Assembly: GCF_000767465.1 (NCBI RefSeq)
Contig: NZ_CP009291.1
Location: 1,505,501-1,569,500, forward strand
Length of the DNA: 64,000 nt
DNA from: Novosphingobium pentaromativorans US6-1
Lineage (GTDB): Bacteria > Pseudomonadota > Alphaproteobacteria > Sphingomonadales > Sphingomonadaceae
Direction of reading: 5' to 3'
Below the pieces are notes generated by a model. It was not told where the DNA came from. It did no database searches and worked only from the letters and a program-made list of their open reading frames with translations. Positions 1-64,000 of this stretch are shown in pieces; position 1 is the stretch's first letter, and each line of letters starts with the position of its first letter. A program made the translations under genes and the position numbers.

Positions 1-170
1 TGGGTTCCCCGCCCGCCCGGGGCAGCGGCGCGATCGACGATCATACCAGCGACGCGCTGCTCACCGCCGCCTGGCTGCGCCGCGCCGCCTGCGACCCGGC
101 ACTCTGGCAACCGGCTGAACTGACGCCGGAATTGGCCTGCACCGAGGGCTGGACCTTCGGCGCGGCATAG
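1..170 (+). CDS. C-terminal end of an unrecognised gene (cut by window edge)
   Basis: An open frame enters from the left edge (codons in phase from base 3) and ends at TAG 168-170. It gives about 55 residues, including ...SDALLTAAWLRRAACDP... and ending EGWTFGAA. An acidic residue followed by an Ala/Leu-rich helix and an EGW tail is reminiscent of the C-terminus of RNase H-like DUF429 proteins, but too little is present to assign it. It lies 80 bp upstream of the DUF885 gene on the same strand. Composition matches the host side of the window. Confidence 0.5.
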   Translation, partial: GSPPARGSGAIDDHTSDALLTAAWLRRAACDPALWQPAELTPELACTEGWTFGAA

Positions 171-250
171 ACCACAACCTGTCCCATCGAGGGCGCCCCT
201 CCCCCCGGTCCGGGCGTCGCTCCACCAAACCGATAGGGACACACTATCAC

Positions 251-1981
251 ATGAAACACAAACTGCTGGCAGGTCTGGCCTACCTTGCAATGGGAGCCTG
301 TGCAACCGCCGCGCCCCCTCCCGAAGCGCCGATGGCGGCCGCACCTGCGGCCCAGGCTCCGGCAAGCGCGTGGAAGGCCTTCGTCCAGAAGACCATCGAC
401 GACTGGATGATCCAGGACCCTGCCTTCGCCGTCTATCAGGGCGCACACCAGTTCGACGGCAGGCTGCCCGACTGGAGCGAAGCCGGCCTCGCCAAACGTG
501 CCGCCTTCCTCCACTCGGTCATCGACCGGGCGAACGCCTTCACCGGCCTGTCCGACGCCGACAGGTTCGAGCGCGATTACCTGGTGCAGGTTGCCAAGGG
601 CAGCCTCTTCTGGATCGAAGATGCCGACCAGCCGCACACGAACCCGACCTGGTACATCAACGGCGGGCTCGACCCGAACGTCTATGTCAGCCGCAACTAT
701 GCCGACAAGGCAACGCGGATGAAGGCCATGATCGGTTTCTTCAAGGCGGTGCCGACTGCCGCAAAGAACATCCGCGCCAACCTCAAGCCGAAGATGCCTG
801 CCAGCTTCATCAAGCTGGGCGTCGCCGGCTTCGGCGGTTTCGCGGAATACTATCGCGGCGATGCCCGCGCAGCCTTTGCCGACGTGCAGGACCCTGCGCT
901 GCAGGCCGAGTTCAAGGCCACGTCCGAAGCTGCGGCAAATGCCATGCAACAACTCGCCGACTGGCTCGCCGCAGCCACGCCGACGCAGGACTTCGCGCTG
1001 GGGGCCGAGCGTTTCTCGCGCATGCTGGCCGCGACCGAAGCGGTCGATGCCCCGCTGGACGAGCTTGAAGCGGTGGGTCAGGCCGATCTCAAGCGCAACC
1101 AGGAGGCGCTGAAGAAGGCCTGCGCCGCCTATGCCCCGGGCAAGGACATCCAGGGCTGTTTCGACAAGATGCGGGCCGACAAGCCAGAAGGTGGACCGGT
1201 CACCGCCGCGCGCAAGCAGATCCCCGATCTCACCGCCTTCGTGCGCGCGCACGACCTGGTGACGATCCCGGGAACCGAGCAGGCGCTGGTCGAGGAAAGC
1301 CCGCCCTACAACCGGCAGAACTCCGCCTACATCGACCCGCCCGGACCGTTCGAGAAGGGCATCCCCTCGATCTATTACATCTCGCCGCCGGACCCTTCGT
1401 GGCCCATGCAGAAGCAGCAGGACTACATTCCGGGCAAGAACGACCTGCTGTTCACATCGGTCCATGAAGTCATGCCCGGCCACTTCCTGCAGTTCCTCCA
1501 CTCGAACCGCTCGCCGTCATGGGTGGGCCGCCTGTGGGTGGGCTATGCCTTCGCCGAAGGGTGGGCGCACTATGCCGAGGAAATGATGTGGGATGCGGGC
1601 CTCGGTGACGGCGATCCCGGCGTCCACGTCGGCCAGCTCTCCAACGCCCTGCTGCGCAACTGCCGCTATCTGTCAGCCATCGGCCTGCACGCCCGCGGCA
1701 TGACGCAGGAGCAGTCCAAGCGCATGTTCATGGACGAATGCTATCAGGACGAAGGCACGGCCGAACAGCAGGCCGCGCGCGGGACCTACGACCCGGCCTA
1801 CCTCAACTACACGCTGGGCAAGCTGATGATCCGCAAGCTGCGCGACGACTGGACCGCCAGCCGTGGCGGTCGCGGCGCATGGAAGCAGTTCCACGACACT
1901 TTCCTGAGCTACGGCGGCCCGCCGATCCCACTGGTTCGCCAGACCATGATGCACGAAGACGCACCGCACGCGGTCTTCTGA
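251..1981 (+). CDS. DUF885 family exported metallopeptidase-like protein
   Basis: The product is 576 aa and starts at ATG 251. A short hydrophobic N-terminus ending in MGAC, followed by an Ala/Pro-rich linker, suggests an exported protein, possibly a lipoprotein, although the lipobox is not canonical. DUF885 hallmarks are present: HEVMPGH near residue 405 (a zinc-site-like HExxxxH arrangement) and EGWAHYAEE near residue 437. Length and motif order fit family members, which are thought to be zinc-dependent peptidases or dipeptidases; the substrate is unknown here. It stands alone, upstream of the tRNA, and probably belongs to the host chromosome. The 486-aa opposite-strand frame over it is a shadow caused by high GC. 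Confidence 0.85.
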   Translation: MKHKLLAGLAYLAMGACATAAPPPEAPMAAAPAAQAPASAWKAFVQKTIDDWMIQDPAFAVYQGAHQFDGRLPDWSEAGLAKRAAFLHSVIDRANAFTGLSDADRFERDYLVQVAKGSLFWIEDADQPHTNPTWYINGGLDPNVYVSRNYADKATRMKAMIGFFKAVPTAAKNIRANLKPKMPASFIKLGVAGFGGFAEYYRGDARAAFADVQDPALQAEFKATSEAAANAMQQLADWLAAATPTQDFALGAERFSRMLAATEAVDAPLDELEAVGQADLKRNQEALKKACAAYAPGKDIQGCFDKMRADKPEGGPVTAARKQIPDLTAFVRAHDLVTIPGTEQALVEESPPYNRQNSAYIDPPGPFEKGIPSIYYISPPDPSWPMQKQQDYIPGKNDLLFTSVHEVMPGHFLQFLHSNRSPSWVGRLWVGYAFAEGWAHYAEEMMWDAGLGDGDPGVHVGQLSNALLRNCRYLSAIGLHARGMTQEQSKRMFMDECYQDEGTAEQQAARGTYDPAYLNYTLGKLMIRKLRDDWTASRGGRGAWKQFHDTFLSYGGPPIPLVRQTMMHEDAPHAVF

Positions 1982-2087
1982 TCCAAAAGCGTTTGCACCC
2001 AACGCATAAAACTCTGGACCGGCGCCCCTGCCTCGCGGTAAGGGCGCCGGACTTGTTTCGTGCAGCCGCGACAGCGCGCCGCACCGG

Positions 2088-2163
<76 letters not shown>

Positions 2164-2283
2164 TTCATCTTTCATTTCAATATCTTGAGTCGCGGCGCGA
2201 TTCCCGCCGATGCGCCGGACAAGCACCTCCGCAAGAAGGCTCAAGCCCGGCGGCCGACACCTGGGCGAACGGCCTCCAACACG

Positions 2284-2312
2284 AAAAAAGCCCGGGATGA
2301 CCCGGGCTTTTT
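2284..2312 (+). terminator. Rho-independent terminator-like hairpin downstream of tRNA-Thr
   Basis: A stem AAGCCCGGG / CCCGGGCTT with an ATGA loop is flanked by an A-run on the left and a T-run (TTTTT) on the right. It could work in both directions. It lies about 120 bp past the tRNA and would also stop leftward transcripts from the metal operon. Confidence 0.75.
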
Positions 2313-2422
2313 GACTACTTACGGCCACCTGCAAGCAGGTGAATGGTGCCAGAAGAGGCATCACATTCGAACTTATTTTCTATGCTTTATCAGCTAGTTA
2401 GGAATTCGGCCTTCTCCAAAAA

Positions 2423-2444
2423 GCCCTCAAAAGGCCCTCAAAAG
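2423..2444. repeat. Perfect 11-bp tandem repeat (2 copies)
   Basis: GCCCTCAAAAG occurs twice head to tail (2423-2433 and 2434-2444). It sits 260 bp 3' of the tRNA. One-turn-spaced short repeats near an integration site are compatible with integrase arm-type or excisionase sites, but this is inferred from position only. Confidence 0.45.
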
Positions 2445-2572
2445 CCGTCTAATGCATTGGTTCGATGCCTTTTTTAGGACTCAGAATACGCAATTATCTA
2501 GCTTTGGCATCGTCGACGCAAGTCCGCAAAAACGGTCAGCGAACCATCTCCGCAAAGCCATCCGATCACGTT

Positions 2573-2613
2573 TTTATCCCGCAAATTCACATTTTCGTGA
2601 ATTGCGGGATAAA
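2573..2613. repeat. Long near-perfect inverted repeat (hairpin)
   Basis: The left arm (2573-2590) reads TTTATCCCGCAAATTCAC and the right arm (2597-2613) GTGAATTGCGGGATAAA. They are complementary over 17 bp with one bulged A and a 6-nt loop. It starts 14 bp beyond the DUF305 stop codon. No T-run follows in either direction, so it is not a classic terminator. It could stabilise mRNA, be a recombinase site or bind a dimeric regulator. Confidence 0.6.
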
Positions 2614-2627
2614 TCTGGCCGGAGCAT

Positions 2628-3254
2628 CTATTCGCGCGTCGTAACCTCGTCGCGCACCTCCGGGCTGATAGGACGCTCGACCGCCTGTTCGGCTTCCTGC
2701 AATAGCTCTGGTGTGAGATCGGTCGTCCGCGCGGGGAGTGGCGTGCCGTCGCCCATCTCACCGTTCCTTTCGATGTCTTCGATCAGCAACTTCATCTCTG
2801 CAATTTCTTTGACCTGAGCCTCAATGATCGAGTCCGCCAACTTGCGAACACGCGGATCGGTGATCTCAGCCCGCGCACTCGTCATGATTGCGATCGAATG
2901 GTGAGGGATCATAGCCGACATGTACTCTTCGTCGTTGACGGTCGCCTGGCTGCGGACCAGCCACAGCGCCACCGCAAAGACCAGCGCGCCTACGCCCAGG
3001 ATGATGAAGTTCTTGGTCTTGTCCTTGTACATGCCCCACATGAAGAGGAGCATGACGATCATCATCATGCCGCCCATGACGAACGTCATCCAGAAGCGCG
3101 TCTCGCTCCAGAACACATGATCAAGCTCGTATGTGTTTAGATACATCAGGCCGAACATGATCGCGGTCGACGTCGCCACCATCGCCATGAAGCGCCAGTA
3201 ATTGCCCCCACCGCCCTGGTGCTGCTGTTGATCCGCATTGTGGTTGTCGGCCAT
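2628..3254 (-). CDS. DUF305 domain protein with N-terminal membrane segments
   Basis: The product is 208 aa. Residues about 20-105 contain three hydrophobic helices with several Met residues. The C-terminal half carries the DUF305 signature (EEYMSAMIPHHSIAIMTS, then ITDPRVRKLADSIIEAQ and EIAEMKLLI), a His-pair helical domain common in copper and silver resistance loci and thought to bind metal in the periplasm. Its ATG directly follows the TGA of the channel gene (TGAATG), so it is the last gene of the leftward copper operon. The exact biochemical role is not established. Confidence 0.88.
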   Translation of the reverse strand: MADNHNADQQQHQGGGGNYWRFMAMVATSTAIMFGLMYLNTYELDHVFWSETRFWMTFVMGGMMMIVMLLFMWGMYKDKTKNFIILGVGALVFAVALWLVRSQATVNDEEYMSAMIPHHSIAIMTSARAEITDPRVRKLADSIIEAQVKEIAEMKLLIEDIERNGEMGDGTPLPARTTDLTPELLQEAEQAVERPISPEVRDEVTTRE

Positions 3255-3671
3255 TCAATCCTCCTGTTGGCTCATCGTCTTGTATACGTACTGGGCTGTG
3301 CAGCTGATCAGGATGAAACCTGTCAGCGACGCGATGCCCGCAATCACCCTCAGGTGATCGGTCGGATAGATGTCGCCCAAGCCCACTGTCGTCACGGTGA
3401 TCAGGGCGAAGTAATAGTAATCCATGGCCGACATGGCGGGCTCCTTGGCAAACCCGCCAAGCCCGAGCGAAGCGGCCCAGGCAAATCCGACTGCGAACAC
3501 CACAGCAACCAGCATGTGGCTGAGGAGAACGAGCAGAGATCCTCCCGTCAGTCTCAAGGCGGCTGGCGACATGCCGGGAGGCGACACCCTCTTCGCAAAT
3601 CGCAACATGACCAAATGCAAGGTCAGTGATACCAGGAAGAGTGTTATTCCGATTGCCGTTGCCGCGATCAT
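3255..3671 (-). CDS. Two-transmembrane potassium-channel-like protein
   Basis: The product is 138 aa. An N-terminal helix, a second membrane helix, a pore loop with selectivity-filter sequence TVGLGD, and a final helix place it in the ion-channel family PF07885. No cytoplasmic RCK/TrkA domain follows, so gating is unclear. Its ATG overlaps the stop of the copper ATPase gene (ATGA) and its stop abuts DUF305, so it is cotranscribed with copper export genes. It may balance charge across the membrane during metal stress; that role is inferred only from location. Confidence 0.85.
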
Positions 3672-6034
3672 GCCCGACCTTCGCCCAATGTGGGAAGCTT
3701 TAGTCCGCGCAGGCGCAGGGCGTTGGCGATGACCGATACCGATGAGAGGCTCATCGCTGCTGCCGCGATCATCGGATTGAGAAGAAGGCCGAAGGCGGGA
3801 AACAGCACGCCCGCCGCCACCGGGATGCCGAGCGCATTGTAACCGAACGCGAATACGAGGTTTTGGCGAATATTGCGCATGGTGGCGCGCGACAGGACAA
3901 TCGCCTGGAGCACACCGGTCAGGTCGCCGCGTACCAGCGTCACACCGGCGCTTTCGATCGCCACGTCGGTGCCGGTTCCCATTGCAATGCCAACATCCGC
4001 AGCCGCCAGCGCTGGCGCGTCGTTGATGCCGTCCCCTGCCATTGCGACGCGCTTACCGGAGGCCTTGAGCGCCTCGATTTTGCGATGCTTGTCCTCGGGC
4101 GAGACGTTTGCCTCGACCTCGTCGATACCGAGCTGGCGGGCCACGGCTTCGGCGGTGGCGCGGCTATCGCCGGTTAGCATGACCACTTCGATCCCGCGCT
4201 CGTGCAGCGCCCTAATGGCCGCAGCGCTGGTCGGCTTGATCGGATCAGCGACCGCGATCAGCCCTGCCGGTGCGCCATTGATGGCCACGAACATCACGGT
4301 TTGGCCTTGGGAGCGTCCGGCTTCTGCGGACGCGAGCCATTCCGCATCATCGATCCCGAGCCGCCGCATCAGTTTCTCGTTGCCAATGGCGACCTTCCGC
4401 GGTCCCACGCGCGCCTCGACACCCTCGCCGGTAATCGACGACAAATCATACGCTGCCTCGAACGCCACGCCTCGCGCCTTGGTGCCTTCAACTATTGCAT
4501 GGGCGAGCGGATGCTCGCTCCCGGCTTCGACCGCGGCGACGGCGGAAAGGAACTCGGCCTCGTCCAGTCCCACTCGGGGAGTGACCGAGACGAGATCAGG
4601 CTTGCCCATGGTGAGAGTGCCCGTTTTGTCGACCACCAGCGTGTCGATCTTTTCGAGCGTCTCCAGCGCCTCGGCGTTGCGAATGAGGATGCCGTGCTGG
4701 GCCCCCTTGCCGGTGCCGGTCATGATCGACATCGGGGTTGCGAGGCCGAGCGCGCAGGGACATGCAATGATGAGAACGGCGATCGCGTTGACCAGTGCAT
4801 AGGCAAGCGCGGGGAATGGCCCCCAGATGGCCCAGACGATAAAGGTAACGACCGCGATGACGACGACCGAAGGCACGAACCAGGCCGCGACCTGATCGGC
4901 CAGGCGCTGGATCGGTGCCCGGCTGCGCTGTGCCTCGGCGACCATCTGGACGATCTTGGACAGCATCGTGTTCTTGCCGACCGCGCCTGCACGCATAACG
5001 AAGCCGCCGGTCTGGTTGACCGTTCCGCCGATAACCTGGTCGCCGGCCTTTTTGGACACGGGCAATGGCTCACCGCTGATCATGGACTCGTCGATCGCGC
5101 TCGAACCCTCGGTCACCTCGCCATCGACCGGCACCTTATCGCCAGGGCGGACGCGGAGCAGGTCACCACTCGCCAATTGGTCGAGAGAGACTTCGCGCTC
5201 GTCGCCACTGCCGAAGATCTTGAGTGCGGTCGGAGGCGCGAGTTCGAGCAACGCACGCAGCGCGCTCGAGGTCGAACCCCGCGCCCTGAGTTCAAGCACC
5301 TGGCCAAGTAGGACGAGCGTGGTGATGACCGCCGCCGCCTCGTAGTAGACGCCGACGCGGCCCGAGTGATCGCGGAAGGCGGGCGGGAAGATGCCGGGCA
5401 GGAGAGTCGCGACGAGGCTGAACAGGAACGCGATCGCTACGCCGAAGCCGATCAGCGTAAACATGTTGAGGTTGCGGGTCCTGAGCGACTGCCACGCCCG
5501 TACGAAGAACGGCCACCCGCCCCAAAGTACGACCGGTGTGGCGAGGGCCAGCTGCGCCCATTGCGCACGTGCCGGTTCGATCAGCCGGTCGAAGCTGATC
5601 CCGGGCACCATGTCGCTCATCGCGTAGACGAACAACGGCAGGGTGAAGAGCGCGCTGACCCAGAAGCGGCGCGTCATGTCGACGAGTTCGGGATCGGGTC
5701 CATCCTCGAGGCTGACCGTCTCAGGCTCCAGAGCCATTCCGCAGATGGGGCAGCTTCCCGGTCCTACCTGCCGGATTTCGGGATGCATGGGACAGGTGTA
5801 AATCGTCCCCTCGGGAACGTCCTCGACCTGCTCAAGATGCGCGCCCGACAGATAGTGCTCCGGGTCGCTGACGAACTTGTCCTTGCACCGCGCCGAACAG
5901 AAGTGATGGGTTGCGCCGTCGTGCTCGGCGATATGCGTAGCACCCTCGATCGCCACGCTCATGCCGCAGACAGGGTCGATGGCGGTAGCTTCACCTTGGG
6001 CGTGGCCTGCCTGATGGGTGTCGCAACAGCTCAT
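3668..6034 (-). CDS. Copper-translocating P1B-type ATPase
   Basis: The product is 788 aa. In order: a YHS/TRASH-like Cys domain (about 20-60, DPVCGM...[12 protein letters not shown]), a second heavy-metal-binding segment (YTCPMHPEI...[10 protein letters not shown], about 78-104), the membrane domain with the CPC ion-path motif (ACPCALG, about 424), phosphorylation site DKTGT (about 466), the HP motif SEHPLAHAI of heavy-metal ATPases, and the hinge [13 protein letters not shown] plus these N-terminal domains fit Cu(I)/Ag(I) export across the inner membrane. There is no classical CxxC HMA domain. A strong AAGGAGG site precedes ATG 6034. It overlaps the channel gene by 4 bp and follows DUF411, in a six-gene leftward copper operon. 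Confidence 0.93.
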
Positions 6035-6073
6035 GGATTGCCTCCTTTGCTTCGCAGGTGCGTATGACTGAAA

Positions 6074-6538
6074 TCAGGGATAGGACGCGAAAACCTCGCG
6101 GCGCCCGTTGCCGAACGCTATGACCTGGTAGGGTTGCACTTTGCCCCCCGCCTCCATGCCGGGCGATCCGAGCGGCATACCGGCCACCGCCAGACCTTCC
6201 ACCCAGTCGGGCCTTTCTGCGAGCAAGCGCTCGACGTCGGCGGCGGGCACGTGGCCCTCGATGACGTACCCATCCGCGATCATGGTATGACACGAACGAA
6301 GGTCATCGGGGACACCGTGCTGCGTCTTTACCGACGCCATGTCGGGGTGATCGACCGTTGCGACTTCATGCCGGTCGCCCTGCTGCATGTGCGCCGCCCA
6401 GGCTTCGCAACATCCGCAACTGGGATCGCGATACATGGTGAAGCTGGCTGCCTGCGCCGCGCCCGTACAGGCTGCGAGCAATATCGTGCCAAGTATGGGG
6501 AGAAGTGGGCGATGGTTCGGATGTCTGCGTTTGCTCAT
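6074..6538 (-). CDS. DUF411 metal-binding protein, exported
   Basis: The product is 154 aa. The N-terminal hydrophobic segment ends in LLAAC, so it may be a lipoprotein. The mature part has the DUF411 hallmark YRDPSCGCCEAW (a CxCC-like cluster) and a late MPLGSPGME segment. DUF411 proteins accompany copper and silver efflux genes and are thought to be periplasmic metal-binding proteins. The start ATG overlaps the upstream lipoprotein stop (TGATG), and the ATPase gene follows 39 bp downstream, indicating one operon. Confidence 0.87.
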   Translation of the reverse strand: MSKRRHPNHRPLLPILGTILLAACTGAAQAASFTMYRDPSCGCCEAWAAHMQQGDRHEVATVDHPDMASVKTQHGVPDDLRSCHTMIADGYVIEGHVPAADVERLLAERPDWVEGLAVAGMPLGSPGMEAGGKVQPYQVIAFGNGRREVFASYP

Positions 6539-6939
6539 CAGTTGTGTCCCATTGCTTTCATGTCTTCATCCGACATGGTCGACATGTCGTGGCCGGCATG
6601 CGGATCGTTAACAGGCGTCCCGGTGGGGGCGGGCGCTGGTACAGGCGCTGCATGGGAGCCTTCCCGAACAGGTGTCTTCGCCTCAGCGGGCGCCGGATTT
6701 GACTGCGACGCTGCCGGCGCCACCGGTGCCCGGACCCCAGTGGCTGTGCGGGATTCTATCGAGCTGCTGGTCGGGGACGGGGTAGCACTCGCAGAGGTGA
6801 GCGGTGCAGAAGGTTCCGCATTGCTGTCACTCTTTTGATCGTTTCGAGCGTCTGACGAAGCTCCACAAGCAGCCAGCGACAAAAACAAGAACGGCAGAAC
6901 GCCGATTAATCGCACGTGTTTCGAAGTCTTTCGCTCCAT
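6538..6939 (-). CDS. Small lipoprotein with His/Met-rich tail
   Basis: The product is 133 aa from ATG 6939, chosen because GGAGTAAG lies 7 nt upstream; an in-frame start at 6957 has poorer support. The signal ends in a good lipobox (LSLAAC). The mature protein is low-complexity Ser/Pro/Ala, then ends in DPHAGHDM...MKAMGHN, a pattern shared with copper-binding segments of CopB and CopA. It probably tethers a flexible copper-binding tail to a membrane. No enzymatic domain is seen. It sits between the DUF2231 and DUF411 genes of the copper operon. Confidence 0.75.
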   Translation of the reverse strand: MERKTSKHVRLIGVLPFLFLSLAACGASSDARNDQKSDSNAEPSAPLTSASATPSPTSSSIESRTATGVRAPVAPAASQSNPAPAEAKTPVREGSHAAPVPAPAPTGTPVNDPHAGHDMSTMSDEDMKAMGHN

Positions 6940-6943
6940 GCTC

Positions 6944-7642
6944 TTACTCCAGACCAAGGTGATTGGGGCCGAAAACCATCTCGCCGCCGAGATAGCCTTG
7001 CAGTACGAGTGCTACCGCCAGCACCGCCAGCACGATACGAAGAAGGGTGCGGTTCCTCGCGCGAAATGCCAGCCAGGTCGCAACAAGGGCAACGGCTGCA
7101 ATCGCCGTTCCATTCCATCGGTGCAGTCCCAACGTCTCGGAGCGGTCCTCGAGGCGCCATCCCGCAGCAAACCAACCGAGGAGTGCAGCGGTAAGCGCGC
7201 CAGCGGCCCCCCCGCTGATAAGAAAGCGCACCGTGGTTTCGAGGCCGAGAGCAGGCCGGATCGTCAGCAAGAGTTCCCCCAAGGCAGCAAGCAAAAGGAG
7301 GGCAATCGGAAAATGCGCGGCGACAGGGTGGAGGCGACCGAGGAAGTCGCTGATCGAGGTAACCCGGTTCTCGGCAATTTTGGCTGCGAGCGCCTGGTCG
7401 GCTGTCTGCGGCATGGCGTTTGCCGAAGCTTGACGGGCACCTGCTGGGCCGATCATGGCGTCGGGCATCATCTCCGCCCCATCATGATGCGCAGCGGGAT
7501 GATCCTGCATTTCCATCTGCGCCATCTCGGCCTCGCTCAGGTCCTTCTTATGACCCTCGTGAGCACTGCCAGGGGCCGAAAGAAGGAGGAGCGCCACAGC
7601 GATCGGTGTGAGGAGCCAGAGGAGCGAACGGGATAGCTTCAT
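6944..7642 (-). CDS. DUF2231-like membrane protein with His/Met-rich N-terminus
   Basis: The product is 232 aa from ATG 7642. The longer frame from 7687 would run into the divergent promoter palindrome, so the shorter start is preferred; AGAGAAG precedes it. A signal peptide is followed by a His/Met-rich stretch (HEGHKK...MEMQDHPAAHHDGAEMM), then four hydrophobic segments including LHPVAAHFPIALLLLAALGE, typical of DUF2231. This is the first gene of the leftward copper operon, divergent from the anti-sigma gene. The likely role is inner-membrane or periplasmic copper handling; the mechanism is unknown. Confidence 0.8.
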   Translation of the reverse strand: MKLSRSLLWLLTPIAVALLLLSAPGSAHEGHKKDLSEAEMAQMEMQDHPAAHHDGAEMMPDAMIGPAGARQASANAMPQTADQALAAKIAENRVTSISDFLGRLHPVAAHFPIALLLLAALGELLLTIRPALGLETTVRFLISGGAAGALTAALLGWFAAGWRLEDRSETLGLHRWNGTAIAAVALVATWLAFRARNRTLLRIVLAVLAVALVLQGYLGGEMVFGPNHLGLE

Positions 7643-7668
7643 GCTTCTCTTACGTCCGACCCGTTCGC

Positions 7669-7692
7669 ATCCCTCAAAAATTTTCAAGGGAT
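7669..7692. promoter_or_regulatory. Imperfect palindrome in the divergent copper promoter region
   Basis: ATCCCT and AGGGAT flank an AAAATTTT centre; 20 of 24 positions are symmetric. It lies between the two divergent copper operons (98-bp gap), 27 bp from the DUF2231 start and 49 bp from the anti-sigma start. It is a candidate operator or ECF-promoter-associated site serving both operons. Confidence 0.45.
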
Positions 7693-7740
7693 ATGAGAGG
7701 ACGAAGCGTATAGTTGGCTGTAAGACAGGATAAAATACGC

Positions 7741-8025
7741 ATGGCTGACAACGAAAGACTTAATCGTGCCTTGCAGTGGCTGGGAGCTGCACCCGATCCT
7801 TCGCTGCCCGAAGACTTCATGGGTGGCGTGTGGATGCGGGCGGGTAAGCTCGAACAGGTCGATGCGACGCGAACGCGTGTCGCCTTATTCACGGCGATGG
7901 CATTTATTGGGCTTGGTGCGGGCTTTGGCACGTCGCAATCGCCTGCCCGTGAAAGCCAAACAAATTACCAGCTAATCGAAGGCGCCGACCTCTCACCTGC
8001 TTCACTGCTGCATGTTCAACCATGA
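7741..8025 (+). CDS. CnrY-like small membrane anti-sigma factor
   Basis: The product is 94 aa from ATG 7741 (AGGAT upstream). About 47 hydrophilic cytoplasmic residues are followed by one membrane helix (about 49-67) and a short periplasmic tail. Length (CnrY is about 95 aa), topology and position (first of three genes before a metal sensor and an ECF sigma factor) match CnrY/NccY, which hold the sigma factor at the membrane. Sequence similarity was not tested, so the call rests mainly on architecture and context. It overlaps the sensor gene by 4 bp (ATGA). Confidence 0.68.
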   Translation: MADNERLNRALQWLGAAPDPSLPEDFMGGVWMRAGKLEQVDATRTRVALFTAMAFIGLGAGFGTSQSPARESQTNYQLIEGADLSPASLLHVQP

Positions 8026-8462
8026 AGGTCAGCATTCTCCAGATAGTGCTTGCTGCCCTTCTGGCCGTGGCTGCGGGATGCATCGGCGCATACGCTGCCG
8101 GGCAATGGCGCGAGGCATCGCATGCGATCACTTTGCATGATTTCGTCCACGAGGAACTCGATCTTGATGCATCGCAGGACAGGAAACTCGATCAGCTCGA
8201 GGCGCGGTTCGCTGTTCAACGCCAGGAGCTCGACCTGTCGCTCAGAGCCGCAAACGCGAGGCTCGCCTCCGCGATGGACGATGAACATGAATACGGGCCC
8301 AAGGTGGCCGCGGCTATTGACGAGGTGCACGCACGCATGGGCGATCTGCAGAAGGCAACAGTCGAGCATGTATTTGCAATGCGCGCCTTGCTCGATCAGG
8401 AGCAGCGCGCGCGCTTCGATCGCCAGGTCGCGGCTTCGCTAACACGCGAACCTGGCGAATGA
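8022..8462 (+). CDS. CnrX-like periplasmic metal sensor (Metal_resist family)
   Basis: The product is 146 aa with one N-terminal membrane anchor (about 5-27) and an all-helical periplasmic domain. H39, H43, E60, H116 and M120 correspond, with a constant offset of 3, to the CnrX ligands H42, H46, E63, H119 and M123 as I recall them from the Cupriavidus CnrX structure. This is strong evidence for a metal-sensing site of the same geometry. In CnrYXH, metal binding to CnrX releases the sigma factor from CnrY. Here the genes it precedes are for copper, not nickel or cobalt, so the sensed metal is open. Confidence 0.85.
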   Translation: MKVSILQIVLAALLAVAAGCIGAYAAGQWREASHAITLHDFVHEELDLDASQDRKLDQLEARFAVQRQELDLSLRAANARLASAMDDEHEYGPKVAAAIDEVHARMGDLQKATVEHVFAMRALLDQEQRARFDRQVAASLTREPGE

Positions 8463-8468
8463 CAGGTC

Positions 8469-9029
8469 GTGGAGGGGCGGAACGACACACCTGACGAGGA
8501 ACTGGTCGAAAAGATAATTGCAGGGGACAAGGCAGCATTCGGCAGACTCGTCGAGCCTCATCTGCCCCGCCTGCTCGGTCTGGCCCGCCGGATGCTCTCG
8601 TCTGCCGACGAAGCCGAAGATGCGCTGCAGAACGCACTGGCATCGGTTTGGATGGCGCGAGCCAAGCTCGATCCTCGCAAGCCTGTAGCAGCCTATCTGA
8701 CAACCGTGACGCTCAACAAATGCCGCGACCGGCTCAGGCGCCAAAAGGTTGTGCGGCTGCTGAGTTTGAGGGCCCTAGGTCCCGACGTTGCCGTTGCGGC
8801 AGACGAACCCGGTCCTGATGTTGAGATCGCCGACCGGCAATTGCTCGCTCAGGTCACCAACGCGATAGATCGCTTGCCGCTCCGCCTTCGCGAGGCTCTT
8901 GTTTTGGTCGCCATCGAGGGGCGAAGCCATGGCGAGGTTGCTAAATTGTTGGGAGTGACGGAAAAATCGGTCGAAACACGTGTGTATCGGGCCCGTCAGC
9001 GCCTGCGCAATAAGATCGATTTTCTTTGA
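8469..9029 (+). CDS. ECF-family RNA polymerase sigma factor (CnrH-like)
   Basis: The product is 186 aa, starting at GTG 8469, the only plausible start. Sigma region 2 (about 22-90, including SSADEAEDALQNALASVWMARA) and region 4 (about 128-180, with the helix-turn-helix GRSHGEVAKLLGVTEKSVETRV) are both present. CnrH is of similar length. It closes the anti-sigma / sensor / sigma triad, 6 bp after the sensor gene. It probably activates the copper genes on either side in response to periplasmic metal; this is inferred from gene order. Confidence 0.9.
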   Translation: MEGRNDTPDEELVEKIIAGDKAAFGRLVEPHLPRLLGLARRMLSSADEAEDALQNALASVWMARAKLDPRKPVAAYLTTVTLNKCRDRLRRQKVVRLLSLRALGPDVAVAADEPGPDVEIADRQLLAQVTNAIDRLPLRLREALVLVAIEGRSHGEVAKLLGVTEKSVETRVYRARQRLRNKIDFL

Positions 9030-9061
9030 GGGGTGATGGCGGTCGCGGCGTAAACAGAGGC

Positions 9062-10915
9062 ATGAGCATACTTCCTCTAATCGACGACGTCGCAATCAAC
9101 CGCAGAAAGTTCCTCACCGCCAGCGCCGGCGCGGCAAGCTTGCTCGCCCTCGGTCAGACAGCGCCGGCATGGGCCCGCGGCGCCGACCTGCACGGCGGCG
9201 GCCCCATCCGCCCCGGCTTCGACGAAGTGTCGGGCCGCGACATCGCACTGACGATCGGCGAAGGTCCGCGCGTTGTGCAGGGGCGTCGCGGCCACGCCAT
9301 CGCTGTAAATGGGAGCGTACCGGGTCCGCTGATCCGTCTCAAGGAAGGTCAGCCGGTCCGGCTGGCAGTGACGAATACACTCCATGAAGACAGCTCCATT
9401 CACTGGCACGGGCTGCTTCTGCCATTCCAGTACGACGGCGTACCGGGTGTCAGCTTTCCCGGCATCAAACCTGGAGAGACTTTCGTCTATGACATCCCCG
9501 CGCTGCGACAGAGCGGCACCTACTGGTGGCATAGTCACTCGGGGTTGCAGGAGCAGGCCGGGCACTACGGCCCGATCGTGGTTGAACCCGCCGGGACGGT
9601 CCCCGTGCAAGCGGACCGCGACTATGTTCTACTCCTGAGCGACTTCACGCCTCTTCACCCCCATACGATCATGGACAAGCTGAAGAAGGGCGAAGGCTAC
9701 TTCAATTACCAGCAGAACACCTGGACCGACGACTATCCGCTGTCGGGCGAGGACCGCCGGATGTGGGCGCGTATGCGCATGATGGCGACCGACATCCTCG
9801 ACGTGACCGGCTCGACCTACACTTACCTCGCCAACGGGCGCGGACCGGAAGAGGGTCTCGAGTTCCTGTTCAACCTTGGCGAGCGAGTACGGCTGCGCGT
9901 CATCAACGGCAGCGCCATGACATTTTTCAACGTCCGCATTCCCGGAGTGAAGTTCTGGGTGGTCGGTGCCGACGGTCAAAACGTGCGCCCGGTCGAGGTC
10001 GAGGAGTTTCAGATCGGCACGGCCGAGACCTACGACATCGTCGTCGAGCCGACCGGGGAAGCCCGCACGATCGTGGCCGAGAGCATGGACCGGTCGGGCA
10101 TGGCGGTGGCGACCCTAGCCTCGCGTCCCGGCGCGCGGGCACCGGTTCCGCCCTTGCGCGATCCGCCACTGCTGACGATGGCGGATATGGGTATGAACCA
10201 CGGCTCGGGCGGAATGGACCATGGCGGTGGCGACGACATGGGCGGGATGGACCATTCGGCCATGGGCCACGACATGCCATCGCAAGGTGCGTCTGCGGAT
10301 CCGATGGCCGGAATGGACATGAGCGGCATGGATATGCGCGACACATCCCTGCTGCCGCCCAGCGTGGAGGTCGGCCCCGGCATCGACATGGTGTCGATGA
10401 ACCCGGTCGATCGCATGGGCGATCCGGGCCTCGGCCTGGACAACGTTCCCCACAAGGTTCTCACCTACAAGGATCTTGTGGCGCTCGAGCCGAACGACGA
10501 TCTGCGCCGCCCGACACGTCAGATGGAGATCCATCTGACCGGCAACATGGAGCGCTACATGTGGTCGTTCGACGGCAAGAAGTTTACCGCCGTCAGCGAC
10601 GACCCCATCCGCTTCGCCTATAACGAACGTGTCCGTGTGAAGCTCGTCAACGATACGATGATGGCGCATCCGATCCATCTGCACGGCCATTTCTTCGAAC
10701 TGGTCAACGGCGCGCCTGCCGACCGGCAGCCGCAGAAGCATACGGTTATCGTGCAGCCCGGCGGCAGCGCCACCTTCGACCTCACCGCCGACGAACAGGG
10801 CGACTGGGCCTTTCACTGCCACCTGCTCTACCACATGCATTCGGGCATGTTCCAGATCGTGACCGTCGCCCAGCCGCCTTCGGCGCCCGATGTGAAACGG
10901 GTGGGAGAAGACTGA
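9062..10915 (+). CDS. copA: CopA-type periplasmic multicopper oxidase
   Basis: The product is 617 aa from ATG 9062 (AGAGG upstream); a start at 9026 would place extra residues before the export signal. The N-terminus carries a twin-arginine signal (NRRKFLTASAGAASLLALG). All four copper-ligand blocks are visible: HWHG, WWHSHSG, HPIHLHGHFFEL near residue 537, and HCHLLYHMHSGM near residue 586. A Met/His-rich insert (MDHGG...GMDHSAMGHDM) around residues 380-430 is typical of CopA (TIGR01480). It oxidises Cu(I) in the periplasm. CopB starts within its stop codon (TGATG). Confidence 0.95.
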   Translation: MSILPLIDDVAINRRKFLTASAGAASLLALGQTAPAWARGADLHGGGPIRPGFDEVSGRDIALTIGEGPRVVQGRRGHAIAVNGSVPGPLIRLKEGQPVRLAVTNTLHEDSSIHWHGLLLPFQYDGVPGVSFPGIKPGETFVYDIPALRQSGTYWWHSHSGLQEQAGHYGPIVVEPAGTVPVQADRDYVLLLSDFTPLHPHTIMDKLKKGEGYFNYQQNTWTDDYPLSGEDRRMWARMRMMATDILDVTGSTYTYLANGRGPEEGLEFLFNLGERVRLRVINGSAMTFFNVRIPGVKFWVVGADGQNVRPVEVEEFQIGTAETYDIVVEPTGEARTIVAESMDRSGMAVATLASRPGARAPVPPLRDPPLLTMADMGMNHGSGGMDHGGGDDMGGMDHSAMGHDMPSQGASADPMAGMDMSGMDMRDTSLLPPSVEVGPGIDMVSMNPVDRMGDPGLGLDNVPHKVLTYKDLVALEPNDDLRRPTRQMEIHLTGNMERYMWSFDGKKFTAVSDDPIRFAYNERVRVKLVNDTMMAHPIHLHGHFFELVNGAPADRQPQKHTVIVQPGGSATFDLTADEQGDWAFHCHLLYHMHSGMFQIVTVAQPPSAPDVKRVGED

Positions 10916-12135
10916 TGCACCTGATCGTCGCCATGTTTCTGGCGGGCACCGCCACCCCGACCTTCGCGCAGGACCATTCGGGCCACGCGATGCCCGCGCC
11001 CCAGGCTCCTGCCCAGACCGAATGCGAAAAGGAGGCCGCACGTCATCGCGCCATGGGCCACCCGGTGCCCGAGGGAGCGTGTGCGCCCACTGCGCAACCG
11101 GGCGAAACAGCCTCCGCCGATCCGCACCAAGACCACTCTGGCATGGATCATTCGCAGATGAACCATAGCCAGATGGAGGGGATGGACCATTCCACCATGG
11201 ACCATTCGGGGATGGATCATAGCCAGATGCCGGCGATGGACGATTCTACCATGGAAAACATGGACCACGAGGCGATGGGCCATGAAGGGATGCAGTCGTC
11301 CGGCCAACCACCGATGAACCATCAGTCGATGGACCACGGGATGATGGACCATGGCACTATGGACCATGGCGCCATGGACATGACCCCCATCCCGCAAGGA
11401 CCGCCTCCGGCTGCGGCGGGATCGGGACCGCCCCGTGCCGCCGATGCGATCTGGGGGGCGGACGCGATGCGTGCCTCCCGCGATGCTCTGCGCGCCGAGA
11501 ACGGCGGGATGAACGTTTTCTGGTTCCAGGGCGACCGCGCCGAATATCGCGCACGGGAAGGCGGGGATGGTTACCTGTGGGACGTGCAGGGCTACTACGG
11601 CGGCGACCTCGACAAGTTCTGGTTCAAGAGCGAGGGCGAAGGCACATTCGGCGAAAAGCCCGAGTCCGCTGAAATCCAAGGCTTGTGGAGCCACGCGATC
11701 GGCCCATGGTGGGACCTGCAAGCCGGCGTACGGCAGGACCTGACGGGCCCCGAACGGACCCACGCCGTCCTCGGCGTGCAGGGTCTGGCGCCCTATATGT
11801 TCGAGGTCGATGCGGCCGCTTTCCTGTCGACCAAGGGCGATCTGACGGCACGTGTCGAAGCCGAACTGGACCAGCGAATAACGCAGCGCCTTATCCTGCA
11901 ACCGCGCGCTGAGGTGAACCTGTCCGCGCAGGACATTCCCGAACTGGGTGTCGGAGCCGGTCTCGATTCGGTCGAATTGGGGCTGCGGCTGCGCTACGAA
12001 TTCGTCCGTGAATTCGCGCCCTATGTCGGCATCGAGCAGGAATGGAAGGTTGGCCAGAGCGCCGACTATGCCCACCTTGCGGGCGAGGATCCAAGCGTGA
12101 CCAACTATGTCGTGGGCGTTCGGTTCTGGTTCTGA
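10915..12135 (+). CDS. copB: CopB outer-membrane copper resistance protein
   Basis: The product is 406 aa with a short signal peptide ending TFAQ. The N-terminal third is a run of MDHS(Q/T/G)M-type repeats, a methionine/histidine copper sponge. From about residue 180 the CopB domain (PF05275) follows: alternating beta-strand sequence such as VFWFQGDRAEYRA and LRLRYEFVREFAPYVGIEQEWKVG, ending in GVRFWF with the C-terminal Phe of an outer-membrane beta barrel. It is translationally coupled to copA. The repeats are long for the family but in frame. Confidence 0.94.
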   Translation: MHLIVAMFLAGTATPTFAQDHSGHAMPAPQAPAQTECEKEAARHRAMGHPVPEGACAPTAQPGETASADPHQDHSGMDHSQMNHSQMEGMDHSTMDHSGMDHSQMPAMDDSTMENMDHEAMGHEGMQSSGQPPMNHQSMDHGMMDHGTMDHGAMDMTPIPQGPPPAAAGSGPPRAADAIWGADAMRASRDALRAENGGMNVFWFQGDRAEYRAREGGDGYLWDVQGYYGGDLDKFWFKSEGEGTFGEKPESAEIQGLWSHAIGPWWDLQAGVRQDLTGPERTHAVLGVQGLAPYMFEVDAAAFLSTKGDLTARVEAELDQRITQRLILQPRAEVNLSAQDIPELGVGAGLDSVELGLRLRYEFVREFAPYVGIEQEWKVGQSADYAHLAGEDPSVTNYVVGVRFWF

Positions 12136-12146
12136 GGGGATAAGCG

Positions 12147-12662
12147 ATGAGGTTTACAGGTTTCGCGGCTGCGGCTGCGGCGGCACTCGCTGCGATGGCC
12201 ACTGCGGCGCACGCTCAGCATGCCGGTCATGGCGATCATTCAGCCCATAGCGCACAAATTGCGGCGCCGGACGCGCTCACGCAACAGGCGCAGGCCGTGC
12301 TCGTTGCCTACCGTGAGGCACTGGTTGCCCGTGACGAGGCGGCCATGCGGACGCTGTTTGCCGCGGACTCGCTGGTTTTCGAGAATGGCAAGGCCGAGGG
12401 CACGTTCGCGCAGTACATGGAACACCACCTCGGCCCAGAGCTCGGCGAGATCACCGAGTTCGCATTCACCAATCCGACGGTGAACGCCAGGATAGTCGGT
12501 CATGTGGCGTATGGCCATGAAACTTACCGCTACCGGATCGCCCTCACGGATGGCCGTGTAATCGAGCGCGACGGGGTTGCGACGTCCGTACTGACGCACG
12601 AGGATGGCAACTGGAAAATCGTCCAGTACCACTCCTCGTCACGCGCGCCGCGCCAGAACTGA
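12147..12662 (+). CDS. Exported SnoaL/NTF2-like protein with His-rich N-terminus
   Basis: The product is 171 aa. An Ala-rich signal peptide ends AHAQ and is followed by HAGHGDHSAHSAQ, a likely copper-binding segment. The rest is a SnoaL/DUF4440-type cone fold (QAVLVAYREALVARDEAAMRTLFAADSLVFENG ... NWKIVQYHSSSR). Such proteins often follow copA/copB in sphingomonads; their function is unknown. A GAGGGG site lies 8 nt before ATG, 11 bp after copB. Confidence 0.8.
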   Translation: MRFTGFAAAAAAALAAMATAAHAQHAGHGDHSAHSAQIAAPDALTQQAQAVLVAYREALVARDEAAMRTLFAADSLVFENGKAEGTFAQYMEHHLGPELGEITEFAFTNPTVNARIVGHVAYGHETYRYRIALTDGRVIERDGVATSVLTHEDGNWKIVQYHSSSRAPRQN

Positions 12663-12675
12663 TCAACCGGCCGCG

Positions 12676-13404
12676 ATGACAGGCCAGCGTTCGCGCAAGC
12701 TGCGACTGCACATCTTTGGCAGCAAGGTCCACAAGTGGCTCGCAGTCTTCGTCGGCGTGCAAGCCCTCCTGTGGACGGCAACCGGGACGATCATGTCGTT
12801 CCTGAAAATCGAACACGTCCGTTCCGAGCACGTGATCTCGCGCGAACCATTACCCCTGGGCGTTGACGCTCCGCTACCTGCATGGGCGGCTAACGAGGGC
12901 GACCTGGTCTCGGCAACGACGAAGACCGTCAACGGCGATCCGGTGGTTGAATTGAAGCGCGTCGATGGCAGCGCAACATTGCACGAAGCAGTGACCGGAA
13001 GGAAATTGTCGCCGCTCTCGCGCGACGCCGCCGAGCAAATCGCCTCGGCTGCCTGGACGGGACCCAGCACCGCGATCAAATCCTCAATGTCGATCGAAGC
13101 GCCGGTCGGCACCGAATTCGGCGGACCGTTTCCGGCGTGGCAGGTGCAATTTGCCGATCCGGATGGCACGCGCCTCTACATCGACGCTTCAACCGGCGCG
13201 GTGCTCGCGGCGCGCAGCGATACCTGGCGCCTATTCGACCTCGTCTGGGGACTCCACATCATGGACTGGACCCAGCGTGACCGGATCAACAGCTGGTGGC
13301 TGCTCCTGTTCGGCATCGGCGGGACCGTCATTGCAATTTCCGGCTTCGTGCTTCTTGCCAATCGCTTTCCCAAGCTCCGGCGCAATCGCGCGAAGGGGCC
13401 GTAG
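12676..13404 (+). CDS. PepSY-domain membrane protein
   Basis: The product is 242 aa from ATG 12676. It has an N-terminal membrane helix (about 17-42), a periplasmic PepSY-type region containing the typical ending DPDGTRLYIDASTGAVLAAR, and a C-terminal helix (about 205-228) after WGLHIMDWTQ, matching PepSY-associated TM proteins. Such proteins occur with iron and copper uptake or resistance genes and may help electron transfer or redox control. It is the last gene of the rightward copper operon, 13 bp after the SnoaL-like gene. Confidence 0.85.
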   Translation: MTGQRSRKLRLHIFGSKVHKWLAVFVGVQALLWTATGTIMSFLKIEHVRSEHVISREPLPLGVDAPLPAWAANEGDLVSATTKTVNGDPVVELKRVDGSATLHEAVTGRKLSPLSRDAAEQIASAAWTGPSTAIKSSMSIEAPVGTEFGGPFPAWQVQFADPDGTRLYIDASTGAVLAARSDTWRLFDLVWGLHIMDWTQRDRINSWWLLLFGIGGTVIAISGFVLLANRFPKLRRNRAKGP

Positions 13405-13576
13405 TTCGCGGTGCGCGATCTCCTGTCTGCAATCGGCCCGCGATCGGTCTGCGGACAGATGCCACGGGAGTATATGCTGCCCATGGTGCAGGCCTCGCCC
13501 CCGGATGCGATGAGGCCCGAAAGAAACTCCAATCCGTGAGACTGCGATTTCGAGCTCAAAATTGAATTGTGGCGCC

Positions 13577-13604
13577 GAGAGAATAGATCACCGAATATTC
13601 TCTC
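13577..13604. terminator. Hairpin between convergent copper and arsenic operons
   Basis: GAGAGAATA (13577-13585) is the exact complement of TATTCTCTC (13596-13604), with a 10-nt loop. It lies between the end of the PepSY gene and the end of arsH, where a bidirectional terminator is expected. No strong T-run follows. Nothing else is seen in 13405-13654. Confidence 0.45.
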
Positions 13605-13654
13605 ACCGCCTCAGGCTCACTTGTTCAGGCAGGATGTCGAAGGCTCTAGACGTC

Positions 13655-14401
13655 TCACGATGACGATAAGGCGATAGACGAGATATCGGCCTTGGGATCG
13701 ATATCGCGTTTGGCTTCCTTGCGCTCCGAATAGCGGTCGACCAGCTGGTCGGCATGCGGGCGCAGCAGGACGGTGAACCGCACCAGTTCCTCCATGACAT
13801 CGACGATGCGGTCATAGAGCGAGGACGGTTTCATGCGGCCCGCCTCGTCGAACTCCTCGTATGCCTTCGGCACGCTTGACTGGTTCGGGATGGTGAACAT
13901 CCGCATCCAGCGCCCAAGCAGTCGCAGTGTATTGACGGTATTAAACGACTGCGAGCCGGCAGATACCTGCATGACCGCCAGCGTCCGCCCCTGGGTCGGC
14001 CGCATTCCCCCGATGCTGAGCGGGAGGTGATCGATCTGGGTCTTCATGATGCCGGTGATCTGGCCGTGCCGCTCCGGGCTGCACCACACCATGCCCTCGG
14101 ACCAGAACGCGTGCTCGCGAAGCTCGTGAACGGCAGGATGGTCGTCACCGCCAATTTGATCGGGCAGCGGCAGGTCGGAGGGATCGAAGATACGCGTCTC
14201 CGCGCCGAACAGCTGGAGCAATCGAGCAGCTTCCTCGACCGCGAGGCGCGAATACGAGCGCTCCCGCAGAGAGCCGTAGAGCAACAGGATGCGCGGCGGT
14301 GGCTGGTCGGCGCCGAGACCTTCCGCCGGGCGGGCATGGACGAAGGCGGGGTCGAGCGCCGGAAAGCTGTCGGGATCGGGCAAGGGTCGCAGACGGGACA
14401 A
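13655..14401 (-). CDS. arsH: ArsH NADPH-dependent FMN reductase
   Basis: The product is 248 aa. The start TTG 14401 is preferred because GGAGAATTTCC lies immediately upstream and no in-frame ATG fits; the longer open frame to 14698 overlaps ynfA and is not real. Flavodoxin-like hallmarks are present: [14 protein letters not shown] (phosphate-binding loop) and [22 protein letters not shown]. ArsH oxidises trivalent organoarsenicals and reduces quinones or dyes with NADPH. It is the last gene of the ars operon, 23 bp after ynfA. Confidence 0.93.
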
Positions 14402-14424
14402 GGAAATTCTCCAAATTTGGGTCG

Positions 14425-14748
14425 TCAGCCGCGGGGGCCGAACAGGATGATGGCAGCGCCGGCGAGCACGACCGCGCCGCCGACGAAGTCCCACCGGTCG
14501 GGGGTGGTGCCTTCGACAGTCCACAGCCACAGGAGCGACGCGGCAACATAGACCCCGCCATAGGCTGCGAAGGCGCGACCGGCAGCGTCGGTCGGCACGA
14601 GAGTCAGCAGCCAGGCGAACAGGGCCAGCGACACCATTCCGGGCAGCAGCCACAAGGGGCTCTTCTCCAGCCGCCACCATGCCCAGAATGCGAAGCAACC
14701 GGCGATTTCGAACAGCGCCGCGAGCGGATAGACGAGGAACAGCTTCAT
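14425..14748 (-). CDS. YnfA/UPF0060 family membrane protein
   Basis: The product is 107 aa with four hydrophobic helices. Signature segments are [31 protein letters not shown] and [20 protein letters not shown]. It is an SMR-like small transporter found in many ars operons. Its ATG overlaps the arsB stop (ATGA). The transported substrate is not known. Confidence 0.9.
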
Positions 14749-16031
14749 GCGAGGCTCAATCGCAGTGCGAGGGCGGCCAGGGTTACCAGCAGGATCGGCG
14801 TGGTCAGTGTGATGCCGACGCGGAAGTAATAGCCCCAGCCGATCTTCACGTCCTTCTGTCCCAGCACATGCAGCCACAGCAGGGTCGCGAGCGAACCGAT
14901 CGGCGTGATCTTTGGCCCGAGGTCGCAGCCGATGACGTTGGCGTAGATCATGGCGTCACGAACCGGGCCGGTGGCACTCGTGGCATCGATCGACAGCGCG
15001 CCGACGAGGACGGTCGGCATGTTGTTCATGCCCGAGGATAGCACCGCGGACAGAATGCCCGTTCCGAAGGCCGCACCCCATATGCCGCCCTCGGCCGAGC
15101 GCTCCAGCACCCCGGCGATCGCAGTGGCAAGCCCCGCATTGCTCATGCCGTAGACGACCAGATACATGCCGAGCGAGAAGATCACGACCTGCCAGGGCGC
15201 TTCGCGGATCACCTGGCCCGTAGGGATGACGTGGCCGCGCGCAGCTATCGCGATGAGCGCCAGCGCGCCGACGGCAGCGACCGCGCTGATCGGCACGCCA
15301 AGAGGATCGAGAACGAAAAAACCGATCAGCAGCAGGGCCAGCACCACCCAGCCGGCGCGGAAGGTCGCTCGGTCATGGATCGCTTCTGCCGGAGCGCGGA
15401 GCTGTGCGACGTCGTAGCTGGTCGGAATGTCCTTGCGGAAGAACAGCAGCAGCGCTGCCAGCGTAGCCGCGATAGCCGCCAGGTCGACTGGCACCATGAC
15501 CAGCGCATACTCGCCGAACCCGATATCGAAGAAGTCCGCCGAGACGATATTGACGAGGTTCGACACGACCAGCGGCAGGCTCGACGTATCGGCAATGAAC
15601 CCTGCCGCCATGACGAAAGCCAGCGTCGCTTTGGCGTTGTATCCCAGCGCCCGGAGCATCGCGATCACGATCGGGGTCAGGATCAGCGCCGCGCCATCAT
15701 TGGCGAAGATCGCGGCAACACCTGCACCCAGCAATACCACGAGCACGAATAGCCAGCGACCGTCGCCGCGCCCCCACCGCGCCACATGGAGCGCAGCCCA
15801 TTCGAAGAAGCCGGCACGATCGAGGATCAAGCTGATCAGGATCACCGCGACGAAGGCGCCGGTGGCGTTCCAGATGATGTTCCACACCACCGGGATGTCG
15901 GCGAGCGAGATGACGCCGGTGGCAAGGGCGAGCAGCGCTCCGCCGATCGCGCTCCACCCGATGCCGAGCCCGCGCGGCTGCCAGATCACCATCGTGATGG
16001 TGACCACGAAAATTGCAACCGCAAGCAGCAT
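14745..16031 (-). CDS. arsB: ArsB arsenite efflux permease
   Basis: The product is 428 aa with about 11-12 membrane helices. The conserved segments [37 protein letters not shown] and [17 protein letters not shown] belong to the ArsB/NhaD (ion transporter) superfamily and are the ArsB form. It extrudes As(III)/Sb(III) using proton motive force, as no arsA is present. Its ATG shares one base with the arsC stop (TGATG). Confidence 0.95.
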
Positions 16032-16459
16032 CAGGCGATACGTTCGCCCGCATCGTCCACGACCTGCTCGCCATCTTCCTTAGTGAAGGCGCGCTGCTGA
16101 GGGCTCGGCAGGATCTCGATCACCACCTCGGAAGGACGACACAGACGGACGCCGAGCGGCGAGACGACCAGTGGTCGGTTGATGAGGATCGGGTGGTCCA
16201 TCATCGCATCCACCAGCGCTGCATCGGAGAGGCTATCATCGCCAAGCCCGAGTTCAGCATAAGGCGTGCCCTTTTCGCGGAGCAATTCCCGCGGCCTGAG
16301 CCCGGCGCGCTCGATCAGGTTCTCGAGCATGGCGCGCGATGGCGGCGTGTGCAGATACTCCACGACGTGCGGCTCGATCCCGGCATTGCGGATCATCGCC
16401 AGCGTGTTGCGCGATGTACCGCATTCGGGATTGTGGTAAATGACGATGTCGGTGGGCAC
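16031..16459 (-). CDS. arsC: ArsC arsenate reductase (glutaredoxin-dependent type)
   Basis: The product is 142 aa from GTG 16459, with AAGGAA upstream. The open frame extends to 16516 but would overlap arsR. The active site is [12 protein letters not shown] (catalytic Cys in ECGTSRN), and the later [12 protein letters not shown] and CRPSEVV segments carry the conserved arginines. It reduces As(V) to As(III) for export by ArsB. It follows arsR and overlaps arsB. Confidence 0.95.
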
Positions 16460-16499
16460 GGATGGTTCCTTTACAAGAAGAGCGCCGAGCACGGGACGC

Positions 16500-16832
16500 T
16501 CAGCAACATTCGGCAAGCTCAGCGGCGAGCGGTTCGCAGAGGTCCGCGCGTCCGCCGCAGCAGTCTTTCGCCAGGAACAGCATCAGATCGCGCAAGGCCT
16601 CGATATTCGCGCGCTGGATCATCTGCCGCCCGCGCTTTTCCGGAACGACGAGGCCGGCGGAAACGAGTATCGCGAGGTGGCTGGAAAACGTGCTCTGACT
16701 GAGTCCTGAGGCATTCACGAGTTGGCCGGTGGAAAGTCCTGCCGGCTCCTGCCGCACCAGAAGCCGAAAGGCGTCGAGGCGGGTAGAATGCGAGAGAGCA
16801 GCAAGACATTCGAGGGCGGTGATCGTTCGCAC
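16500..16832 (-). CDS. arsR: ArsR-family metalloregulator
   Basis: The product is about 110 aa if GTG 16832 is used; TTG 16868 would add 12 residues, and neither has a clear ribosome site. The winged-helix core is ALSHSTRLDAFRLLVR ... GQLVNASGLSQSTFSSHL. A vicinal cysteine pair lies in DCCGGRADLC and another at the C-terminal ECC end. This is an As(III)-binding arrangement different from the classical alpha3 site and typical of C-terminal-site ArsRs. It represses the ars operon until As(III) binds. Direct repeats at 16844-16896 are probable operator elements. Confidence 0.88.
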   Translation of the reverse strand: MRTITALECLAALSHSTRLDAFRLLVRQEPAGLSTGQLVNASGLSQSTFSSHLAILVSAGLVVPEKRGRQMIQRANIEALRDLMLFLAKDCCGGRADLCEPLAAELAECC

Positions 16833-16843
16833 CCATCGGGATT

Positions 16844-16896
16844 TATCGATGGAATAGAGTGACGTCAAATCCTATCGAAAAATATCGATGGATTAG
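16844..16896. promoter_or_regulatory. Candidate ArsR operator repeats
   Basis: TATCGATGGAATAG (16844-16857) and TATCGATGGATTAG (16883-16896) differ at one base. A third half-site CCTATCGA starts at 16871. The repeats straddle the alternative TTG start of arsR and are well placed for autorepression. The repeat structure is seen directly; binding is inferred. Confidence 0.55.
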
Positions 16897-17001
16897 AAGA
16901 TGCGAGTTAGCTGGACGAAGCAGCTGACCCGCCGGTGCAGGGGTTCGATCGCAGGGGAGTAGGTGTTGTAAGTCGACCGTCAGAAAGCGGCCCATAACCA
17001 G

Positions 17002-17217
17002 CTAATTGAGGCGATTAGCAATCCAACCTTCAATCTCGTCTTCCGCCCATGCCACCGAGTATCCACCCAGCTGCACCGGCTTCGGAAACTTGCCCTCGGC
17101 CATCCAGCGATAGATCGTCGAACGGCCTAGCCCGACTCGGTGTTGCACTTCCGGAAGGCGGATGAGACGGGTGACCCGGCGGGTTTCGGTCGCTCCCTTG
17201 GCGACCCCTTCACCCAC
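17002..17217 (-). CDS. AlpA-like helix-turn-helix DNA-binding protein
   Basis: The product is 71 aa from GTG 17217, chosen because AAGGAGG precedes it by 6 nt. The core LIRLPEVQHRVGLGRSTIYRWMAEGKFPKPVQLGG...WAEDEIEGWI is the AlpA/phage excisionase-like winged HTH (PF05930). AlpA-type proteins activate integrase or excision genes on islands and phages. It overlaps the upstream regulator gene by 8 bp. A weak inverted repeat (16906-16928) lies downstream. Confidence 0.88.
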   Translation of the reverse strand: MGEGVAKGATETRRVTRLIRLPEVQHRVGLGRSTIYRWMAEGKFPKPVQLGGYSVAWAEDEIEGWIANRLN

Positions 17218-17701
17218 GATGGCCTCCTTCGACACCGGCAAAGACATCGCCAAGCAGGGCGTCCTTGCGTTCGAGCTCATCGATGTGATCGGAGAGCAGG
17301 CGGGCGACACGGTGTGCCGTGCCCTTGGCCCAACGCGGCTTCACGTCATGAACCTGGTTGCCCAGGACACGCTCGAGCGCTGAAGGCAGTTCTCCGGAAA
17401 AGTCCTCAAAGAACTGCGCGAGGTCCGATTGCAGCCACGCGATCGCGTGATCGCCGCTGCTGACTAGAAACAAAAGCAGGTGCGCGTGAGGAGCGACGCC
17501 GCACGCGGAGAGAATGCGCAAGGCTTCACCGAGGCTGGCTGAGCGTTCGCCGGCAAGGACGCGGCGCAAGGCATCCTTATGGATCTGCGCATCGCGCGCG
17601 ATGTCGCAGCGGGCACGGCCGCTGGCATCGACGGCCGCCAAGAGCAGCCGGGCGAGGTCGGCGCGAACCTGTTGTTCGGCAAAGAGCGTCATGTTGGTCA
17701 T
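17210..17701 (-). CDS. HTH regulator of the transfer region
   Basis: The product is 163 aa from ATG 17701 (GGAGATAAGGA upstream); the frame to 17779 lacks a ribosome site. An N-terminal helix-turn-helix-like region (CDIARDAQIHKDALRRVLAGERSASLGEALRILSACG) resembles XRE-type DNA-binding domains. The remaining part is helical and has no recognised domain. It is transcribed away from the tra operon across a 368-bp gap with repeated AGAACAT motifs, so it may regulate tra expression. It is coupled to the AlpA-like gene. Confidence 0.65.
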   Translation of the reverse strand: MTNMTLFAEQQVRADLARLLLAAVDASGRARCDIARDAQIHKDALRRVLAGERSASLGEALRILSACGVAPHAHLLLFLVSSGDHAIAWLQSDLAQFFEDFSGELPSALERVLGNQVHDVKPRWAKGTAHRVARLLSDHIDELERKDALLGDVFAGVEGGHRG

Positions 17702-18069
17702 CAACGAATCCTTATCTCCAGAGGTGATCGACTCACCGGCTAACCGCGAAGGAAGCCTGTAGGAAAACGAAAAGAACATCTAGAGAACATAGAGGAAGGG
17801 ACGAATCAGCTTCCTTCGGTGATTCGCGCGAATTCCGTCCGCACCAGCGCAGATCGCGGCTCGCATCGCTCAGAAGCCAGCACAGTCGGCGCTGCTCCGC
17901 GATCAGCCTGCGCGGATCCCGGCCAGCGCACCTCCCGATGTCGCTTTTTACTTGGTTGGCAGCCCCAAAATCCAGTTCCCGATTTCCTACAGCCCGCCTC
18001 CGGGGAGAGGAAAGAACATACAGCGAACGCATCGCTGACTCATGTTCAATCCCTCGAAAGGTTCCATCC
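17702..18069. promoter_or_regulatory. Divergent promoter region of regulator pair and tra operon
   Basis: This 368-bp stretch has no convincing gene. AGAACAT occurs at 17773-17779, 17784-17790 (11 bp apart, one helical turn) and 18013-18019, the last about 50 bp before traA. The repeats are candidate sites for one of the two divergently encoded HTH proteins. Confidence 0.45.
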
Positions 18070-18402
18070 ATGACCACCAAGACTGCCCTTCCGGTTCAGC
18101 AGCGCACGCCCAAACGGGCCCGTGGCCGCGACTACATTCTTCCTGCCTGCGTGGCGCTGGCCTGTGCCGGTGCCGCGTTCGCCGGCGCCGACACCACCTT
18201 CGATCCCGCGCTCACCAAGTTCACCGACTTTCTCGAAGGCTCGGGCGGCAAGATCATAACCGTGCTCAGCCTCGCAGGCGGTCTGATCGGCCTTGCCTCC
18301 GGGCGCTTCTCGCTCGGCCAGGTCGCGGTGCCGGTCGGCGTCGGGATCGGTGTCGGCACCGGCGTGCCGATCGTCACCTCGGTCGTGACCGCGGTCATCT
18401 GA
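18070..18402 (+). CDS. traA: TraA-like conjugative pilin precursor
   Basis: The product is 110 aa from ATG 18070 (AAAGG upstream). A basic N-terminus (KRARGRD) is followed by a leader-type hydrophobic stretch ending AFAGAD, then two hydrophobic segments (KIITVLSLAGGLIGLASG and VGVGIGVGTGVPIVTSVVTAVI) separated by a short polar turn. This fits a TraA/VirB2-type propilin, processed and polymerised into the F-type pilus. It is the first gene of the tra operon. Confidence 0.82.
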   Translation: MTTKTALPVQQRTPKRARGRDYILPACVALACAGAAFAGADTTFDPALTKFTDFLEGSGGKIITVLSLAGGLIGLASGRFSLGQVAVPVGVGIGVGTGVPIVTSVVTAVI

Positions 18403-18433
18403 TCAGCGGATCCGGTCACGACAGGAGGGCGGC

Positions 18434-18721
18434 ATGGCCGACAGGTACCTCGTTCCACGGCGGCTCGACGACCCGGAGCTCATCGGCTTCTGGACCATCG
18501 ACGAGTTTGCAGGGATTCTCATTCCCTTCGCCTGGGGCATTCTTTCGCAGCATATCTTCATCGGTATCGGCCTGGCCGCCGGGGCCTGGCTTGCCTTGCG
18601 GAAGGCAAAGGCACGCGGCGCCGGTTCGGCACTGGTGCATGCTGCATACTGGTACCTGCCCGGGAGCTTTCTCGGGCTGAAAGCCACGCCGCCCTCCCAC
18701 TGCCGCCTGTTGGCGGGCTGA
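18434..18721 (+). CDS. traL: TraL pilus-assembly membrane protein
   Basis: The product is 95 aa, start ATG 18434 after AGGAGG. YLVPRRLDDPELIGFWTIDE is the TraL signature (PF07178), followed by one or two membrane helices. TraL is an inner-membrane part (VirB3-like) of F-type secretion machines. Gene order traA-traL-traE supports the call. Confidence 0.92.
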   Translation: MADRYLVPRRLDDPELIGFWTIDEFAGILIPFAWGILSQHIFIGIGLAAGAWLALRKAKARGAGSALVHAAYWYLPGSFLGLKATPPSHCRLLAG

Positions 18722-18733
18722 GGGAGGCGACCC

Positions 18734-19303
18734 ATGCGAGCAGAATTCGCGCACGAACAGGCGCAGACCTACCTGCGGCAACGCAACCGCTTTGCCGTGC
18801 TGGCAGGTGTCCTGGGCCTGACCACGCTGGTTAGCCTCGGCGCCGCGGTCACCCGCGACGAGCACGTTGTGCTGGTGCCGATCACCGCCGAGCGGATCGC
18901 CGTCTCGAGCGGCGGGATCGACGCGCCTTATCTCGAGCTCGTCACCCGCGACACGGCGCTGATGCTCCTCAACCGGGCACCCGAAAGCCTCGACTACTGG
19001 ATGGCGAACATCCTGAAGCTCGCCGATCCCGCCGCGCACGGCCGCCTTAAGGCCGAGCTCGTCAGAATCGTCGAGGAGCAGCGCGGCTCGGACATCAGCC
19101 AGGCCTTCGTGATCGCGGAAATGCATGTCGATCCCAAGAACCTGACCTCGACCGTCACCGGCACGCTCAAGACCTTTGTCGGCGCGCAAGTGATCGCGAG
19201 CCAGCGCCGCTCCTTCCGTTTCCGCTGGTCGAAGCGTGGTCTCAGCCTCGCGCTCGCCGGCTTCGAGCAACTTCCCACCGACAAGGAGGAACCCGGCCAA
19301 TGA
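18734..19303 (+). CDS. traE: TraE (VirB8-like) mating-pair formation protein
   Basis: The product is 189 aa with an N-terminal membrane anchor (about 21-41) and a periplasmic domain that includes YLELVTRDTALMLLNRAPES and the late VTGTLKTFVGAQVI typical of TraE (PF05309). It is an assembly-core component bridging inner membrane and periplasm. It overlaps traK by 4 bp. Confidence 0.92.
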   Translation: MRAEFAHEQAQTYLRQRNRFAVLAGVLGLTTLVSLGAAVTRDEHVVLVPITAERIAVSSGGIDAPYLELVTRDTALMLLNRAPESLDYWMANILKLADPAAHGRLKAELVRIVEEQRGSDISQAFVIAEMHVDPKNLTSTVTGTLKTFVGAQVIASQRRSFRFRWSKRGLSLALAGFEQLPTDKEEPGQ

Positions 19304-20115
19304 GTCTTCTCCCATCTCCCTTCGCTGCTGCGCTTGCCGGAACCGGCCTTGCCTGTTTCGCGATCGGCGCGACAAGGCGCCCCGATCCAGGGCTCAAGCT
19401 GACCGGCCTCGCCGTACTCGCCTTCGCGCTCGCGCCGGTCCCGGCGCATGCCGATCAGTTCGTCGAAGCCGCTGACAATGCGACCATCGACTGCGAGCTC
19501 GCTCGCGGCGAACTCACCCGGATTGCGCTCATCGATGATGGCTTTGCCAATGTCTCGAAGATCGCGAGCGGATTTCCCTACAACGATTTCCAGGTGACCC
19601 ATGAGCCGGTGCGCGGAGACATCTATATCTCCGTGCCCCCGCAATTTGCGGCAGGTCGGGTCAGCTTCTTTGCGACCAGCAAGGCGGGCTACGTCTACAA
19701 GTTTGCCTGCCGTCTCGGCGGCGAGGAAGCGACCCAGCTCTTCATCACCAATCCCGCGCTCGCTAAAGCCGCGGCTAACGAATGGGAGACCGAGACCGGA
19801 CCCGAGGACGCTGCGATCCGCCTGATCGAGGCGATGGCGAGCGATGCAGTCCTGCCCGGGTTCACTGCCCGCGCCGAACTTTCGGCTCCGCGCCGCACCG
19901 GCGGGATCGAGGTCCAGCTGGTCGCCGAATACCAGGGCGATGAACTCACCGGACAGCGCTTCCTCGTACGCAACCTCGGCCAGGAGAGCCTTGCGCTTGG
20001 CTCCGAGCGCGAAGGTCCCGCAGGCGCGCTCGCCTTCGCCTATGGCCGAGATGCACTCGCTCCCGGTGAAGCGACCAGTGCCTTCCTTGTCTTTGCCAAG
20101 GGAGGGCTCGACTGA
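19300..20115 (+). CDS. traK: TraK (VirB9/secretin-like) protein
   Basis: The product is 271 aa. A hydrophobic leader (up to about 50, ending AHADQ) precedes a beta-rich periplasmic domain (ELTRIALIDDGFANVSKIAS, ISVPPQFAAGRVSFFATSKAG). The C-terminal part ends with a domain typical of TraK (PF06586). It forms the outer-membrane ring with TraV and TraB. It starts in ATGA overlap with traE and ends sharing a base with traB. Confidence 0.9.
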   Translation: MSLLPSPFAAALAGTGLACFAIGATRRPDPGLKLTGLAVLAFALAPVPAHADQFVEAADNATIDCELARGELTRIALIDDGFANVSKIASGFPYNDFQVTHEPVRGDIYISVPPQFAAGRVSFFATSKAGYVYKFACRLGGEEATQLFITNPALAKAAANEWETETGPEDAAIRLIEAMASDAVLPGFTARAELSAPRRTGGIEVQLVAEYQGDELTGQRFLVRNLGQESLALGSEREGPAGALAFAYGRDALAPGEATSAFLVFAKGGLD

Positions 20116-21431
20116 TGGCCGAGGCAACACAGAAAGACGCCGAAAAGAGGCCTTTGCCGGGCTCGCCGGAAGCGCGCGAAAGCGGACGGCGCAACCTCAA
20201 TTCGCAAATCGCGCAGCGCCAGAAGATGCTGCTCGCCGGGATCGGGGCCATCGCGCTCATCGGCGGCGGGATGTTCATCTTCGGCGGCGATGGCGACGAG
20301 GGCGGCAGTGATGCCAATGGTGCGGCGACGATCGACACCGGCGGCCTCGTCAATCGCAACCTATCACAGCGCGAGTTCGTCGCGAGCTACGGCAACCGGC
20401 TCGATGCACAGGGCCGCGCGATCAAGGATCTGCAGCAATCGCAGCTACCGCGACCCGAGATCGAGCAAGAGCTCGAAGCGCTGCGCAGCGAGAACGCGCA
20501 GATGCGCTCCGACGGCCAGGCAGCGATCGACGCGATCTCGACCGAGAATGCCAATTTGCGTTCACAGCTCAGCGACGCTGCGAAAGCGCCTGCAACCGCG
20601 CCGCCGCTGCCACCACCACCGGCCTATGGTCCCGGCGTGGGAACGGGTGGGGCTGTCCAGCCACCGCAAGGAGCGCCGGAAGCGCAGGGCGGACAGCTCA
20701 GCCTGATGAGTTTCAGCGCTGAGCCGGGCAAGGACGGCAAGCCGCGCGCGGCAGAGACTGCGCCAGCTTTGCTGCTCGAAGCGAGCCGCGATTACCTGCC
20801 TCCCAACAGCTACGCACCGGCAACGGTCATCGTGGGTGTCGACGCCTCGACCGGCGTTGCCAGCCAGAGCGATCCGCTTCCCGTGGTGCTGAGGATCACC
20901 GGTCCGGCCCGCTCGGTCATGCGCGGCAACAAACTGCTCACCACCGATATCACCGGCTGCCTCGTCAATGGCGCGGCGCGCGGCGATCTCTCGGCCGAGA
21001 AGGTCTACGTCAAGCTGGTGCGCATGACCTGCGCGCAACCCGGTGGGCGCTTCGCGGTCAGCGAGGTCAAGGGGTTCATCTCCTTCGCCGGAAAGTCGGG
21101 CGTGCGCGGCCGCGTGGTCAGCCGCGAAGGCAGCCTTGTCAGCCAAGCGCTGCTGGCCGGGATTGTCGGCGGCTTCGGCCGCGGATTCTCAGCCAACGCA
21201 AACGGCATCTTTACCGGCCAGGTCGGCGCCAACGGTCAGCGCGAGGCGCTGTCGCCGACCGACATCCTCGCCGGTGGCTTTGGCCAGGGTGCCGGCGAAG
21301 CCGCCGACACCGTCAGCCGATACCTCATCGAACGCGCCGAACAATACCAACCCGTCGTCGAGATGCCGACCGGCATCGAGGTCGAGATCGTCTTTCTCGA
21401 CGGCGTCCACGTCAGGAGCCCCTCCAAATGA
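20115..21431 (+). CDS. traB: TraB (VirB10-like) core-complex protein
   Basis: The product is 438 aa. It has a cytoplasmic N-terminus, one membrane helix (about 37-56), a coiled-coil stretch (about 110-155, EIEQELEALRSENAQM), a Pro-rich spacer (PLPPPPAYGPG) and the beta-barrel domain of VirB10/TrbI type (YLPPNSYAPATVIVGVDAST ... SEVKGFISFAGKSGVRGRVV). It spans the periplasm as the scaffold of the transfer channel. Confidence 0.93.
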   Translation: MAEATQKDAEKRPLPGSPEARESGRRNLNSQIAQRQKMLLAGIGAIALIGGGMFIFGGDGDEGGSDANGAATIDTGGLVNRNLSQREFVASYGNRLDAQGRAIKDLQQSQLPRPEIEQELEALRSENAQMRSDGQAAIDAISTENANLRSQLSDAAKAPATAPPLPPPPAYGPGVGTGGAVQPPQGAPEAQGGQLSLMSFSAEPGKDGKPRAAETAPALLLEASRDYLPPNSYAPATVIVGVDASTGVASQSDPLPVVLRITGPARSVMRGNKLLTTDITGCLVNGAARGDLSAEKVYVKLVRMTCAQPGGRFAVSEVKGFISFAGKSGVRGRVVSREGSLVSQALLAGIVGGFGRGFSANANGIFTGQVGANGQREALSPTDILAGGFGQGAGEAADTVSRYLIERAEQYQPVVEMPTGIEVEIVFLDGVHVRSPSK

Positions 21432-22300
21432 ACTACAATGACCACCGGCCGGGCCTGAAGGCCCGCGCCGCCCACCTTGCCCTTGCCCTCTCGAGCGCCG
21501 CCGCCGTGCTGACGCTCGGCGTCTCTGCCGTCACCGCTATGCCTGCGAGCGCTGCGGGCATGGCGAGTGATGTCGCGCAGGCACTGAAACTGCGGCTGCC
21601 CAAGACCCCGATCGATGCGATCAGCTGCGACACGCTGGGCCCCTGGTGCGAAGTCGTCTCGGGCGACACGCTGTTCTACATCGACGAGACCGCCCGCTAT
21701 CTCTTCGTGGGCCGTCTCTACGACATGGAAGAGCGGCGCGACGTGACCGCCGCCCGCCTGCTCGAACTCAATCCCGACCTGCTTGCAACCGGTGCGGCAC
21801 GCGTAGCGAGCGATCCGCCGGCGGGACGCGACGAAGCGCCTGTGCAGGCGGCCGCCAGCCATGTCGACCTCTCGTCGCTTCCGGCTGCCGGCGCGATCCA
21901 TTGGGGCAACCCTGAGGGCGAACGCCTGGTCGTCTTCTCGGATTTCCAGTGCGGCTACTGCCAGCGCCTGACCGCTGAACTCGCCAAAGCCAAGGTCCAG
22001 GTCGAAGAGCGACCGATCTCGATCTTTGGCGCGGCGAGCCGCAAGATTTCCGAGGCCGTGCTGTGTGCCAAGGATCCGGCAAAGGCACTCCATGCAGCCT
22101 ACGCCGGCCAGGCTCCGGCGACCGGCAAGACCTGCAAGGACGCCAAGGCACTCGATGCCAACGAAGCCTTTGCAAAGGCCAACGGGTTTGCCGGAACTCC
22201 GGTCATCGTGCGCGCCCGCGATGGGGCGGTGCTTCATGGTTACCGCGATGCCGTGGCGATCCGCCGCTTCGTCGCCGAGGGCAAGGGAGAGGCGCAATGA
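21428..22300 (+). CDS. DsbC-like thiol:disulfide isomerase of the tra operon
   Basis: The product is 290 aa with a signal peptide (about 15-43). A DsbC-like N-terminal dimerisation region (PIDAISCDTLGPWCEVVSGDTLFYIDETARYLFVGRLYD) is followed by a thioredoxin fold with CGYC at residues 175-178 and the cis-Pro loop AGTPV. It probably forms or shuffles disulfides in Cys-rich TraN, TraU and TraH. Two extra cysteines occur in the N-terminal domain. It overlaps traB and traV. Confidence 0.9.
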   Translation: MNYNDHRPGLKARAAHLALALSSAAAVLTLGVSAVTAMPASAAGMASDVAQALKLRLPKTPIDAISCDTLGPWCEVVSGDTLFYIDETARYLFVGRLYDMEERRDVTAARLLELNPDLLATGAARVASDPPAGRDEAPVQAAASHVDLSSLPAAGAIHWGNPEGERLVVFSDFQCGYCQRLTAELAKAKVQVEERPISIFGAASRKISEAVLCAKDPAKALHAAYAGQAPATGKTCKDAKALDANEAFAKANGFAGTPVIVRARDGAVLHGYRDAVAIRRFVAEGKGEAQ

Positions 22301-22884
22301 GCCGGCTCCCGATCCTTCGCGCCGTGGTGCTCGCTGCGCCGCTCCTTTTGGCCAGTGGCTGCGCCAGCCTTGGCGGCAACGTCAAAGGCAGCTTTGCCTG
22401 CCGCGCTCCCGAAGGGACCTGCGCGCCGACTTCCTCGATCGATGCCGGGGCGACCGGTATCGAAAAGGCTGACACGGTTGACGCGCATCGGACGGTGCCC
22501 CCGACCGGCGAAGCGGTTCGCCGCCTGCAGGTCGTGCTGACGCCTTACCGTGACGCGGCGGGCCGGGACCATGAGGCGCGCGTCGTTCACCTGACGCTGC
22601 CCGAGCAGGCAGGGACAGGCTGGCGCGCGCCGCAGGGCCGCCGCGAAGTCCTGCGCTCGCTGGCATCGACCATTGCCGCGACGCGCGAGAGCAACCCCGC
22701 AATCGATTTCCAACCGCCAAAAACCCAAGAGGCAGACACATTGCCGGAACAGCTGTTCATCCCCTCGCAGCCCGTTCCGGCGATGCCCGGCGCTGACGCG
22801 CCGGAACCCGGGGGACCTGGCTCGTTTTCCCCTCCCCGCGAGCCGGTCCCCCACCCTGACATGACCGAAGGAGAGAGCCGGTGA
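22297..22884 (+). CDS. traV: TraV outer-membrane lipoprotein
   Basis: The product is 195 aa from ATG 22297 (ATGA overlap with the DsbC-like gene). The lipobox LASGC is followed by GGNVKGSFACRAPEGTCAP, the paired-cysteine segment of TraV (PF09676). The rest is Pro-rich and hydrophilic. It anchors the TraK/TraB ring to the outer membrane (VirB7-like). It ends in GTGA overlap with traC. Confidence 0.9.
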   Translation: MSRLPILRAVVLAAPLLLASGCASLGGNVKGSFACRAPEGTCAPTSSIDAGATGIEKADTVDAHRTVPPTGEAVRRLQVVLTPYRDAAGRDHEARVVHLTLPEQAGTGWRAPQGRREVLRSLASTIAATRESNPAIDFQPPKTQEADTLPEQLFIPSQPVPAMPGADAPEPGGPGSFSPPREPVPHPDMTEGESR

Positions 22885-25424
22885 CGCTATCCCTTGCTGC
22901 CGCGCGCGACGCACTCTCGCGGGGCCTGTTTGCCGACACGGCACGCCCCGAGAAGCCGCAGTCGCATTTCGGGCTCGACATGCTTTCGGACTGGCTACCC
23001 TACCGGGTCTATGACGAGGGGGCGAAGCTCTACCGCAACGCCCGCTCCAAAGGGTTCGTGCTCGAAGTCACCCCGCTGATCGGGGCCGACGAGCGGACCG
23101 GCGAGATCCTCGGTCAGTTCTTCTCCGAAGGCCTGCCGCAGGGCGCCTGCCTCCAGGTCCTGAACTTCGCATCTCCGCGGATCGGCAGCGTGGTCGGCCC
23201 CTGGTTCGCTCCGCGCTACGAGCAGGGCGGGATCTACGAGGCCATCGCCAGGGCGCGCACCAGACGCCTTTACGATCTCGTCTGGAGCTCGGGCTCGGCG
23301 CATGCGCCCTTCCATGCCCGCAACGTCCGGCTGATCGTCTCGCTCGGCGTGCCGGTGCCCGGCAGTGTGACCGATGCCGAACTCTCCGAATGCCGCGAAG
23401 GGCTGATGGGCATGCTCCATTCGCTCGGACTGCACGCGCAAGACCTGCGCCCGGGCGGGCTGCTGGCACTCATCGACGAGCTTACCTCGCCGACCACCGC
23501 GCACGAGACCGACATCCATGCGTGGAACCCGCACGATACGCTCGATGTCCAGGCGATCCGCCGCGACATCGAGCTCGAGGTCGGCGACGATCGCCTGATC
23601 CTCAGGACCGAGCGCTTTCGCGAGACGGGCCGCGACGAGGAGGGCAATCCCGAGGTCGGCGAATGCTATCCCGACCATTTCGACGTGCGCCACTATGCCG
23701 TGCGCTCTACCCCTGAACGCTGGGCGCCGTGGGAATGCGCGCGGCTCATCGGCGACATGTTCACCGACAAGCTGCGCTTCCCCTGTCCGACGGCGACCAT
23801 GCTGTGCCTCGTCTACCCCGACCAGGAAGCCGCCTCAGCGCGCGCGGGCTTCAAGTTCATGCGCACGACCAGCCTCAGCCAGACCAAGAGCGCGCGTTTC
23901 TTGCCCAAGCTCGCCGAACAGTCGGCCGAATGGCGCCACGTCCAGGCCGAACTCCACGCCGGCAAGAAGCTCGTCAAGCTGTTCTACGGGCTCACCAGCA
24001 TCTCGCCGCTCGGCCAGGGCGACGCGCACGAACGCATCATCAAGGCGATCTACAAGGCAGCCGGATGGGACCTTGCCGACGAGCGCTTCCTCCAGCTGCA
24101 GGGCCTCGTCGCTGCCTTTCCCCTGAGTCTGGCCGATGGCCTCGCCGACGACATGGCGCGGCTAAAGCGCCTCAAGACCATGCTCTCGACGACAGCGGCA
24201 CATATCGCGCCAATGCAGGGGGAATATCTCGGCGGCGTGATCCCGCACCTCCTGCTCGTTGGCCGCCGCGGCCAGCCCTTTTGGTGGTCGCCGTTCGAAA
24301 ACACTGCCGGCAATCACAATATCGCGATCTGCGGCAAGTCGGGCTCGGGCAAGTCGGTGCTGCTGCAGGAGCTCTGCGCCGCCTTGCGCGGTGCCGGCGC
24401 CAAGGTCGTGGTGATCGACGACGGGCGCAGTTTCGAGCATTCGGTCAAACTGCAGGGCGGACGCTTCGTCGAGTTCACGCTCGCCTCGGGCTTCTCGCTG
24501 AACCCCTTCTCGATGGTCGATGATGCCCGCGCGCACGAAGACGAGGATTACCGCCTCGACTGCTTTGCCATGATCAAAGCGATTGTCGGCCAGATGGCGC
24601 GTCCGGGTACCGCGCCGAGCGACACCGAACGCGGACTGATCGACCGGGCCGTAACCGCGACCTGGGAAGCCCTGGGAAGCGGCGCATCGGTCGACGATGT
24701 CGCGCATGCGCTCCATGGCTCGGAGAGCGAGGCGGGCCGCGATCTGGCCACCGCGATCGCGCCTTTCTGCCGCGGCGGCAGCTATGGCGGGTTCTTTGCA
24801 GGCAAGGCGAGCTTCGCACTCGACGATGACTTTACCGTCTTCGAGATGAGCGACCTTGCAAGCCGCGAGGAACTGCGCAGCGTCGTCCTCTCGGCGATCA
24901 TGTTCATGACCAGCCAGGCGATGACGCGCTCGTCGCGAGCAACCAAGAAGCTGCTGCTGATCGACGAGGCCTGGGCCATGCTCAAGGGCGGGTCGATGGG
25001 CGAGTTCGTCGAGACCTATGCCCGCACTGCCCGCAAGTACGGCGGCGCGCTCGCCACCGCGACCCAGTCCCTCAATGACTATTACAAGTCTGATGGCGCG
25101 CGCGCCGCGCTCGAGAATAGCGACTGGATGCTGGTACTTCAGCAGAAGGCCGAGACGATCGCCGATTTCAGGGCGAACGCGCGGCTCGACATGGACGACC
25201 GCACCGAGACCCTGATCCGCAGCCTCAAGCGTTCGGGGACCGAGTACAGCGAGGTCTTCATCAAGGGCCCCGAGACCGAGGCGGTCGGCCGGCTCGTGCT
25301 CGATCCCTTCTCGGCGACAATCTACTCCTCCGATCCCGACACCTATGCCGCTATCCAGGACTGCGAGCGGCGCGGGCACAGCCTCGCCGATGCTATCCGC
25401 ATCGTGGCGGGAGGCGGACAATGA
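22881..25424 (+). CDS. traC: TraC (VirB4-like) transfer ATPase
   Basis: The product is 847 aa, start GTG 22881. The N-terminal TraC-specific domain (FGLDMLSDWLPYRVYDEG) is followed by a P-loop ATPase with Walker A GKSGSGKS near residue 486 and Walker B LLLIDEAW near 694. It powers pilus assembly and substrate transport at the cytoplasmic base. Length matches F TraC (about 875). It overlaps its neighbours at both ends. Confidence 0.96.
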   Translation: MTLSLAAARDALSRGLFADTARPEKPQSHFGLDMLSDWLPYRVYDEGAKLYRNARSKGFVLEVTPLIGADERTGEILGQFFSEGLPQGACLQVLNFASPRIGSVVGPWFAPRYEQGGIYEAIARARTRRLYDLVWSSGSAHAPFHARNVRLIVSLGVPVPGSVTDAELSECREGLMGMLHSLGLHAQDLRPGGLLALIDELTSPTTAHETDIHAWNPHDTLDVQAIRRDIELEVGDDRLILRTERFRETGRDEEGNPEVGECYPDHFDVRHYAVRSTPERWAPWECARLIGDMFTDKLRFPCPTATMLCLVYPDQEAASARAGFKFMRTTSLSQTKSARFLPKLAEQSAEWRHVQAELHAGKKLVKLFYGLTSISPLGQGDAHERIIKAIYKAAGWDLADERFLQLQGLVAAFPLSLADGLADDMARLKRLKTMLSTTAAHIAPMQGEYLGGVIPHLLLVGRRGQPFWWSPFENTAGNHNIAICGKSGSGKSVLLQELCAALRGAGAKVVVIDDGRSFEHSVKLQGGRFVEFTLASGFSLNPFSMVDDARAHEDEDYRLDCFAMIKAIVGQMARPGTAPSDTERGLIDRAVTATWEALGSGASVDDVAHALHGSESEAGRDLATAIAPFCRGGSYGGFFAGKASFALDDDFTVFEMSDLASREELRSVVLSAIMFMTSQAMTRSSRATKKLLLIDEAWAMLKGGSMGEFVETYARTARKYGGALATATQSLNDYYKSDGARAALENSDWMLVLQQKAETIADFRANARLDMDDRTETLIRSLKRSGTEYSEVFIKGPETEAVGRLVLDPFSATIYSSDPDTYAAIQDCERRGHSLADAIRIVAGGGQ

Positions 25425-25801
25425 TGGTCTCGCATCTCGTCGACCGGACCCCTCCGGCCAACCTCCGCAGCCTGCTGCCGTTTCTGCAAGGGAGCTGCTT
25501 CGTCCTCATCGAGACCGCGCGCTTTGCCGCGACTTCGTTGCTGATCGTGCTGGGATTGCCGCTTGCGCTGTTCCTGTTCGTTGCGGGCTGGGATCTTGGC
25601 GGCCTCTTCACCCAGCTCGCCAATCTGTCGGACCGCTACCTCGAAGCCGACGGGCTGCGCCGCAGCCTGTTCAGCCAGGACCTCAAGGGCTGCTTCCTCG
25701 TCCTCGCTGGCGCGGTGACGCTGTTTCGCATGCCGCGCTTCCTGAAGCGCCTCGCAGCCGATCTCGAGAACCATCCGGCCCGGGAGACAAACCATGACTG
25801 A
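25421..25801 (+). CDS. Small membrane protein of unknown function in tra operon
   Basis: The product is 126 aa. Two hydrophobic segments (about 32-59 and 88-104) flank a polar region (LSDRYLEADGLRRSLFSQDL). No family is recognised. It overlaps traC (ATGA) and trbI (8 bp), so it is translated as part of the operon. A role in pilus assembly or channel formation is inferred from position only. It occupies a slot where F plasmid has other small tra/trb genes. Confidence 0.7.
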   Translation: MMVSHLVDRTPPANLRSLLPFLQGSCFVLIETARFAATSLLIVLGLPLALFLFVAGWDLGGLFTQLANLSDRYLEADGLRRSLFSQDLKGCFLVLAGAVTLFRMPRFLKRLAADLENHPARETNHD

Positions 25802-26180
25802 CACGCGCAGACTAGCGTCCTTCAATCGCACGCTATTGGCCAGAATTCTGGGCGTGCTCGCGCTCGCGGCCGCACTGCTCTGGGCAGCTTGGATCAGCCG
25901 CGAGCTGTCCGAGCCGCGCCAGCAGATCGTCACCGTCCGGCTTGCCGAGACCATCGCGGCTTTCGTCGATGCCGAAGCGCGCGGGGCACAGGATCCCGAA
26001 GCCAGCCAGGCGCGCGTGCTCGCCTTCCTCCAAGCGTCCGAGCGTGCCGTTGCAGAAATGGGGACCGATGGCCGCGTGGTGCTGGTCGGCGAAGCGGTGC
26101 TCGCGGGCGATGCCCCCGATGCCACCGACGAACTGCGCATGCGGATCGACCGTCAGCTTGGTCAGGGAGGCGGTCAGTGA
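25794..26180 (+). CDS. trbI: TrbI-like F-type transfer protein
   Basis: The product is 128 aa: a single membrane helix (about 18-34), then a periplasmic segment including RQQIVTVRLAETIAAFVDAEA and FLQASERAVAEMG, the pattern of F-type TrbI (PF09677), which in F affects pilus extension and retraction. Location between traC and traW matches F gene order. Confidence 0.8.
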   Translation: MTDTRRLASFNRTLLARILGVLALAAALLWAAWISRELSEPRQQIVTVRLAETIAAFVDAEARGAQDPEASQARVLAFLQASERAVAEMGTDGRVVLVGEAVLAGDAPDATDELRMRIDRQLGQGGGQ

Positions 26181-26698
26181 CGCACTTTGCCTCTCGTCTT
26201 GTCCGCACGATTAAACGGCCGCTCGTCCTGACCGGACTGGTGTTGTTGCCGCTCGGATGGGGCGCGGTCGACGCATTCGCAAAGGACCACGCCTTCCTCA
26301 TCAACGCCAGCCCGAGCCTGCCCAACTGGGCGTTCTGGCTCGACAAGCATGCGCGGATCGAACGCGGCAGCCTGATCTTCTTCGAGCCGCCGGCAAGCAG
26401 GCTCGTCGAAGTGCATTTCGGGAACGGCGCGCAGCTCTTCGGCAAACGGGTGCTGGGCGTGCCGGGCGATGTCGTGAGCCACCGCGGTCACGAGGTCTTC
26501 ATCAACGGTCGCAAGGTCGCCGCGCGGCTCAATGAGACCCGTCTCGGCATTGCGCTACACAAAGGCCCCGAAGGCCCGATCCCCGACGGCTGCTTCTACA
26601 CCGGGACCAGCCATCCCCGCGGCCTCGACAGCCGCTACGCCGAGATCGGCTTCGTCTGCCGCGGCCAGATCCTCGGCAGCGGGAGAGCGATCCTGTGA
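26177..26698 (+). CDS. TraF-type S26 signal peptidase
   Basis: The product is 173 aa, start GTG 26177 (GTGA overlap). An N-terminal membrane helix precedes NASPSLPNWAFW, whose Ser47 in SLP is the expected nucleophile. Lys90 in GKRVLGVPGD is the general base. This is a conjugative (RP4 TraF/S26C-type) peptidase, likely maturing the pilin. It is unrelated to the F-type TraF at 33042. Confidence 0.9.
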   Translation: MTHFASRLVRTIKRPLVLTGLVLLPLGWGAVDAFAKDHAFLINASPSLPNWAFWLDKHARIERGSLIFFEPPASRLVEVHFGNGAQLFGKRVLGVPGDVVSHRGHEVFINGRKVAARLNETRLGIALHKGPEGPIPDGCFYTGTSHPRGLDSRYAEIGFVCRGQILGSGRAIL

Positions 26699-27333
26699 GC
26701 AAGCTCGTCCTCCCCGCAACCCTGCTTGCAGTGCTGCTCTGCCCTGCCGAGGTGCTAGCGCGCGACTATGGCCAGCGCGGCACGGTGTTTCCCGTGATCG
26801 AGCGCGACCTCCTCGAACAGATCCATTCGCGCCTGACTCATATGGAACGTTCGGGCGAGACCGCGCGACTCAATGAAGACCTGAAGCGCCGCACGATCGC
26901 GCGGGTGGGCCGGCCCGATCCCGTCGCCGGGATCGTCCGGGCCAGCGAAGCGCGGCGCTGGCACTTCGATCCGACGATTACGCTCGCTGCCGATATCCGC
27001 GGGGCAAAAGGCGAGCTGATCCATGCCGCTGGCACGAGGGTCAATCCGCTCGACAGCGTCGGCCTTCGCGCCGATCTCCTGTTCCTCGACGGCGACGATC
27101 CAGACCAGCTCACCTGGGCGCTCAAGCAGGACGCCAATGCCAAGCTGATCCTGATGAAGGGCGCGCCGCTCGAGCTGATGAAGGCTCAGCAGCGCCGCTT
27201 CTATTTCGACCAGGGCGGCAAGCTCACCGAAAGGTTCGGGATCAGGTCGGTGCCCGCACGCGTGCGCCAGCAGGGCCGCCTGCTCGAGGTCAGCGAAATC
27301 GCGCTGCCACCGAAAAGGAGGACAGCCCAATGA
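26695..27333 (+). CDS. traW: TraW periplasmic pilus-assembly protein
   Basis: The product is 212 aa, start GTG 26695. A signal peptide ends VLARDYG, followed by RDYGQRGTVFPVIERDLLEQI, the TraW signature, and the thioredoxin-like segment FLDGDDPDQLTWAL ... FYFDQGGKLTERFGIRSVPA. In F, TraW works with TrbC and TraU. It overlaps traU (ATGA). Confidence 0.93.
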   Translation: MSKLVLPATLLAVLLCPAEVLARDYGQRGTVFPVIERDLLEQIHSRLTHMERSGETARLNEDLKRRTIARVGRPDPVAGIVRASEARRWHFDPTITLAADIRGAKGELIHAAGTRVNPLDSVGLRADLLFLDGDDPDQLTWALKQDANAKLILMKGAPLELMKAQQRRFYFDQGGKLTERFGIRSVPARVRQQGRLLEVSEIALPPKRRTAQ

Positions 27334-28349
27334 CGCACTTAAGAAAGCTGGCGCTCATGCTGGCCGCCATTCTTGGTCTAGCGACCGCAACGCCCGCCAT
27401 GGCCGATGCCGGTCCGGGACGCTGCACCGGCAGCTTCGTCAACCCGATCACCGACATCTGCTGGTCGTGCCTGTTCCCGATCTCCATCGGCGGGCTGGAC
27501 ATCTGGCCGTCGAGCCGGCCCGATCCCGACAACCCCGATCTGCCGGTGTGCCTGTGCGGTCTGAGGCCCGGGATCGCCATGGGCTTCTGGGAGCCCGTTC
27601 GGCTTGCCGATGTCAGCATGAAGCCGTGGTGCTTCGTGAACCTCGGCGGCATGAAACTCGATCCGGGCTTCGATATCGGCTTCCGCTCGATCTCGGGTCC
27701 ATCGGCGGTGGGCGGCGCGAGCCAGTATTATTCGAGCTGGCATGTCCATTGGTATGCCTATCCGCTGATCTACTGGATGGAGATCGTCGCCGATTTCCTG
27801 TGCCTGGAATCGGGCTCGATCGACATTCTCTACATCTCCGAGATCGATCCGCTGTGGCAGGATTCCGAGCTCACCGCGATCATCAACCCTGAGGCCGTGC
27901 TCTTCGCCAACCCGCTGGCGCTCGCTGCCTGTGCGGCCGACTGCGTCGCCTCGACCGCGAAGCTGCCGATCGACGAGATGTTCTGGTGCGCGGGCTGCCA
28001 GGGTTCGATGTATCCGATGAACGGCAACGTCTCGGCCTCGATCGGGCACGTCCAGGCCTCGCGGCTCGTGCTCTCGCGCTTTGCTTACAAGCTCCACCGC
28101 GAACTCGTCTCGTGGGGGACGATGGGGTCCAAGGGCCTGTGCGGCAAATACCTGATGCCGGTGATGCGCAAGCAGCAATACCGCTTCCAGGCCACCAACC
28201 CCTACCCGGCGACCTCGGGCCGTTACGCCTGCCCGCCCGTCGGCGCCTCCACCACCTTTCAATCGGCCGGACAGGTCATCCCCGCTATCGGTGAAGACAT
28301 GGGATACCTCGTCTGGCGCAAGCGGAACTGCTGCGCGCGAGCGCCGTGA
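27330..28349 (+). CDS. traU: TraU conjugative DNA-transfer protein
   Basis: The product is 339 aa with a signal peptide ending AMADAG. It is Cys-rich: FVNPITDICWSCLFPISIGG, WCFVNLGG, CAADC and FWCAGCQGSMYPMNG match TraU (PF06834). The end GYLVWRKRNCC is the usual family terminus, so the gene is complete and not split by the group II intron that begins about 20 bp downstream. TraU is exported and needed for DNA transfer. Confidence 0.95.
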   Translation: MTHLRKLALMLAAILGLATATPAMADAGPGRCTGSFVNPITDICWSCLFPISIGGLDIWPSSRPDPDNPDLPVCLCGLRPGIAMGFWEPVRLADVSMKPWCFVNLGGMKLDPGFDIGFRSISGPSAVGGASQYYSSWHVHWYAYPLIYWMEIVADFLCLESGSIDILYISEIDPLWQDSELTAIINPEAVLFANPLALAACAADCVASTAKLPIDEMFWCAGCQGSMYPMNGNVSASIGHVQASRLVLSRFAYKLHRELVSWGTMGSKGLCGKYLMPVMRKQQYRFQATNPYPATSGRYACPPVGASTTFQSAGQVIPAIGEDMGYLVWRKRNCCARAP

Positions 28350-28356
28350 CGGCGCA

Positions 28357-28395
28357 GAAAGGAAATATGTATGTAATACAACAACATATCCTTTC
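28357..28395 (+). repeat. Hairpin spanning the putative 5' splice junction
   Basis: GAAAGGAAATATGT (28357-28370) pairs with ACATATCCTTTC (28384-28395), 12 bp with a two-A bulge. The left arm contains the presumed trbC ribosome binding site (AAAGGA) and 5' exon end. It may reflect exon-binding complementarity or an RNA switch. The structure is drawn by eye. Confidence 0.5.
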
Positions 28396-30562
28396 ATCGT
28401 CTTGCTGACGAATGACCGGTGGCTGCGATGCCACCCCACCCGGCGGAAGGAGTCGGGGCGGAAGGGGGTCTCCAAGGTTTGCCGCGTTCCGGCGGTCGGC
28501 CTCAGAGCAGGAGACCTGAACTGTACCGGATGCGGCCCGTCAGCCGCAGGCCGGGCTACCACAGGATCTATGGTGAGATACAAGCGAATGACGTGTCTGA
28601 AGCCTCTTTATTTACAGTTGAACTCCCGATCACCTGACGGGGTGGGGAAATCGCGGTGTGAACCGGTTGGCGTGTTGCGCTGCCTTCTGGTGGGTGCTCG
28701 CAGAGCACTCGTGTGCGGGTCGTCCTTTCTTGTCCGCACGCCCGAGCCGCAAGGGGTTAAGCGTCGCACCTACGGGTCCAAGGTTGATCGTCGGAACACG
28801 GGAACCATCATCGCCCGCCTGCTTCGGAGCAGGCTATCCGCGGAGACCGGGGATGGGCGCTGGTGGGGCGGAGCCTGCGTAGTAGTCCGAGGGCGGGAAA
28901 GCCGTCCACATGGCGAAGGCAGGCAGGAAGCCGGTGGGCTGTCATGACGGAGGAACTACCAGTGGACTCTGGTAATCAGGCCGCACAGGTCTGGCTCCTC
29001 GGCGTTCAGCGAAAGCTCTACCAGTGGAGTCGGGAACACCCCGAAGAACCATACTGCGACTTGTGGAATTGGGTAACCGATCCCCGCAATCTGCAGATGG
29101 CCTGGAAAACGATTGCCGGTAATCGCGGCAAGCGCACTCCGGGAGTCGACGGGGAGACCGTAGCGAGAATTGCATCCGGTATTGGTGCCATGGAATTTCT
29201 GCGGAAGCTTCGCGAGGAGCTTCGGTCGGGCGGCTACCGCCCGTCCCCTGCACGCAGGAAATGGATCGCCAAGCCGGGCAAACCGGGGAAGTTCCGACCC
29301 CTCGGTATCCCTACAGTCAAGGATCGCGTGGTGCAGTGCGCGGTCAAGCAAGTACTGGAGCCGATCTTCGAGGCCCGGTTCTGGCCAGTCTCTTACGGGT
29401 TCCGGCCCGGACGGGGCAGTCAGGCCTGCCTTGAACATATCCGTGTGACCATCCAGTCGCGGGGCAGACCTGCGGCTGACGGTCGCCGACACAAAGCGCC
29501 GTACCAATGGGTAATCGAAGGCGACATTGAGGGCTGCTTCGACAATATCGGACATCACCCGCTGATGGAACGCGTGCGCCACGGCGTCGCGGACCGCAAG
29601 GTGAACCGGTTGCTCGTGCAGTTCCTCAAGGCCGGGGTTCTCGAGGATGTTTCGTACAGCCCGACAGACACCGGCACGCCGCAAGGTGGAGTGCTCTCAC
29701 CGCTGCTGGCCAACATCGCGCTTGGCGTGATCGAGGAACGGTATCGGGACTGGGTAAAACGCCCCGAGGACCCACAGCTGAAATCCGATGGGATAAGGCT
29801 GGCGGCAATCAGGCGCGACAAGGATCGCAAGGCCGGGCGACCGGTCTTCTATCCCGTCCGCTATGCCGATGACTTCCTGATCTTCGTGTCGGGAACGGAA
29901 GCTGACGCTCTTGCCGAAAAGCAGGCGCTGGCAACCTACCTGCACGAAGCGATGGGTCTGACGCTCTCGCCCGAGAAGACGCGCATCACCGCGCTGACCG
30001 AGGGCTGTCGATTCCTTGGATGCCGCGTGAGGCTCAAATGGGACAAGCGGTTCGGGCTGCACGCCCGCATCGAAATCCCGCGCGAGCCGATCAACGGATT
30101 CAGGATACGGGTAAATCAACTGGCCCGACGGCAGACGCTTCGGCGTTCGCTCAAGGCCATGCTTCAGGAACTCAATCCATACCTTCGCGGGTGGTCTGCC
30201 TACTACCGCTACTGCGTGGGGGCGAAGTCGATCTTCGCCAGTCTCGACTGGCATGTGCGGCAACGTCTCTGGCTGTGGCTGCGGGCCAAGCACAAACGTG
30301 TCCCCGGGAGGAAAATCGCATCGTGGCGCAGGCCGGGCATCGCCCATCCGGGCAGCAAGGTCTGGGCTGAAGGCAGCACGGAGCAATTCTTGATGAGCTA
30401 CGTGCCAGTTCGGAGGTTCGATCTCAAATGGATGAAGAAACCCGAGTACGCCAAGGCTTCTGGAGAGCCGGATGCACAACGAAAGGTGCACGTCCGGTTC
30501 GGAGAGAAGGCGTGGGAAACTGGGCGTGGAGACACGCCGCAGCGCCCACGTCTTACTCTACT
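28369..30562 (+). mobile_element. Group II intron between traU and trbC
   Basis: The interval contains a maturase gene, a structured 5' region (about 575 bp before the ORF, with the domain I-like blocks CTGCGTAGTAGTCCGAGG and CCACATGGCGAAGGCAGG near 28875-28925) and a domain V at its 3' end. The 5' end is set at GTATG 28369 by reasoning that removal restores AAAGGAAATAT next to ATGAAC. GTATG differs from the usual GTGYG, so this boundary is uncertain by some bases. The 3' end lies within CTACTAT at 30559-30564. It is inserted in the sense orientation of the operon. Confidence 0.8.
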
Positions 30563-30566
30563 ATGA
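28944..30566 (+). CDS. ltrA: Group II intron reverse transcriptase/maturase
   Basis: The product is 540 aa from ATG 28944. RT blocks: PLGIPTVKDRVVQCAVKQVL (about 119-138), GDIEGCFDNI (193-202), GTPQGGVLSPLLANI (244-258) and YADD at 307-310. The maturase X/GIIM domain follows (about 400-451, LNPYLRGWSAYYRYC). No HNH endonuclease domain is present. The usual C-terminal end would be near VPVRRFDLKWMKKP (about 500). About 40 further residues are translated from ribozyme domains V-VI, and the stop TGA overlaps trbC ATG. It promotes splicing and retrohoming of its intron. Confidence 0.95.
   Translation: MTEELPVDSGNQAAQVWLLGVQRKLYQWSREHPEEPYCDLWNWVTDPRNLQMAWKTIAGNRGKRTPGVDGETVARIASGIGAMEFLRKLREELRSGGYRPSPARRKWIAKPGKPGKFRPLGIPTVKDRVVQCAVKQVLEPIFEARFWPVSYGFRPGRGSQACLEHIRVTIQSRGRPAADGRRHKAPYQWVIEGDIEGCFDNIGHHPLMERVRHGVADRKVNRLLVQFLKAGVLEDVSYSPTDTGTPQGGVLSPLLANIALGVIEERYRDWVKRPEDPQLKSDGIRLAAIRRDKDRKAGRPVFYPVRYADDFLIFVSGTEADALAEKQALATYLHEAMGLTLSPEKTRITALTEGCRFLGCRVRLKWDKRFGLHARIEIPREPINGFRIRVNQLARRQTLRRSLKAMLQELNPYLRGWSAYYRYCVGAKSIFASLDWHVRQRLWLWLRAKHKRVPGRKIASWRRPGIAHPGSKVWAEGSTEQFLMSYVPVRRFDLKWMKKPEYAKASGEPDAQRKVHVRFGEKAWETGRGDTPQRPRLTLL
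30465..30500 (+). ncRNA. Group II intron domain V
   Basis: A 36-nt hairpin: GAGCCGGA pairs with TCCGGTTC (one G-U), a two-base CG bulge, an upper stem TGCAC/GTGCA, and a GAAA tetraloop. The catalytic AGC triad lies at 30466-30468. This is the diagnostic catalytic core. A longer imperfect hairpin (about 30508-30550) that follows is the probable domain VI with the branch-point A. Confidence 0.88.
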
Positions 30567-31315
30567 ACAAACACCTCCTTCTTTTGCCCGTCGGCCTTGC
30601 CGTCACCCTCGGTGGCCTCGCTCTCGCCCAGAGCGCGCCCGAAGGCATCGATCTCGAAGCGATCCGCGAGCGTGCGGCCGAACACGCCGACGATGCGCAG
30701 GCGCTCAGCACCAATGTCCGCCAGCGCGCCGAGGCGCTGACCGAGGACGCACAGACTATCCAGGCGCAAGCGCAGGCCAATCGCGCAGCCTATGCGGACA
30801 GCATCGAGGCAATCGAGACAAACGCCGTCCTCGACTTCGACGCGATGATCGCGGGGCAAGCCGCCGCCGAGAAGGCATCGCTCGGGGGAGCCCCCCGCTT
30901 CATTGCCTTTGCCAGCCTGTCGATGCCGCCCGAGGCGCTGAAAGTACTGGTCCACGACATGACCAGGGCAGGAGGCGTCACCGTGCTGCGCGGCTTCCCG
31001 CAAGGAAACAGCGAGGCGTTCAAGAAGCGCCTGGCTGCCATCTGGAGCACCCGCGACGAAGCCGGCTCGCTCGGCATTGATCCAAGGCTGTTCCGCGCGT
31101 TCAAAATCGAGGCCGCACCGAGCTTCGTCATGCTGAGCACTGAGTTCAGTCCCTGCGACGGGTTCGATTGCACCAGCGAGGTGCCGCCGCACGACCGCAT
31201 CGCCGGCAACATCAGCGTGGGAGAAGTCCTCGAGACCTTTGTCTCGGGCAAGGGTCCGGGTGCCGAGCTTGCTCGCCTCCATCTGCGCCAGCTCTCCAGG
31301 GAGGAACGGCCATGA
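30563..31315 (+). CDS. trbC: TrbC F-type pilus-assembly protein
   Basis: The product is 250 aa from ATG 30563. A signal peptide (ends LALAQ), an acidic coiled-coil-like region (about 30-80) and the TrbC domain (PF09673; FIAFASLSMPPEALKVLVHDM, GGVTVLRGFPQG, IEAAPSFVML) are present. No ribosome site is recognisable in front of it because intron domain VI occupies that position; AAAGGA lies beyond the far side of the intron. Translation thus needs splicing, or coupling to the maturase frame that stops in its ATGA. It overlaps traN (ATGA). Confidence 0.92.
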   Translation: MNKHLLLLPVGLAVTLGGLALAQSAPEGIDLEAIRERAAEHADDAQALSTNVRQRAEALTEDAQTIQAQAQANRAAYADSIEAIETNAVLDFDAMIAGQAAAEKASLGGAPRFIAFASLSMPPEALKVLVHDMTRAGGVTVLRGFPQGNSEAFKKRLAAIWSTRDEAGSLGIDPRLFRAFKIEAAPSFVMLSTEFSPCDGFDCTSEVPPHDRIAGNISVGEVLETFVSGKGPGAELARLHLRQLSREERP

Positions 31316-33045
31316 CCGGCAGAACCCTCGCCAGTATCCTTGCCGCACTCGTCGCCCTCACAAGCGCGGCTTCCATTCACGCCCAGACCCGCGATGCAGC
31401 AAGGGCCGACGGCAAGGACTTTGCCACCGAGCTGCTGGGCGAAGCGCGCGACGCCGCAACGACCAATCCCGACGCGGCGCGCGTTCCCAATTTCGATCCG
31501 CAGGCGACGCGCGACCTGCAGGATCTTGCGCGCGATCCCGACCAGATCGAGGCCCGCGGACGCAGCGCTGCCACGACCAGCACGCCGACGCGGACCATCC
31601 GCGACAGCATTGCCAATCGCGCAAGGTTCGAGCCGAACGAGATCGAGGACGTGATTGCCCGCAGCCTCGCGATCAACGAGACGCCGCTCGACTACACCAG
31701 CGGCATGGCAATTTCGGGCAGCCAGGGATCGTGCGTTCCGCTGCCGCCTGGTTCGGGGTCGGCGGGCACCTACACCGCCACCTGCAATACAGGCACACGG
31801 ATCGATCAGTCGCTTGGCCAATGCACGGTCCCGCTCGTCGCCAAGGTCAGCCAGCAACCGCAGTATCATTACCTTTGCAGCCCATTGGGCAGCTTCAACC
31901 TGTCAGGTGAGCCGGATTGCGAAGAGTTTTCGGGCGCTCTTTGCCGGGTGACCGGACACCGGGACGGTCCTTGCCTACAGTGGGGTTGGTCCGGCGGTCG
32001 CAAATGGTGCACCGAGCCGGGCGATCCGATTACCGAGCTGACCTGCGACGAACAGGTCGCGGGGCAGACGCCCTACCGCATCGCCACGGCGACCACCGTC
32101 ACAACGACCCCTGACGATAGCCAGTGCACAGGTCTTGCGGGCGATAGCGATTGTACGCTCGATGCCGAGATCTGCACCGATGCCGATCCGCAGACCCGCG
32201 TGGTCGATGGCGTCGCTGTCACACGCCCCTGCTGGGAATGGCAACGCAGCTACACCTGCATCGCCCGCGAAGCGGCGACCGACTGCTCCGACATCGAAAG
32301 CCAGAGCACCTGCCGCTTTGTCCGTGAGGAATGCCTTACCGACGAAGACCCCTGCGAGACCTGGGAGCGCATCTACGAGTGCCCGCTTCCCGGTACCGAC
32401 AGTTCCACCCAGTATGTGTGCGACGGCGATGTCTATTGCATCGACGGCAGCTGCGAGACGATCGAGCGCACCGCGAACGACGAGTTCAAGGATGCCGTCA
32501 CCGCGCTCCATGCGATGGACGAGGCCCGCGGCCAGTTCGATCCCGAGTCGCTGACGCTGTTTCGCGGCACGCGCAACACCTGCTCCTCCAAGGTTTTCGG
32601 CGTGCTCAACTGCTGCAAGGGCAAGGGCTTCCCGCTCATCCCCGGCATCAGCCTGCTGGTCGCGCTCGGCTGCAACCGCGAAGAAGTGCTGCTCCACGAA
32701 CGCGATGCGCAGGGACTGTGCGCCTATGTCGGGACCTATTGTTCGGACAAGTTCCTCGGCGTCTGCCTGACCAAGAAGAAGGTCTACTGCTGCTTTGAGA
32801 GCAAGCTCTCGCGGATCCTGCAGGAAAAGGGCCGGCACCAGCTGCCCAAGCCCTGGGACAACCCTAAGGAAGAGCAGTGCGAGGGGTTTACCCTCGACGA
32901 GTTCGCCCGGCTCGACCTCAGCCAGATGGATTTCAGCGAGGTCTATGCCGAGTTCACCGACGCTGCACGGCTCCCTGACGAGCTCGAGACCAGCATCCTC
33001 ATCCAGCAGAAAATCGAAGACTATTACGCAAGGAGTGGCCAATGA
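31312..33045 (+). CDS. traN: TraN mating-pair stabilisation protein
   Basis: The product is 577 aa from ATG 31312. A signal peptide (ends IHAQ) precedes a very Cys-rich body with repeats such as CWEWQRSYTCIAR and CETWERIYECPL, and a C-terminal region NTCSSKVFGVLNCCKGKGF ... CLTKKKVYCCFESKLSRILQ typical of TraN (PF06986). It is an outer-membrane adhesin recognising recipient cells. Its many disulfides fit the DsbC-like protein and CxxC TraF of the operon. Confidence 0.95.
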   Translation: MTGRTLASILAALVALTSAASIHAQTRDAARADGKDFATELLGEARDAATTNPDAARVPNFDPQATRDLQDLARDPDQIEARGRSAATTSTPTRTIRDSIANRARFEPNEIEDVIARSLAINETPLDYTSGMAISGSQGSCVPLPPGSGSAGTYTATCNTGTRIDQSLGQCTVPLVAKVSQQPQYHYLCSPLGSFNLSGEPDCEEFSGALCRVTGHRDGPCLQWGWSGGRKWCTEPGDPITELTCDEQVAGQTPYRIATATTVTTTPDDSQCTGLAGDSDCTLDAEICTDADPQTRVVDGVAVTRPCWEWQRSYTCIAREAATDCSDIESQSTCRFVREECLTDEDPCETWERIYECPLPGTDSSTQYVCDGDVYCIDGSCETIERTANDEFKDAVTALHAMDEARGQFDPESLTLFRGTRNTCSSKVFGVLNCCKGKGFPLIPGISLLVALGCNREEVLLHERDAQGLCAYVGTYCSDKFLGVCLTKKKVYCCFESKLSRILQEKGRHQLPKPWDNPKEEQCEGFTLDEFARLDLSQMDFSEVYAEFTDAARLPDELETSILIQQKIEDYYARSGQ

Positions 33046-33872
33046 CGCGCCGCCAATCACTGCTGATGCTGGCGCTCCCAGTATTGGCCATGTGTCTCGC
33101 TGCACTGCTCCCCGTTCGGGCAGTTGCGCAGGAAGCGCGCCAGGCAGAGCCAGCTGCCTCGGCAGACAGCCTCTACTGCGAGCAACGCAGGCTCGGCTAC
33201 TGGTTCTATTGCGTCAGGCCGGAGGCGAAAGCCGAGCCGCAGATGGCGCAGCCACCGGCCCAGGTAACCGCCACACAGGAACTCGACGCGGTCACGGGGG
33301 AACTGCGCGAACTCAAAGCGCGCGCGATCCTCTATCCGACGCCGGAAAACGTCACCGCCTATATCCGCTTCCAGCGTGCCCAGCTCGACCGGGCTTCGCT
33401 GTTCTCCGATGTCTGGCAGCGCGCGATCTGGCAGGATCCCGAGCTCGACTACACGCTCGAGAGACCGGTCGGCGCGCTCGCCAAGAAGCAATGGCAGGAC
33501 GCGCGCGCTGCCGAGCGCGATGCGGTGATGGCCAGGCTCTCCGAGCGCTATGGCCTGTTCTACTTCTTCGCCCAGACCTGCGGCGCGTGCGAAGTGATGA
33601 GCCCGATCGTGCGTTCAGTGGCGGACCGCTGGCATATCACTGTCCGGGCGATCTCGACCGATGGCGGACCGTCCCGTCACTTCCCCGACTACAAGGTCGA
33701 AAGCGGCCAGCGGCCGCGCATGGGGCTCGAACCCGGCATCACCCCGGCGCTCGTGCTGTGGGACAGCGTGGCCAGGCGCCCGATCCCGATCGGATACGGC
33801 GTGCTCTCGGCCGACGAGCTGCAGGACCGCATTTACCTCCTCACCTCGAAGGAAGCCGGACATGATTACTAG
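33042..33872 (+). CDS. traF: TraF (F-type) thioredoxin-like pilus-assembly protein
   Basis: The product is 276 aa with a signal peptide (about 1-28). The C-terminal thioredoxin-like domain includes FYFFAQTCGACEVMSPIV with CGAC at residues 180-183 and GITPALVLWD. Family PF13728. F TraF lacks CxxC, but many relatives keep it and may be redox active. It overlaps traN by 4 bp and traH by 11 bp. Confidence 0.93.
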   Translation: MTRRQSLLMLALPVLAMCLAALLPVRAVAQEARQAEPAASADSLYCEQRRLGYWFYCVRPEAKAEPQMAQPPAQVTATQELDAVTGELRELKARAILYPTPENVTAYIRFQRAQLDRASLFSDVWQRAIWQDPELDYTLERPVGALAKKQWQDARAAERDAVMARLSERYGLFYFFAQTCGACEVMSPIVRSVADRWHITVRAISTDGGPSRHFPDYKVESGQRPRMGLEPGITPALVLWDSVARRPIPIGYGVLSADELQDRIYLLTSKEAGHDY

Positions 33873-35310
33873 CATCCGCAATGCGGCACTCACTCTTGCC
33901 GCCGCCAGCATGGTCGCGTCCCCTCTGGCCGCGCCAGCATCAGCCAATGTCGGCGACAGCATGGACCGCTTCATGGACGACATGGGCGCTGCGGCCAATG
34001 TCACCGGGCCGAGCGCGTTCGAAGGACAGTCGGCGGGCTATTACAGCCTCGGCAATGTCTGGACGCGCTTCCCGCAGAAGACGACCAACATCGCCAATCT
34101 CCAGCTGCCGCGTGCCCGCGCTGGTTGCGGCGGTATCGATATCTTCGCCGGGTCGTTCTCCTTCATCAACGCGAGCGAGATGGTCGCGCTCTTGAAGGCC
34201 GTCGCGAACAATGCGGTGGGGTTCGCCTTTAGTTTGGCGATTGATACCGTCTGCCCCGAGTGCTCGAAGATCATGCAGGAGTTCAGCCAGAAGGCGCAGC
34301 TCATGAACAATCTCTCGATCAACTCCTGCGAGATGGCGCAGGGGCTGGTCGGCGGCGTCTGGCCCAAGGGCGATCTCGCCGACAAGGCAATCTGCGAAGC
34401 GATCGGCAATTCCGAAGGTATCTTTACCGACTATGCCGCCGCCAAACACGGCTGCGGGACGCGCGGCCAGCGCGCCTCGACCAACGAGGGTGCCGGCGCC
34501 GACTATGCCGACGTCAATCCCGGTGTGCCGCGCAATTACACCTGGCATGTTCTTAAGCAAAGCGCCTTCTTCAACCCCGGTGGCACATTCGACCGCGATC
34601 TTGCCGAATATGCGATGACGCTCATCGGCACGGTGATCTACGTGCCGCCCCGCGACGACGAGCCGGGCAAATTCGTACCTTTCGCAGGCGATGCCTCCTC
34701 GACGCTGGTGACCGCACTGCTCGACGGGACGCAGGGTCAGTCGGTGCGGGTGTTCCAGTGCGACGAGCCCGACCAGTGCCTCAACCCCACTTTCCAGCAG
34801 ATGAGCCTCACGAGCGCGAAAGCCATCCGGCCACGCGTTGCCCGGCTCATCGGCAGCATGGTGGAGGCGATCCGCAGCGATACCGCGATCGGCGACGAGG
34901 AGAAGGAGCTGCTCCAGGTGGCATCGGTGCCGCTCTACAAGATCCTCACCGTTCAGGCGGCCTATGGGCGCGGGATGGCAACCGACGACCGCGACACGCT
35001 GGCCGAGATCGCCAGCATCGATCTCCTCTATGCCATTCTCGAGCGTATCACCGCTGAGGCCGGACGCTCGATGGCGAGCTTCATTGCGGCCGATGAAGCC
35101 AAACTCGCGATCTGGCGCGCTCAGGTCGCCGAGGTCCGGTCAAGCCTCGCCCAGCGGCAAGCGACCGGACAGGCGCGGGTCTCGGCGATCATGCAGATCA
35201 TTGAGAAGACCGCGATGATCGAGAACATGCTCGCCGCTTCGATGTCGCCGTCGATGGCAGCCGCGCTCGACTGGTCCCGCGGGATGCAGTCCCGCTCCAT
35301 CGTTCCATAA
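33862..35310 (+). CDS. traH: TraH pilus-assembly protein
   Basis: The product is 482 aa from ATG 33862. A signal peptide (ends ASANVGD) and the TraH blocks GYYSLGNVWTRFP, RARAGCGGIDIFAGSFSFIN, INSCEMAQGLV and ILERITAEAGRSMASF are present (PF06122). It is periplasmic/outer-membrane and works with TraF. The start codon lies inside the traF end. Confidence 0.95.
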   Translation: MITSIRNAALTLAAASMVASPLAAPASANVGDSMDRFMDDMGAAANVTGPSAFEGQSAGYYSLGNVWTRFPQKTTNIANLQLPRARAGCGGIDIFAGSFSFINASEMVALLKAVANNAVGFAFSLAIDTVCPECSKIMQEFSQKAQLMNNLSINSCEMAQGLVGGVWPKGDLADKAICEAIGNSEGIFTDYAAAKHGCGTRGQRASTNEGAGADYADVNPGVPRNYTWHVLKQSAFFNPGGTFDRDLAEYAMTLIGTVIYVPPRDDEPGKFVPFAGDASSTLVTALLDGTQGQSVRVFQCDEPDQCLNPTFQQMSLTSAKAIRPRVARLIGSMVEAIRSDTAIGDEEKELLQVASVPLYKILTVQAAYGRGMATDDRDTLAEIASIDLLYAILERITAEAGRSMASFIAADEAKLAIWRAQVAEVRSSLAQRQATGQARVSAIMQIIEKTAMIENMLAASMSPSMAAALDWSRGMQSRSIVP

Positions 35311-35322
35311 GGGTCAGGCAGC

Positions 35323-38025
35323 ATGGTCGAGATTTTCACGGTCGGCGGCGGCGAGTATATCGTCAATGTCCTCAACGCCGTTGCCGCCTGGACCGGTGCG
35401 GGCGGCTACAAGAGCCTGATCCAAGTCGCGCTGGTGATGGGCATGGTGCTCGCGGTCATAGTGGTCGCGTTCAACCAGGACTGGCGTGCCTGGCTCAACT
35501 GGTTCCTCGGTGCGACGCTCATCTACATGTGCCTGATGGTGCCGCGCATGGACGTCCATGTGACAGACCGGGTCAATCCCAGCCTTGCACCAGCAACGGT
35601 GGCCAATGTCCCGCTCGGGCTGGCCCTTATGGCGAGCTTCACCAGCCAGGCGGGAGACTATCTGACCCGCTCGGCCGAGCTCGTCTTCGGCCTGCCGGAC
35701 GACCTCAACTACTCGAAGAACGGCATGATCTATGGCGCGCGGCTGCTTGAATCGACGCGGAGCTTGCGCATTTCCGATCCGGAGTTCGCTGCGAACTTCG
35801 ATGAGCATGTCCGGCAATGCGTGTTCTACGATCTGCTTCTCGGCCGCTACTCGATGAAGGAGCTGTCCGAGAGCGATGACATCTGGACGACGATCGCACC
35901 GGGCAGCGCGGCGCGCGCGCAGAAATTCCTGACCCGGCAGGCCGACGACAGCGTGACGGCCTCGATCATCACTTGCCGCGAAGCCTACACCGCGCTGTCG
36001 GGGCAATGGGCGAGCCTCATTGACGAGATGACGCTTGTCGCAGGGCGTCAGCTTTATCCGCGCCAGACCGAAGCACTCGCCAAGGCCAAGCTCATGGCCG
36101 ATCTCCCGATTGCCTATCAGTATCTCACCGGCATCTCGCGCAGCGCGAGCGACATTTTCCGCCAGGTGCTTACGATCAATGCCATGAACCAGGCCATGCA
36201 CGGCTTTGCAGGTGCGAGCGGAACGGGCAGTATCGACGTCTTTGCGCAGACCCGGGCCGATATTCAGACCGAGCGGACCTATTCCTCGATCGCGCACAAC
36301 GCGATGAAATGGGTCCCGATCCTCAATGTCGTGCTGACGGTAGTGTTCTACGCGCTGTTCCCTGTCCTGTTTCCGCTGTTCCTGATGCCGCGGACCGGAC
36401 CCATTGCATTGAGAGGTTACGTCACCGGCTTCTTCTACCTTGCGGCGTGGGGACCGCTCTTCGTCATCCTGCACATGATCCTGATGTTCAAAGGCGCAGG
36501 CGATGTCGCCGCCGCTGGCGGCAGCACCGGCCTCAGCCTCGCGACCTTTGCCGGCATGAGCGACGTCAACAGCGATATCGGCATCCTGGCGGGCTATCTT
36601 GTCGCCTCGATCCCGTTCCTTGCCGGCGGGGTGGCGCGTGGTGCGCTGGCGATTTCGGGCCAGGCAACGAGCTATCTCAACCCGAGTCAGAACGCAGCCG
36701 AGGAAGCCTCGCGCGAGGCGAGCACCGGCAATGTCTCGCTTGGCAATTCGAACATCGACAATTCGACGGTGTTTTCCCGCCAGTTTGCCCAAGGCAATCT
36801 TGCTCCCAACATTGCCTATGGCGCCACGCAGACGCGTGGTTTCAGCGACAGCGGTACGCAGACTACCAGCTTCCCCGATGGAGAGTTCGCTGCTGTCCCG
36901 AATTCAAGCTATCCGTTCACACCGACTCTCGGGCAGGACTTCACCGGCCGCCTCGGAACGATGGCGAGCCAGAGCCGGACGCAGAGCGAGACCTATGCCA
37001 ACCTCGCTCAGCAATCGACGAGCTCTGCGCTCACCCGGTTCAGCGAGATTCGCGACGCCTACAGCCAGGGTCAGAGCTCCGATACGGTTAGCGGCGTTGG
37101 TACGAACGACAGCATCGGCACGGCATTCAGCGAAGTCGACAATGCCTCGAGGACGCTCCAGCAGCAGTTCGGCCTTTCCCGGCGCGCCTCCGACGACATT
37201 ACCGTGTCTTGGTTCTTGAATGGGGACGCTGGAATTGGTCTGAAGGGAGAAAGGGGGCCGGTACAGGCGTCTGCTGGTTTGCGGGGTGGTCGCAATCAGA
37301 CTTGGACGGATAGCGATATCGGGATCGCCTCGGAAGATCGCGGCAGGATCATGGGTACGCTGCGGCAGCTTTCGGATAGCCGCAACTGGTCGAATACGCG
37401 TGAAGGCTTTCTGCGCGAGACGAGCTCAAGCTCGGTATCACAGGTATCGACCAGCTCGTCGGGTCTCGGTCGATCGCTGACCGAAGCCGATAGCTATACA
37501 CGAGAGGCGCGTCGGGCCGAAGAGATGGCCAGTCGCCTCGAGAATCAGGCCAGCTGGTACGAGGCCAACAGCGCCGCAGGCACGCTGAACTTGAGCCAGG
37601 CCTATCGCGAATGGGGCATGGCCGAGATGGAAGCCAATCGCGACTATTACGGGCCGGTGCGCTTCGACGACATCGAGTTTCAGATGAGCGCGCGCGGCCA
37701 GCAGCTGCAATCTCGGTTTGTCGAAAGCTATGCTGATCGGCTGCAGGACGACATCGAAGCCGACCTTTCATTGCCGGACTTCGCTCCTGTCAGCCGCCCC
37801 GGGATCGGGAGTGCTGGGCAGGTGCGAGCTAGGGGAGCTGTAGGTTCTGCGGGTGGTCCCTCACTGCCCAATGCTCCTGATCGGTCTGACATCACGGATG
37901 AGGTCGAGCGGGTTCGCCAGCAGGGTCGTGGAAGGATTGGTACCGTTCGAGGTTACCTGGACCGCCAAACGCAGGGCGCCACGGGCGCAAGCGAGGAAGC
38001 TGCCGACGACGTAAAGGAATGGTAG
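35323..38025 (+). CDS. traG: TraG mating-pair formation / entry protein
   Basis: The product is 900 aa. The N-terminal half has several membrane helices (about 30-75 and 330-480) and segments such as MDVHVTDRV and VPLGLALMASFTSQAGDYL typical of TraG (PF07916). The C-terminal part is long, polar and Ser/Gln-rich (LGRSLTEADSYTREARRAEEMA), the periplasmic region linked in F to mating stabilisation and exclusion. It is the last gene of the operon, 12 bp after traH. Confidence 0.93.
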   Translation: MVEIFTVGGGEYIVNVLNAVAAWTGAGGYKSLIQVALVMGMVLAVIVVAFNQDWRAWLNWFLGATLIYMCLMVPRMDVHVTDRVNPSLAPATVANVPLGLALMASFTSQAGDYLTRSAELVFGLPDDLNYSKNGMIYGARLLESTRSLRISDPEFAANFDEHVRQCVFYDLLLGRYSMKELSESDDIWTTIAPGSAARAQKFLTRQADDSVTASIITCREAYTALSGQWASLIDEMTLVAGRQLYPRQTEALAKAKLMADLPIAYQYLTGISRSASDIFRQVLTINAMNQAMHGFAGASGTGSIDVFAQTRADIQTERTYSSIAHNAMKWVPILNVVLTVVFYALFPVLFPLFLMPRTGPIALRGYVTGFFYLAAWGPLFVILHMILMFKGAGDVAAAGGSTGLSLATFAGMSDVNSDIGILAGYLVASIPFLAGGVARGALAISGQATSYLNPSQNAAEEASREASTGNVSLGNSNIDNSTVFSRQFAQGNLAPNIAYGATQTRGFSDSGTQTTSFPDGEFAAVPNSSYPFTPTLGQDFTGRLGTMASQSRTQSETYANLAQQSTSSALTRFSEIRDAYSQGQSSDTVSGVGTNDSIGTAFSEVDNASRTLQQQFGLSRRASDDITVSWFLNGDAGIGLKGERGPVQASAGLRGGRNQTWTDSDIGIASEDRGRIMGTLRQLSDSRNWSNTREGFLRETSSSSVSQVSTSSSGLGRSLTEADSYTREARRAEEMASRLENQASWYEANSAAGTLNLSQAYREWGMAEMEANRDYYGPVRFDDIEFQMSARGQQLQSRFVESYADRLQDDIEADLSLPDFAPVSRPGIGSAGQVRARGAVGSAGGPSLPNAPDRSDITDEVERVRQQGRGRIGTVRGYLDRQTQGATGASEEAADDVKEW

Positions 38026-38029
38026 GTGG

Positions 38030-38242
38030 TCAAAGCACCAAGTCGTAGATCACCACATAGATGATGAATGCTATGAGAAGGATCGCGAATGCAATGAAGC
38101 CAACCCGCCCCCATGGGTCGGCCCAGGCCTTCTTCCATGAGTAGGACGTGAGGCGATTTTCGGAGATGGCGCGGTCGATCTCTCGTAGGCCCTTCCAGTC
38201 ACTCTTGTCGTTGTGACCTTTCTCGTCTTTCATTTTCATCAC
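38030..38242 (-). CDS. Small single-pass membrane protein of unknown function
   Basis: The product is 70 aa, convergent with traG (4-bp gap). A charged N-terminus (about 1-45) precedes one strong membrane helix (GFIAFAILLIAFIIYVVIYDLVL). No family is recognised. It could be an exclusion or immunity-type protein given its place next to traG, but nothing in the sequence shows that. Confidence 0.55.
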   Translation of the reverse strand: MMKMKDEKGHNDKSDWKGLREIDRAISENRLTSYSWKKAWADPWGRVGFIAFAILLIAFIIYVVIYDLVL

Positions 38243-38274
38243 TCCGACCTACATAAAGTAGCAATTTTGATGCA

Positions 38275-38394
38275 TTATCGGTGATAAGCAAATTTAGGTC
38301 TCGATATTGACACATTAAGTGCCTTCATGTAAAGACGCAAAATCGCTACACAACGCTCCATATTGGAGATAATGTCTCGATAATGCCACATTAT
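38275..38394. promoter_or_regulatory. hipBA promoter with operator-like repeats
   Basis: TCTCGATATTGACACATTAA (38299-38318) recurs with three changes as TCTCGATAATGCCACATTAT (38375-38394), the second covering the hipB start codon. A palindrome TTATCGGTGATAA (38275-38287) lies just upstream. Such spaced sites fit autoregulation by a HipB dimer. This AT-rich stretch contrasts with the flanking genes. Confidence 0.55.
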
Positions 38395-38742
38395 GACTCA
38401 CCAGATCTGCGCCCTCTCTCGGTACTGCTATCCGACCTCGGGAAGCAGATCGAAGCATATCGCATATCACGCAATCTCAAGCAGGCCGAGCTTGCGGAAA
38501 TGGCTGGCATCTCGCGTTCAACGCTCGCCCGCCTGGAAGCCGGCAATGGCGGGACCATCGATAGCCTTGCCAGGATCATGCGTGCGCTTGAAATTGAAGA
38601 CCGCCTTCTGGATGTCATGCCGGACGCCAAGCTGAGCCCGCTCGATCCCCGGTCCGACACCGGCAAGGCGCGGCAAAGGGTGCGCAAGTCTTCTGAAGGT
38701 GAGGCTGGCGAGGAATGGAGCTGGGGTAACGAGGCCCCATGA
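38383..38742 (+). CDS. hipB: HipB-like XRE antitoxin/repressor
   Basis: The product is 119 aa. The helix-turn-helix LGKQIEAYRISRNLKQAELAEMAGISRSTLARLEAGNGGTIDSLARIMRAL lies at about 17-68, with a charged flexible tail. It overlaps hipA by 4 bp (ATGA). HipB-type proteins bind HipA and repress the operon. GGAGA lies 14-18 nt before ATG 38383, a little far; another start is possible. Confidence 0.88.
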   Translation: MPHYDSPDLRPLSVLLSDLGKQIEAYRISRNLKQAELAEMAGISRSTLARLEAGNGGTIDSLARIMRALEIEDRLLDVMPDAKLSPLDPRSDTGKARQRVRKSSEGEAGEEWSWGNEAP

Positions 38743-40043
38743 CGCGTGCCGTAGTCAATCTCTGGGGCCGTCAGATCGGCGCCGTCCTGTGGGATGAGGA
38801 TCGCGATGTCGGGGTTTTCGAATACACTCCGGAATTCAGCCGCAGCGGTATCGAAGTCGCCCCGCTCACAATGCCCCTGCGAAGTGGCGTCTACGACTTT
38901 CCCGCGCTGAATTACGAGACCTTCAAAGGGCTTCCGGGCATGCTGGCCGACAGCCTACCCGACAAGTTTGGTAACGCCCTGATCAACCGTTGGCTTGCCG
39001 AGCAGGGCCGCACAGCCGACAGCTTCGATCCGGTCGAGCGCCTTTGCTATACCGGTCGCCGAGGCATGGGCGCGCTCGAATTCGAGCCCGCTACCGGTGA
39101 GCGCCGTGAACAGGGCCGGCCGGTCGATATCGCTCCGCTTGTCGAGCTCGCCAACAGGGTCATTGCCGCGCGTGAAGAACTGGCCGGTGTGCTCAAGGGT
39201 GAAGATGATCATCGTGCACTTCAAGAGATCTTGCGCGTCGGCACCTCTGCTGGTGGCGCCCGGGCCAAGGCCGTCCTCGCCTGGAATGAGGAGACCGGAG
39301 AATTCCATTCAGGGCAGCTGACTGCAGGGCCCGGCTACACGCAATGGCTGGTCAAGTTCGACGGCGTGTCGGGCAATGCTGACAAGGAACTTGCCGACCC
39401 GATGGGCTTCGGCCGGCTTGAGTACGCCTGCTATCTGCTAGCCCGAGAGGCTGGCATCGACATGGCTCGCTCTCGCCTGCACGAAGAAGGTGGGCGGGCG
39501 CATTTCATGACCCAGCGCTTCGACCGCACGCCTGACGGCAAGAAGCTCCACATGCAGTCGCTTTGCGCGATGCGCCATTTCGATTTCAACCTCGCTCGGG
39601 CCTATAGCTACGAGCAGGCGATCGAGACCATCCGCATGCTCGGTCTCGGACGCGAAGCGATCAAGGAGCAGGTGCGCCGCGCGCTGCTCAATGTCTTCAT
39701 TCGCAACCAGGACGACCACACCAAGAACATCGCCTTCCTCATGGATAGCTCGGGTCACTGGAGCCTCTCGCCCGCATTCGATGTCGTCTACGCCTACAAT
39801 CCTGACGGGGACTGGACCAACGAGCACCAGATGTCTCTGGCCGGCAAAACGGACGGTTTCGAGTTCGACGATCTTCTAGAATTCGGGAAATTTGCCGATC
39901 TCAAGACAGCCGAAATCAAATCCATCGCCTCAGACATTCGTTCAGCCCTCGCGAAGTGGAGCGAGTTGACGCGAACTGCCGGTGTTCCCCCAAAAATGGC
40001 ACTCAAGGCTCAGAACGGCTTCCGCGACATTCCTCTGAGATGA
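38739..40043 (+). CDS. hipA: HipA-family serine/threonine kinase toxin
   Basis: The product is 434 aa. It has an N-terminal HipA_N/Couple_hipA-type domain (LWGRQIGAVLWDED...GVEVAPLTMPL), a phosphate-binding loop region (RVGTSAGGARAKAVLAW), and the catalytic segment FIRNQDDHTKNIAFLMD followed by SPAFDVVYAYNPDG, the HipA active site. Known HipA kinases phosphorylate aminoacyl-tRNA synthetases; the target here is unknown. The toxin-antitoxin pair could stabilise the element or act in phage defence. Confidence 0.92.
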   Translation: MTRAVVNLWGRQIGAVLWDEDRDVGVFEYTPEFSRSGIEVAPLTMPLRSGVYDFPALNYETFKGLPGMLADSLPDKFGNALINRWLAEQGRTADSFDPVERLCYTGRRGMGALEFEPATGERREQGRPVDIAPLVELANRVIAAREELAGVLKGEDDHRALQEILRVGTSAGGARAKAVLAWNEETGEFHSGQLTAGPGYTQWLVKFDGVSGNADKELADPMGFGRLEYACYLLAREAGIDMARSRLHEEGGRAHFMTQRFDRTPDGKKLHMQSLCAMRHFDFNLARAYSYEQAIETIRMLGLGREAIKEQVRRALLNVFIRNQDDHTKNIAFLMDSSGHWSLSPAFDVVYAYNPDGDWTNEHQMSLAGKTDGFEFDDLLEFGKFADLKTAEIKSIASDIRSALAKWSELTRTAGVPPKMALKAQNGFRDIPLR

Positions 40044-40072
40044 GCTGATCCTGCCCCGAATGGTTTGCGCGC

Positions 40073-42220
40073 CTAAAGCAAAGCGGTTGAACCAAAGCGC
40101 TTTCCAAGGAAGGCCTGCACTTCGCTCATGGGCATTTCCGGTGAAGAGTTGCCACTCCGAACGTACAGCTTTTCGGATTTTAACCCGTTCTTGTCTGCAA
40201 CGCTGATGACCACCGCAGCATCGGCTGGCCTAACATCAATCTGACAAATTTCGCTGCCCTCCACTTCGGGGAATGCAATCTTCAGTTTCGAAGCGGTGAA
40301 ATTTTGCCCGAATGCATCGGCAAAAAGGTTGCGCAGGTGAATTTCAAACCGGTCTTTGTCAGCATCGCCCAGCGACGCATAATCATGATCCAGACCGACT
40401 GCTTCACCGACATCGGAAACGCCGATGAGCAGTGTGCCGCCACCATAACTATTGGCAAATGCGGCAATAGTTTTGACAACGACCTGCTCGAGACCCTTGT
40501 TGACCTTGGCTTCCTTGATATCCCAACGCAAAGTTTGCTTGAACTCCAACTCTTCGCTTTCACCCTCGGCAATCATCTCAGCCAGTGTGATGGGTGCCTC
40601 CGCCTCTTTGGTTTCGGTGATCGAGCTCAAGAACCCATTCAATGCATTCGCCAGCATCGTTCGCCTAGCGTGGAGAAAGCTCTCGTAATTCTCGATTTTC
40701 CAGAGCTCTGGATCTGAAGGGATGCATTGCTTGGCTAGCGCATCCGGATTCTTATCGTCGATTTCTGCAAGATAATCTTCTGCGTTCGTAGCACTCTTCG
40801 CCCGATTGGCGATCTGTGTGAGAATGGCGCGATTGGTGATCTCTTGTGCGAGAGAATACTTCAAACGGTTCTCTTTGCCGTACCCAGCGTCGCGCAGTTT
40901 CGAGAACGGGAAAATGTGATCGTTTTCGAGCTGATACTTCTTTCCCATGGGTTGAGCCAATTTGACTCCTGTCGTCAGACAAGTTGCGCCCTGACTCTTG
41001 AAGTACCATCGCATCATCGGAAATAGGGGATGCGATATCGCGCGCCCAACGAACTCGTCGGCGACAATCTCTAGGGGCCGTTCGTCCTTTATGACCTGCA
41101 GCAGCTCATCGAATGGTTGATCGGATTCCTTGATCACGCGGAGATCTCGATCGAGCTTCTGGGGCAGCTGAGAGATGTAGCGATAGCGGATCTGGGAATA
41201 GTAGAACCACTTGACCAGCTTCTTAATCTGCATCTCCGAGAGATGGCTATCCTGTTGATAGCAATAAGCAATAATCGGTATCAGTGCATACACCGAGTTG
41301 ATTTCGTCCGTATGATCGACGAATGCATGGGACTGCATGATATTGGCAACGTAATCGAGAGTTTGCTCTTCGAGCTTCTTCCAAGCCGCCCGGATGGGCG
41401 CATCATTGGCCTGGTCATGCAGAAGTCGCATATTCGAACCGGAATGGTGCAAACAGGCGAGCAGGGCGTAGACGACAAAATCAAGTTTGAAGACGTAACC
41501 CCTGCCTTCGAGTTCGGTCAATTTTGCCTTGAACGTGTCACGCGCCTGAGGCCAATAACCTGAAATCTGGGCTAGAGCCAATTCGGCCTCGGTCAACGAG
41601 ACGCCGCTCGCATTGACCTTATAGAAGATGTCGATCGCTTCGCGAATTGTCGCCTTCACCGGTATCGTTTGCTCGGGGAACTCCCGGTCAAGGATGTTCT
41701 CGATGGATTTCACGTTGTCGTCGATCAGATCGTCGCGTTCGCGGGACACCTCTTCGCCCTTGTCTTCCAAAGCGCGGACGACATCCTTAGCTCGGATCTT
41801 GCGCTGAAAAATATCGGTCAGATTCTGCCAGCGCGGGTCGTTCTCCATCTTGAGCTTCTTGTAGTACTCCAGCTCTCTGGTCTCGACATTCACATAAAGG
41901 CCGCGCGTGTCGTTGAGAATTTCCGGAGCAGTATAGTAGGGTGGCAAACCACCGCGAATGAGCATGTACAAGGTTGTCAGCCGCTGCTGCCCGTCCAGAA
42001 GGATCCTTACAGCGCCCTGCTTCTCATCGTATTTGTGAGGCCCCTTCAATTCGGGAGGGTTGTTGGTCTCCCAGGTCAGCATCGTCCCCGTTGGATATTC
42101 CTTGATAAGGGAGTCTACCAACTGCTTCGCATCGTCGCGCTTCCAAACGTACTCGCGTTGGAAGGCCGGCACAAAGAGCTGCTTCTCGTCGATTTTGTCT
42201 AGGGCCTGAGAAATCTTCAT
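40073..42220 (-). CDS. DUF262-HNH-AlbA_2 fusion protein, probable defence nuclease
   Basis: The product is 715 aa. DUF262 (about 5-250) has VPAFQREYVWKRDDAKQLVDSL and DGQQR at 76-80, the GmrS-type nucleotide-binding motif. The middle helical region ends in an HNH/DUF1524-like site: DHIFPFSKL (434-442), ITNRAIL (461-467), then N472 and KS at 475-476. The C-terminus (about 550-715) is a Schlafen/AlbA_2 domain (ESEELEFKQTL, VKTIAAFANSYGGGTLLIGV). DUF262-DUF1524 proteins are modification-dependent (type IV, GmrSD/SspE-like) nucleases. The fused AlbA_2 is unusual. It lies 91 bp downstream of hsdR on the same strand. Confidence 0.85.
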   Translation of the reverse strand: MKISQALDKIDEKQLFVPAFQREYVWKRDDAKQLVDSLIKEYPTGTMLTWETNNPPELKGPHKYDEKQGAVRILLDGQQRLTTLYMLIRGGLPPYYTAPEILNDTRGLYVNVETRELEYYKKLKMENDPRWQNLTDIFQRKIRAKDVVRALEDKGEEVSRERDDLIDDNVKSIENILDREFPEQTIPVKATIREAIDIFYKVNASGVSLTEAELALAQISGYWPQARDTFKAKLTELEGRGYVFKLDFVVYALLACLHHSGSNMRLLHDQANDAPIRAAWKKLEEQTLDYVANIMQSHAFVDHTDEINSVYALIPIIAYCYQQDSHLSEMQIKKLVKWFYYSQIRYRYISQLPQKLDRDLRVIKESDQPFDELLQVIKDERPLEIVADEFVGRAISHPLFPMMRWYFKSQGATCLTTGVKLAQPMGKKYQLENDHIFPFSKLRDAGYGKENRLKYSLAQEITNRAILTQIANRAKSATNAEDYLAEIDDKNPDALAKQCIPSDPELWKIENYESFLHARRTMLANALNGFLSSITETKEAEAPITLAEMIAEGESEELEFKQTLRWDIKEAKVNKGLEQVVVKTIAAFANSYGGGTLLIGVSDVGEAVGLDHDYASLGDADKDRFEIHLRNLFADAFGQNFTASKLKIAFPEVEGSEICQIDVRPADAAVVISVADKNGLKSEKLYVRSGNSSPEMPMSEVQAFLGKRFGSTALL

Positions 42221-42311
42221 CTAGTGTTCCTAAATTCCCAACACACTGTATTTCTTATCAGGCTCCAACTGCCTGACCATCCGGACGTTTTATTCAGAGC
42301 TTTTGTGCGGT

Positions 42312-45300
42312 TCATGCACCATCGAGGTCTCCAAGATCGATGTCTCTGCCCTCTTTGATCAGATCGTAAATAAGGTTGGTAAGGATACCTAGGCCCTGCC
42401 TGTCCTCTTTGAGGAGATGCGTGGCCAGAGCATTGTTTGAGCCCATCGCACGCACCACCGCTCCTTGAACCGCTCCTGGAAGGCTTCCTTTCAAAGCCTG
42501 CTCTTTGGAGTTTTCCTTGACCTGGGCCCTCACGATACTGTTTTCGCGAGTGATCGACGCGATTTGGTTCACGAAGCTCGCTTGATCCTTGATCGGAGCA
42601 GCTTCGCCAAAGATACCGTTCAGTCGTTCGATAAGCTCTTGAAGGTAGACAGGAAGTTTCCCTGGCGATTTCGATCCACCGGCTCCCACGGGCTTTAAAT
42701 TCGGATCGGGATCATCTCCGCTTTCGCTTTGTGCATCATTCTTTTTGATGTCGTAGCCCGTTAGGGAAATACCTCTTAAGTCGACGTGCTCAGGGGGAAC
42801 GCCATTAAGGCGGTTTGCGAGAAGTTTTGTGAAAGCCGCAAAATTCTCCACGCTGGGATCCCCGAGGTCCAGCAGTTGAGCAATGTACGTGTATGTTCTG
42901 GAGATTCTCGACAGGCCCGATTTGAACTCCAGCAAGCTGCCAATGCCTTCTTCTACTTGCACCCTTTCATGCTCGGCTTTCTTCGCGGCGGCATCATCTC
43001 CCGCTTCGGTTGCCTTCTGAAATTCAGATTCGCACCGCTCGGCTTCCTCACGCAGCATTTTGAGGCGAGCGTTAAACCTGTCGGTTGGCCTTTGGGTGGC
43101 CGCAAACATCGCCTTATGGTGATCTTCTTTTCCGGTGTCGAAAGTCTTGGCCGTTTCGAAGCGAGCTATCTTGAAGGCTTCGATGTCTTGATCCGAGTAA
43201 AGACCCTGCGCGTCGAGTGCGTCCTTCAAATCGTAGATTACGTTGGGATCTTGAACTTCGGTGATTTGCGCGCCTGAATCGTATTTCTTGAAGGCCGCTC
43301 GGATTGCTTCTGGGTCGTTCACGAAGTCTACAACGAAGGTCTCTTCTTTTCCTGGGAATGTGCGATTGAGGCGCGACAGCGTTTGAACGATCTCAACTTC
43401 GTTCGCGATCTTCTTGTCGACATACATGGCGACAAGCTTCGGCTGATCGAAACCCGTCTGAAATTTGTTGGCCACCAACATGACCCTGAATTCTGGACGA
43501 TCAAATGCGATTCGAAGGTCTTTGACCTGAACGCCCGTGTTCATGTTGCTTTCGGTGAATTCCGCATCCTCGTCACATATGAACAGCTCACCAGCAATTT
43601 GTGCATCGTCGGAATGCATGACATCCTTGCCGCTGAGCTTCCCCGAGAAAGCGATGAGCGCGCGAACGTCTTTGTATTGAGGATTGGCCGCGACAAAGGC
43701 ATCGAAAGATTTCTTGTAGCGAACAGCTGCTGCACGCGAGCTCGTCACCACCATTGCCTTCGCTTTTCCATCAAGGAGAGGTGATACGTTGTGCCGGAAG
43801 TGCTCCATGATGAACTGCACCTTTTGGGTGACGTTCGTGGGATGCAGGCTCATCCATTTGGCGAGCGCCCGTTTGGCTGCCTTGCCGTCCACGCGCTTCT
43901 TGTCTTCTAGTTCTTTCCCCAGATTGAAGGCCGTCTTGTACGATACATAGCCCTTTAGCACGTCGAGGATGAAACCCTCATCGATGGCTTGGCGCATCTC
44001 GTATTTATGGAAGGCACGCGGCAGGTTATCTGGGGCCGCCGGTCGCGATGGGTCTTCCGGCCGTCCGAACAGCATCAAGGTCGAGTGCTTTGGCGTCGCA
44101 GTAAACGCGAAATGGGACAAGTTTTTCGGGCGGGCGCGGCTTTTCTGGATCTCGGTCAAAAGCTCTTCGACCGTCATATTTGCGGTGTCTTTTGCCGACG
44201 AGAGTGCGAGGGTCGCTTGCAGCTTCGAGGCTGTGCTGCCGGTTTGCGAGGTATGCGCCTCATCGATGATCACGGCAAAGCTGCGGTCCTTCAACGATGT
44301 TTCCGTCAGGATCGCTTCCATCGCATGCGGGAAGGTTTGGAGAGTCACGACAATAATCGGGACGCCCTTCAGCATGGCTTCCGTCAGCTGCGCGGTCTTC
44401 GTCTTGGAGCTTGTCTCTCGATCAATCGCAGCGATCATGCCCTTGCGGTGGTCGATCTGCTGGACGGCGTCTTGTAGCTGGCCATCCAGCACAGTCCGGT
44501 CTGTCACGATGACCACCGTGTCAAAGACTGCCTTGCCGTCGTCATGGCGCAGTTTGGTCAGGTCATGCGCTGTCCAGGCTATCGTAGATGTCTTGCCCGA
44601 ACCTGCACTGTGTTCGCAGAGGTAAGCTTGGCCAGGTCCCTTCTCCTTGGCATCTGCGATCATCTTGTTGACCGCGTCATGCTGGTGGAAGCGCGGGAAG
44701 ATGAGCGTCTCCTTGACGGACCAATTGCCCTTCAGGTCCACCACATCCTTCTTCTCGACATAGACGAAGCTATGGAAGATCCGGAGGAAGGCATTTGGCT
44801 GGCAAATCTCTTCCCAGAAATAGGCGACAGGGTATTCGCCGTCATCTCGAGGGGGATTGCCACCTTTGCCGTCATGGCCGCGGTTGAAGGGCAGAAAATA
44901 GGTATTCTCTCCCGCCAGCTTCGTGGCCATCCAAATCTCACTATCGGACATCGCGAAATGCACGATGGCACCGCGCTTGAATGTGAGCAGCGGGTGCTTG
45001 CGCCCGGTGGCGGGGTCTTCGGGCAGGCGGTCGCGCTTATATTGCTCGCGCGCGCTTTCGGCGGACTGGGTGAAATCAGTCTTGAGTTCGACGGTCGCAA
45101 CGGGCAGCCCGTTGATGAATAGCCCTAGATCGATCGCAAGCTCGCGACCGGGATGGTACTTCAGCTGCGGCACCACACGCAGTCGGTTGGCGGCATAGCG
45201 TTCGAGGATTGTCTCGTTGCGCTGGTCCTCGGGTGCAGCCTCGGACATGTCGATCTGCCCGCAGCCCGCAATGGAAAAGCCACGACGCAGAACCTGGATG

Positions 45301-45545
45301 GTACCGTGTTTTGCCAAAGCCGCATCAAGACGGGAGAGCAGCGTTTCGCCGGCGCGCTTGCCATTGAGGGCGACGAGCTTGTCCCATTTGGAGCCTTGGG
45401 TCTGTTTAATCCAGGCCTCCACATCCTCGGTGTAGACGGCGGTATCCTGATTAAAGCCTTTGGTGTCGCCGAGCAGCCAACCCTGTTCCGTCAGTTTTTT
45501 TACGACATAAGCTTCCAGGTGTTTTTCGTGGTGCAAATCGCTCAT
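42312..45545 (-). CDS. hsdR: Type I restriction endonuclease subunit HsdR
   Basis: The product is 1077 aa. The N-terminal nuclease domain has GRELAIDLGLFINGLPVATVELK (about 133-155, the D...ExK core). Helicase motifs are SAGSGKT (about 309-316), VTDRTVLDGQ, IIDEAHTSQTG and ANKFQTGFDQPKL. It translocates and cuts unmodified DNA with HsdM2S. It overlaps hsdS (ATGA). Full length, with no frameshift seen. Confidence 0.97.
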   Translation of the reverse strand: MSDLHHEKHLEAYVVKKLTEQGWLLGDTKGFNQDTAVYTEDVEAWIKQTQGSKWDKLVALNGKRAGETLLSRLDAALAKHGTIQVLRRGFSIAGCGQIDMSEAAPEDQRNETILERYAANRLRVVPQLKYHPGRELAIDLGLFINGLPVATVELKTDFTQSAESAREQYKRDRLPEDPATGRKHPLLTFKRGAIVHFAMSDSEIWMATKLAGENTYFLPFNRGHDGKGGNPPRDDGEYPVAYFWEEICQPNAFLRIFHSFVYVEKKDVVDLKGNWSVKETLIFPRFHQHDAVNKMIADAKEKGPGQAYLCEHSAGSGKTSTIAWTAHDLTKLRHDDGKAVFDTVVIVTDRTVLDGQLQDAVQQIDHRKGMIAAIDRETSSKTKTAQLTEAMLKGVPIIVVTLQTFPHAMEAILTETSLKDRSFAVIIDEAHTSQTGSTASKLQATLALSSAKDTANMTVEELLTEIQKSRARPKNLSHFAFTATPKHSTLMLFGRPEDPSRPAAPDNLPRAFHKYEMRQAIDEGFILDVLKGYVSYKTAFNLGKELEDKKRVDGKAAKRALAKWMSLHPTNVTQKVQFIMEHFRHNVSPLLDGKAKAMVVTSSRAAAVRYKKSFDAFVAANPQYKDVRALIAFSGKLSGKDVMHSDDAQIAGELFICDEDAEFTESNMNTGVQVKDLRIAFDRPEFRVMLVANKFQTGFDQPKLVAMYVDKKIANEVEIVQTLSRLNRTFPGKEETFVVDFVNDPEAIRAAFKKYDSGAQITEVQDPNVIYDLKDALDAQGLYSDQDIEAFKIARFETAKTFDTGKEDHHKAMFAATQRPTDRFNARLKMLREEAERCESEFQKATEAGDDAAAKKAEHERVQVEEGIGSLLEFKSGLSRISRTYTYIAQLLDLGDPSVENFAAFTKLLANRLNGVPPEHVDLRGISLTGYDIKKNDAQSESGDDPDPNLKPVGAGGSKSPGKLPVYLQELIERLNGIFGEAAPIKDQASFVNQIASITRENSIVRAQVKENSKEQALKGSLPGAVQGAVVRAMGSNNALATHLLKEDRQGLGILTNLIYDLIKEGRDIDLGDLDGA

Positions 45546-46786
45546 GCTGCGGCCTTCACATCAATCTTGCCGGTCACCGCCGCCGTAATGAGCGCCGCGC
45601 GTTTTTCTTTCAAAAGGGCGATGGAGCGCTCTGTTTTCTCTAACAAGTCGTCGATGCGATCTGTCTCGTGTTCGATGTTATCTGCAATTCTGCTCTGCTC
45701 TGCCATCGGGATTCGAGGCAACCGGACCTTCTTGAAATGACTGAAGTTCATATCCTGTCCGTCACGAATGAAGCTGGTCGTAAGGCGAAGGGCCTGAATG
45801 TAGAGGCTTGATTTCAAGAGGTATCCGAAAAAGCGGCCATCGACCTCTGGGCCGCTTTTCAGCACAGAATACGAAGACCGGACACTTCCGACACCACGCG
45901 CTCTTTCAAGCCCACCATCCATGCTGCGCATGCTGATGACAAAATCGCCAACTTCAACGTGCTTCCGTTTATCCAGGTTCGTTTGAGCCATTGTGACTTG
46001 GCGCTGTTCTAGAGCTTCAAAATCGGCCAACGGGATAACTCCGTATTTCTGTGTGGCCGACATCAGTTGATCGCCTTCATGGGCGCGCTCTTTACTTTCT
46101 TTGAACAGGACGTTTGGAGGAATTGTCTCCCAGTGCACTGGAATATCGCCAAGCCAATCGACCCCCGAAGGTTTCATTTCGACGGTTCGATCAATACCCT
46201 TGGTCACGGCATGATCAATGACGGCCGCACGCTTTTCTCTAAGCAGCGCAATGAAGCGCGTCTTTTTCTTAATCAACTCATCAATTCGGCGGGTCTCACC
46301 GTCGAGATAATCAGCAATGACAGATTGCTTGGCAACATCCTCTATAACAATGCGATGATTGAGGACAGCTTCTGCACTAACCCGCTTCAAGCCACCCGAG
46401 CCAGTCATACTTATGATACCCTCGGTCCTAAATTGGTCGGATGAGAGCAAGTACATCAAGAATCGCGGCGAAATTTTCTCCTGTTTCGGCCTCATCACGT
46501 GGACTTCTGAGGTTGCGTAACCAATGCCGCCCGTCAGGTCGTGGGCGAGGCACTTCTTCCCATTCTCGAAGCAAGGTGTGACCTTCGCCAAGAGCACGTC
46601 CCCGTTGGAAAATAGGTTGTAGCTTCCCGCCTTTAGTTCAGCGAGCGGGGCGGTTTTCGAAGTATCTAGGCCACCCAAACCATCCTGTATTGCCTCCATG
46701 GGCGCGAAGGTTACAGGTGAATCGGGTGGCAAACGGTTGATATTCGTGGGTGGTGATAAAGTGATCGCGAATTTGAGGCGCATCAT
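45542..46786 (-). CDS. hsdS: Type I specificity subunit HsdS
   Basis: The product is 414 aa. Two target-recognition domains (about 1-150 and 205-350) are each followed by a conserved helical spacer (VIADYLDGETRRIDELIKKK...LLREKRAAVI and RIADNIEHETDRIDDLLEKT...LLKEKRAALI). This duplicated layout defines HsdS and predicts a bipartite recognition site. The first TRD begins close to the N-terminus. It overlaps both hsdM and hsdR. Confidence 0.95.
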   Translation of the reverse strand: MMRLKFAITLSPPTNINRLPPDSPVTFAPMEAIQDGLGGLDTSKTAPLAELKAGSYNLFSNGDVLLAKVTPCFENGKKCLAHDLTGGIGYATSEVHVMRPKQEKISPRFLMYLLSSDQFRTEGIISMTGSGGLKRVSAEAVLNHRIVIEDVAKQSVIADYLDGETRRIDELIKKKTRFIALLREKRAAVIDHAVTKGIDRTVEMKPSGVDWLGDIPVHWETIPPNVLFKESKERAHEGDQLMSATQKYGVIPLADFEALEQRQVTMAQTNLDKRKHVEVGDFVISMRSMDGGLERARGVGSVRSSYSVLKSGPEVDGRFFGYLLKSSLYIQALRLTTSFIRDGQDMNFSHFKKVRLPRIPMAEQSRIADNIEHETDRIDDLLEKTERSIALLKEKRAALITAAVTGKIDVKAAA

Positions 46787-48825
46787 TCGGTCACTTCATT
46801 CAAAACTTTGGCAATAGACGCTTCAATGGCCTTTAGCTCCACGTCGATCTCATCCAGATCACGCGGGGGTACATATTCGTAGAAATAGCGATTGAAGTTT
46901 ATCTCATAGCCAACAATCCCGATGTCGCCATCGGATTCGTCGACGTAGGCCTCGTCGATATAGGCATCATGGGCGTGGGGCGTTACCTCGGTTTCGAGGT
47001 AGTCATGGATATCGGTACCCATGGGCACGTTTTCGTAATCGGTCAGCTCATCGTCGGGGATCAGGTTCCCCTTCTTATCTTTCACTGGGTCAAGATCTTC
47101 ATCCCGTACGGCAAACGCTTTTTGAAAGGCCTTGATTAGCGCCATGTCAGCTTTTCCCAGCTTAGCGTCCTTTTTCGCGGCAGCTTTGGAAAAGCTTTCG
47201 ATCCAGTGCCAATCATGATCGACGCCCGTGTGCTTCGACAACACGGCGCGCCAGCGTTCCCGCTGATCGTCGGTGCGCTTTTCCCAAGCCTTGTGTTCTC
47301 CCAGCGCCTCTAACCCTGTGTCTGACACGACGATCTTGTGGCGCAAGGGGCGCAGCACCCTAATTCTGCGATAGCCAAAGTCCTCTGCGCCGACGATTAG
47401 GCTTTTTTTCGTCGGTTCGAAGTCGGCGTAGAGTTGCACAATATCGCGGATTTGATCGTCCCCGATTTTGCGCCGTTTGTTGCCCTCACTCTTGCGCAGC
47501 GGCTCAAACATCCCTGTCGCGTCGATCAGCTGAACCTTACCCTGCCGCTCCTCTGACTTGCGGTTGGAGAGAACCCAGATGTAAGTGCCGATCCCCGTGC
47601 GGAAGAAGATCTCGGTCGGCAGGGCAATGATTGCCTCAACCACGTCTTGGTAAAGAAGATGACGGCGGATTTCGGATTCACCCTGACCGGCGCTGCCGTT
47701 AAAAAGGGGAGAGCCCGACAACACGATCGCCGCCCGCCCACCGCCCTTCTCAGGGTCTTCGAGTTTGCTGAGCAGGTGCAACAGGAACAGCATCGAGCCA
47801 TCGCTGACACGCGGCAGCTTGGGGCCGAAACGACCCTCGAATTTCTGGTCGCGGTGTTCGCGCAAGACTTCGGCTTGGTCCATTTCCCATTTCTTGCCGA
47901 ACGGCGGATTAGAGACGCAGTAGTGGAATTTCTCATGGCGGAATTTGTCGGCTGAGAGCGTACTGCCAAGCTTGATGTTCTGGGACAGGTCGCGACCGGG
48001 GTCGGACTTGAGAGTCTTCAGAAGCATGCTCGCTAGACAGACAGCGTGAGTTTCGGATTCTAATTCCTGGCCATAGGGCACAAGGGTCGGGGCGGTGCCA
48101 TAGCGATCCTGCAGTGACTGCACGTGCTCCATGCCGTCGGAGATAAAGCCGCCGGTGCCGATTGTTGGGTCATAGAGCGTGCGGATGATGCCGGGGTTGT
48201 CGATAAACATTTGATCATCCGGTTCGAGCAAAAGCTCGATGCCCAAGTGAACAACGTCGCGGGGCGTCATGAAATCCTCGGCCGCCTCGTTCACCTCGGC
48301 CCCGAACCGGCGGATCAGGTGTTCATAGACATTGGACATGGTCCGCTCTGGAACGGCGTCGGGATGCAGGTCGATGGCAGCGAAGTTCTGGCAGATCTTG
48401 TAGAGAACGCCCTTCTTGTCCATCTGACTGATTGTATTGATGAAATCAAATTGCTCGAAGATTACCCGCGCGTTGCCGGAGAACTTCGCGATATAGTCTT
48501 CAAGGTTCTGACGTGTGCGGCCAGCCCCCAATGTTTCGAGGCTGTAGCTTGATGTGTTGTAGAACGGGTAGCCAGTTGCCTGACGGAGGATGACGTCGAC
48601 ATCGAGACCGTTTTCGATGGCCATTTTGTGCATCTTGGCGGCTTCTTCCCGAGTGGGCTCGAGAACACATTCCAGGCGTCGAAGAAGAGTGAAGGGAAGA
48701 ATGATCTTGCCGAAATCGACGTGCTTGAAGTTACCCCAAAGATCATCCGCATTCTTCCAAATGAAGTCAGCGAGTGACGTGTGGGTGTTGTTGGCTTTTG
48801 CCGTGGTTGATGTTTGTGTGTTCAA
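46783..48825 (-). CDS. hsdM: Type I DNA methyltransferase subunit HsdM
   Basis: The product is 680 aa. The N-terminal helical domain (LADFIWKNADDLWGNFKHVDFGKIILPFTLLRRLE) and the adenine methyltransferase core (DFMTPRDVVHL, DPTIGTGGF and catalytic NPPF near residue 305) are present. The only start in reach is TTG 48825, 6 bp from the IS inverted repeat, with no clear ribosome site, so the original 5' leader, and perhaps a few codons, was replaced by the IS. First gene of hsdM-S-R. Confidence 0.95.
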   Translation of the reverse strand: MNTQTSTTAKANNTHTSLADFIWKNADDLWGNFKHVDFGKIILPFTLLRRLECVLEPTREEAAKMHKMAIENGLDVDVILRQATGYPFYNTSSYSLETLGAGRTRQNLEDYIAKFSGNARVIFEQFDFINTISQMDKKGVLYKICQNFAAIDLHPDAVPERTMSNVYEHLIRRFGAEVNEAAEDFMTPRDVVHLGIELLLEPDDQMFIDNPGIIRTLYDPTIGTGGFISDGMEHVQSLQDRYGTAPTLVPYGQELESETHAVCLASMLLKTLKSDPGRDLSQNIKLGSTLSADKFRHEKFHYCVSNPPFGKKWEMDQAEVLREHRDQKFEGRFGPKLPRVSDGSMLFLLHLLSKLEDPEKGGGRAAIVLSGSPLFNGSAGQGESEIRRHLLYQDVVEAIIALPTEIFFRTGIGTYIWVLSNRKSEERQGKVQLIDATGMFEPLRKSEGNKRRKIGDDQIRDIVQLYADFEPTKKSLIVGAEDFGYRRIRVLRPLRHKIVVSDTGLEALGEHKAWEKRTDDQRERWRAVLSKHTGVDHDWHWIESFSKAAAKKDAKLGKADMALIKAFQKAFAVRDEDLDPVKDKKGNLIPDDELTDYENVPMGTDIHDYLETEVTPHAHDAYIDEAYVDESDGDIGIVGYEINFNRYFYEYVPPRDLDEIDVELKAIEASIAKVLNEVTE

Positions 48826-48893
48826 TGCTCAGTGAAGTGGTCCCGCCTTCTTGGACAGTTTGGCGGCTGAGTTAAGCTAATCCCGGTTGTCGT

Positions 48894-49784
48894 TCATGCC
48901 GCCTGTTTGATCATCAGGTCATGGGGGGCATGCCCCCCATGACCTGATTGCCCGATGCGCCGATAGGCCTCGACCGGGGTTCTCCCGGCTAGTCCCGAGT
49001 GCGGACGCTGGGTGTTGTAATAGGTGATCCACCGGCCAAGGCCAGCCCGCAGCTCCGAGCCGGTCTCGAAGGCGTGGAGATAAACGCACTCGTACTTCAG
49101 GGATCGCCAGAGGCGTTCGATGAAGACGTTGTCCATCCACCGGCCCCGGCCATCCATGCTGATGCGGACCTCGGCGTCACGCAGCACGCTGGTGAAGGCG
49201 TAGCTGGTGAACTGGCTGCCCTGGTCCGTGTTGAAGATTTCTGGCTTGCCGAACCGGGCCAACGCCTCTTCCAGCGCCGCGACACAGAAGCCGGCGTCCA
49301 TCGTGTTCGACAGCCGCCAGGCGAGCACCTTGCGGGTCGCCCAGTCCATGATTGCTACCAGATAGAGGAAGCCACGGCGCATCGGGATGTACGTCACGTC
49401 GGCGCACCACACGTGATTGGGCCGTTCAATCGCCAGCTTGCGCAGTAGATACGGATAGACCCGGTGCTGCGGGTGCGGATCGCTCGTGCGGGGCCGCTGG
49501 TAGATCGGCGTCAGCCCCATCTTCGCCATCAGGCGACGCACCCGACGGCGACCGACCTCGTGCCCGGCACGCCGCAGGTGCCGCGCCATCTGGCGGCTGC
49601 CGTACCACGGGCAGTCCAGGAACGTCGCGTCGATCACCGTCATCAGCGCCAGCGTCTCGTCCGTTTCCGGCACCGGTGCGTAGTAATACGACGAGCGGCT
49701 GATGCGCAGCAGGCGGCACTGCGCCGTAATCGACAGGCGGTGGTGAGCAGATTCGACCATCGCCCGCCTCCGGTCCACGCTCAT
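48894..49784 (-). CDS. IS3-family transposase OrfB (DDE integrase domain)
   Basis: The product is 296 aa from ATG 49784. The HTH_21-like N-terminus (RLSITAQCRLLRISRSSYYY) precedes the rve integrase core: WCADVTYIPM (first D), FNTDQGSQFTS (second D) and FIERLWRSLKYE (E). The run TTTTTTA near 49802-49808 allows -1 frameshifting from OrfA to make OrfAB. The frame is intact. Confidence 0.93.
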   Translation of the reverse strand: MSVDRRRAMVESAHHRLSITAQCRLLRISRSSYYYAPVPETDETLALMTVIDATFLDCPWYGSRQMARHLRRAGHEVGRRRVRRLMAKMGLTPIYQRPRTSDPHPQHRVYPYLLRKLAIERPNHVWCADVTYIPMRRGFLYLVAIMDWATRKVLAWRLSNTMDAGFCVAALEEALARFGKPEIFNTDQGSQFTSYAFTSVLRDAEVRISMDGRGRWMDNVFIERLWRSLKYECVYLHAFETGSELRAGLGRWITYYNTQRPHSGLAGRTPVEAYRRIGQSGHGGHAPHDLMIKQAA

Positions 49785-50065
49785 CGACCGAAGGCTTTCG
49801 CTAAAAAATCCCGCTCGACGACCAATTGCCCGATCTTGGCATGCAGCTTTTCCACCTCGCTCTCGCTGACGGCCTTGGCCACATCGCCAGCCCCGGAGAA
49901 CGTGCCTGCCATGCCCTCGATGGCCTGCCGCTTCCACGACGCGATCATCGTGTGGTGCACGCCATGCTTGGCTGCCAGCTCCGCCAGCGTCAGATCGCCC
50001 CGGATCGCTTCCAGCGCGACCTTGGCCTTAAAATCAGCGCTGTAGCGCTTCCTCGTCGTCTTCAT
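49781..50065 (-). CDS. IS3-family transposase OrfA
   Basis: The product is 94 aa, HTH_Tnp_1 type (RYSADFKAKVALEAIRGDLTLAELAAKHGVHHTMIASWKRQA), with a C-terminal leucine-zipper-like helix (SEVEKLHAKIGQLVVERDFL). Its TGA overlaps the OrfB ATG. The slippery T-run lies just before its end. Confidence 0.93.
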   Translation of the reverse strand: MKTTRKRYSADFKAKVALEAIRGDLTLAELAAKHGVHHTMIASWKRQAIEGMAGTFSGAGDVAKAVSESEVEKLHAKIGQLVVERDFLAKAFGR

Positions 50066-50152
50066 TCCCGTACCAATCCATCAGGTCGGGAGTAGCTTAA
50101 CACCCTGTCCAGAAAACCGGCACCACCTCACAGGTCTCGTTCTGATTGGTTC

Positions 50153-50356
50153 TTACACGCGAGCGCTCGCGGACTGACAGACAAAATCAAATACATCCTT
50201 GCCGTAGCTCGCAGCCGTCCGATCCGCCCCACTGCCCTGGTGGGCTTCAAGATTAAAGGCGTCGCGCTTGTGGCAGTTGATCCAAGCGAGCACTCTGTGT
50301 GTCATTGCCATTAGACTTGACCAATGCGACGACGCGGAGAGACTAACAAGGCTCAC
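50153..50356 (-). CDS. Possible small ORF coupled to druE
   Basis: The product is 67 aa. GTG 50356 overlaps the druE stop (GTGA). The sequence (HRVLAWINCHKRDAFNLEAH...) has no recognised domain, and it stops 22 bp before the IS repeat. It may be a real small gene, a truncated remnant, or chance. No other gene is seen between the IS and druE. Confidence 0.3.
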   Translation of the reverse strand: MSLVSLSASSHWSSLMAMTHRVLAWINCHKRDAFNLEAHQGSGADRTAASYGKDVFDFVCQSASARV

Positions 50357-53300
50357 TTCGCACTTCTTTTCACTGCGTAGTAGCTCTCTCCCACACCCGA
50401 AACCGCAGCCGATGAACGCAAAAGTTCACTCGCCTGCGCAGCGGGTGCCGAGCGAAAGTCATGGCGCGGCGGGCTACCCGCTATGCGCCAATATCCAAAC
50501 CCTTGGTCGAGCAGCACGAGGACCTTTTGACCATCGGCGTATTCAAGCTCGAGCTTGCGGCCGTGGTCCGAATTCTCCGTGACCTGGAGGTCGACATCGA
50601 GGCCAAACCTTTCGCCCAATAGCTCTGCTACTTCCGCTCGGTCGTCTTCATACTCCCAGTCATGGAAGATCCGATGGGGTGGCCGATCCTTCTTCAGTGG
50701 CTGGACCAGGATATCGACTTCAACTGGGCTATCCGCCTTCAGGTCAGAGGATAGAGCTTCGCACGTGCGCAGAAATAGGAGCATGGGTAGAGGCGCATTG
50801 AGATAGCGGTCGGCGTAGGTGATCCGCACAAGACTGCCAGGGCTCCAAACACCAGCCGCTTCCATCTGCTGCTTCAGTTTCGAGCCAAAGCGTTTGCCAA
50901 ACTGGCCAACCGGGCATTGCCCAAAACCTTGCATCAGCTCGACCTGATCACCAGCCGCAACCTGTCGCTCCAGATCATCCGGGTTGATCGGGTTGTAGGC
51001 GGTGGGGCCGCTGAGAGTACCGGCAACGACAGCATGCGTATCACCCAGACCCCATCGCTCCCCCGGCTGCGCCGCGTTCGCATCGCGTGAGAAGAACCCT
51101 GTGGTACGATCAGACGAGATCAATTCGGCCAGGGGTTTGCTCTCGAAGGGTGCGTCTTCTCCTTTGCCCAGGGCCAAAGAGAATTCGAACCGCACAGAGG
51201 CATCGCGCAAAAAGCGCCGTTCGACCTCTTCGAGCTTATTAAAGGAACTCGGATCAAGCACGAGTGTCACCGGAACGCCGCGGGCAGAGGCGGCAGAAAA
51301 GAACGTGCGCATCTTGGTTGAGGTCAGCTCTGCCAGGTCGAACACGGTAGGTAACAAGACGGAGATGCTGTCTCCACTTCGCGCTCTCAAAAGGAGTGTG
51401 TTCGCCGCGTCATTGATTGCCCTAGCATCAGGGACCGCACGGTCCTCCTGCGGCAGTTCAGCATTTGTCTCGAGAAATGCCTGAACCGCGAGGAGAGCAG
51501 ACCGCCGGTCGAGACGCCCCTGCTGCTTGTAGAGATCGGCAGCAAGGACGCAGGCCGAACACCCCATTTCGCATTCCTTGGGGCAATCGAGGACACGGGC
51601 CGCCCGTTCGAAGACATGATGGATGTCATCGAGAAGTCTCGGAGCGTATCCGGCACCTCCAGATGCCTCATCGAAGAGGTAGACCGACGGCACTCTGCGA
51701 CCGAGCTTGCCGTCTCGAGCTGCCACGGAAATTCCAAGCTCGCGCGGCTCGATTCCAAGCCAGCGTGCAAGACTCTCGCGCAAGGCTGCCCCAAGCGCCC
51801 AGGCCGCGCCGTCACTTTCCAGCCCAGGCAATTGCAGCTCAACCACATCGGTTAGAACTTCATGGCCCAGCGCTAGAGCACTCGTGATCGCATAACCTTC
51901 GTCATTGCCCGGACAGCGGTCTATCGCCTTTCGGTTCCTCGGCGTAAGCGGCCAATGGTCTTTGAGAGCGTCGGTCCCTGCATCCCCGGCCCGTCCGCAC
52001 TCCAGGCAAATCTCGTAACCCTGGTCGTTGGGTCCACGCGAATGATGGTAGATGTAACCTTCATGCGAAGCCCGGATCCGACCGGTTTCAGGCTGCAGCA
52101 TGGGTTGCCAAAGGGCATCACCGACACTGACCTTCGGAGACTTGGGTTCGATATAGACAGCCTGATCGGTGTCGGCATGCGGCTGCGCGTTCCAGTCGAC
52201 GCGGAACCCGGCCGGTTCAAGAAACTGCTCAATGGTAATGCTGCGCTCGCCGCAATGGGCACACTGGTCAGGCATCTGGTGATCGCTGCCCGCCCCACCA
52301 CAATGGTCGCACCACCAGGCCCAACGAAGGTTCTGCGGCTCACGCTGGCCACTGTCGATCGGGCTAAGCCAGTTGAGGGTGACCCCGGCCGATTTCCAAA
52401 CCAGCCCGTCTACAACGACCTCTGCCCCTGGGGCATACTCTCGGATGGCGATATCGGCGTTGCGCGTCGGGCATTCATAGCGCCGATCACGCGCGCCTTC
52501 CTCTTCCGGACGATTGCGCTCCTGCGCCTTCTGCGTCTCGGCGCATAGGGTATCGAACGGAACAACCGATGTCGGAAAACCGCTTCCAGGGATAAGCGAG
52601 CGATTGGCAAGCTCCTTCAAGAGGAACTCCTTGCACAAGCGCCGTGCCTGAAACTCGATCGCCTTCTTTGCCGGCCCTTCGAGCGCGTCCAAGTCTTCCT
52701 TTAGGCGCTGCCATGTACGACGGAAATTCGCAGCTTCCTGCTCAAACATCTCCGCCGCATGCCCCCGGATTTCGGTGTCGTATTCGAGACCTGTCCCCCT
52801 GAGGAGCCGCAGCAAACCTTGTTCGGTTGCGGATGCCGTAGTTGGTAGATCGAGCCATTCGCAAAAGGCATCCACGGGAGCGAGACCTTCGAAAGGACGA
52901 AGGTCAGCGCGACAGCCGAAGAAATCCCCGGTCTTGGTCCGGGCAAACTCCCCCTCAACCTCGCGAAACCATTGGGCGAGCAGATAGGCGTTCGCATGAC
53001 GCTGTGCGATCCGATCTGAATCAAGCGATACGCGCGGCGAGGCGAGTTTACGGCGCAAATAGCCCGCAGGATCGGCAAACGTTTCAAGATCGAGAGGTGT
53101 ATTGCGGGCAATTGTGAGACTTGTCGAAAAGCCCTGTCCGCGGCGCCCAGCGCGACCGGCCCGCTGATTGTAGTTGGCGATCGAGGGTGGAACATTGGTC
53201 ATCAGCACTGCTTCGATCGAACCGATGTCGACACCCATTTCCATGGTGGTCGAGCAGGCAAGTAGGTTGATATCGCCTTCCTTGAATTGCTCCTCGAACT

Positions 53301-56300
53301 CCCGGAGTCGGTGCGGGGGCTGCTGGGCACTGTGTTCCTCGGCCCGCAGATAAGGCGTGGCGAGCGCGGCCTGATCGTGAAGATCGGTCCAAAGGTGCAA
53401 CTGTCGAAGGGCTTGGACTTGCTTGTCCTCAACCAGCCAACCCCTGATCTCCTTTTTATCGGCTAACGAGAGTGGTCGCGTGCGTGGGACATTAGAAAAC
53501 TCAACCGGCAAGACCGCTTTGCCGTCGATCTTGCTTCCAGACCCAACAAGATTGGGTGACCTGCCAAATACAAGTCGCGGTAGAACGCGACGCGTTAGGG
53601 GGCATTGCCAAGCTCGATCGACCGCCTCGATCTCGGCCTTCTGCTCGAGCCGCAGGCTGAATGTACCACCAACACCCGAAAGAAGGGGAGTCAGCTGATT
53701 CCAGGCGGCATGCATGACCTGATTGATTTCATGGCGGTCGCGCTGAGAAGTAAGGTCAAGGTTCAGAGCTGACGCCAAGAGAAGGATGGAGTCGGGCTGA
53801 CGCCCCTTAGTGTTGACCAAAGGCCAGGAGACGTCGCGCTTGGCGCCAGGGGGCTGGTCGGGCCCAATCACATTGCGAGGCCGCGCGCGCCCAGGCATCC
53901 AACGCGCATCACCGTCGTCCACTTCAAGGGCAAACTGGCCGCGAAGATAGTCGACCATGTAGTAGAGGAAGCCGCGCCAATCTTCGATTGAATAGCCCTT
54001 CTGGCCGATAAGCTCAGGTAGCTTATCCGGGCCAATCCGCTCGATATCCGGGAAACGGAGCCGTGCCAGGCCAAGCGTCTCCATCGCATTGGCATTGCGC
54101 GGACGACGGGCAAGTTCGCGCAAGAGCATGAAGCGCGCCAGCGCTTCCCGGTTATCGTGAAAACGTTCGCTGCGATCGAGGTCCCAGACCTTGGCCATCA
54201 TGCCAATGGCTGGCTCAGAAGCGAGCCCGGATACGAGGTCCTTCCAGGATATTCCGGTTGTCGCGCCACCCGCGAGCTCCGCGTCAATCTTGGCGATATC
54301 ATCCTTGAACGCAGGCATGTCTGCCACGAGGTTCGCTAGAGCAGCCTTCTTTTTGAGCAGCTCTTCCCTGCGCTCATCGGTCAGGTCGCTACCCTGGGCA
54401 GCCTTCTGGACGGCATGGTAGATAAAGCCGCGGACAAAGCCCCGCTCACCGTTGGTTTCAATATTGGCAGCGAAGCGAGCTGTTCCCTGCCTGCTGTCTG
54501 AAAAGCTGATCAGCTGACGGCCATCGAACGGCAGGGCGTGTTCCGCCTGATGTGGCGACACACCCTCAAGGAGGATCGGTGCCGCATTCTGGGTGAGGAA
54601 TGGTGTGCCAAAGCGAAAGGGAAAGACCGCCGGTCGCCCGCGCCGCTTGTTTCCGAGACAGGCCGGGCAACGTCCTTCGTCCAGCTGGGTCAGATGAAAA
54701 TGCCCTGCCTCGCCAGTGAACTCGCCGCTGGATACATCGAAAGCGGTCGCGGTAGCTTCGGATTTCGGATTAATGGCAATCAGCCGCGGATGGCCGATCC
54801 CCTCGTGCTCATCTTCTTCATCGTCATCATCATGATCGCGATCACGATAGCTATTTTCGCGAAACTCATCTGCATCATGATCACTTCGCCGCGGTACGAT
54901 CCTGTCGCCCATGTCATCGGCCGGGAGGAAGGGCTCGCCACAATCGAGGCAGTTCTGAATTTCGAACACCATCGATTGGCAATGCGGACATTGATCCCGA
55001 TGGTCGAAGAGCACAGCGCCAAATGGCCAATCCTTGGGCCGCATCTCGCCCGGGCAGTCGGCATTGATGCAGGTCCAGAGCCCGGCAATTGCCCGCGTGA
55101 AGCTGTGCGCTCGCATCGGTAGGACAGGCTTCGCTTCGCTGGCATTATGGGCAGACAGATCGAGCAAAATCCTTTCGGCGTCGGGCGAGAGCGCCTTAAG
55201 CGAAGCCAGGGTCTGAGGCTCGCCTTCCAGCCTCTCGGCAACCGACGAAGCTGCCGGATCATCGGACGCTGTAAGGACCTTCGAGAGGTCGACCGGCTGA
55301 GGCTTTCCCACAACGACATGCGCCCGCTCAAGCGGAACGCCAGCAATGTCGGCAAGGAATCTCTGAAGGTCGTCGCGGGCCTTCTGGTCGTCAGCAGAGC
55401 CGATGGTCGCCGACGTCGCAACGAAGCGGACCTGATCCGGCGTCACATCGAATGCGTTCATCACCCGGCGAAGCAGGAGCGAGAGCTCCGCCGCTGCCGA
55501 GCCGATGTAACTGTGCGCTTCGTCAATAACGATCCAGCGCAGCTTGCCTTTTGATGCGTCGAGGATCGGACGATCCTCGCGCCGGATCGTCATGTATTCG
55601 AGCATCGTCTGGTTGGTAACAAGGATCGGCGGTGGGTTGGCCCGGAGGGTTTCGCGGTAAAGAACCTGATGCGGTATCTCGTGCTCGGCCTTGTCGCGAT
55701 TGGACTTTCGCGCCGTTCCCATCAATCCGTTGTAGAGGGCAAAGCGGACATCGCCGCGAAGCGGCTTGGTCCAGGCTGTAAGGCGCTTCTCCTGGCTCGC
55801 GATAAGTGCGTTCAGCGGATAGAGCATGAGCGCCCGAACCCCTGTCAGAGGACCTTGCTCTGCGGACTCCCGGACCAGATCATCGAGCATTGGAACCAGG
55901 AAGCATTCGGTCTTTCCCGACCCCGTGCCGCTCGAAACCAGAACCGATTGCGGCTCTTGCGTGCTGAGCAGTTCCCACGTCGACAGCTGGTGCGCGTAGG
56001 CGGGGTAATCGAAGCGTAGATCAGTATCCGACGTTTGGGTGATCGCGTCGATCGTGCGCTGATGCAGCAGCGCTTGAAGTTGGTTGGGGCTCTTTCCTGA
56101 GGATACATAGCCGGGAGCAGCCTGAAAAAGCTGTTCGGAAAGGAGGCTACCGTTTGCTGGGTCCGTACCGGCAAGCGTGCTCCGGAGAAAAGCGTTGAGC
56201 CCTTCGTGCCGGATACCCGCCCGCGAGACCACCGCTTCGGCGAGCCCAGTCCTCAGCCGCTGGTGTACCTCCATCGGCGACAATCGGGATGTAGGGAGGG

Positions 56301-56316
56301 GATCACTGGCGGCCAT
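50353..56316 (-). CDS. druE: DruE-like giant helicase (DUF1998), Druantia
   Basis: The product is 1987 aa from ATG 56316 (GGAG 8 nt upstream). An SF2 helicase core: Walker A SSGTGSGKTE (about 130), DEAHSYIGSA (about 265), helicase-C ACSTTMEMGVDIGSIEAVL...QRAGRAGRRGQG (about 1020-1060). A DUF1998 region follows with GGAGYAPRLL and a four-Cys cluster CPKECEMGCSAC (about 1580). The last 170 residues look like a PLD-fold/MIT_C-type domain (ADRYLNAPLPMLLFL ... GRKLELEYADGQ...DQGFGYW). Size and partner (DruH-like, 14-bp overlap) indicate Druantia type III. DISARM DrmA is shorter and has other partners. Confidence 0.85.
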   Translation of the reverse strand: MAASDPLPTSRLSPMEVHQRLRTGLAEAVVSRAGIRHEGLNAFLRSTLAGTDPANGSLLSEQLFQAAPGYVSSGKSPNQLQALLHQRTIDAITQTSDTDLRFDYPAYAHQLSTWELLSTQEPQSVLVSSGTGSGKTECFLVPMLDDLVRESAEQGPLTGVRALMLYPLNALIASQEKRLTAWTKPLRGDVRFALYNGLMGTARKSNRDKAEHEIPHQVLYRETLRANPPPILVTNQTMLEYMTIRREDRPILDASKGKLRWIVIDEAHSYIGSAAAELSLLLRRVMNAFDVTPDQVRFVATSATIGSADDQKARDDLQRFLADIAGVPLERAHVVVGKPQPVDLSKVLTASDDPAASSVAERLEGEPQTLASLKALSPDAERILLDLSAHNASEAKPVLPMRAHSFTRAIAGLWTCINADCPGEMRPKDWPFGAVLFDHRDQCPHCQSMVFEIQNCLDCGEPFLPADDMGDRIVPRRSDHDADEFRENSYRDRDHDDDDEEDEHEGIGHPRLIAINPKSEATATAFDVSSGEFTGEAGHFHLTQLDEGRCPACLGNKRRGRPAVFPFRFGTPFLTQNAAPILLEGVSPHQAEHALPFDGRQLISFSDSRQGTARFAANIETNGERGFVRGFIYHAVQKAAQGSDLTDERREELLKKKAALANLVADMPAFKDDIAKIDAELAGGATTGISWKDLVSGLASEPAIGMMAKVWDLDRSERFHDNREALARFMLLRELARRPRNANAMETLGLARLRFPDIERIGPDKLPELIGQKGYSIEDWRGFLYYMVDYLRGQFALEVDDGDARWMPGRARPRNVIGPDQPPGAKRDVSWPLVNTKGRQPDSILLLASALNLDLTSQRDRHEINQVMHAAWNQLTPLLSGVGGTFSLRLEQKAEIEAVDRAWQCPLTRRVLPRLVFGRSPNLVGSGSKIDGKAVLPVEFSNVPRTRPLSLADKKEIRGWLVEDKQVQALRQLHLWTDLHDQAALATPYLRAEEHSAQQPPHRLREFEEQFKEGDINLLACSTTMEMGVDIGSIEAVLMTNVPPSIANYNQRAGRAGRRGQGFSTSLTIARNTPLDLETFADPAGYLRRKLASPRVSLDSDRIAQRHANAYLLAQWFREVEGEFARTKTGDFFGCRADLRPFEGLAPVDAFCEWLDLPTTASATEQGLLRLLRGTGLEYDTEIRGHAAEMFEQEAANFRRTWQRLKEDLDALEGPAKKAIEFQARRLCKEFLLKELANRSLIPGSGFPTSVVPFDTLCAETQKAQERNRPEEEGARDRRYECPTRNADIAIREYAPGAEVVVDGLVWKSAGVTLNWLSPIDSGQREPQNLRWAWWCDHCGGAGSDHQMPDQCAHCGERSITIEQFLEPAGFRVDWNAQPHADTDQAVYIEPKSPKVSVGDALWQPMLQPETGRIRASHEGYIYHHSRGPNDQGYEICLECGRAGDAGTDALKDHWPLTPRNRKAIDRCPGNDEGYAITSALALGHEVLTDVVELQLPGLESDGAAWALGAALRESLARWLGIEPRELGISVAARDGKLGRRVPSVYLFDEASGGAGYAPRLLDDIHHVFERAARVLDCPKECEMGCSACVLAADLYKQQGRLDRRSALLAVQAFLETNAELPQEDRAVPDARAINDAANTLLLRARSGDSISVLLPTVFDLAELTSTKMRTFFSAASARGVPVTLVLDPSSFNKLEEVERRFLRDASVRFEFSLALGKGEDAPFESKPLAELISSDRTTGFFSRDANAAQPGERWGLGDTHAVVAGTLSGPTAYNPINPDDLERQVAAGDQVELMQGFGQCPVGQFGKRFGSKLKQQMEAAGVWSPGSLVRITYADRYLNAPLPMLLFLRTCEALSSDLKADSPVEVDILVQPLKKDRPPHRIFHDWEYEDDRAEVAELLGERFGLDVDLQVTENSDHGRKLELEYADGQKVLVLLDQGFGYWRIAGSPPRHDFRSAPAAQASELLRSSAAVSGVGESYYAVKRSAK

Positions 56317-59300
56317 TCTTGAGCTCCGAAAGGGCATAGCCAAAGGCTTTGGCAAAGTAGTCGGGGTGACGTCGTTCGACGTCCTTGACGGTCAGGACCT
56401 GCTCCTTCTCAAGAGAAGCACGTCCGGTAGCGGACAGAGCAGCGGCGAAAGGAGCATCGAAGACCCGCATCAGCGCTTCGACGAAGTTCTCTCTTGGCAG
56501 TAGCTCGCTGAAAGCAGGCCGAAAAGGGTTGAAGCCGCCGGCATCCATATTGATGCCCTCGCTCGTATGGCTCGTGAAGTGGTTGCGAAGCTCTTCCCAG
56601 CTCAACGGCGAGAAGTCCCGGCAAATGAGGGGTGCAAGCTGCGGCGCACGCGCCGCGATCTCGTTCTGACGTTCCGTGATGTTTGCCAACGCCCACTGAG
56701 GGTCATCGAGCCGGCTGACCAGATAATTACCTTGAGCCTGAAAGGCAGTGTCCCAGGCCTTGATCGGCAAAAGGGACCAGCTTGAGCACAGGCCGTCAAA
56801 CAGCTCTAGGATCGTCGAGAGGTGTTGCTCCTCGCAGCGATAAAGAAGGAGCGGCGCAAGCGGACCGGCAATCTCAAACTTGCTGAAGATTTCGAAGGTT
56901 TGCGGAGGCAAGCCATTGAGCGACAGCGCCAAGTCCATGACTGCACGAATGGTCTGGGTCGCTTCGGAAGACATGGGCTCGGCAGCGAGTTCCTCCGCCA
57001 GCCTCACGAGGTCCTCGCGCGCTTGCAAAAGAGGCTGTGCCATGGCCCGGCCGAGCCTGTGTTGCGGCACGTCGTGAACCGGATCGCCGTCGATAAACTT
57101 TGGCCTCGTGAGGACGCGAGCACCTTCGCGCAGATAGACGAGCCATGGACCGCGCAATCGTGGCAGCTGAATCAATTGCCCTCCGAGGCCGCCAAGCAAT
57201 CCGTCAAACGGACCGAAATCCACTTCTTTCTCGGGAGCTCCAAGAAAGCGGCCGCCAACGCGGACATCCTCGCCGACAATGGCCGTCTTTGGACGCAGCC
57301 CTCCCGAAGGTTCCCACTCAAGAGAATTGCCGAATTCCGTGACGTACCAGTTGTCATTGCTGCCGTTGTGAAAGTCGAGCCGGACCTGGGCATCGATGCC
57401 GAGCGGCCGCATCAAGGCGGCAATGTCGTTCCGCAGAGCCGACAGGCCAAGTTCGACATCGACCTTCCAACTCGCCTCAAGCGACGCTCCAGCGTGATGG
57501 GCAACTTCGCCCATCAGCATCGCACGGCCCGGTGCACGGGCAACGGTGTCACGAAGATCGGCAAGACCTAGGACAGCTTCGCGCCTGAAAAGTTCGCCAT
57601 CCCAGGTCGTCAGCCATTCTTTCGATCGCAATGGCACATTGAGTTCGAAGGTGGAGCCATGGTCGGGGGTGAGGCGCAAGCCGAGCAGCGCGCGACGGGG
57701 CGGATCGATACGCACCCGCCAGCGACGGTCTGCAATCGGCGTTTCATCGCTGAGCACCGCTTCTCCGGTCCAACCTTCCAAAAGGATTTCCGCATGGGCC
57801 GCATTGATCCGCTGGCTGAGTGCGAATTCAGCCGGCAGAACCAGTGCATTCGTCCGGTCCCGAACATGCTTGGTCGCTCCATCGAGCCAGGCGAACTCGC
57901 AATGCCCAGGACCCGCGTTGACAAGATCATCGCGCCAGGTGCTTTCCCCTGCAAACCGCCAGCCGACCTCTCCACGCGTTGCAGTGCGCCGGGAAACCCC
58001 GTCTTCGACTTCTGCATGCAGCGGATGTTTGATCAACCGTTCGCCGCCGGGTGCCTGCACACCGGTCGCCTCTTGGGCGACTATGGTCAGGCGATCCTTA
58101 CGATCTGCACTCTGTCCCGTCCGCACCAGAAATGCGTCGCCATTGGGCTTCTCGGCGATGATCTGGCCAGCACAGCGGTAGAGCGAACGACCAGGTGCAA
58201 AGGCGAAGTCCTCGGCTTCGATCTCTGTATTGCCGTCCTTGCCGCGAAGCATCCAATCGTGCGGAATATCGACAAAGACTGGTTCGGCGCGATAACCGCC
58301 CGACCCCTGACCGATAAGGGAAAACGCGCCTAGCTCGGTGTCTCCGGTCCGCTGCTCGAATATCCGCAGTCCATGTCCAACCGCTTTGCCGCCCGGCAGG
58401 ACAAAGCTTTGAGCGAGTCTTTCGCCGCGCGCATGGAATTCGGCGGTGACGGAGAGGTCCAATGGAAAATCGATCGCAGCTTCGCTGCGCATAGCGCGCG
58501 CGATCCAGCAATTGCCTGATTCAACCTCCAGGTAAGCCAGCCGACCGGAGATACGGTCCGCCAAGGCACCCGAGGGCTGAAGAAACACCCGGACATATTC
58601 ACCTGCGGACAGCACACGATCCTTGTCGTCCCAGCGACCTTCAAGATGGAAATCCAGGCTTTCGCGCCATTCACCATCCTGCGAACGCATCAACCGTCCG
58701 ACCCGGATACTCCCTGTTCCGGTCAGCTTTCTGGCTTCAAGGAGCGTATCGATGAGGCCCGCAGCTGCCCCGTCGAGCGTCATCGGCAGTTCATCTCGCC
58801 AGTCTTCGTAAGCGTGGTCCAGCCGGGCCGAGTAAGGGCGACCGTCAACTGGCACTTCCTTGTCGATGAATGCACGAAGCTCGACGATCTTGAGGGCAAG
58901 TTCACCGCAGATTGCGTGCATTTCCGGGCTGCGCCAGATTGAGGGAAGCAAATATTCGTTGCGTTCGCAGATCGAGACAGCGGTAGCTATGTCCTGAATG
59001 TCTGCCCCGAGCAGCTCACCGACTGCCCGCTCCAGGAAGCGACGCGGCCAGCTCGCACCGCCTGCGATTGCTGCTGCAGGAAAGCCCCCATGCCGCGCGA
59101 GATTGGAGAGACGCTGGTTTCCGTGCGCCGTGATAAGAGGTTCAACGCCCCAGGCATCGAAACCGCGGTCTGCAAGTGCCCGCCATTCCGATTGTGGGAG
59201 TTGGAGCTTCAAAACCGCTTCGATATCGGCCCAGCGCTGCATGCCGCCCTGGTAGGAGCGCCGAAACCAGTCTGCCGCCCACATGACGAAAGCTGGAGCT

Positions 59301-59602
59301 AGCGACGGCCGCAGCAAATCCGATGCGAGATTGGCAGCAAGCTTTGCTTCGATCCGCTGAAAAATTCCCGGTGCGAGCTTGTAGCGGTAAAGCGGCAGTC
59401 CGGTGGGGCGAGGTAAACCAAGATCCCCGCAAGTCTTACCCAAAGGATGCGGTCCGCTATCTGCTGCCCTGGCCAGCTGGATCGCGCGGATCATCAGGAT
59501 ACGCGAGCCGCCGCTAGCGTGAATGTCATCGGCAATCTTGCGCAGCCGAACCGGGTCATTTTGCGCCGCGTCGATTTCAGATTTGAAATCGCGTCCTTCC
59601 AT
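56303..59602 (-). CDS. druH: DruH-like protein, Druantia type III
   Basis: The product is 1099 aa from ATG 59602; a TTG at 59632 would add 10 residues. No enzyme motif is visible. The N-terminal third is helical (FVMWAADWFRRSYQGGMQRW), the middle is beta-rich with many Trp/Gly, and the C-terminus is again helical. It resembles, from memory, the large STY4851/ECs_5259-type proteins found next to DruE-like helicases. The 14-bp overlap with druE and common length make DruH the best call; function is unknown. Confidence 0.72.
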   Translation of the reverse strand: MEGRDFKSEIDAAQNDPVRLRKIADDIHASGGSRILMIRAIQLARAADSGPHPLGKTCGDLGLPRPTGLPLYRYKLAPGIFQRIEAKLAANLASDLLRPSLAPAFVMWAADWFRRSYQGGMQRWADIEAVLKLQLPQSEWRALADRGFDAWGVEPLITAHGNQRLSNLARHGGFPAAAIAGGASWPRRFLERAVGELLGADIQDIATAVSICERNEYLLPSIWRSPEMHAICGELALKIVELRAFIDKEVPVDGRPYSARLDHAYEDWRDELPMTLDGAAAGLIDTLLEARKLTGTGSIRVGRLMRSQDGEWRESLDFHLEGRWDDKDRVLSAGEYVRVFLQPSGALADRISGRLAYLEVESGNCWIARAMRSEAAIDFPLDLSVTAEFHARGERLAQSFVLPGGKAVGHGLRIFEQRTGDTELGAFSLIGQGSGGYRAEPVFVDIPHDWMLRGKDGNTEIEAEDFAFAPGRSLYRCAGQIIAEKPNGDAFLVRTGQSADRKDRLTIVAQEATGVQAPGGERLIKHPLHAEVEDGVSRRTATRGEVGWRFAGESTWRDDLVNAGPGHCEFAWLDGATKHVRDRTNALVLPAEFALSQRINAAHAEILLEGWTGEAVLSDETPIADRRWRVRIDPPRRALLGLRLTPDHGSTFELNVPLRSKEWLTTWDGELFRREAVLGLADLRDTVARAPGRAMLMGEVAHHAGASLEASWKVDVELGLSALRNDIAALMRPLGIDAQVRLDFHNGSNDNWYVTEFGNSLEWEPSGGLRPKTAIVGEDVRVGGRFLGAPEKEVDFGPFDGLLGGLGGQLIQLPRLRGPWLVYLREGARVLTRPKFIDGDPVHDVPQHRLGRAMAQPLLQAREDLVRLAEELAAEPMSSEATQTIRAVMDLALSLNGLPPQTFEIFSKFEIAGPLAPLLLYRCEEQHLSTILELFDGLCSSWSLLPIKAWDTAFQAQGNYLVSRLDDPQWALANITERQNEIAARAPQLAPLICRDFSPLSWEELRNHFTSHTSEGINMDAGGFNPFRPAFSELLPRENFVEALMRVFDAPFAAALSATGRASLEKEQVLTVKDVERRHPDYFAKAFGYALSELKNGRQ

Positions 59603-59712
59603 CCCCGCACTCACCCCCGGCACCTCTCGCAATCATGGATGCCAGACAACACCCTCACTTACCTCAACATCTCTGAACGTTACTTCATAATCAATGATGA
59701 AGGTCAGGTTTT

Positions 59713-62700
59713 TCAGTGCATTGCCCGAGAGGTCGAAATCGAGCCCTCGTAAAATGCATTCACAACGCAAGACCAGCGCGCGTTCATGACACCGTCGATA
59801 CCCCGTCCAAGATCCCAGATGACGGTATCGCCATTCTCCAGTTTAGCCCTCACGAAACGATCGTGCAGGTCGCCGCCCGACCGCCGTGACTTCTGTGCGA
59901 GGTGGAGGGGAACCGAGGCCAGCATACGGTTCCACCGATCTTCAAGGTCCTGGCGCTGGTCACGCGTACTTTCAGGGTCACGAGTCTGCACGGAATCGGC
60001 GTCGAATGTCACGATTTGCACGGCCGCGATTTCCGAAGCGAGCTGTTCAAAGCGACCGATGAAATTGATGAGGCGCCCGCGAGCCTGCTCGTCAGCGCAA
60101 CAATAGGGGTCCTGGATTTCGAGCCGTTCTACTCGCGCGTCGCGTGCGTACTGCTCGAAAATTGTCCAGTCGCGTTGTCCATATTGTTCAAACACGACCC
60201 GCTGAACGAAAGGAACGCGCGCTTCTGCCGCCTCGACGGGAGTACGCACGGAGAGAATGGGGCGCCGGTTTTTGCGCTCGGCATTGCTCGATGCTGTCTC
60301 ACCAGGATCAAAGTGAGACTGCGAGCGCGCCGCTTCTTCTAATCCTGGTTCTGCCGCGTGCTCCGCAGCCGGATCAAGGTTTGCGGAACTCGCTGTGTTG
60401 TCGCTCGCGGGTCCGCGGGAGCGAGCACTCTCCTCGTCTCCCGTCGGCTCTTCGATTTCCGGCTGCGCGACTGGCGGGGCAGGCGGTTCCGAATGTCGAA
60501 TACTCGCGCTGTAATCAGTGTCTTGAAGGTCCATTGGCGCCTGCCCTGCGGCGGCATACGCACTACTTCGATCACGGTTCTCTGCAGGGCGCCCGTCGAG
60601 CACATCGGAAAGCAGGTCTTCTACATCGCGATCGCTCTCCGGCGGCATGAGGAGACCCCGGCTCAGCGAACGCTTGCGCTCCATGAGGGCGTCGAGACGC
60701 TGGTCGAAGCTTGAAGGTCCGATTGCTTCGTCCGGATGGACAGCCATCGGGATGTGAATGGTCACCGGCCTGGTCTGACCGATCCGGTAGGCGCGGTCCG
60801 TCGCCTGATCTTCAACGGCCGGATTCCACCAGCGGGACAGATGGATCACATTGTTTGCAGCGGTGATCGTGAGTCCCACGCCCCCAGCCTTGGGAGACAG
60901 GATGAGAACGTCGAATGAGGCTGGCGAACTCTGAAAGGCAGTGACCATCTCCTGGCGCTTATGGCCCGCAACCTTCCCGCTGATGCACATCGGGCGGCGC
61001 TCGAGCGCGAAGCGCTCCTGAATTGCCATCGCGAGGAAGGCCTGCATCTCGAGATCTTCGCAGAATAGCAGGGCCTTTTCGCCGCGCTGCCTGACCTCCT
61101 CAAGGATTTCGAAGGTCTTCTTCAGCCGTGCAGATTGCCCGATGTACTCGTCGATGTTCGAAATTCCGCGCGGCGGTGACGGGTGGAGCGATGTACCGCG
61201 CAGCATATGCAGCACTTTGAGCATCGCACCCTGTTCGCCACTTTCCCGTAGCGCTCGCGCTCTGGCCAGCACGAGGTCGTAGGCCTGCGCTTGCGCGGTT
61301 GGCATCTCGACCGGATATTTGCGGGCCTTCTTCTCCGGCAACCCGGTCAGGATTTCGTCCTTCATCCGGCGCAGCATGAAAGGCGGAAGTTCTTTGTCAC
61401 GCTCGATCAGACGGTGCTGGAGATCGCCAAGGCGCTCGAGATCGTTCGCAGGGAAGCTGCTTTCGAATTCCCGGCTCGAGCCAAGAAAACCTGGATAGAC
61501 CGTATCGGCAATCGACCACAGGTCCTGCAACCGGTTCTCGACCGGTGTGCCCGTCATAGCGATCTGGATTGTGCCGTTCAGCGCCTTTGCGGCGCGGGTC
61601 ATCTGGCTGGCAGGATTCTTGAGCTTCTGTATTTCATCGTAGACGATTGCAGCGAACGGAATGCGCGCGAAGCTCATGTGATAATCGCGCATTGTTTCGT
61701 AGGTCGTCAGGACGATCCCGGCGTCATTCCATTCGGACACGTCGAGACGCGAGGTTCCCCCGCGAATGTCGCTCCCAGCCTCGAGACGGAAATTGCGCAG
61801 GTTGGCGCCGAACGCCTCGACAACAGGCCCCATGAGCTCTGCCTCGATGTGCTGCGAAAGCTCGTCTTGCCAATTCCTCAGAAGACCTGTGGGCGCGACA
61901 ATCAAGACGGGCTTCGGGTGAGGCGTTTTGCTGCGCAGCCACAGCAGGAACATGAGCGCCTGGAAGGTCTTTCCGAGCCCCATATCGTCGGCGAGCAAGA
62001 CGCCCGGCATGCGGCGCTCCCAGGCCTCGGCAAACCATGCGAACGCCTGCACCTGGTGAGGCTTGGGTTCCGATCTCAGTCCCTTGGGGAGCTCGGGAAC
62101 ATCGAAATCCTGCACTTCGGCGTCGGGACGAGGCAGCCGCGCATAGTCCAGCTGCTCGAAATTCTCTCCGACCTGAAGGAAGAAGATATCGACGCTCTCG
62201 CGTTCGGTTCTGTCCGAGGCGCGTCCCTCGACCTCATCAGCGATCTCACGTTCAAGGTCTGCAATTGCTCGCGCAGCCTGCAGGGTTGCAGGCGTCGCGG
62301 GGATGCTTTCGTCGCGCCAGGCGATCGTTTCCTTGCCTGCATCAATCGCTGTCTCGACTTCGCTTGCGATCGTTTCAGCTTCACCTGGAGCCAACTCGAC
62401 ATGACGCGCGTCGGGCGGATCCCCGATCCGCAATCCAAACCCTTCGGGCAGCCAGCTGTTCGGCTTGGGTTTGATCCAGGGCAAAACCGGCTTTTGCCAG
62501 ACCTCGATCCCGCTGACCCGCTCGGAAAACTGCTGTGTCTCGATGAAGAGACGATCAGCTGCCTCGTCATCGCCTGCCGCGTCAAGCTTGAGCTCCTCAC
62601 GCAGGATACGTTGCGGCGAACGCAGGAATTCGCGCTTTTCCTGTGAGGTGCCCACCTGCTTTGCGCGCACGATGTCGAGGGCCTTGCCCAGCATCGGGTC

Positions 62701-63528
62701 AAGAAAAAGGAGCGTTCCGTCGGAAAGCAGATAGCTTCGCCGCCCGCCGTCCTGACCCCGGAACCTGCGCTGAAAATGCTGATTGTCCTGCGGGGTAAGC
62801 AGCGACGCTTCTTCTTCGTCGACCAGGTCACCCTCAGCGCTCTCGCTTACGTTTCTCGAGAAGAGGACGGGGTCGAAGTCGAAACGTCCATGATCGGTCT
62901 TTGCGTTGAGTGAAAAATTGGCGGCATAGGCAATCCGGACACGCTCGAGAAAGCCATCCGCCTCGATGCCGGTGCCGATGTCATCTCCGAGCGTCGAACG
63001 TAGCTCGGCAAAGGCAGCACGGCGCTGATCGGGATCATCAGCCGCATTGACTGCAAGTGCGGCCTGGAAGGCCGAATAGATCGGCTCGGGAATTCGTCCC
63101 ACACGCCCGCCCTCTCGCAGACGCGCGCCAGCGATGTCGGCTCGAACCGGCAGACCACCGCGGCGGACCCATTTCGTATCGACTTTGATTGTTCCTTCAG
63201 CGAGCGAACCTCCCGAGTTGAGCTGAAGGGTTATGGATGTAGCCGGAGGAAGGCCGAGGGCGAATGCGTCGGCCTCATCGAGCCGGGCAACGATCTGCGG
63301 TGGAAGGACTATGCCTTCCGCCTCCTCGCTGATCTGACCATCATCATCGAGAGCTCGGGCCAGCGCCAGAGCGGCCTGACCAGCTTCAGGGGCTGCTCTG
63401 GGCCACTCCGAGACCGGCACAATTCCGCTTGATGCTCGCCGGAAGAGCCCACCTGGCTGTTCGCGGAGAAGCGCAATCGTCTCACCGCCGCCCTCGATCT
63501 GTGTGGCAATGAACTTGGTCGTTACCAT
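59713..63528 (-). CDS. zorD: ZorD-like SNF2 helicase, Zorya
   Basis: The product is 1271 aa from ATG 63528. The N-terminal 450 residues carry a SNF2-associated region with no clear motif. The SNF2 core starts near 480 (KPHQVQAFAWF), with LADDMGLGKT (about 515), VYDEIQKLKNP (about 630), LSPKAGGVGLTITAAN and DRAYRIGQTRPV. An acidic low-complexity linker (about 1000-1110) leads to a C-terminal domain (LEIQDPYCC...HDRFVRAKLENGDTVIWDLGRG) like MIT_C/PLD folds. Its ATG overlaps the end of the EH-signature gene by 7 bp, the Zorya type I order zorC-zorD. In Zorya, ZorD degrades phage DNA. Confidence 0.8.
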   Translation of the reverse strand: MVTTKFIATQIEGGGETIALLREQPGGLFRRASSGIVPVSEWPRAAPEAGQAALALARALDDDGQISEEAEGIVLPPQIVARLDEADAFALGLPPATSITLQLNSGGSLAEGTIKVDTKWVRRGGLPVRADIAGARLREGGRVGRIPEPIYSAFQAALAVNAADDPDQRRAAFAELRSTLGDDIGTGIEADGFLERVRIAYAANFSLNAKTDHGRFDFDPVLFSRNVSESAEGDLVDEEEASLLTPQDNQHFQRRFRGQDGGRRSYLLSDGTLLFLDPMLGKALDIVRAKQVGTSQEKREFLRSPQRILREELKLDAAGDDEAADRLFIETQQFSERVSGIEVWQKPVLPWIKPKPNSWLPEGFGLRIGDPPDARHVELAPGEAETIASEVETAIDAGKETIAWRDESIPATPATLQAARAIADLEREIADEVEGRASDRTERESVDIFFLQVGENFEQLDYARLPRPDAEVQDFDVPELPKGLRSEPKPHQVQAFAWFAEAWERRMPGVLLADDMGLGKTFQALMFLLWLRSKTPHPKPVLIVAPTGLLRNWQDELSQHIEAELMGPVVEAFGANLRNFRLEAGSDIRGGTSRLDVSEWNDAGIVLTTYETMRDYHMSFARIPFAAIVYDEIQKLKNPASQMTRAAKALNGTIQIAMTGTPVENRLQDLWSIADTVYPGFLGSSREFESSFPANDLERLGDLQHRLIERDKELPPFMLRRMKDEILTGLPEKKARKYPVEMPTAQAQAYDLVLARARALRESGEQGAMLKVLHMLRGTSLHPSPPRGISNIDEYIGQSARLKKTFEILEEVRQRGEKALLFCEDLEMQAFLAMAIQERFALERRPMCISGKVAGHKRQEMVTAFQSSPASFDVLILSPKAGGVGLTITAANNVIHLSRWWNPAVEDQATDRAYRIGQTRPVTIHIPMAVHPDEAIGPSSFDQRLDALMERKRSLSRGLLMPPESDRDVEDLLSDVLDGRPAENRDRSSAYAAAGQAPMDLQDTDYSASIRHSEPPAPPVAQPEIEEPTGDEESARSRGPASDNTASSANLDPAAEHAAEPGLEEAARSQSHFDPGETASSNAERKNRRPILSVRTPVEAAEARVPFVQRVVFEQYGQRDWTIFEQYARDARVERLEIQDPYCCADEQARGRLINFIGRFEQLASEIAAVQIVTFDADSVQTRDPESTRDQRQDLEDRWNRMLASVPLHLAQKSRRSGGDLHDRFVRAKLENGDTVIWDLGRGIDGVMNARWSCVVNAFYEGSISTSRAMH

Positions 63529-64000
63529 CGATCATTCCAGTTGCGGCCCCGGCCTCGCCCGAAACGGGGATGCGCGATTGATGTCCGGCGATGGATGATA
63601 CCGGCGAACTTGCCTTCCCAACCAGGACTCGCTGGGACATGGGACTCATACTCGAAATCCGACCGTCCGCTGGTGGTCCGCAGCTTCCCGCCGTCGTAGA
63701 CTTTTGCGTAGAGTTTCGGAGCTCCGGGATCGGTGTCACTCCAGAAGCGGCAGGATCCGTTATCGCTCCATTCCGATATGCGCAGATCGCCTATCTGCAT
63801 GATGATGGATGAAGACTGGGAGGGACCTCCTCGAATTTGACCGTATTCTGGTCGTTCGCCACTCTGGCGAATAAGAGAATCGATTTGATGTTTCGCGCGT
63901 GATCCCAGCGCGGGCCATGCGTCGGTGACCAATCCTTCATCAAGGTATGCAATCCAAAACGCTTCGCGTTGCTTCCACTGATCAGGCCGATCCGTGGTCT
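63522..64000 (-). CDS. zorC: ZorC-like protein, C-terminal part (cut by window edge)
   Basis: The frame is open through the right edge: 159 residues, from ...DQWKQREAFWIAYLDEG to NDRW. The end has the EH_signature pattern: FWIAYL, VTDAWPALG, then IGDLRISEWS (Glu) and YESHVPASPGWEGKF (His). EH-signature proteins are the ZorC component of Zorya type I, thought to bind DNA. ZorA and ZorB (the membrane motor) would be expected upstream, beyond 64000. Confidence 0.72.
   Translation of the reverse strand, partial: TTDRPDQWKQREAFWIAYLDEGLVTDAWPALGSRAKHQIDSLIRQSGERPEYGQIRGGPSQSSSIIMQIGDLRISEWSDNGSCRFWSDTDPGAPKLYAKVYDGGKLRTTSGRSDFEYESHVPASPGWEGKFAGIIHRRTSIAHPRFGRGRGRNWNDRW

Follow-up and report, generated by a model that had tools for sequence, protein, structure and literature searches.

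A conserved zorABCD-druHE gene block probably links Zorya type I and Druantia type III on a conjugative element of Novosphingobium pentaromativorans

Genes resembling parts of the defence systems Zorya and Druantia lie next to each other in Novosphingobium pentaromativorans US6-1, which raises the question of whether they form one unit or are two neighbors that share a mobile element. The stretch analyzed here, referred to as the window, comprises 64,000 nt of NZ_CP009291.1 (positions 1,505,501 to 1,569,500). The original prediction of EH-signature (ZorC-like), ZorD-like, DruH-like, and DruE-like genes was borne out, as PADLOC identified the four products as ZorC1, ZorD1, DruH3, and DruE3, and strand, coordinates, and spacing were all reproduced from the open reading frames. 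The 3′ part of zorC lies at 63522..64000 (minus strand); the full gene, encoding a 468-aa EH-signature protein, continues past the window edge (L002:14522-15928; adding 49000 converts L002 positions to the window frame). Next on the same strand are zorD (59713..63528; 1271 aa), coding for an SNF2-family helicase with a C-terminal PLD-like (MIT_C-type) domain; druH (56303..59602; 1099 aa); and druE (50353..56316; 1987 aa), coding for a YprA-like helicase with a C-terminal PLD-type nuclease signature. The zorC end (63522) and the zorD start (63528) overlap by 7 bp, and the druH end (56303) and the druE start (56316) by 14 bp. If the start giving the 1099-aa DruH is taken, a spacer of 110 bp (59603..59712) separates the zorD end at 59713 from the druH start at 59602.

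MotA- and MotB-like genes had been expected beyond position 64000, and both were found there: zorB (L002:15925-16653; 242 aa) and zorA (L002:16653-18578; 641 aa), with overlaps of 4 bp and 1 bp at the zorB and zorA junctions, respectively. The gene order is hence zorA-zorB-zorC-zorD-druH-druE, all on one strand (minus in the window) of a 3.98-Mb contig, and the operon-like layout that had been proposed holds as a layout: six co-directional genes with short overlaps. All six genes match PADLOC models for Zorya type I and Druantia type III, and by these profile identities both systems are complete. The assignment to type I rather than type II rests on the ZorC1 and ZorD1 matches, joined by those to ZorA1 and ZorB1. 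We propose, at a probability of roughly 0.6, that Zorya I and Druantia III form one co-directional six-gene unit here, zorABCD-druHE, and that mobile elements have carried this unit from sphingomonad to sphingomonad as a block.

The Zorya proteins retain several features of solved relatives. ZorA, a MotA-like motor protein, matched the ZorA1 profile across its full length (1207 bits). The MotB-like ZorB (ZorB1, 273 bits) carries an OmpA-type peptidoglycan-binding domain, and its Asp22 aligns with Asp24 of the solved ZorB 8vvn; D24N is among the ZorB mutants tested in excerpts of PMC11890865. ZorC scored 319 bits against ZorC1 for the window piece and 820 bits for the full gene, as well as 128.5 bits against Pfam EH_Signature. 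ZorD (ZorD1, 1995 bits) contains a Pfam SNF2 domain and keeps the motifs DDMGLGKT and DEIQ; its residues 329 to 962, the former motif included, align to the E. coli ZorD structure 8qy7. Upstream of residue 329, nothing aligned to 8qy7, and Pfam gave no match in ZorD to the Mrr-like nuclease domain described for the family and no match of any kind before residue 487. The zorABCD set, the SNF2 core of ZorD, and the MotB-like Asp of ZorB are thus shared with Zorya I of E. coli (8qy7) and, as far as excerpts of PMC11890865 describe it, of Shewanella (ZorAB). In contrast to the E. coli ZorD (1080 aa), which stops 16 residues past the aligned helicase, ZorD here has an additional C-terminal PLD-like domain at approximately residues 1105 to 1271. 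This region matched Pfam MIT_C at 5.6e-4, below the Pfam cutoff, and the PLD superfamily in Foldseek at E values of 8.7e-5 to 1e-3, with low TM-scores (0.2 to 0.35 by query length) for a model in which 110 of 287 residues had a pLDDT under 50. It is probably related to the corresponding domain of DruE.

DruH was matched by the PADLOC DruH3 profile at 2381 bits, and a profile built from 41 sequences matched the solved DruH 9tud with an E value of 1.6e-49. An AF2 model (pTM 0.65) has helical ends and a beta-rich middle, and a fold search with it against a PDB copy running to April 2026 gave no meaningful match; the sequence-profile match to 9tud is the better evidence for DruH. By homology, DruH is likely the phage sensor of Druantia III. 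DruE (DruE3, 2088 bits) contains DEAD, Helicase_C, and MZB (Zn-binding module) domains in Pfam, keeps GTGSGKT and DEAH, and aligns with the solved DruE 9tu7 (E value of 1.4e-259), including the Walker A and DEAH motifs. None of 13 close DruE proteins matched the classical HxKxxxxD. This does not mean that the C-terminal domain is inactive, since the variant PLD-type signature D-x-Y...H-x-R found in its place (here DRY...HGR) is invariant in 12 aligned DruE proteins and is common to E. coli DruE. druH and druE are adjacent, in that order, and the direct neighbors of the pair are zorD, an insertion sequence (IS), hsdM, hsdS, and hsdR, with no other druantia gene among them.

Among 13 DruH loci from named genomes, 12 have zorD directly upstream of druH; zorA to zorD, druH, and druE are present in 9 (druE of L032 being truncated where its contig stops), in 3 more the contig stops inside Zorya, and 1 is without Zorya. 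In a wider search, 46 DruH homologues had 57% identity or more, and some of these may be among the loci read here. All 10 loci with complete copies, including that of the window, have all six frames open, and the part of zorA left in L015, where it is cut by the fetched stretch, is without stops. For L034, a distant copy that could be read on both sides, DNA similarity to the window runs from the zorA start to the druE stop and ends there. Its flanks on both sides are without match to the window, as are those on the druE side in L015, L029, and L030, except for one 205-bp piece in L030, and 0.6 kb on the zorA side of L032 is without match to the window flank. Even copies with about 25% DNA divergence preserve the gene order, the common strand, and the tight spacing. 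Distance matrices of Zor and Dru genes from 11 loci correlate, with r of 0.79 to 0.96 and p of 0.0015 or less when host kinship is ignored. In gene trees of 11 loci, Zor and Dru genes share only 2 to 5 of 6 to 8 splits, and genes within Zorya share only 2 to 3. By sequence comparison, the pairing is conserved and co-inherited, which fits cooperation, and we consider it likely that the two systems cooperate functionally.

The same open frames make it highly improbable that the block is inactive, decaying cargo. Signs of decay are seen at other loci: in G205, druH persists, but zorABCD is reduced to a 60-aa remnant of zorD and druE is interrupted by approximately 0.84 kb, and frames look interrupted in L035 and, for both druH and druE, in G372. 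In the window's genome, an IS3-like element lies approximately 0.2 kb behind druE. However, this element is outside the six genes, the motifs are kept, and the frames are open here and in nine other complete copies.

A further possibility is that two independent systems share a defence island and are transferred jointly only because one mobile element carries both, with no cooperation. The mobile setting itself, claimed in the original prediction, is supported: the window encodes an F-type TraC ATPase and a TraG_N protein, and just upstream of zorA are a TrwC-type relaxase and a TrwB-type coupling protein. With a relaxase, a coupling protein, and an ATPase of type IV secretion all found, a conjugative and probably integrative element on the chromosome-sized contig appears to carry the block. 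In L005, a tyrosine-integrase-like open reading frame, judged from its N terminus, adjoins a tRNA-Leu, and no attachment repeat of 13 bases or more of this tRNA region was found in the window or in L003. Defence systems cluster in islands anyway, and close to this block are the genes of a type I restriction system (42312-48825) and, at 40073-42220, a gene of GmrSD type. hsdM stays next to druE in L025, L028, L031, and L033, and Druantia III elsewhere is also found beside type I restriction-modification genes; enrichment of type I and IV restriction-modification in its 20-kb surroundings has been reported (PMC13192584, section 5). Against mere co-travel, the readable flanks of distant copies differ from the window while the six genes match, order, strand, and spacing have survived the DNA divergence noted above, and the pairing recurs in other arrangements: side by side and convergent in G372, a distant alphaproteobacterium (read on two contigs that share 149 identical bases inside zorD), and with Zorya II, divergent from Druantia III, on an E. 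coli plasmid. We therefore regard independent neighbors as unlikely, more plausible than decay.

Solitary systems bear on the same question. A survey for co-occurrence in sphingomonads had been suggested; at an E value of 1e-100, 3 of 296 genomes of the order have both systems, 7 have DruH, and 8 have ZorD (Fisher p of 4e-4). When the genome that contains the window is left out, the test gives p of 0.007 within the order and 0.13 within the class, and host kinship is ignored in all of these values. Five of the 8 ZorD-bearing genomes have Zorya I without DruH. In most of the remaining loci that were read, Druantia III is not accompanied by Zorya I; these include G154 and G246 from the same family, 3 of 4 further genomes of the class, all 7 phylum stretches (from 9 other phylum genomes with DruE, the short fragments G805 and G819 being left out), and all 9 plasmid contexts read (8 with no Zorya seen and 1 with Zorya II) from 28 plasmid DruE records, all under 60% identity. 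Adjacency outside the close clade was scanned by tblastn with the block's own ZorA to ZorD, which is blind to Zorya II (the annotated Zorya II of L058 was missed), so that absence at unannotated phylum loci and on an unannotated S. medicae plasmid refers to Zorya I only, with Zorya II possible there. The contigs of G462 and G367 end about 1.2 and 2.6 kb past druH, and the whole genomes are without a ZorA1 match. Plasmids gave three distant ZorD matches at an E value of 1e-120, and viral contigs gave no match to DruH patterns. Since each system is found alone, including in the same order, neither needs the other.

A shared layout does not by itself imply a shared transcript. druHE may form its own transcription unit behind zorABCD, with a promoter in the 110-bp spacer, and the halves may still cooperate at the protein or DNA level; we regard this as quite possible, somewhat short of an even chance. 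An AT-rich stretch of the spacer is kept among 11 aligned loci and could be a promoter, and in L026 and L027 an extra gene, a different one in each of the two species, lies between zorD and druH, which marks this junction as a spot to look for further parts. On the other side, the gap is short and all genes are on one strand, and a consensus scan found neither a sigma-70-like promoter on the minus strand of the spacer nor a terminator-like site; its single match there was on the plus strand, and the scan gave fewer promoter-like sites than its shuffles.

The prediction that Druantia III is often coupled to Zorya in enterobacteria agrees with work in print, which concerns Zorya II (PMC13192584, PMC12458937). 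For the type I pairing, which the original prediction called less familiar, excerpts of PMC10889362 report that in Pseudomonas aeruginosa Zorya I and Druantia III co-occur at the genome level more than expected, with complementary phage ranges. These are the same two system types as here, and a joined gene block is not described in those excerpts. The E. coli pair shares with the present block DruH and DruE beside a ZorAB-motor system, a mobile element, and recurrent association. The pairing here is nevertheless a different one: its Zorya is type I, with ZorC and ZorD and no ZorE, and its genes are co-directional, whereas those of the E. coli plasmid pair are divergent. Furthermore, the published synergy needs RecBCD (PMC13192584), whereas in searches for RecC and AddA only, all six genomes tested had AddA and none had a RecC match; cooperation here would consequently need another DNA-processing route than RecBCD. 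In the published pairing, DruH, DruE, and ZorE were enough against Bas37 (PMC13192584).

Drawing on published relatives, ZorAB, an ion-driven membrane motor, would sense envelope injury early and recruit ZorC and ZorD to damage DNA, DruH would sense late phage proteins, and DruE would load on 3′ single-stranded DNA and cleave it. Cooperation between the two arms could come about if both act on common DNA intermediates, which in view of the AddA and RecC searches would come from AddAB or another enzyme, and ZorCD would take the place held by ZorE in the E. coli pairing. Extending the six-gene unit in this way, we tentatively suggest, with slightly less confidence than for a separate druHE transcript, one integrated system in which the Zorya motor as early sensor and DruH as late sensor feed ZorD and DruE, helicases with related PLD-type ends, on the same infection-made DNA, with AddAB or the block itself supplying intermediates in a RecC-less cell. 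On this reading, partnership with Druantia III would be a general property of Zorya motor systems and not of ZorE, since types I and II have acquired it separately, in three arrangements (co-directional, convergent, and divergent). In the published case, synergy is tied to Zorya II, to the nickase ZorE, and to RecBCD. A conserved block in an AddA-positive lineage without a RecC match pulls these elements apart, and synergy in this block, if it exists, would mean that the principle can do without both ZorE and RecBCD. The block is a compact, naturally joined set with which to test how neighboring defence systems become one and whether such partnerships are real working units.

We also considered the C-terminal extension of ZorD as a mark of Druantia linkage, an idea taken from the extra region present in 53 of 59 Druantia-linked ZorE leaves (PMC13192584, section 5). 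This was rejected: the Druantia-linked ZorD of G372 is without the extension, and the domain, with the signature DPY...HDR, is present in all five Druantia-free ZorD proteins of the order.

The four genes that the original prediction named zorC, zorD, druH and druE are real, lie on the minus strand and overlap exactly as claimed. When the window is read together with the surrounding genome, its edge falls within zorC, and ORFs of the extended contig place the anticipated zorB and then zorA past that edge on the same strand, with overlaps of 4 bp and 1 bp. PADLOC models assign zorA, zorB, zorC and zorD (1207, 273, 820 and 1995 bits, respectively) to Zorya type I and, as had been proposed, DruH and DruE (2381 and 2088 bits) to Druantia type III. 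Pfam is concordant where models exist (EH_Signature, OmpA, SNF2, DEAD and MZB); it left druH unmatched and did not assign zorA to a motor family. Relatives of known structure were found for ZorB (8vvn), ZorD (8qy7), DruE (9tu7) and, by profile, DruH (9tud, 1.6e-49), while a phmmer search returned none for ZorA. We regard the identity of the six genes as firm.

Scanning the species-genome collection with DruH patterns, an approach limited to close relatives, gave 13 loci, in 12 of which zorD is directly upstream of druH. We take the hosts to be genera of the Erythrobacteraceae and Sphingomonadaceae, bar one MAG labelled Rhodospirillales. Nine loci have zorA to zorD before druH and druE (among them L032, whose druE is truncated where the contig stops), three are truncated within Zorya for the same reason, and one, L036, with a partial DruH of 34% identity, is without Zorya. 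The full block is also present in G231, a genome of our order sample, in which G226 is probably the same record as locus L033. All six frames are open in 10 of 10 complete loci, the window's included; those of L035, a MAG contig, are interrupted. In locus L034, DNA similarity to the window begins 9 bp ahead of the zorA start and continues to the stop codon of druE, with a gap of ~0.3 kb in zorD between the helicase and the end domain, and neither flank of the block matches the window. Copies in genera as far apart as Qipengyuania and Tsuneonella share ~95% DNA identity with the window's block, and this similarity suggests that the block moved between genera. Across 11 loci and six proteins, pairwise distances of Zor and Dru proteins correlate with r values of 0.79 to 0.96, which still contain host phylogeny, and this correlation about equals that within each system. 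Against this correlation, Zor and Dru gene trees have only 2 to 5 of 6 to 8 splits in common, host phylogeny again included, and trees within Zorya have 2 to 3; since sharing is low within Zorya too, shallow splits are poorly resolved or recombined. Co-inheritance of the Zor and Dru genes is well supported.

Each system can stand alone, as is evident from G154 and G246 (DruH, 61% and 32%), which have open druH and druE frames and in which no Zorya I was found, and from five genomes of the order that have Zorya I but no DruH. A partial DruH only is present in G097. G205 (locus L013) has a decayed block: druH is kept, zorD is a 60-aa stub, zorABC is gone, and druE is interrupted by ~0.84 kb, with a GmrSD-type gene (by Pfam) and ORFs resembling a type I restriction system (by eye) in place of Zorya. 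The co-occurrence of Zorya I with Druantia III, singled out earlier for a survey, does recur among genomes of the order: at thresholds of E 1e-3 for DruH and E 1e-100 for ZorD, 7 of 296 have DruH, 8 have ZorD and 3 have both (Fisher p, 4e-4, rising to 0.007 when the window's own genome is left out, kinship uncorrected). In the class sample (289 genomes; DruE E 1e-120, type I ZorA E 1e-10), DruE is present in 5 and type I ZorA in 11. Two genomes carry both, the window's and G372, a member of another family (p, 0.012; with the window's genome set aside, 0.13; kinship uncorrected). In G372, druH-druE and zorABCD are convergent neighbours ~0.33 kb apart, spread over two contigs that share an identical 149-base overlap within zorD. 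Nine other genomes of the phylum have DruE; in the seven of these that were examined, Zorya I was not found nearby, in a scan that cannot see Zorya II. Among nine plasmid contexts examined of 28 records, no Zorya was seen in eight (one of these unannotated); in the ninth, an E. coli plasmid, zorA2-zorB2-zorE is divergent from druH-druE, 211 bp apart, whereas the genes described here are co-directional.

The Zorya-Druantia III partnership is already known; the variant described here is new. Our search of open-access papers on Druantia with Zorya and on Zorya genes turned up none that describes Zorya I and Druantia III genes joined in one block. PMC10889362 reports that Druantia III and Zorya I co-occur at the genome level in P. 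aeruginosa, Zorya II is the type treated in PMC12458937 and PMC13192584, and the original tests by Wu et al. are summarised in PMC13427033. The E. coli pair of PMC13192584 combines Druantia III with Zorya II and ZorE, whereas Zorya I with ZorCD is found here. The same paper presents DruH as a likely late phage sensor and DruE as loading on 3'-tailed DNA and becoming a nuclease on long DNA in which single strands are exposed; the Zorya II synergy requires RecBCD, with ZorE acting on the resulting DNA. ZorAB is proposed, in PMC11890865, to sense incoming phage and to recruit ZorCD or ZorE. By analogy, the block would follow the scheme of the published pair, with ZorCD as the Zorya effector. We tested six genomes for AddA and RecC: three that carry the block (the window's, G226 and G231), one with a block remnant (G205), one in which druHE stands by itself (G154), and G372. 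AddA was above the cut-off in all six and RecC had no match in any, which makes it unlikely that the RecBCD hub of the published pair operates unchanged in these hosts; the RecC control matched two genomes out of 14, those of E. coli and B. subtilis, one of them above the cut-off. Zorya I and Druantia III are likely to cooperate within the block.

The last ~170 residues of ZorD give a weak Pfam MIT_C match (5.6e-4, below the cut-off) and are modelled, with good confidence in that part, as a compact domain that matches structures of the PLD superfamily, Tdp1 among them (best E, 8.7e-5, with low TM-scores), and has invariant DPY and HDR motifs. The DruE C terminus carries DRY...HGR, in which D-x-Y and H-x-R do not vary among 12 sequences. 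In hhalign, the two ends align with both motif pairs in register (probability, 63%; E, 7e-5) and two controls fail, one against the part of DruE ahead of its end domain (0.4%) and one against DruH (0.1%); thus, the C-terminal domains of the two helicases in the block are probably related. The ZorD end domain is not specific to Druantia-linked ZorD, as Druantia-free ZorD carries it as well, and the ZorD of G372 is without it.

The 110-bp spacer between zorD and druH includes a conserved AT-rich stretch. Two different, unrelated extra genes, both in the direction of the block, are seated exactly at this junction, one in Erythrobacter SD-21 (L026:9146-10000; 284 aa, no Pfam or PADLOC match) and one in the Erythrobacter EC-HK427 (L027:9021-9998; 325 aa, DUF6745). 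The junction may contain a promoter, serve as a slot for extra parts, or both.

The placement of the genes on a mobile element also held: a conjugative element in a 3.98-Mb contig carries the six genes as cargo, given the conjugation genes around them, with a TrwC-type relaxase and a TrwB-type coupling protein beyond an S24 gene upstream of zorA and an F-type TraC ATPase and a TraG_N protein within the window. The divergent S24 gene (L002:19052-19687, window-frame 68052-68687; 211 aa, Peptidase_S24 domain) may regulate either the block or the element. It is 94 to 100% identical in seven linked relatives, and L048 has a copy of 78% identity behind the zorD of its Druantia-free Zorya I. An AAA_34 (P-loop NTPase pore-1) gene, followed by an integrase-like ORF adjoining a tRNA-Leu gene (L003:15259-17250 and L005:1-1349), is possibly the right end of the element. 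The window further contains a type I restriction system and copper and arsenic resistance genes (3668-16031; P-type ATPase, multicopper oxidase, CopB and ArsB), and a HipA-type kinase gene (38739-40043; HipA_C and Couple_hipA) separates the conjugation genes from the defence cargo. A GmrSD-type gene (40073-42220) encodes 715 aa with GmrSD_N and a C-terminal Schlafen AlbA_2 domain; such genes adjoin Druantia III in L013 and L016 too. Between hsdM and druE, an IS3-like element (48832-50131) is absent from four relatives (L025, L028, L031 and L033). In all of these but L028 the matches on its two sides share 3 bases, the pattern expected if the element inserted recently with a target-site duplication.
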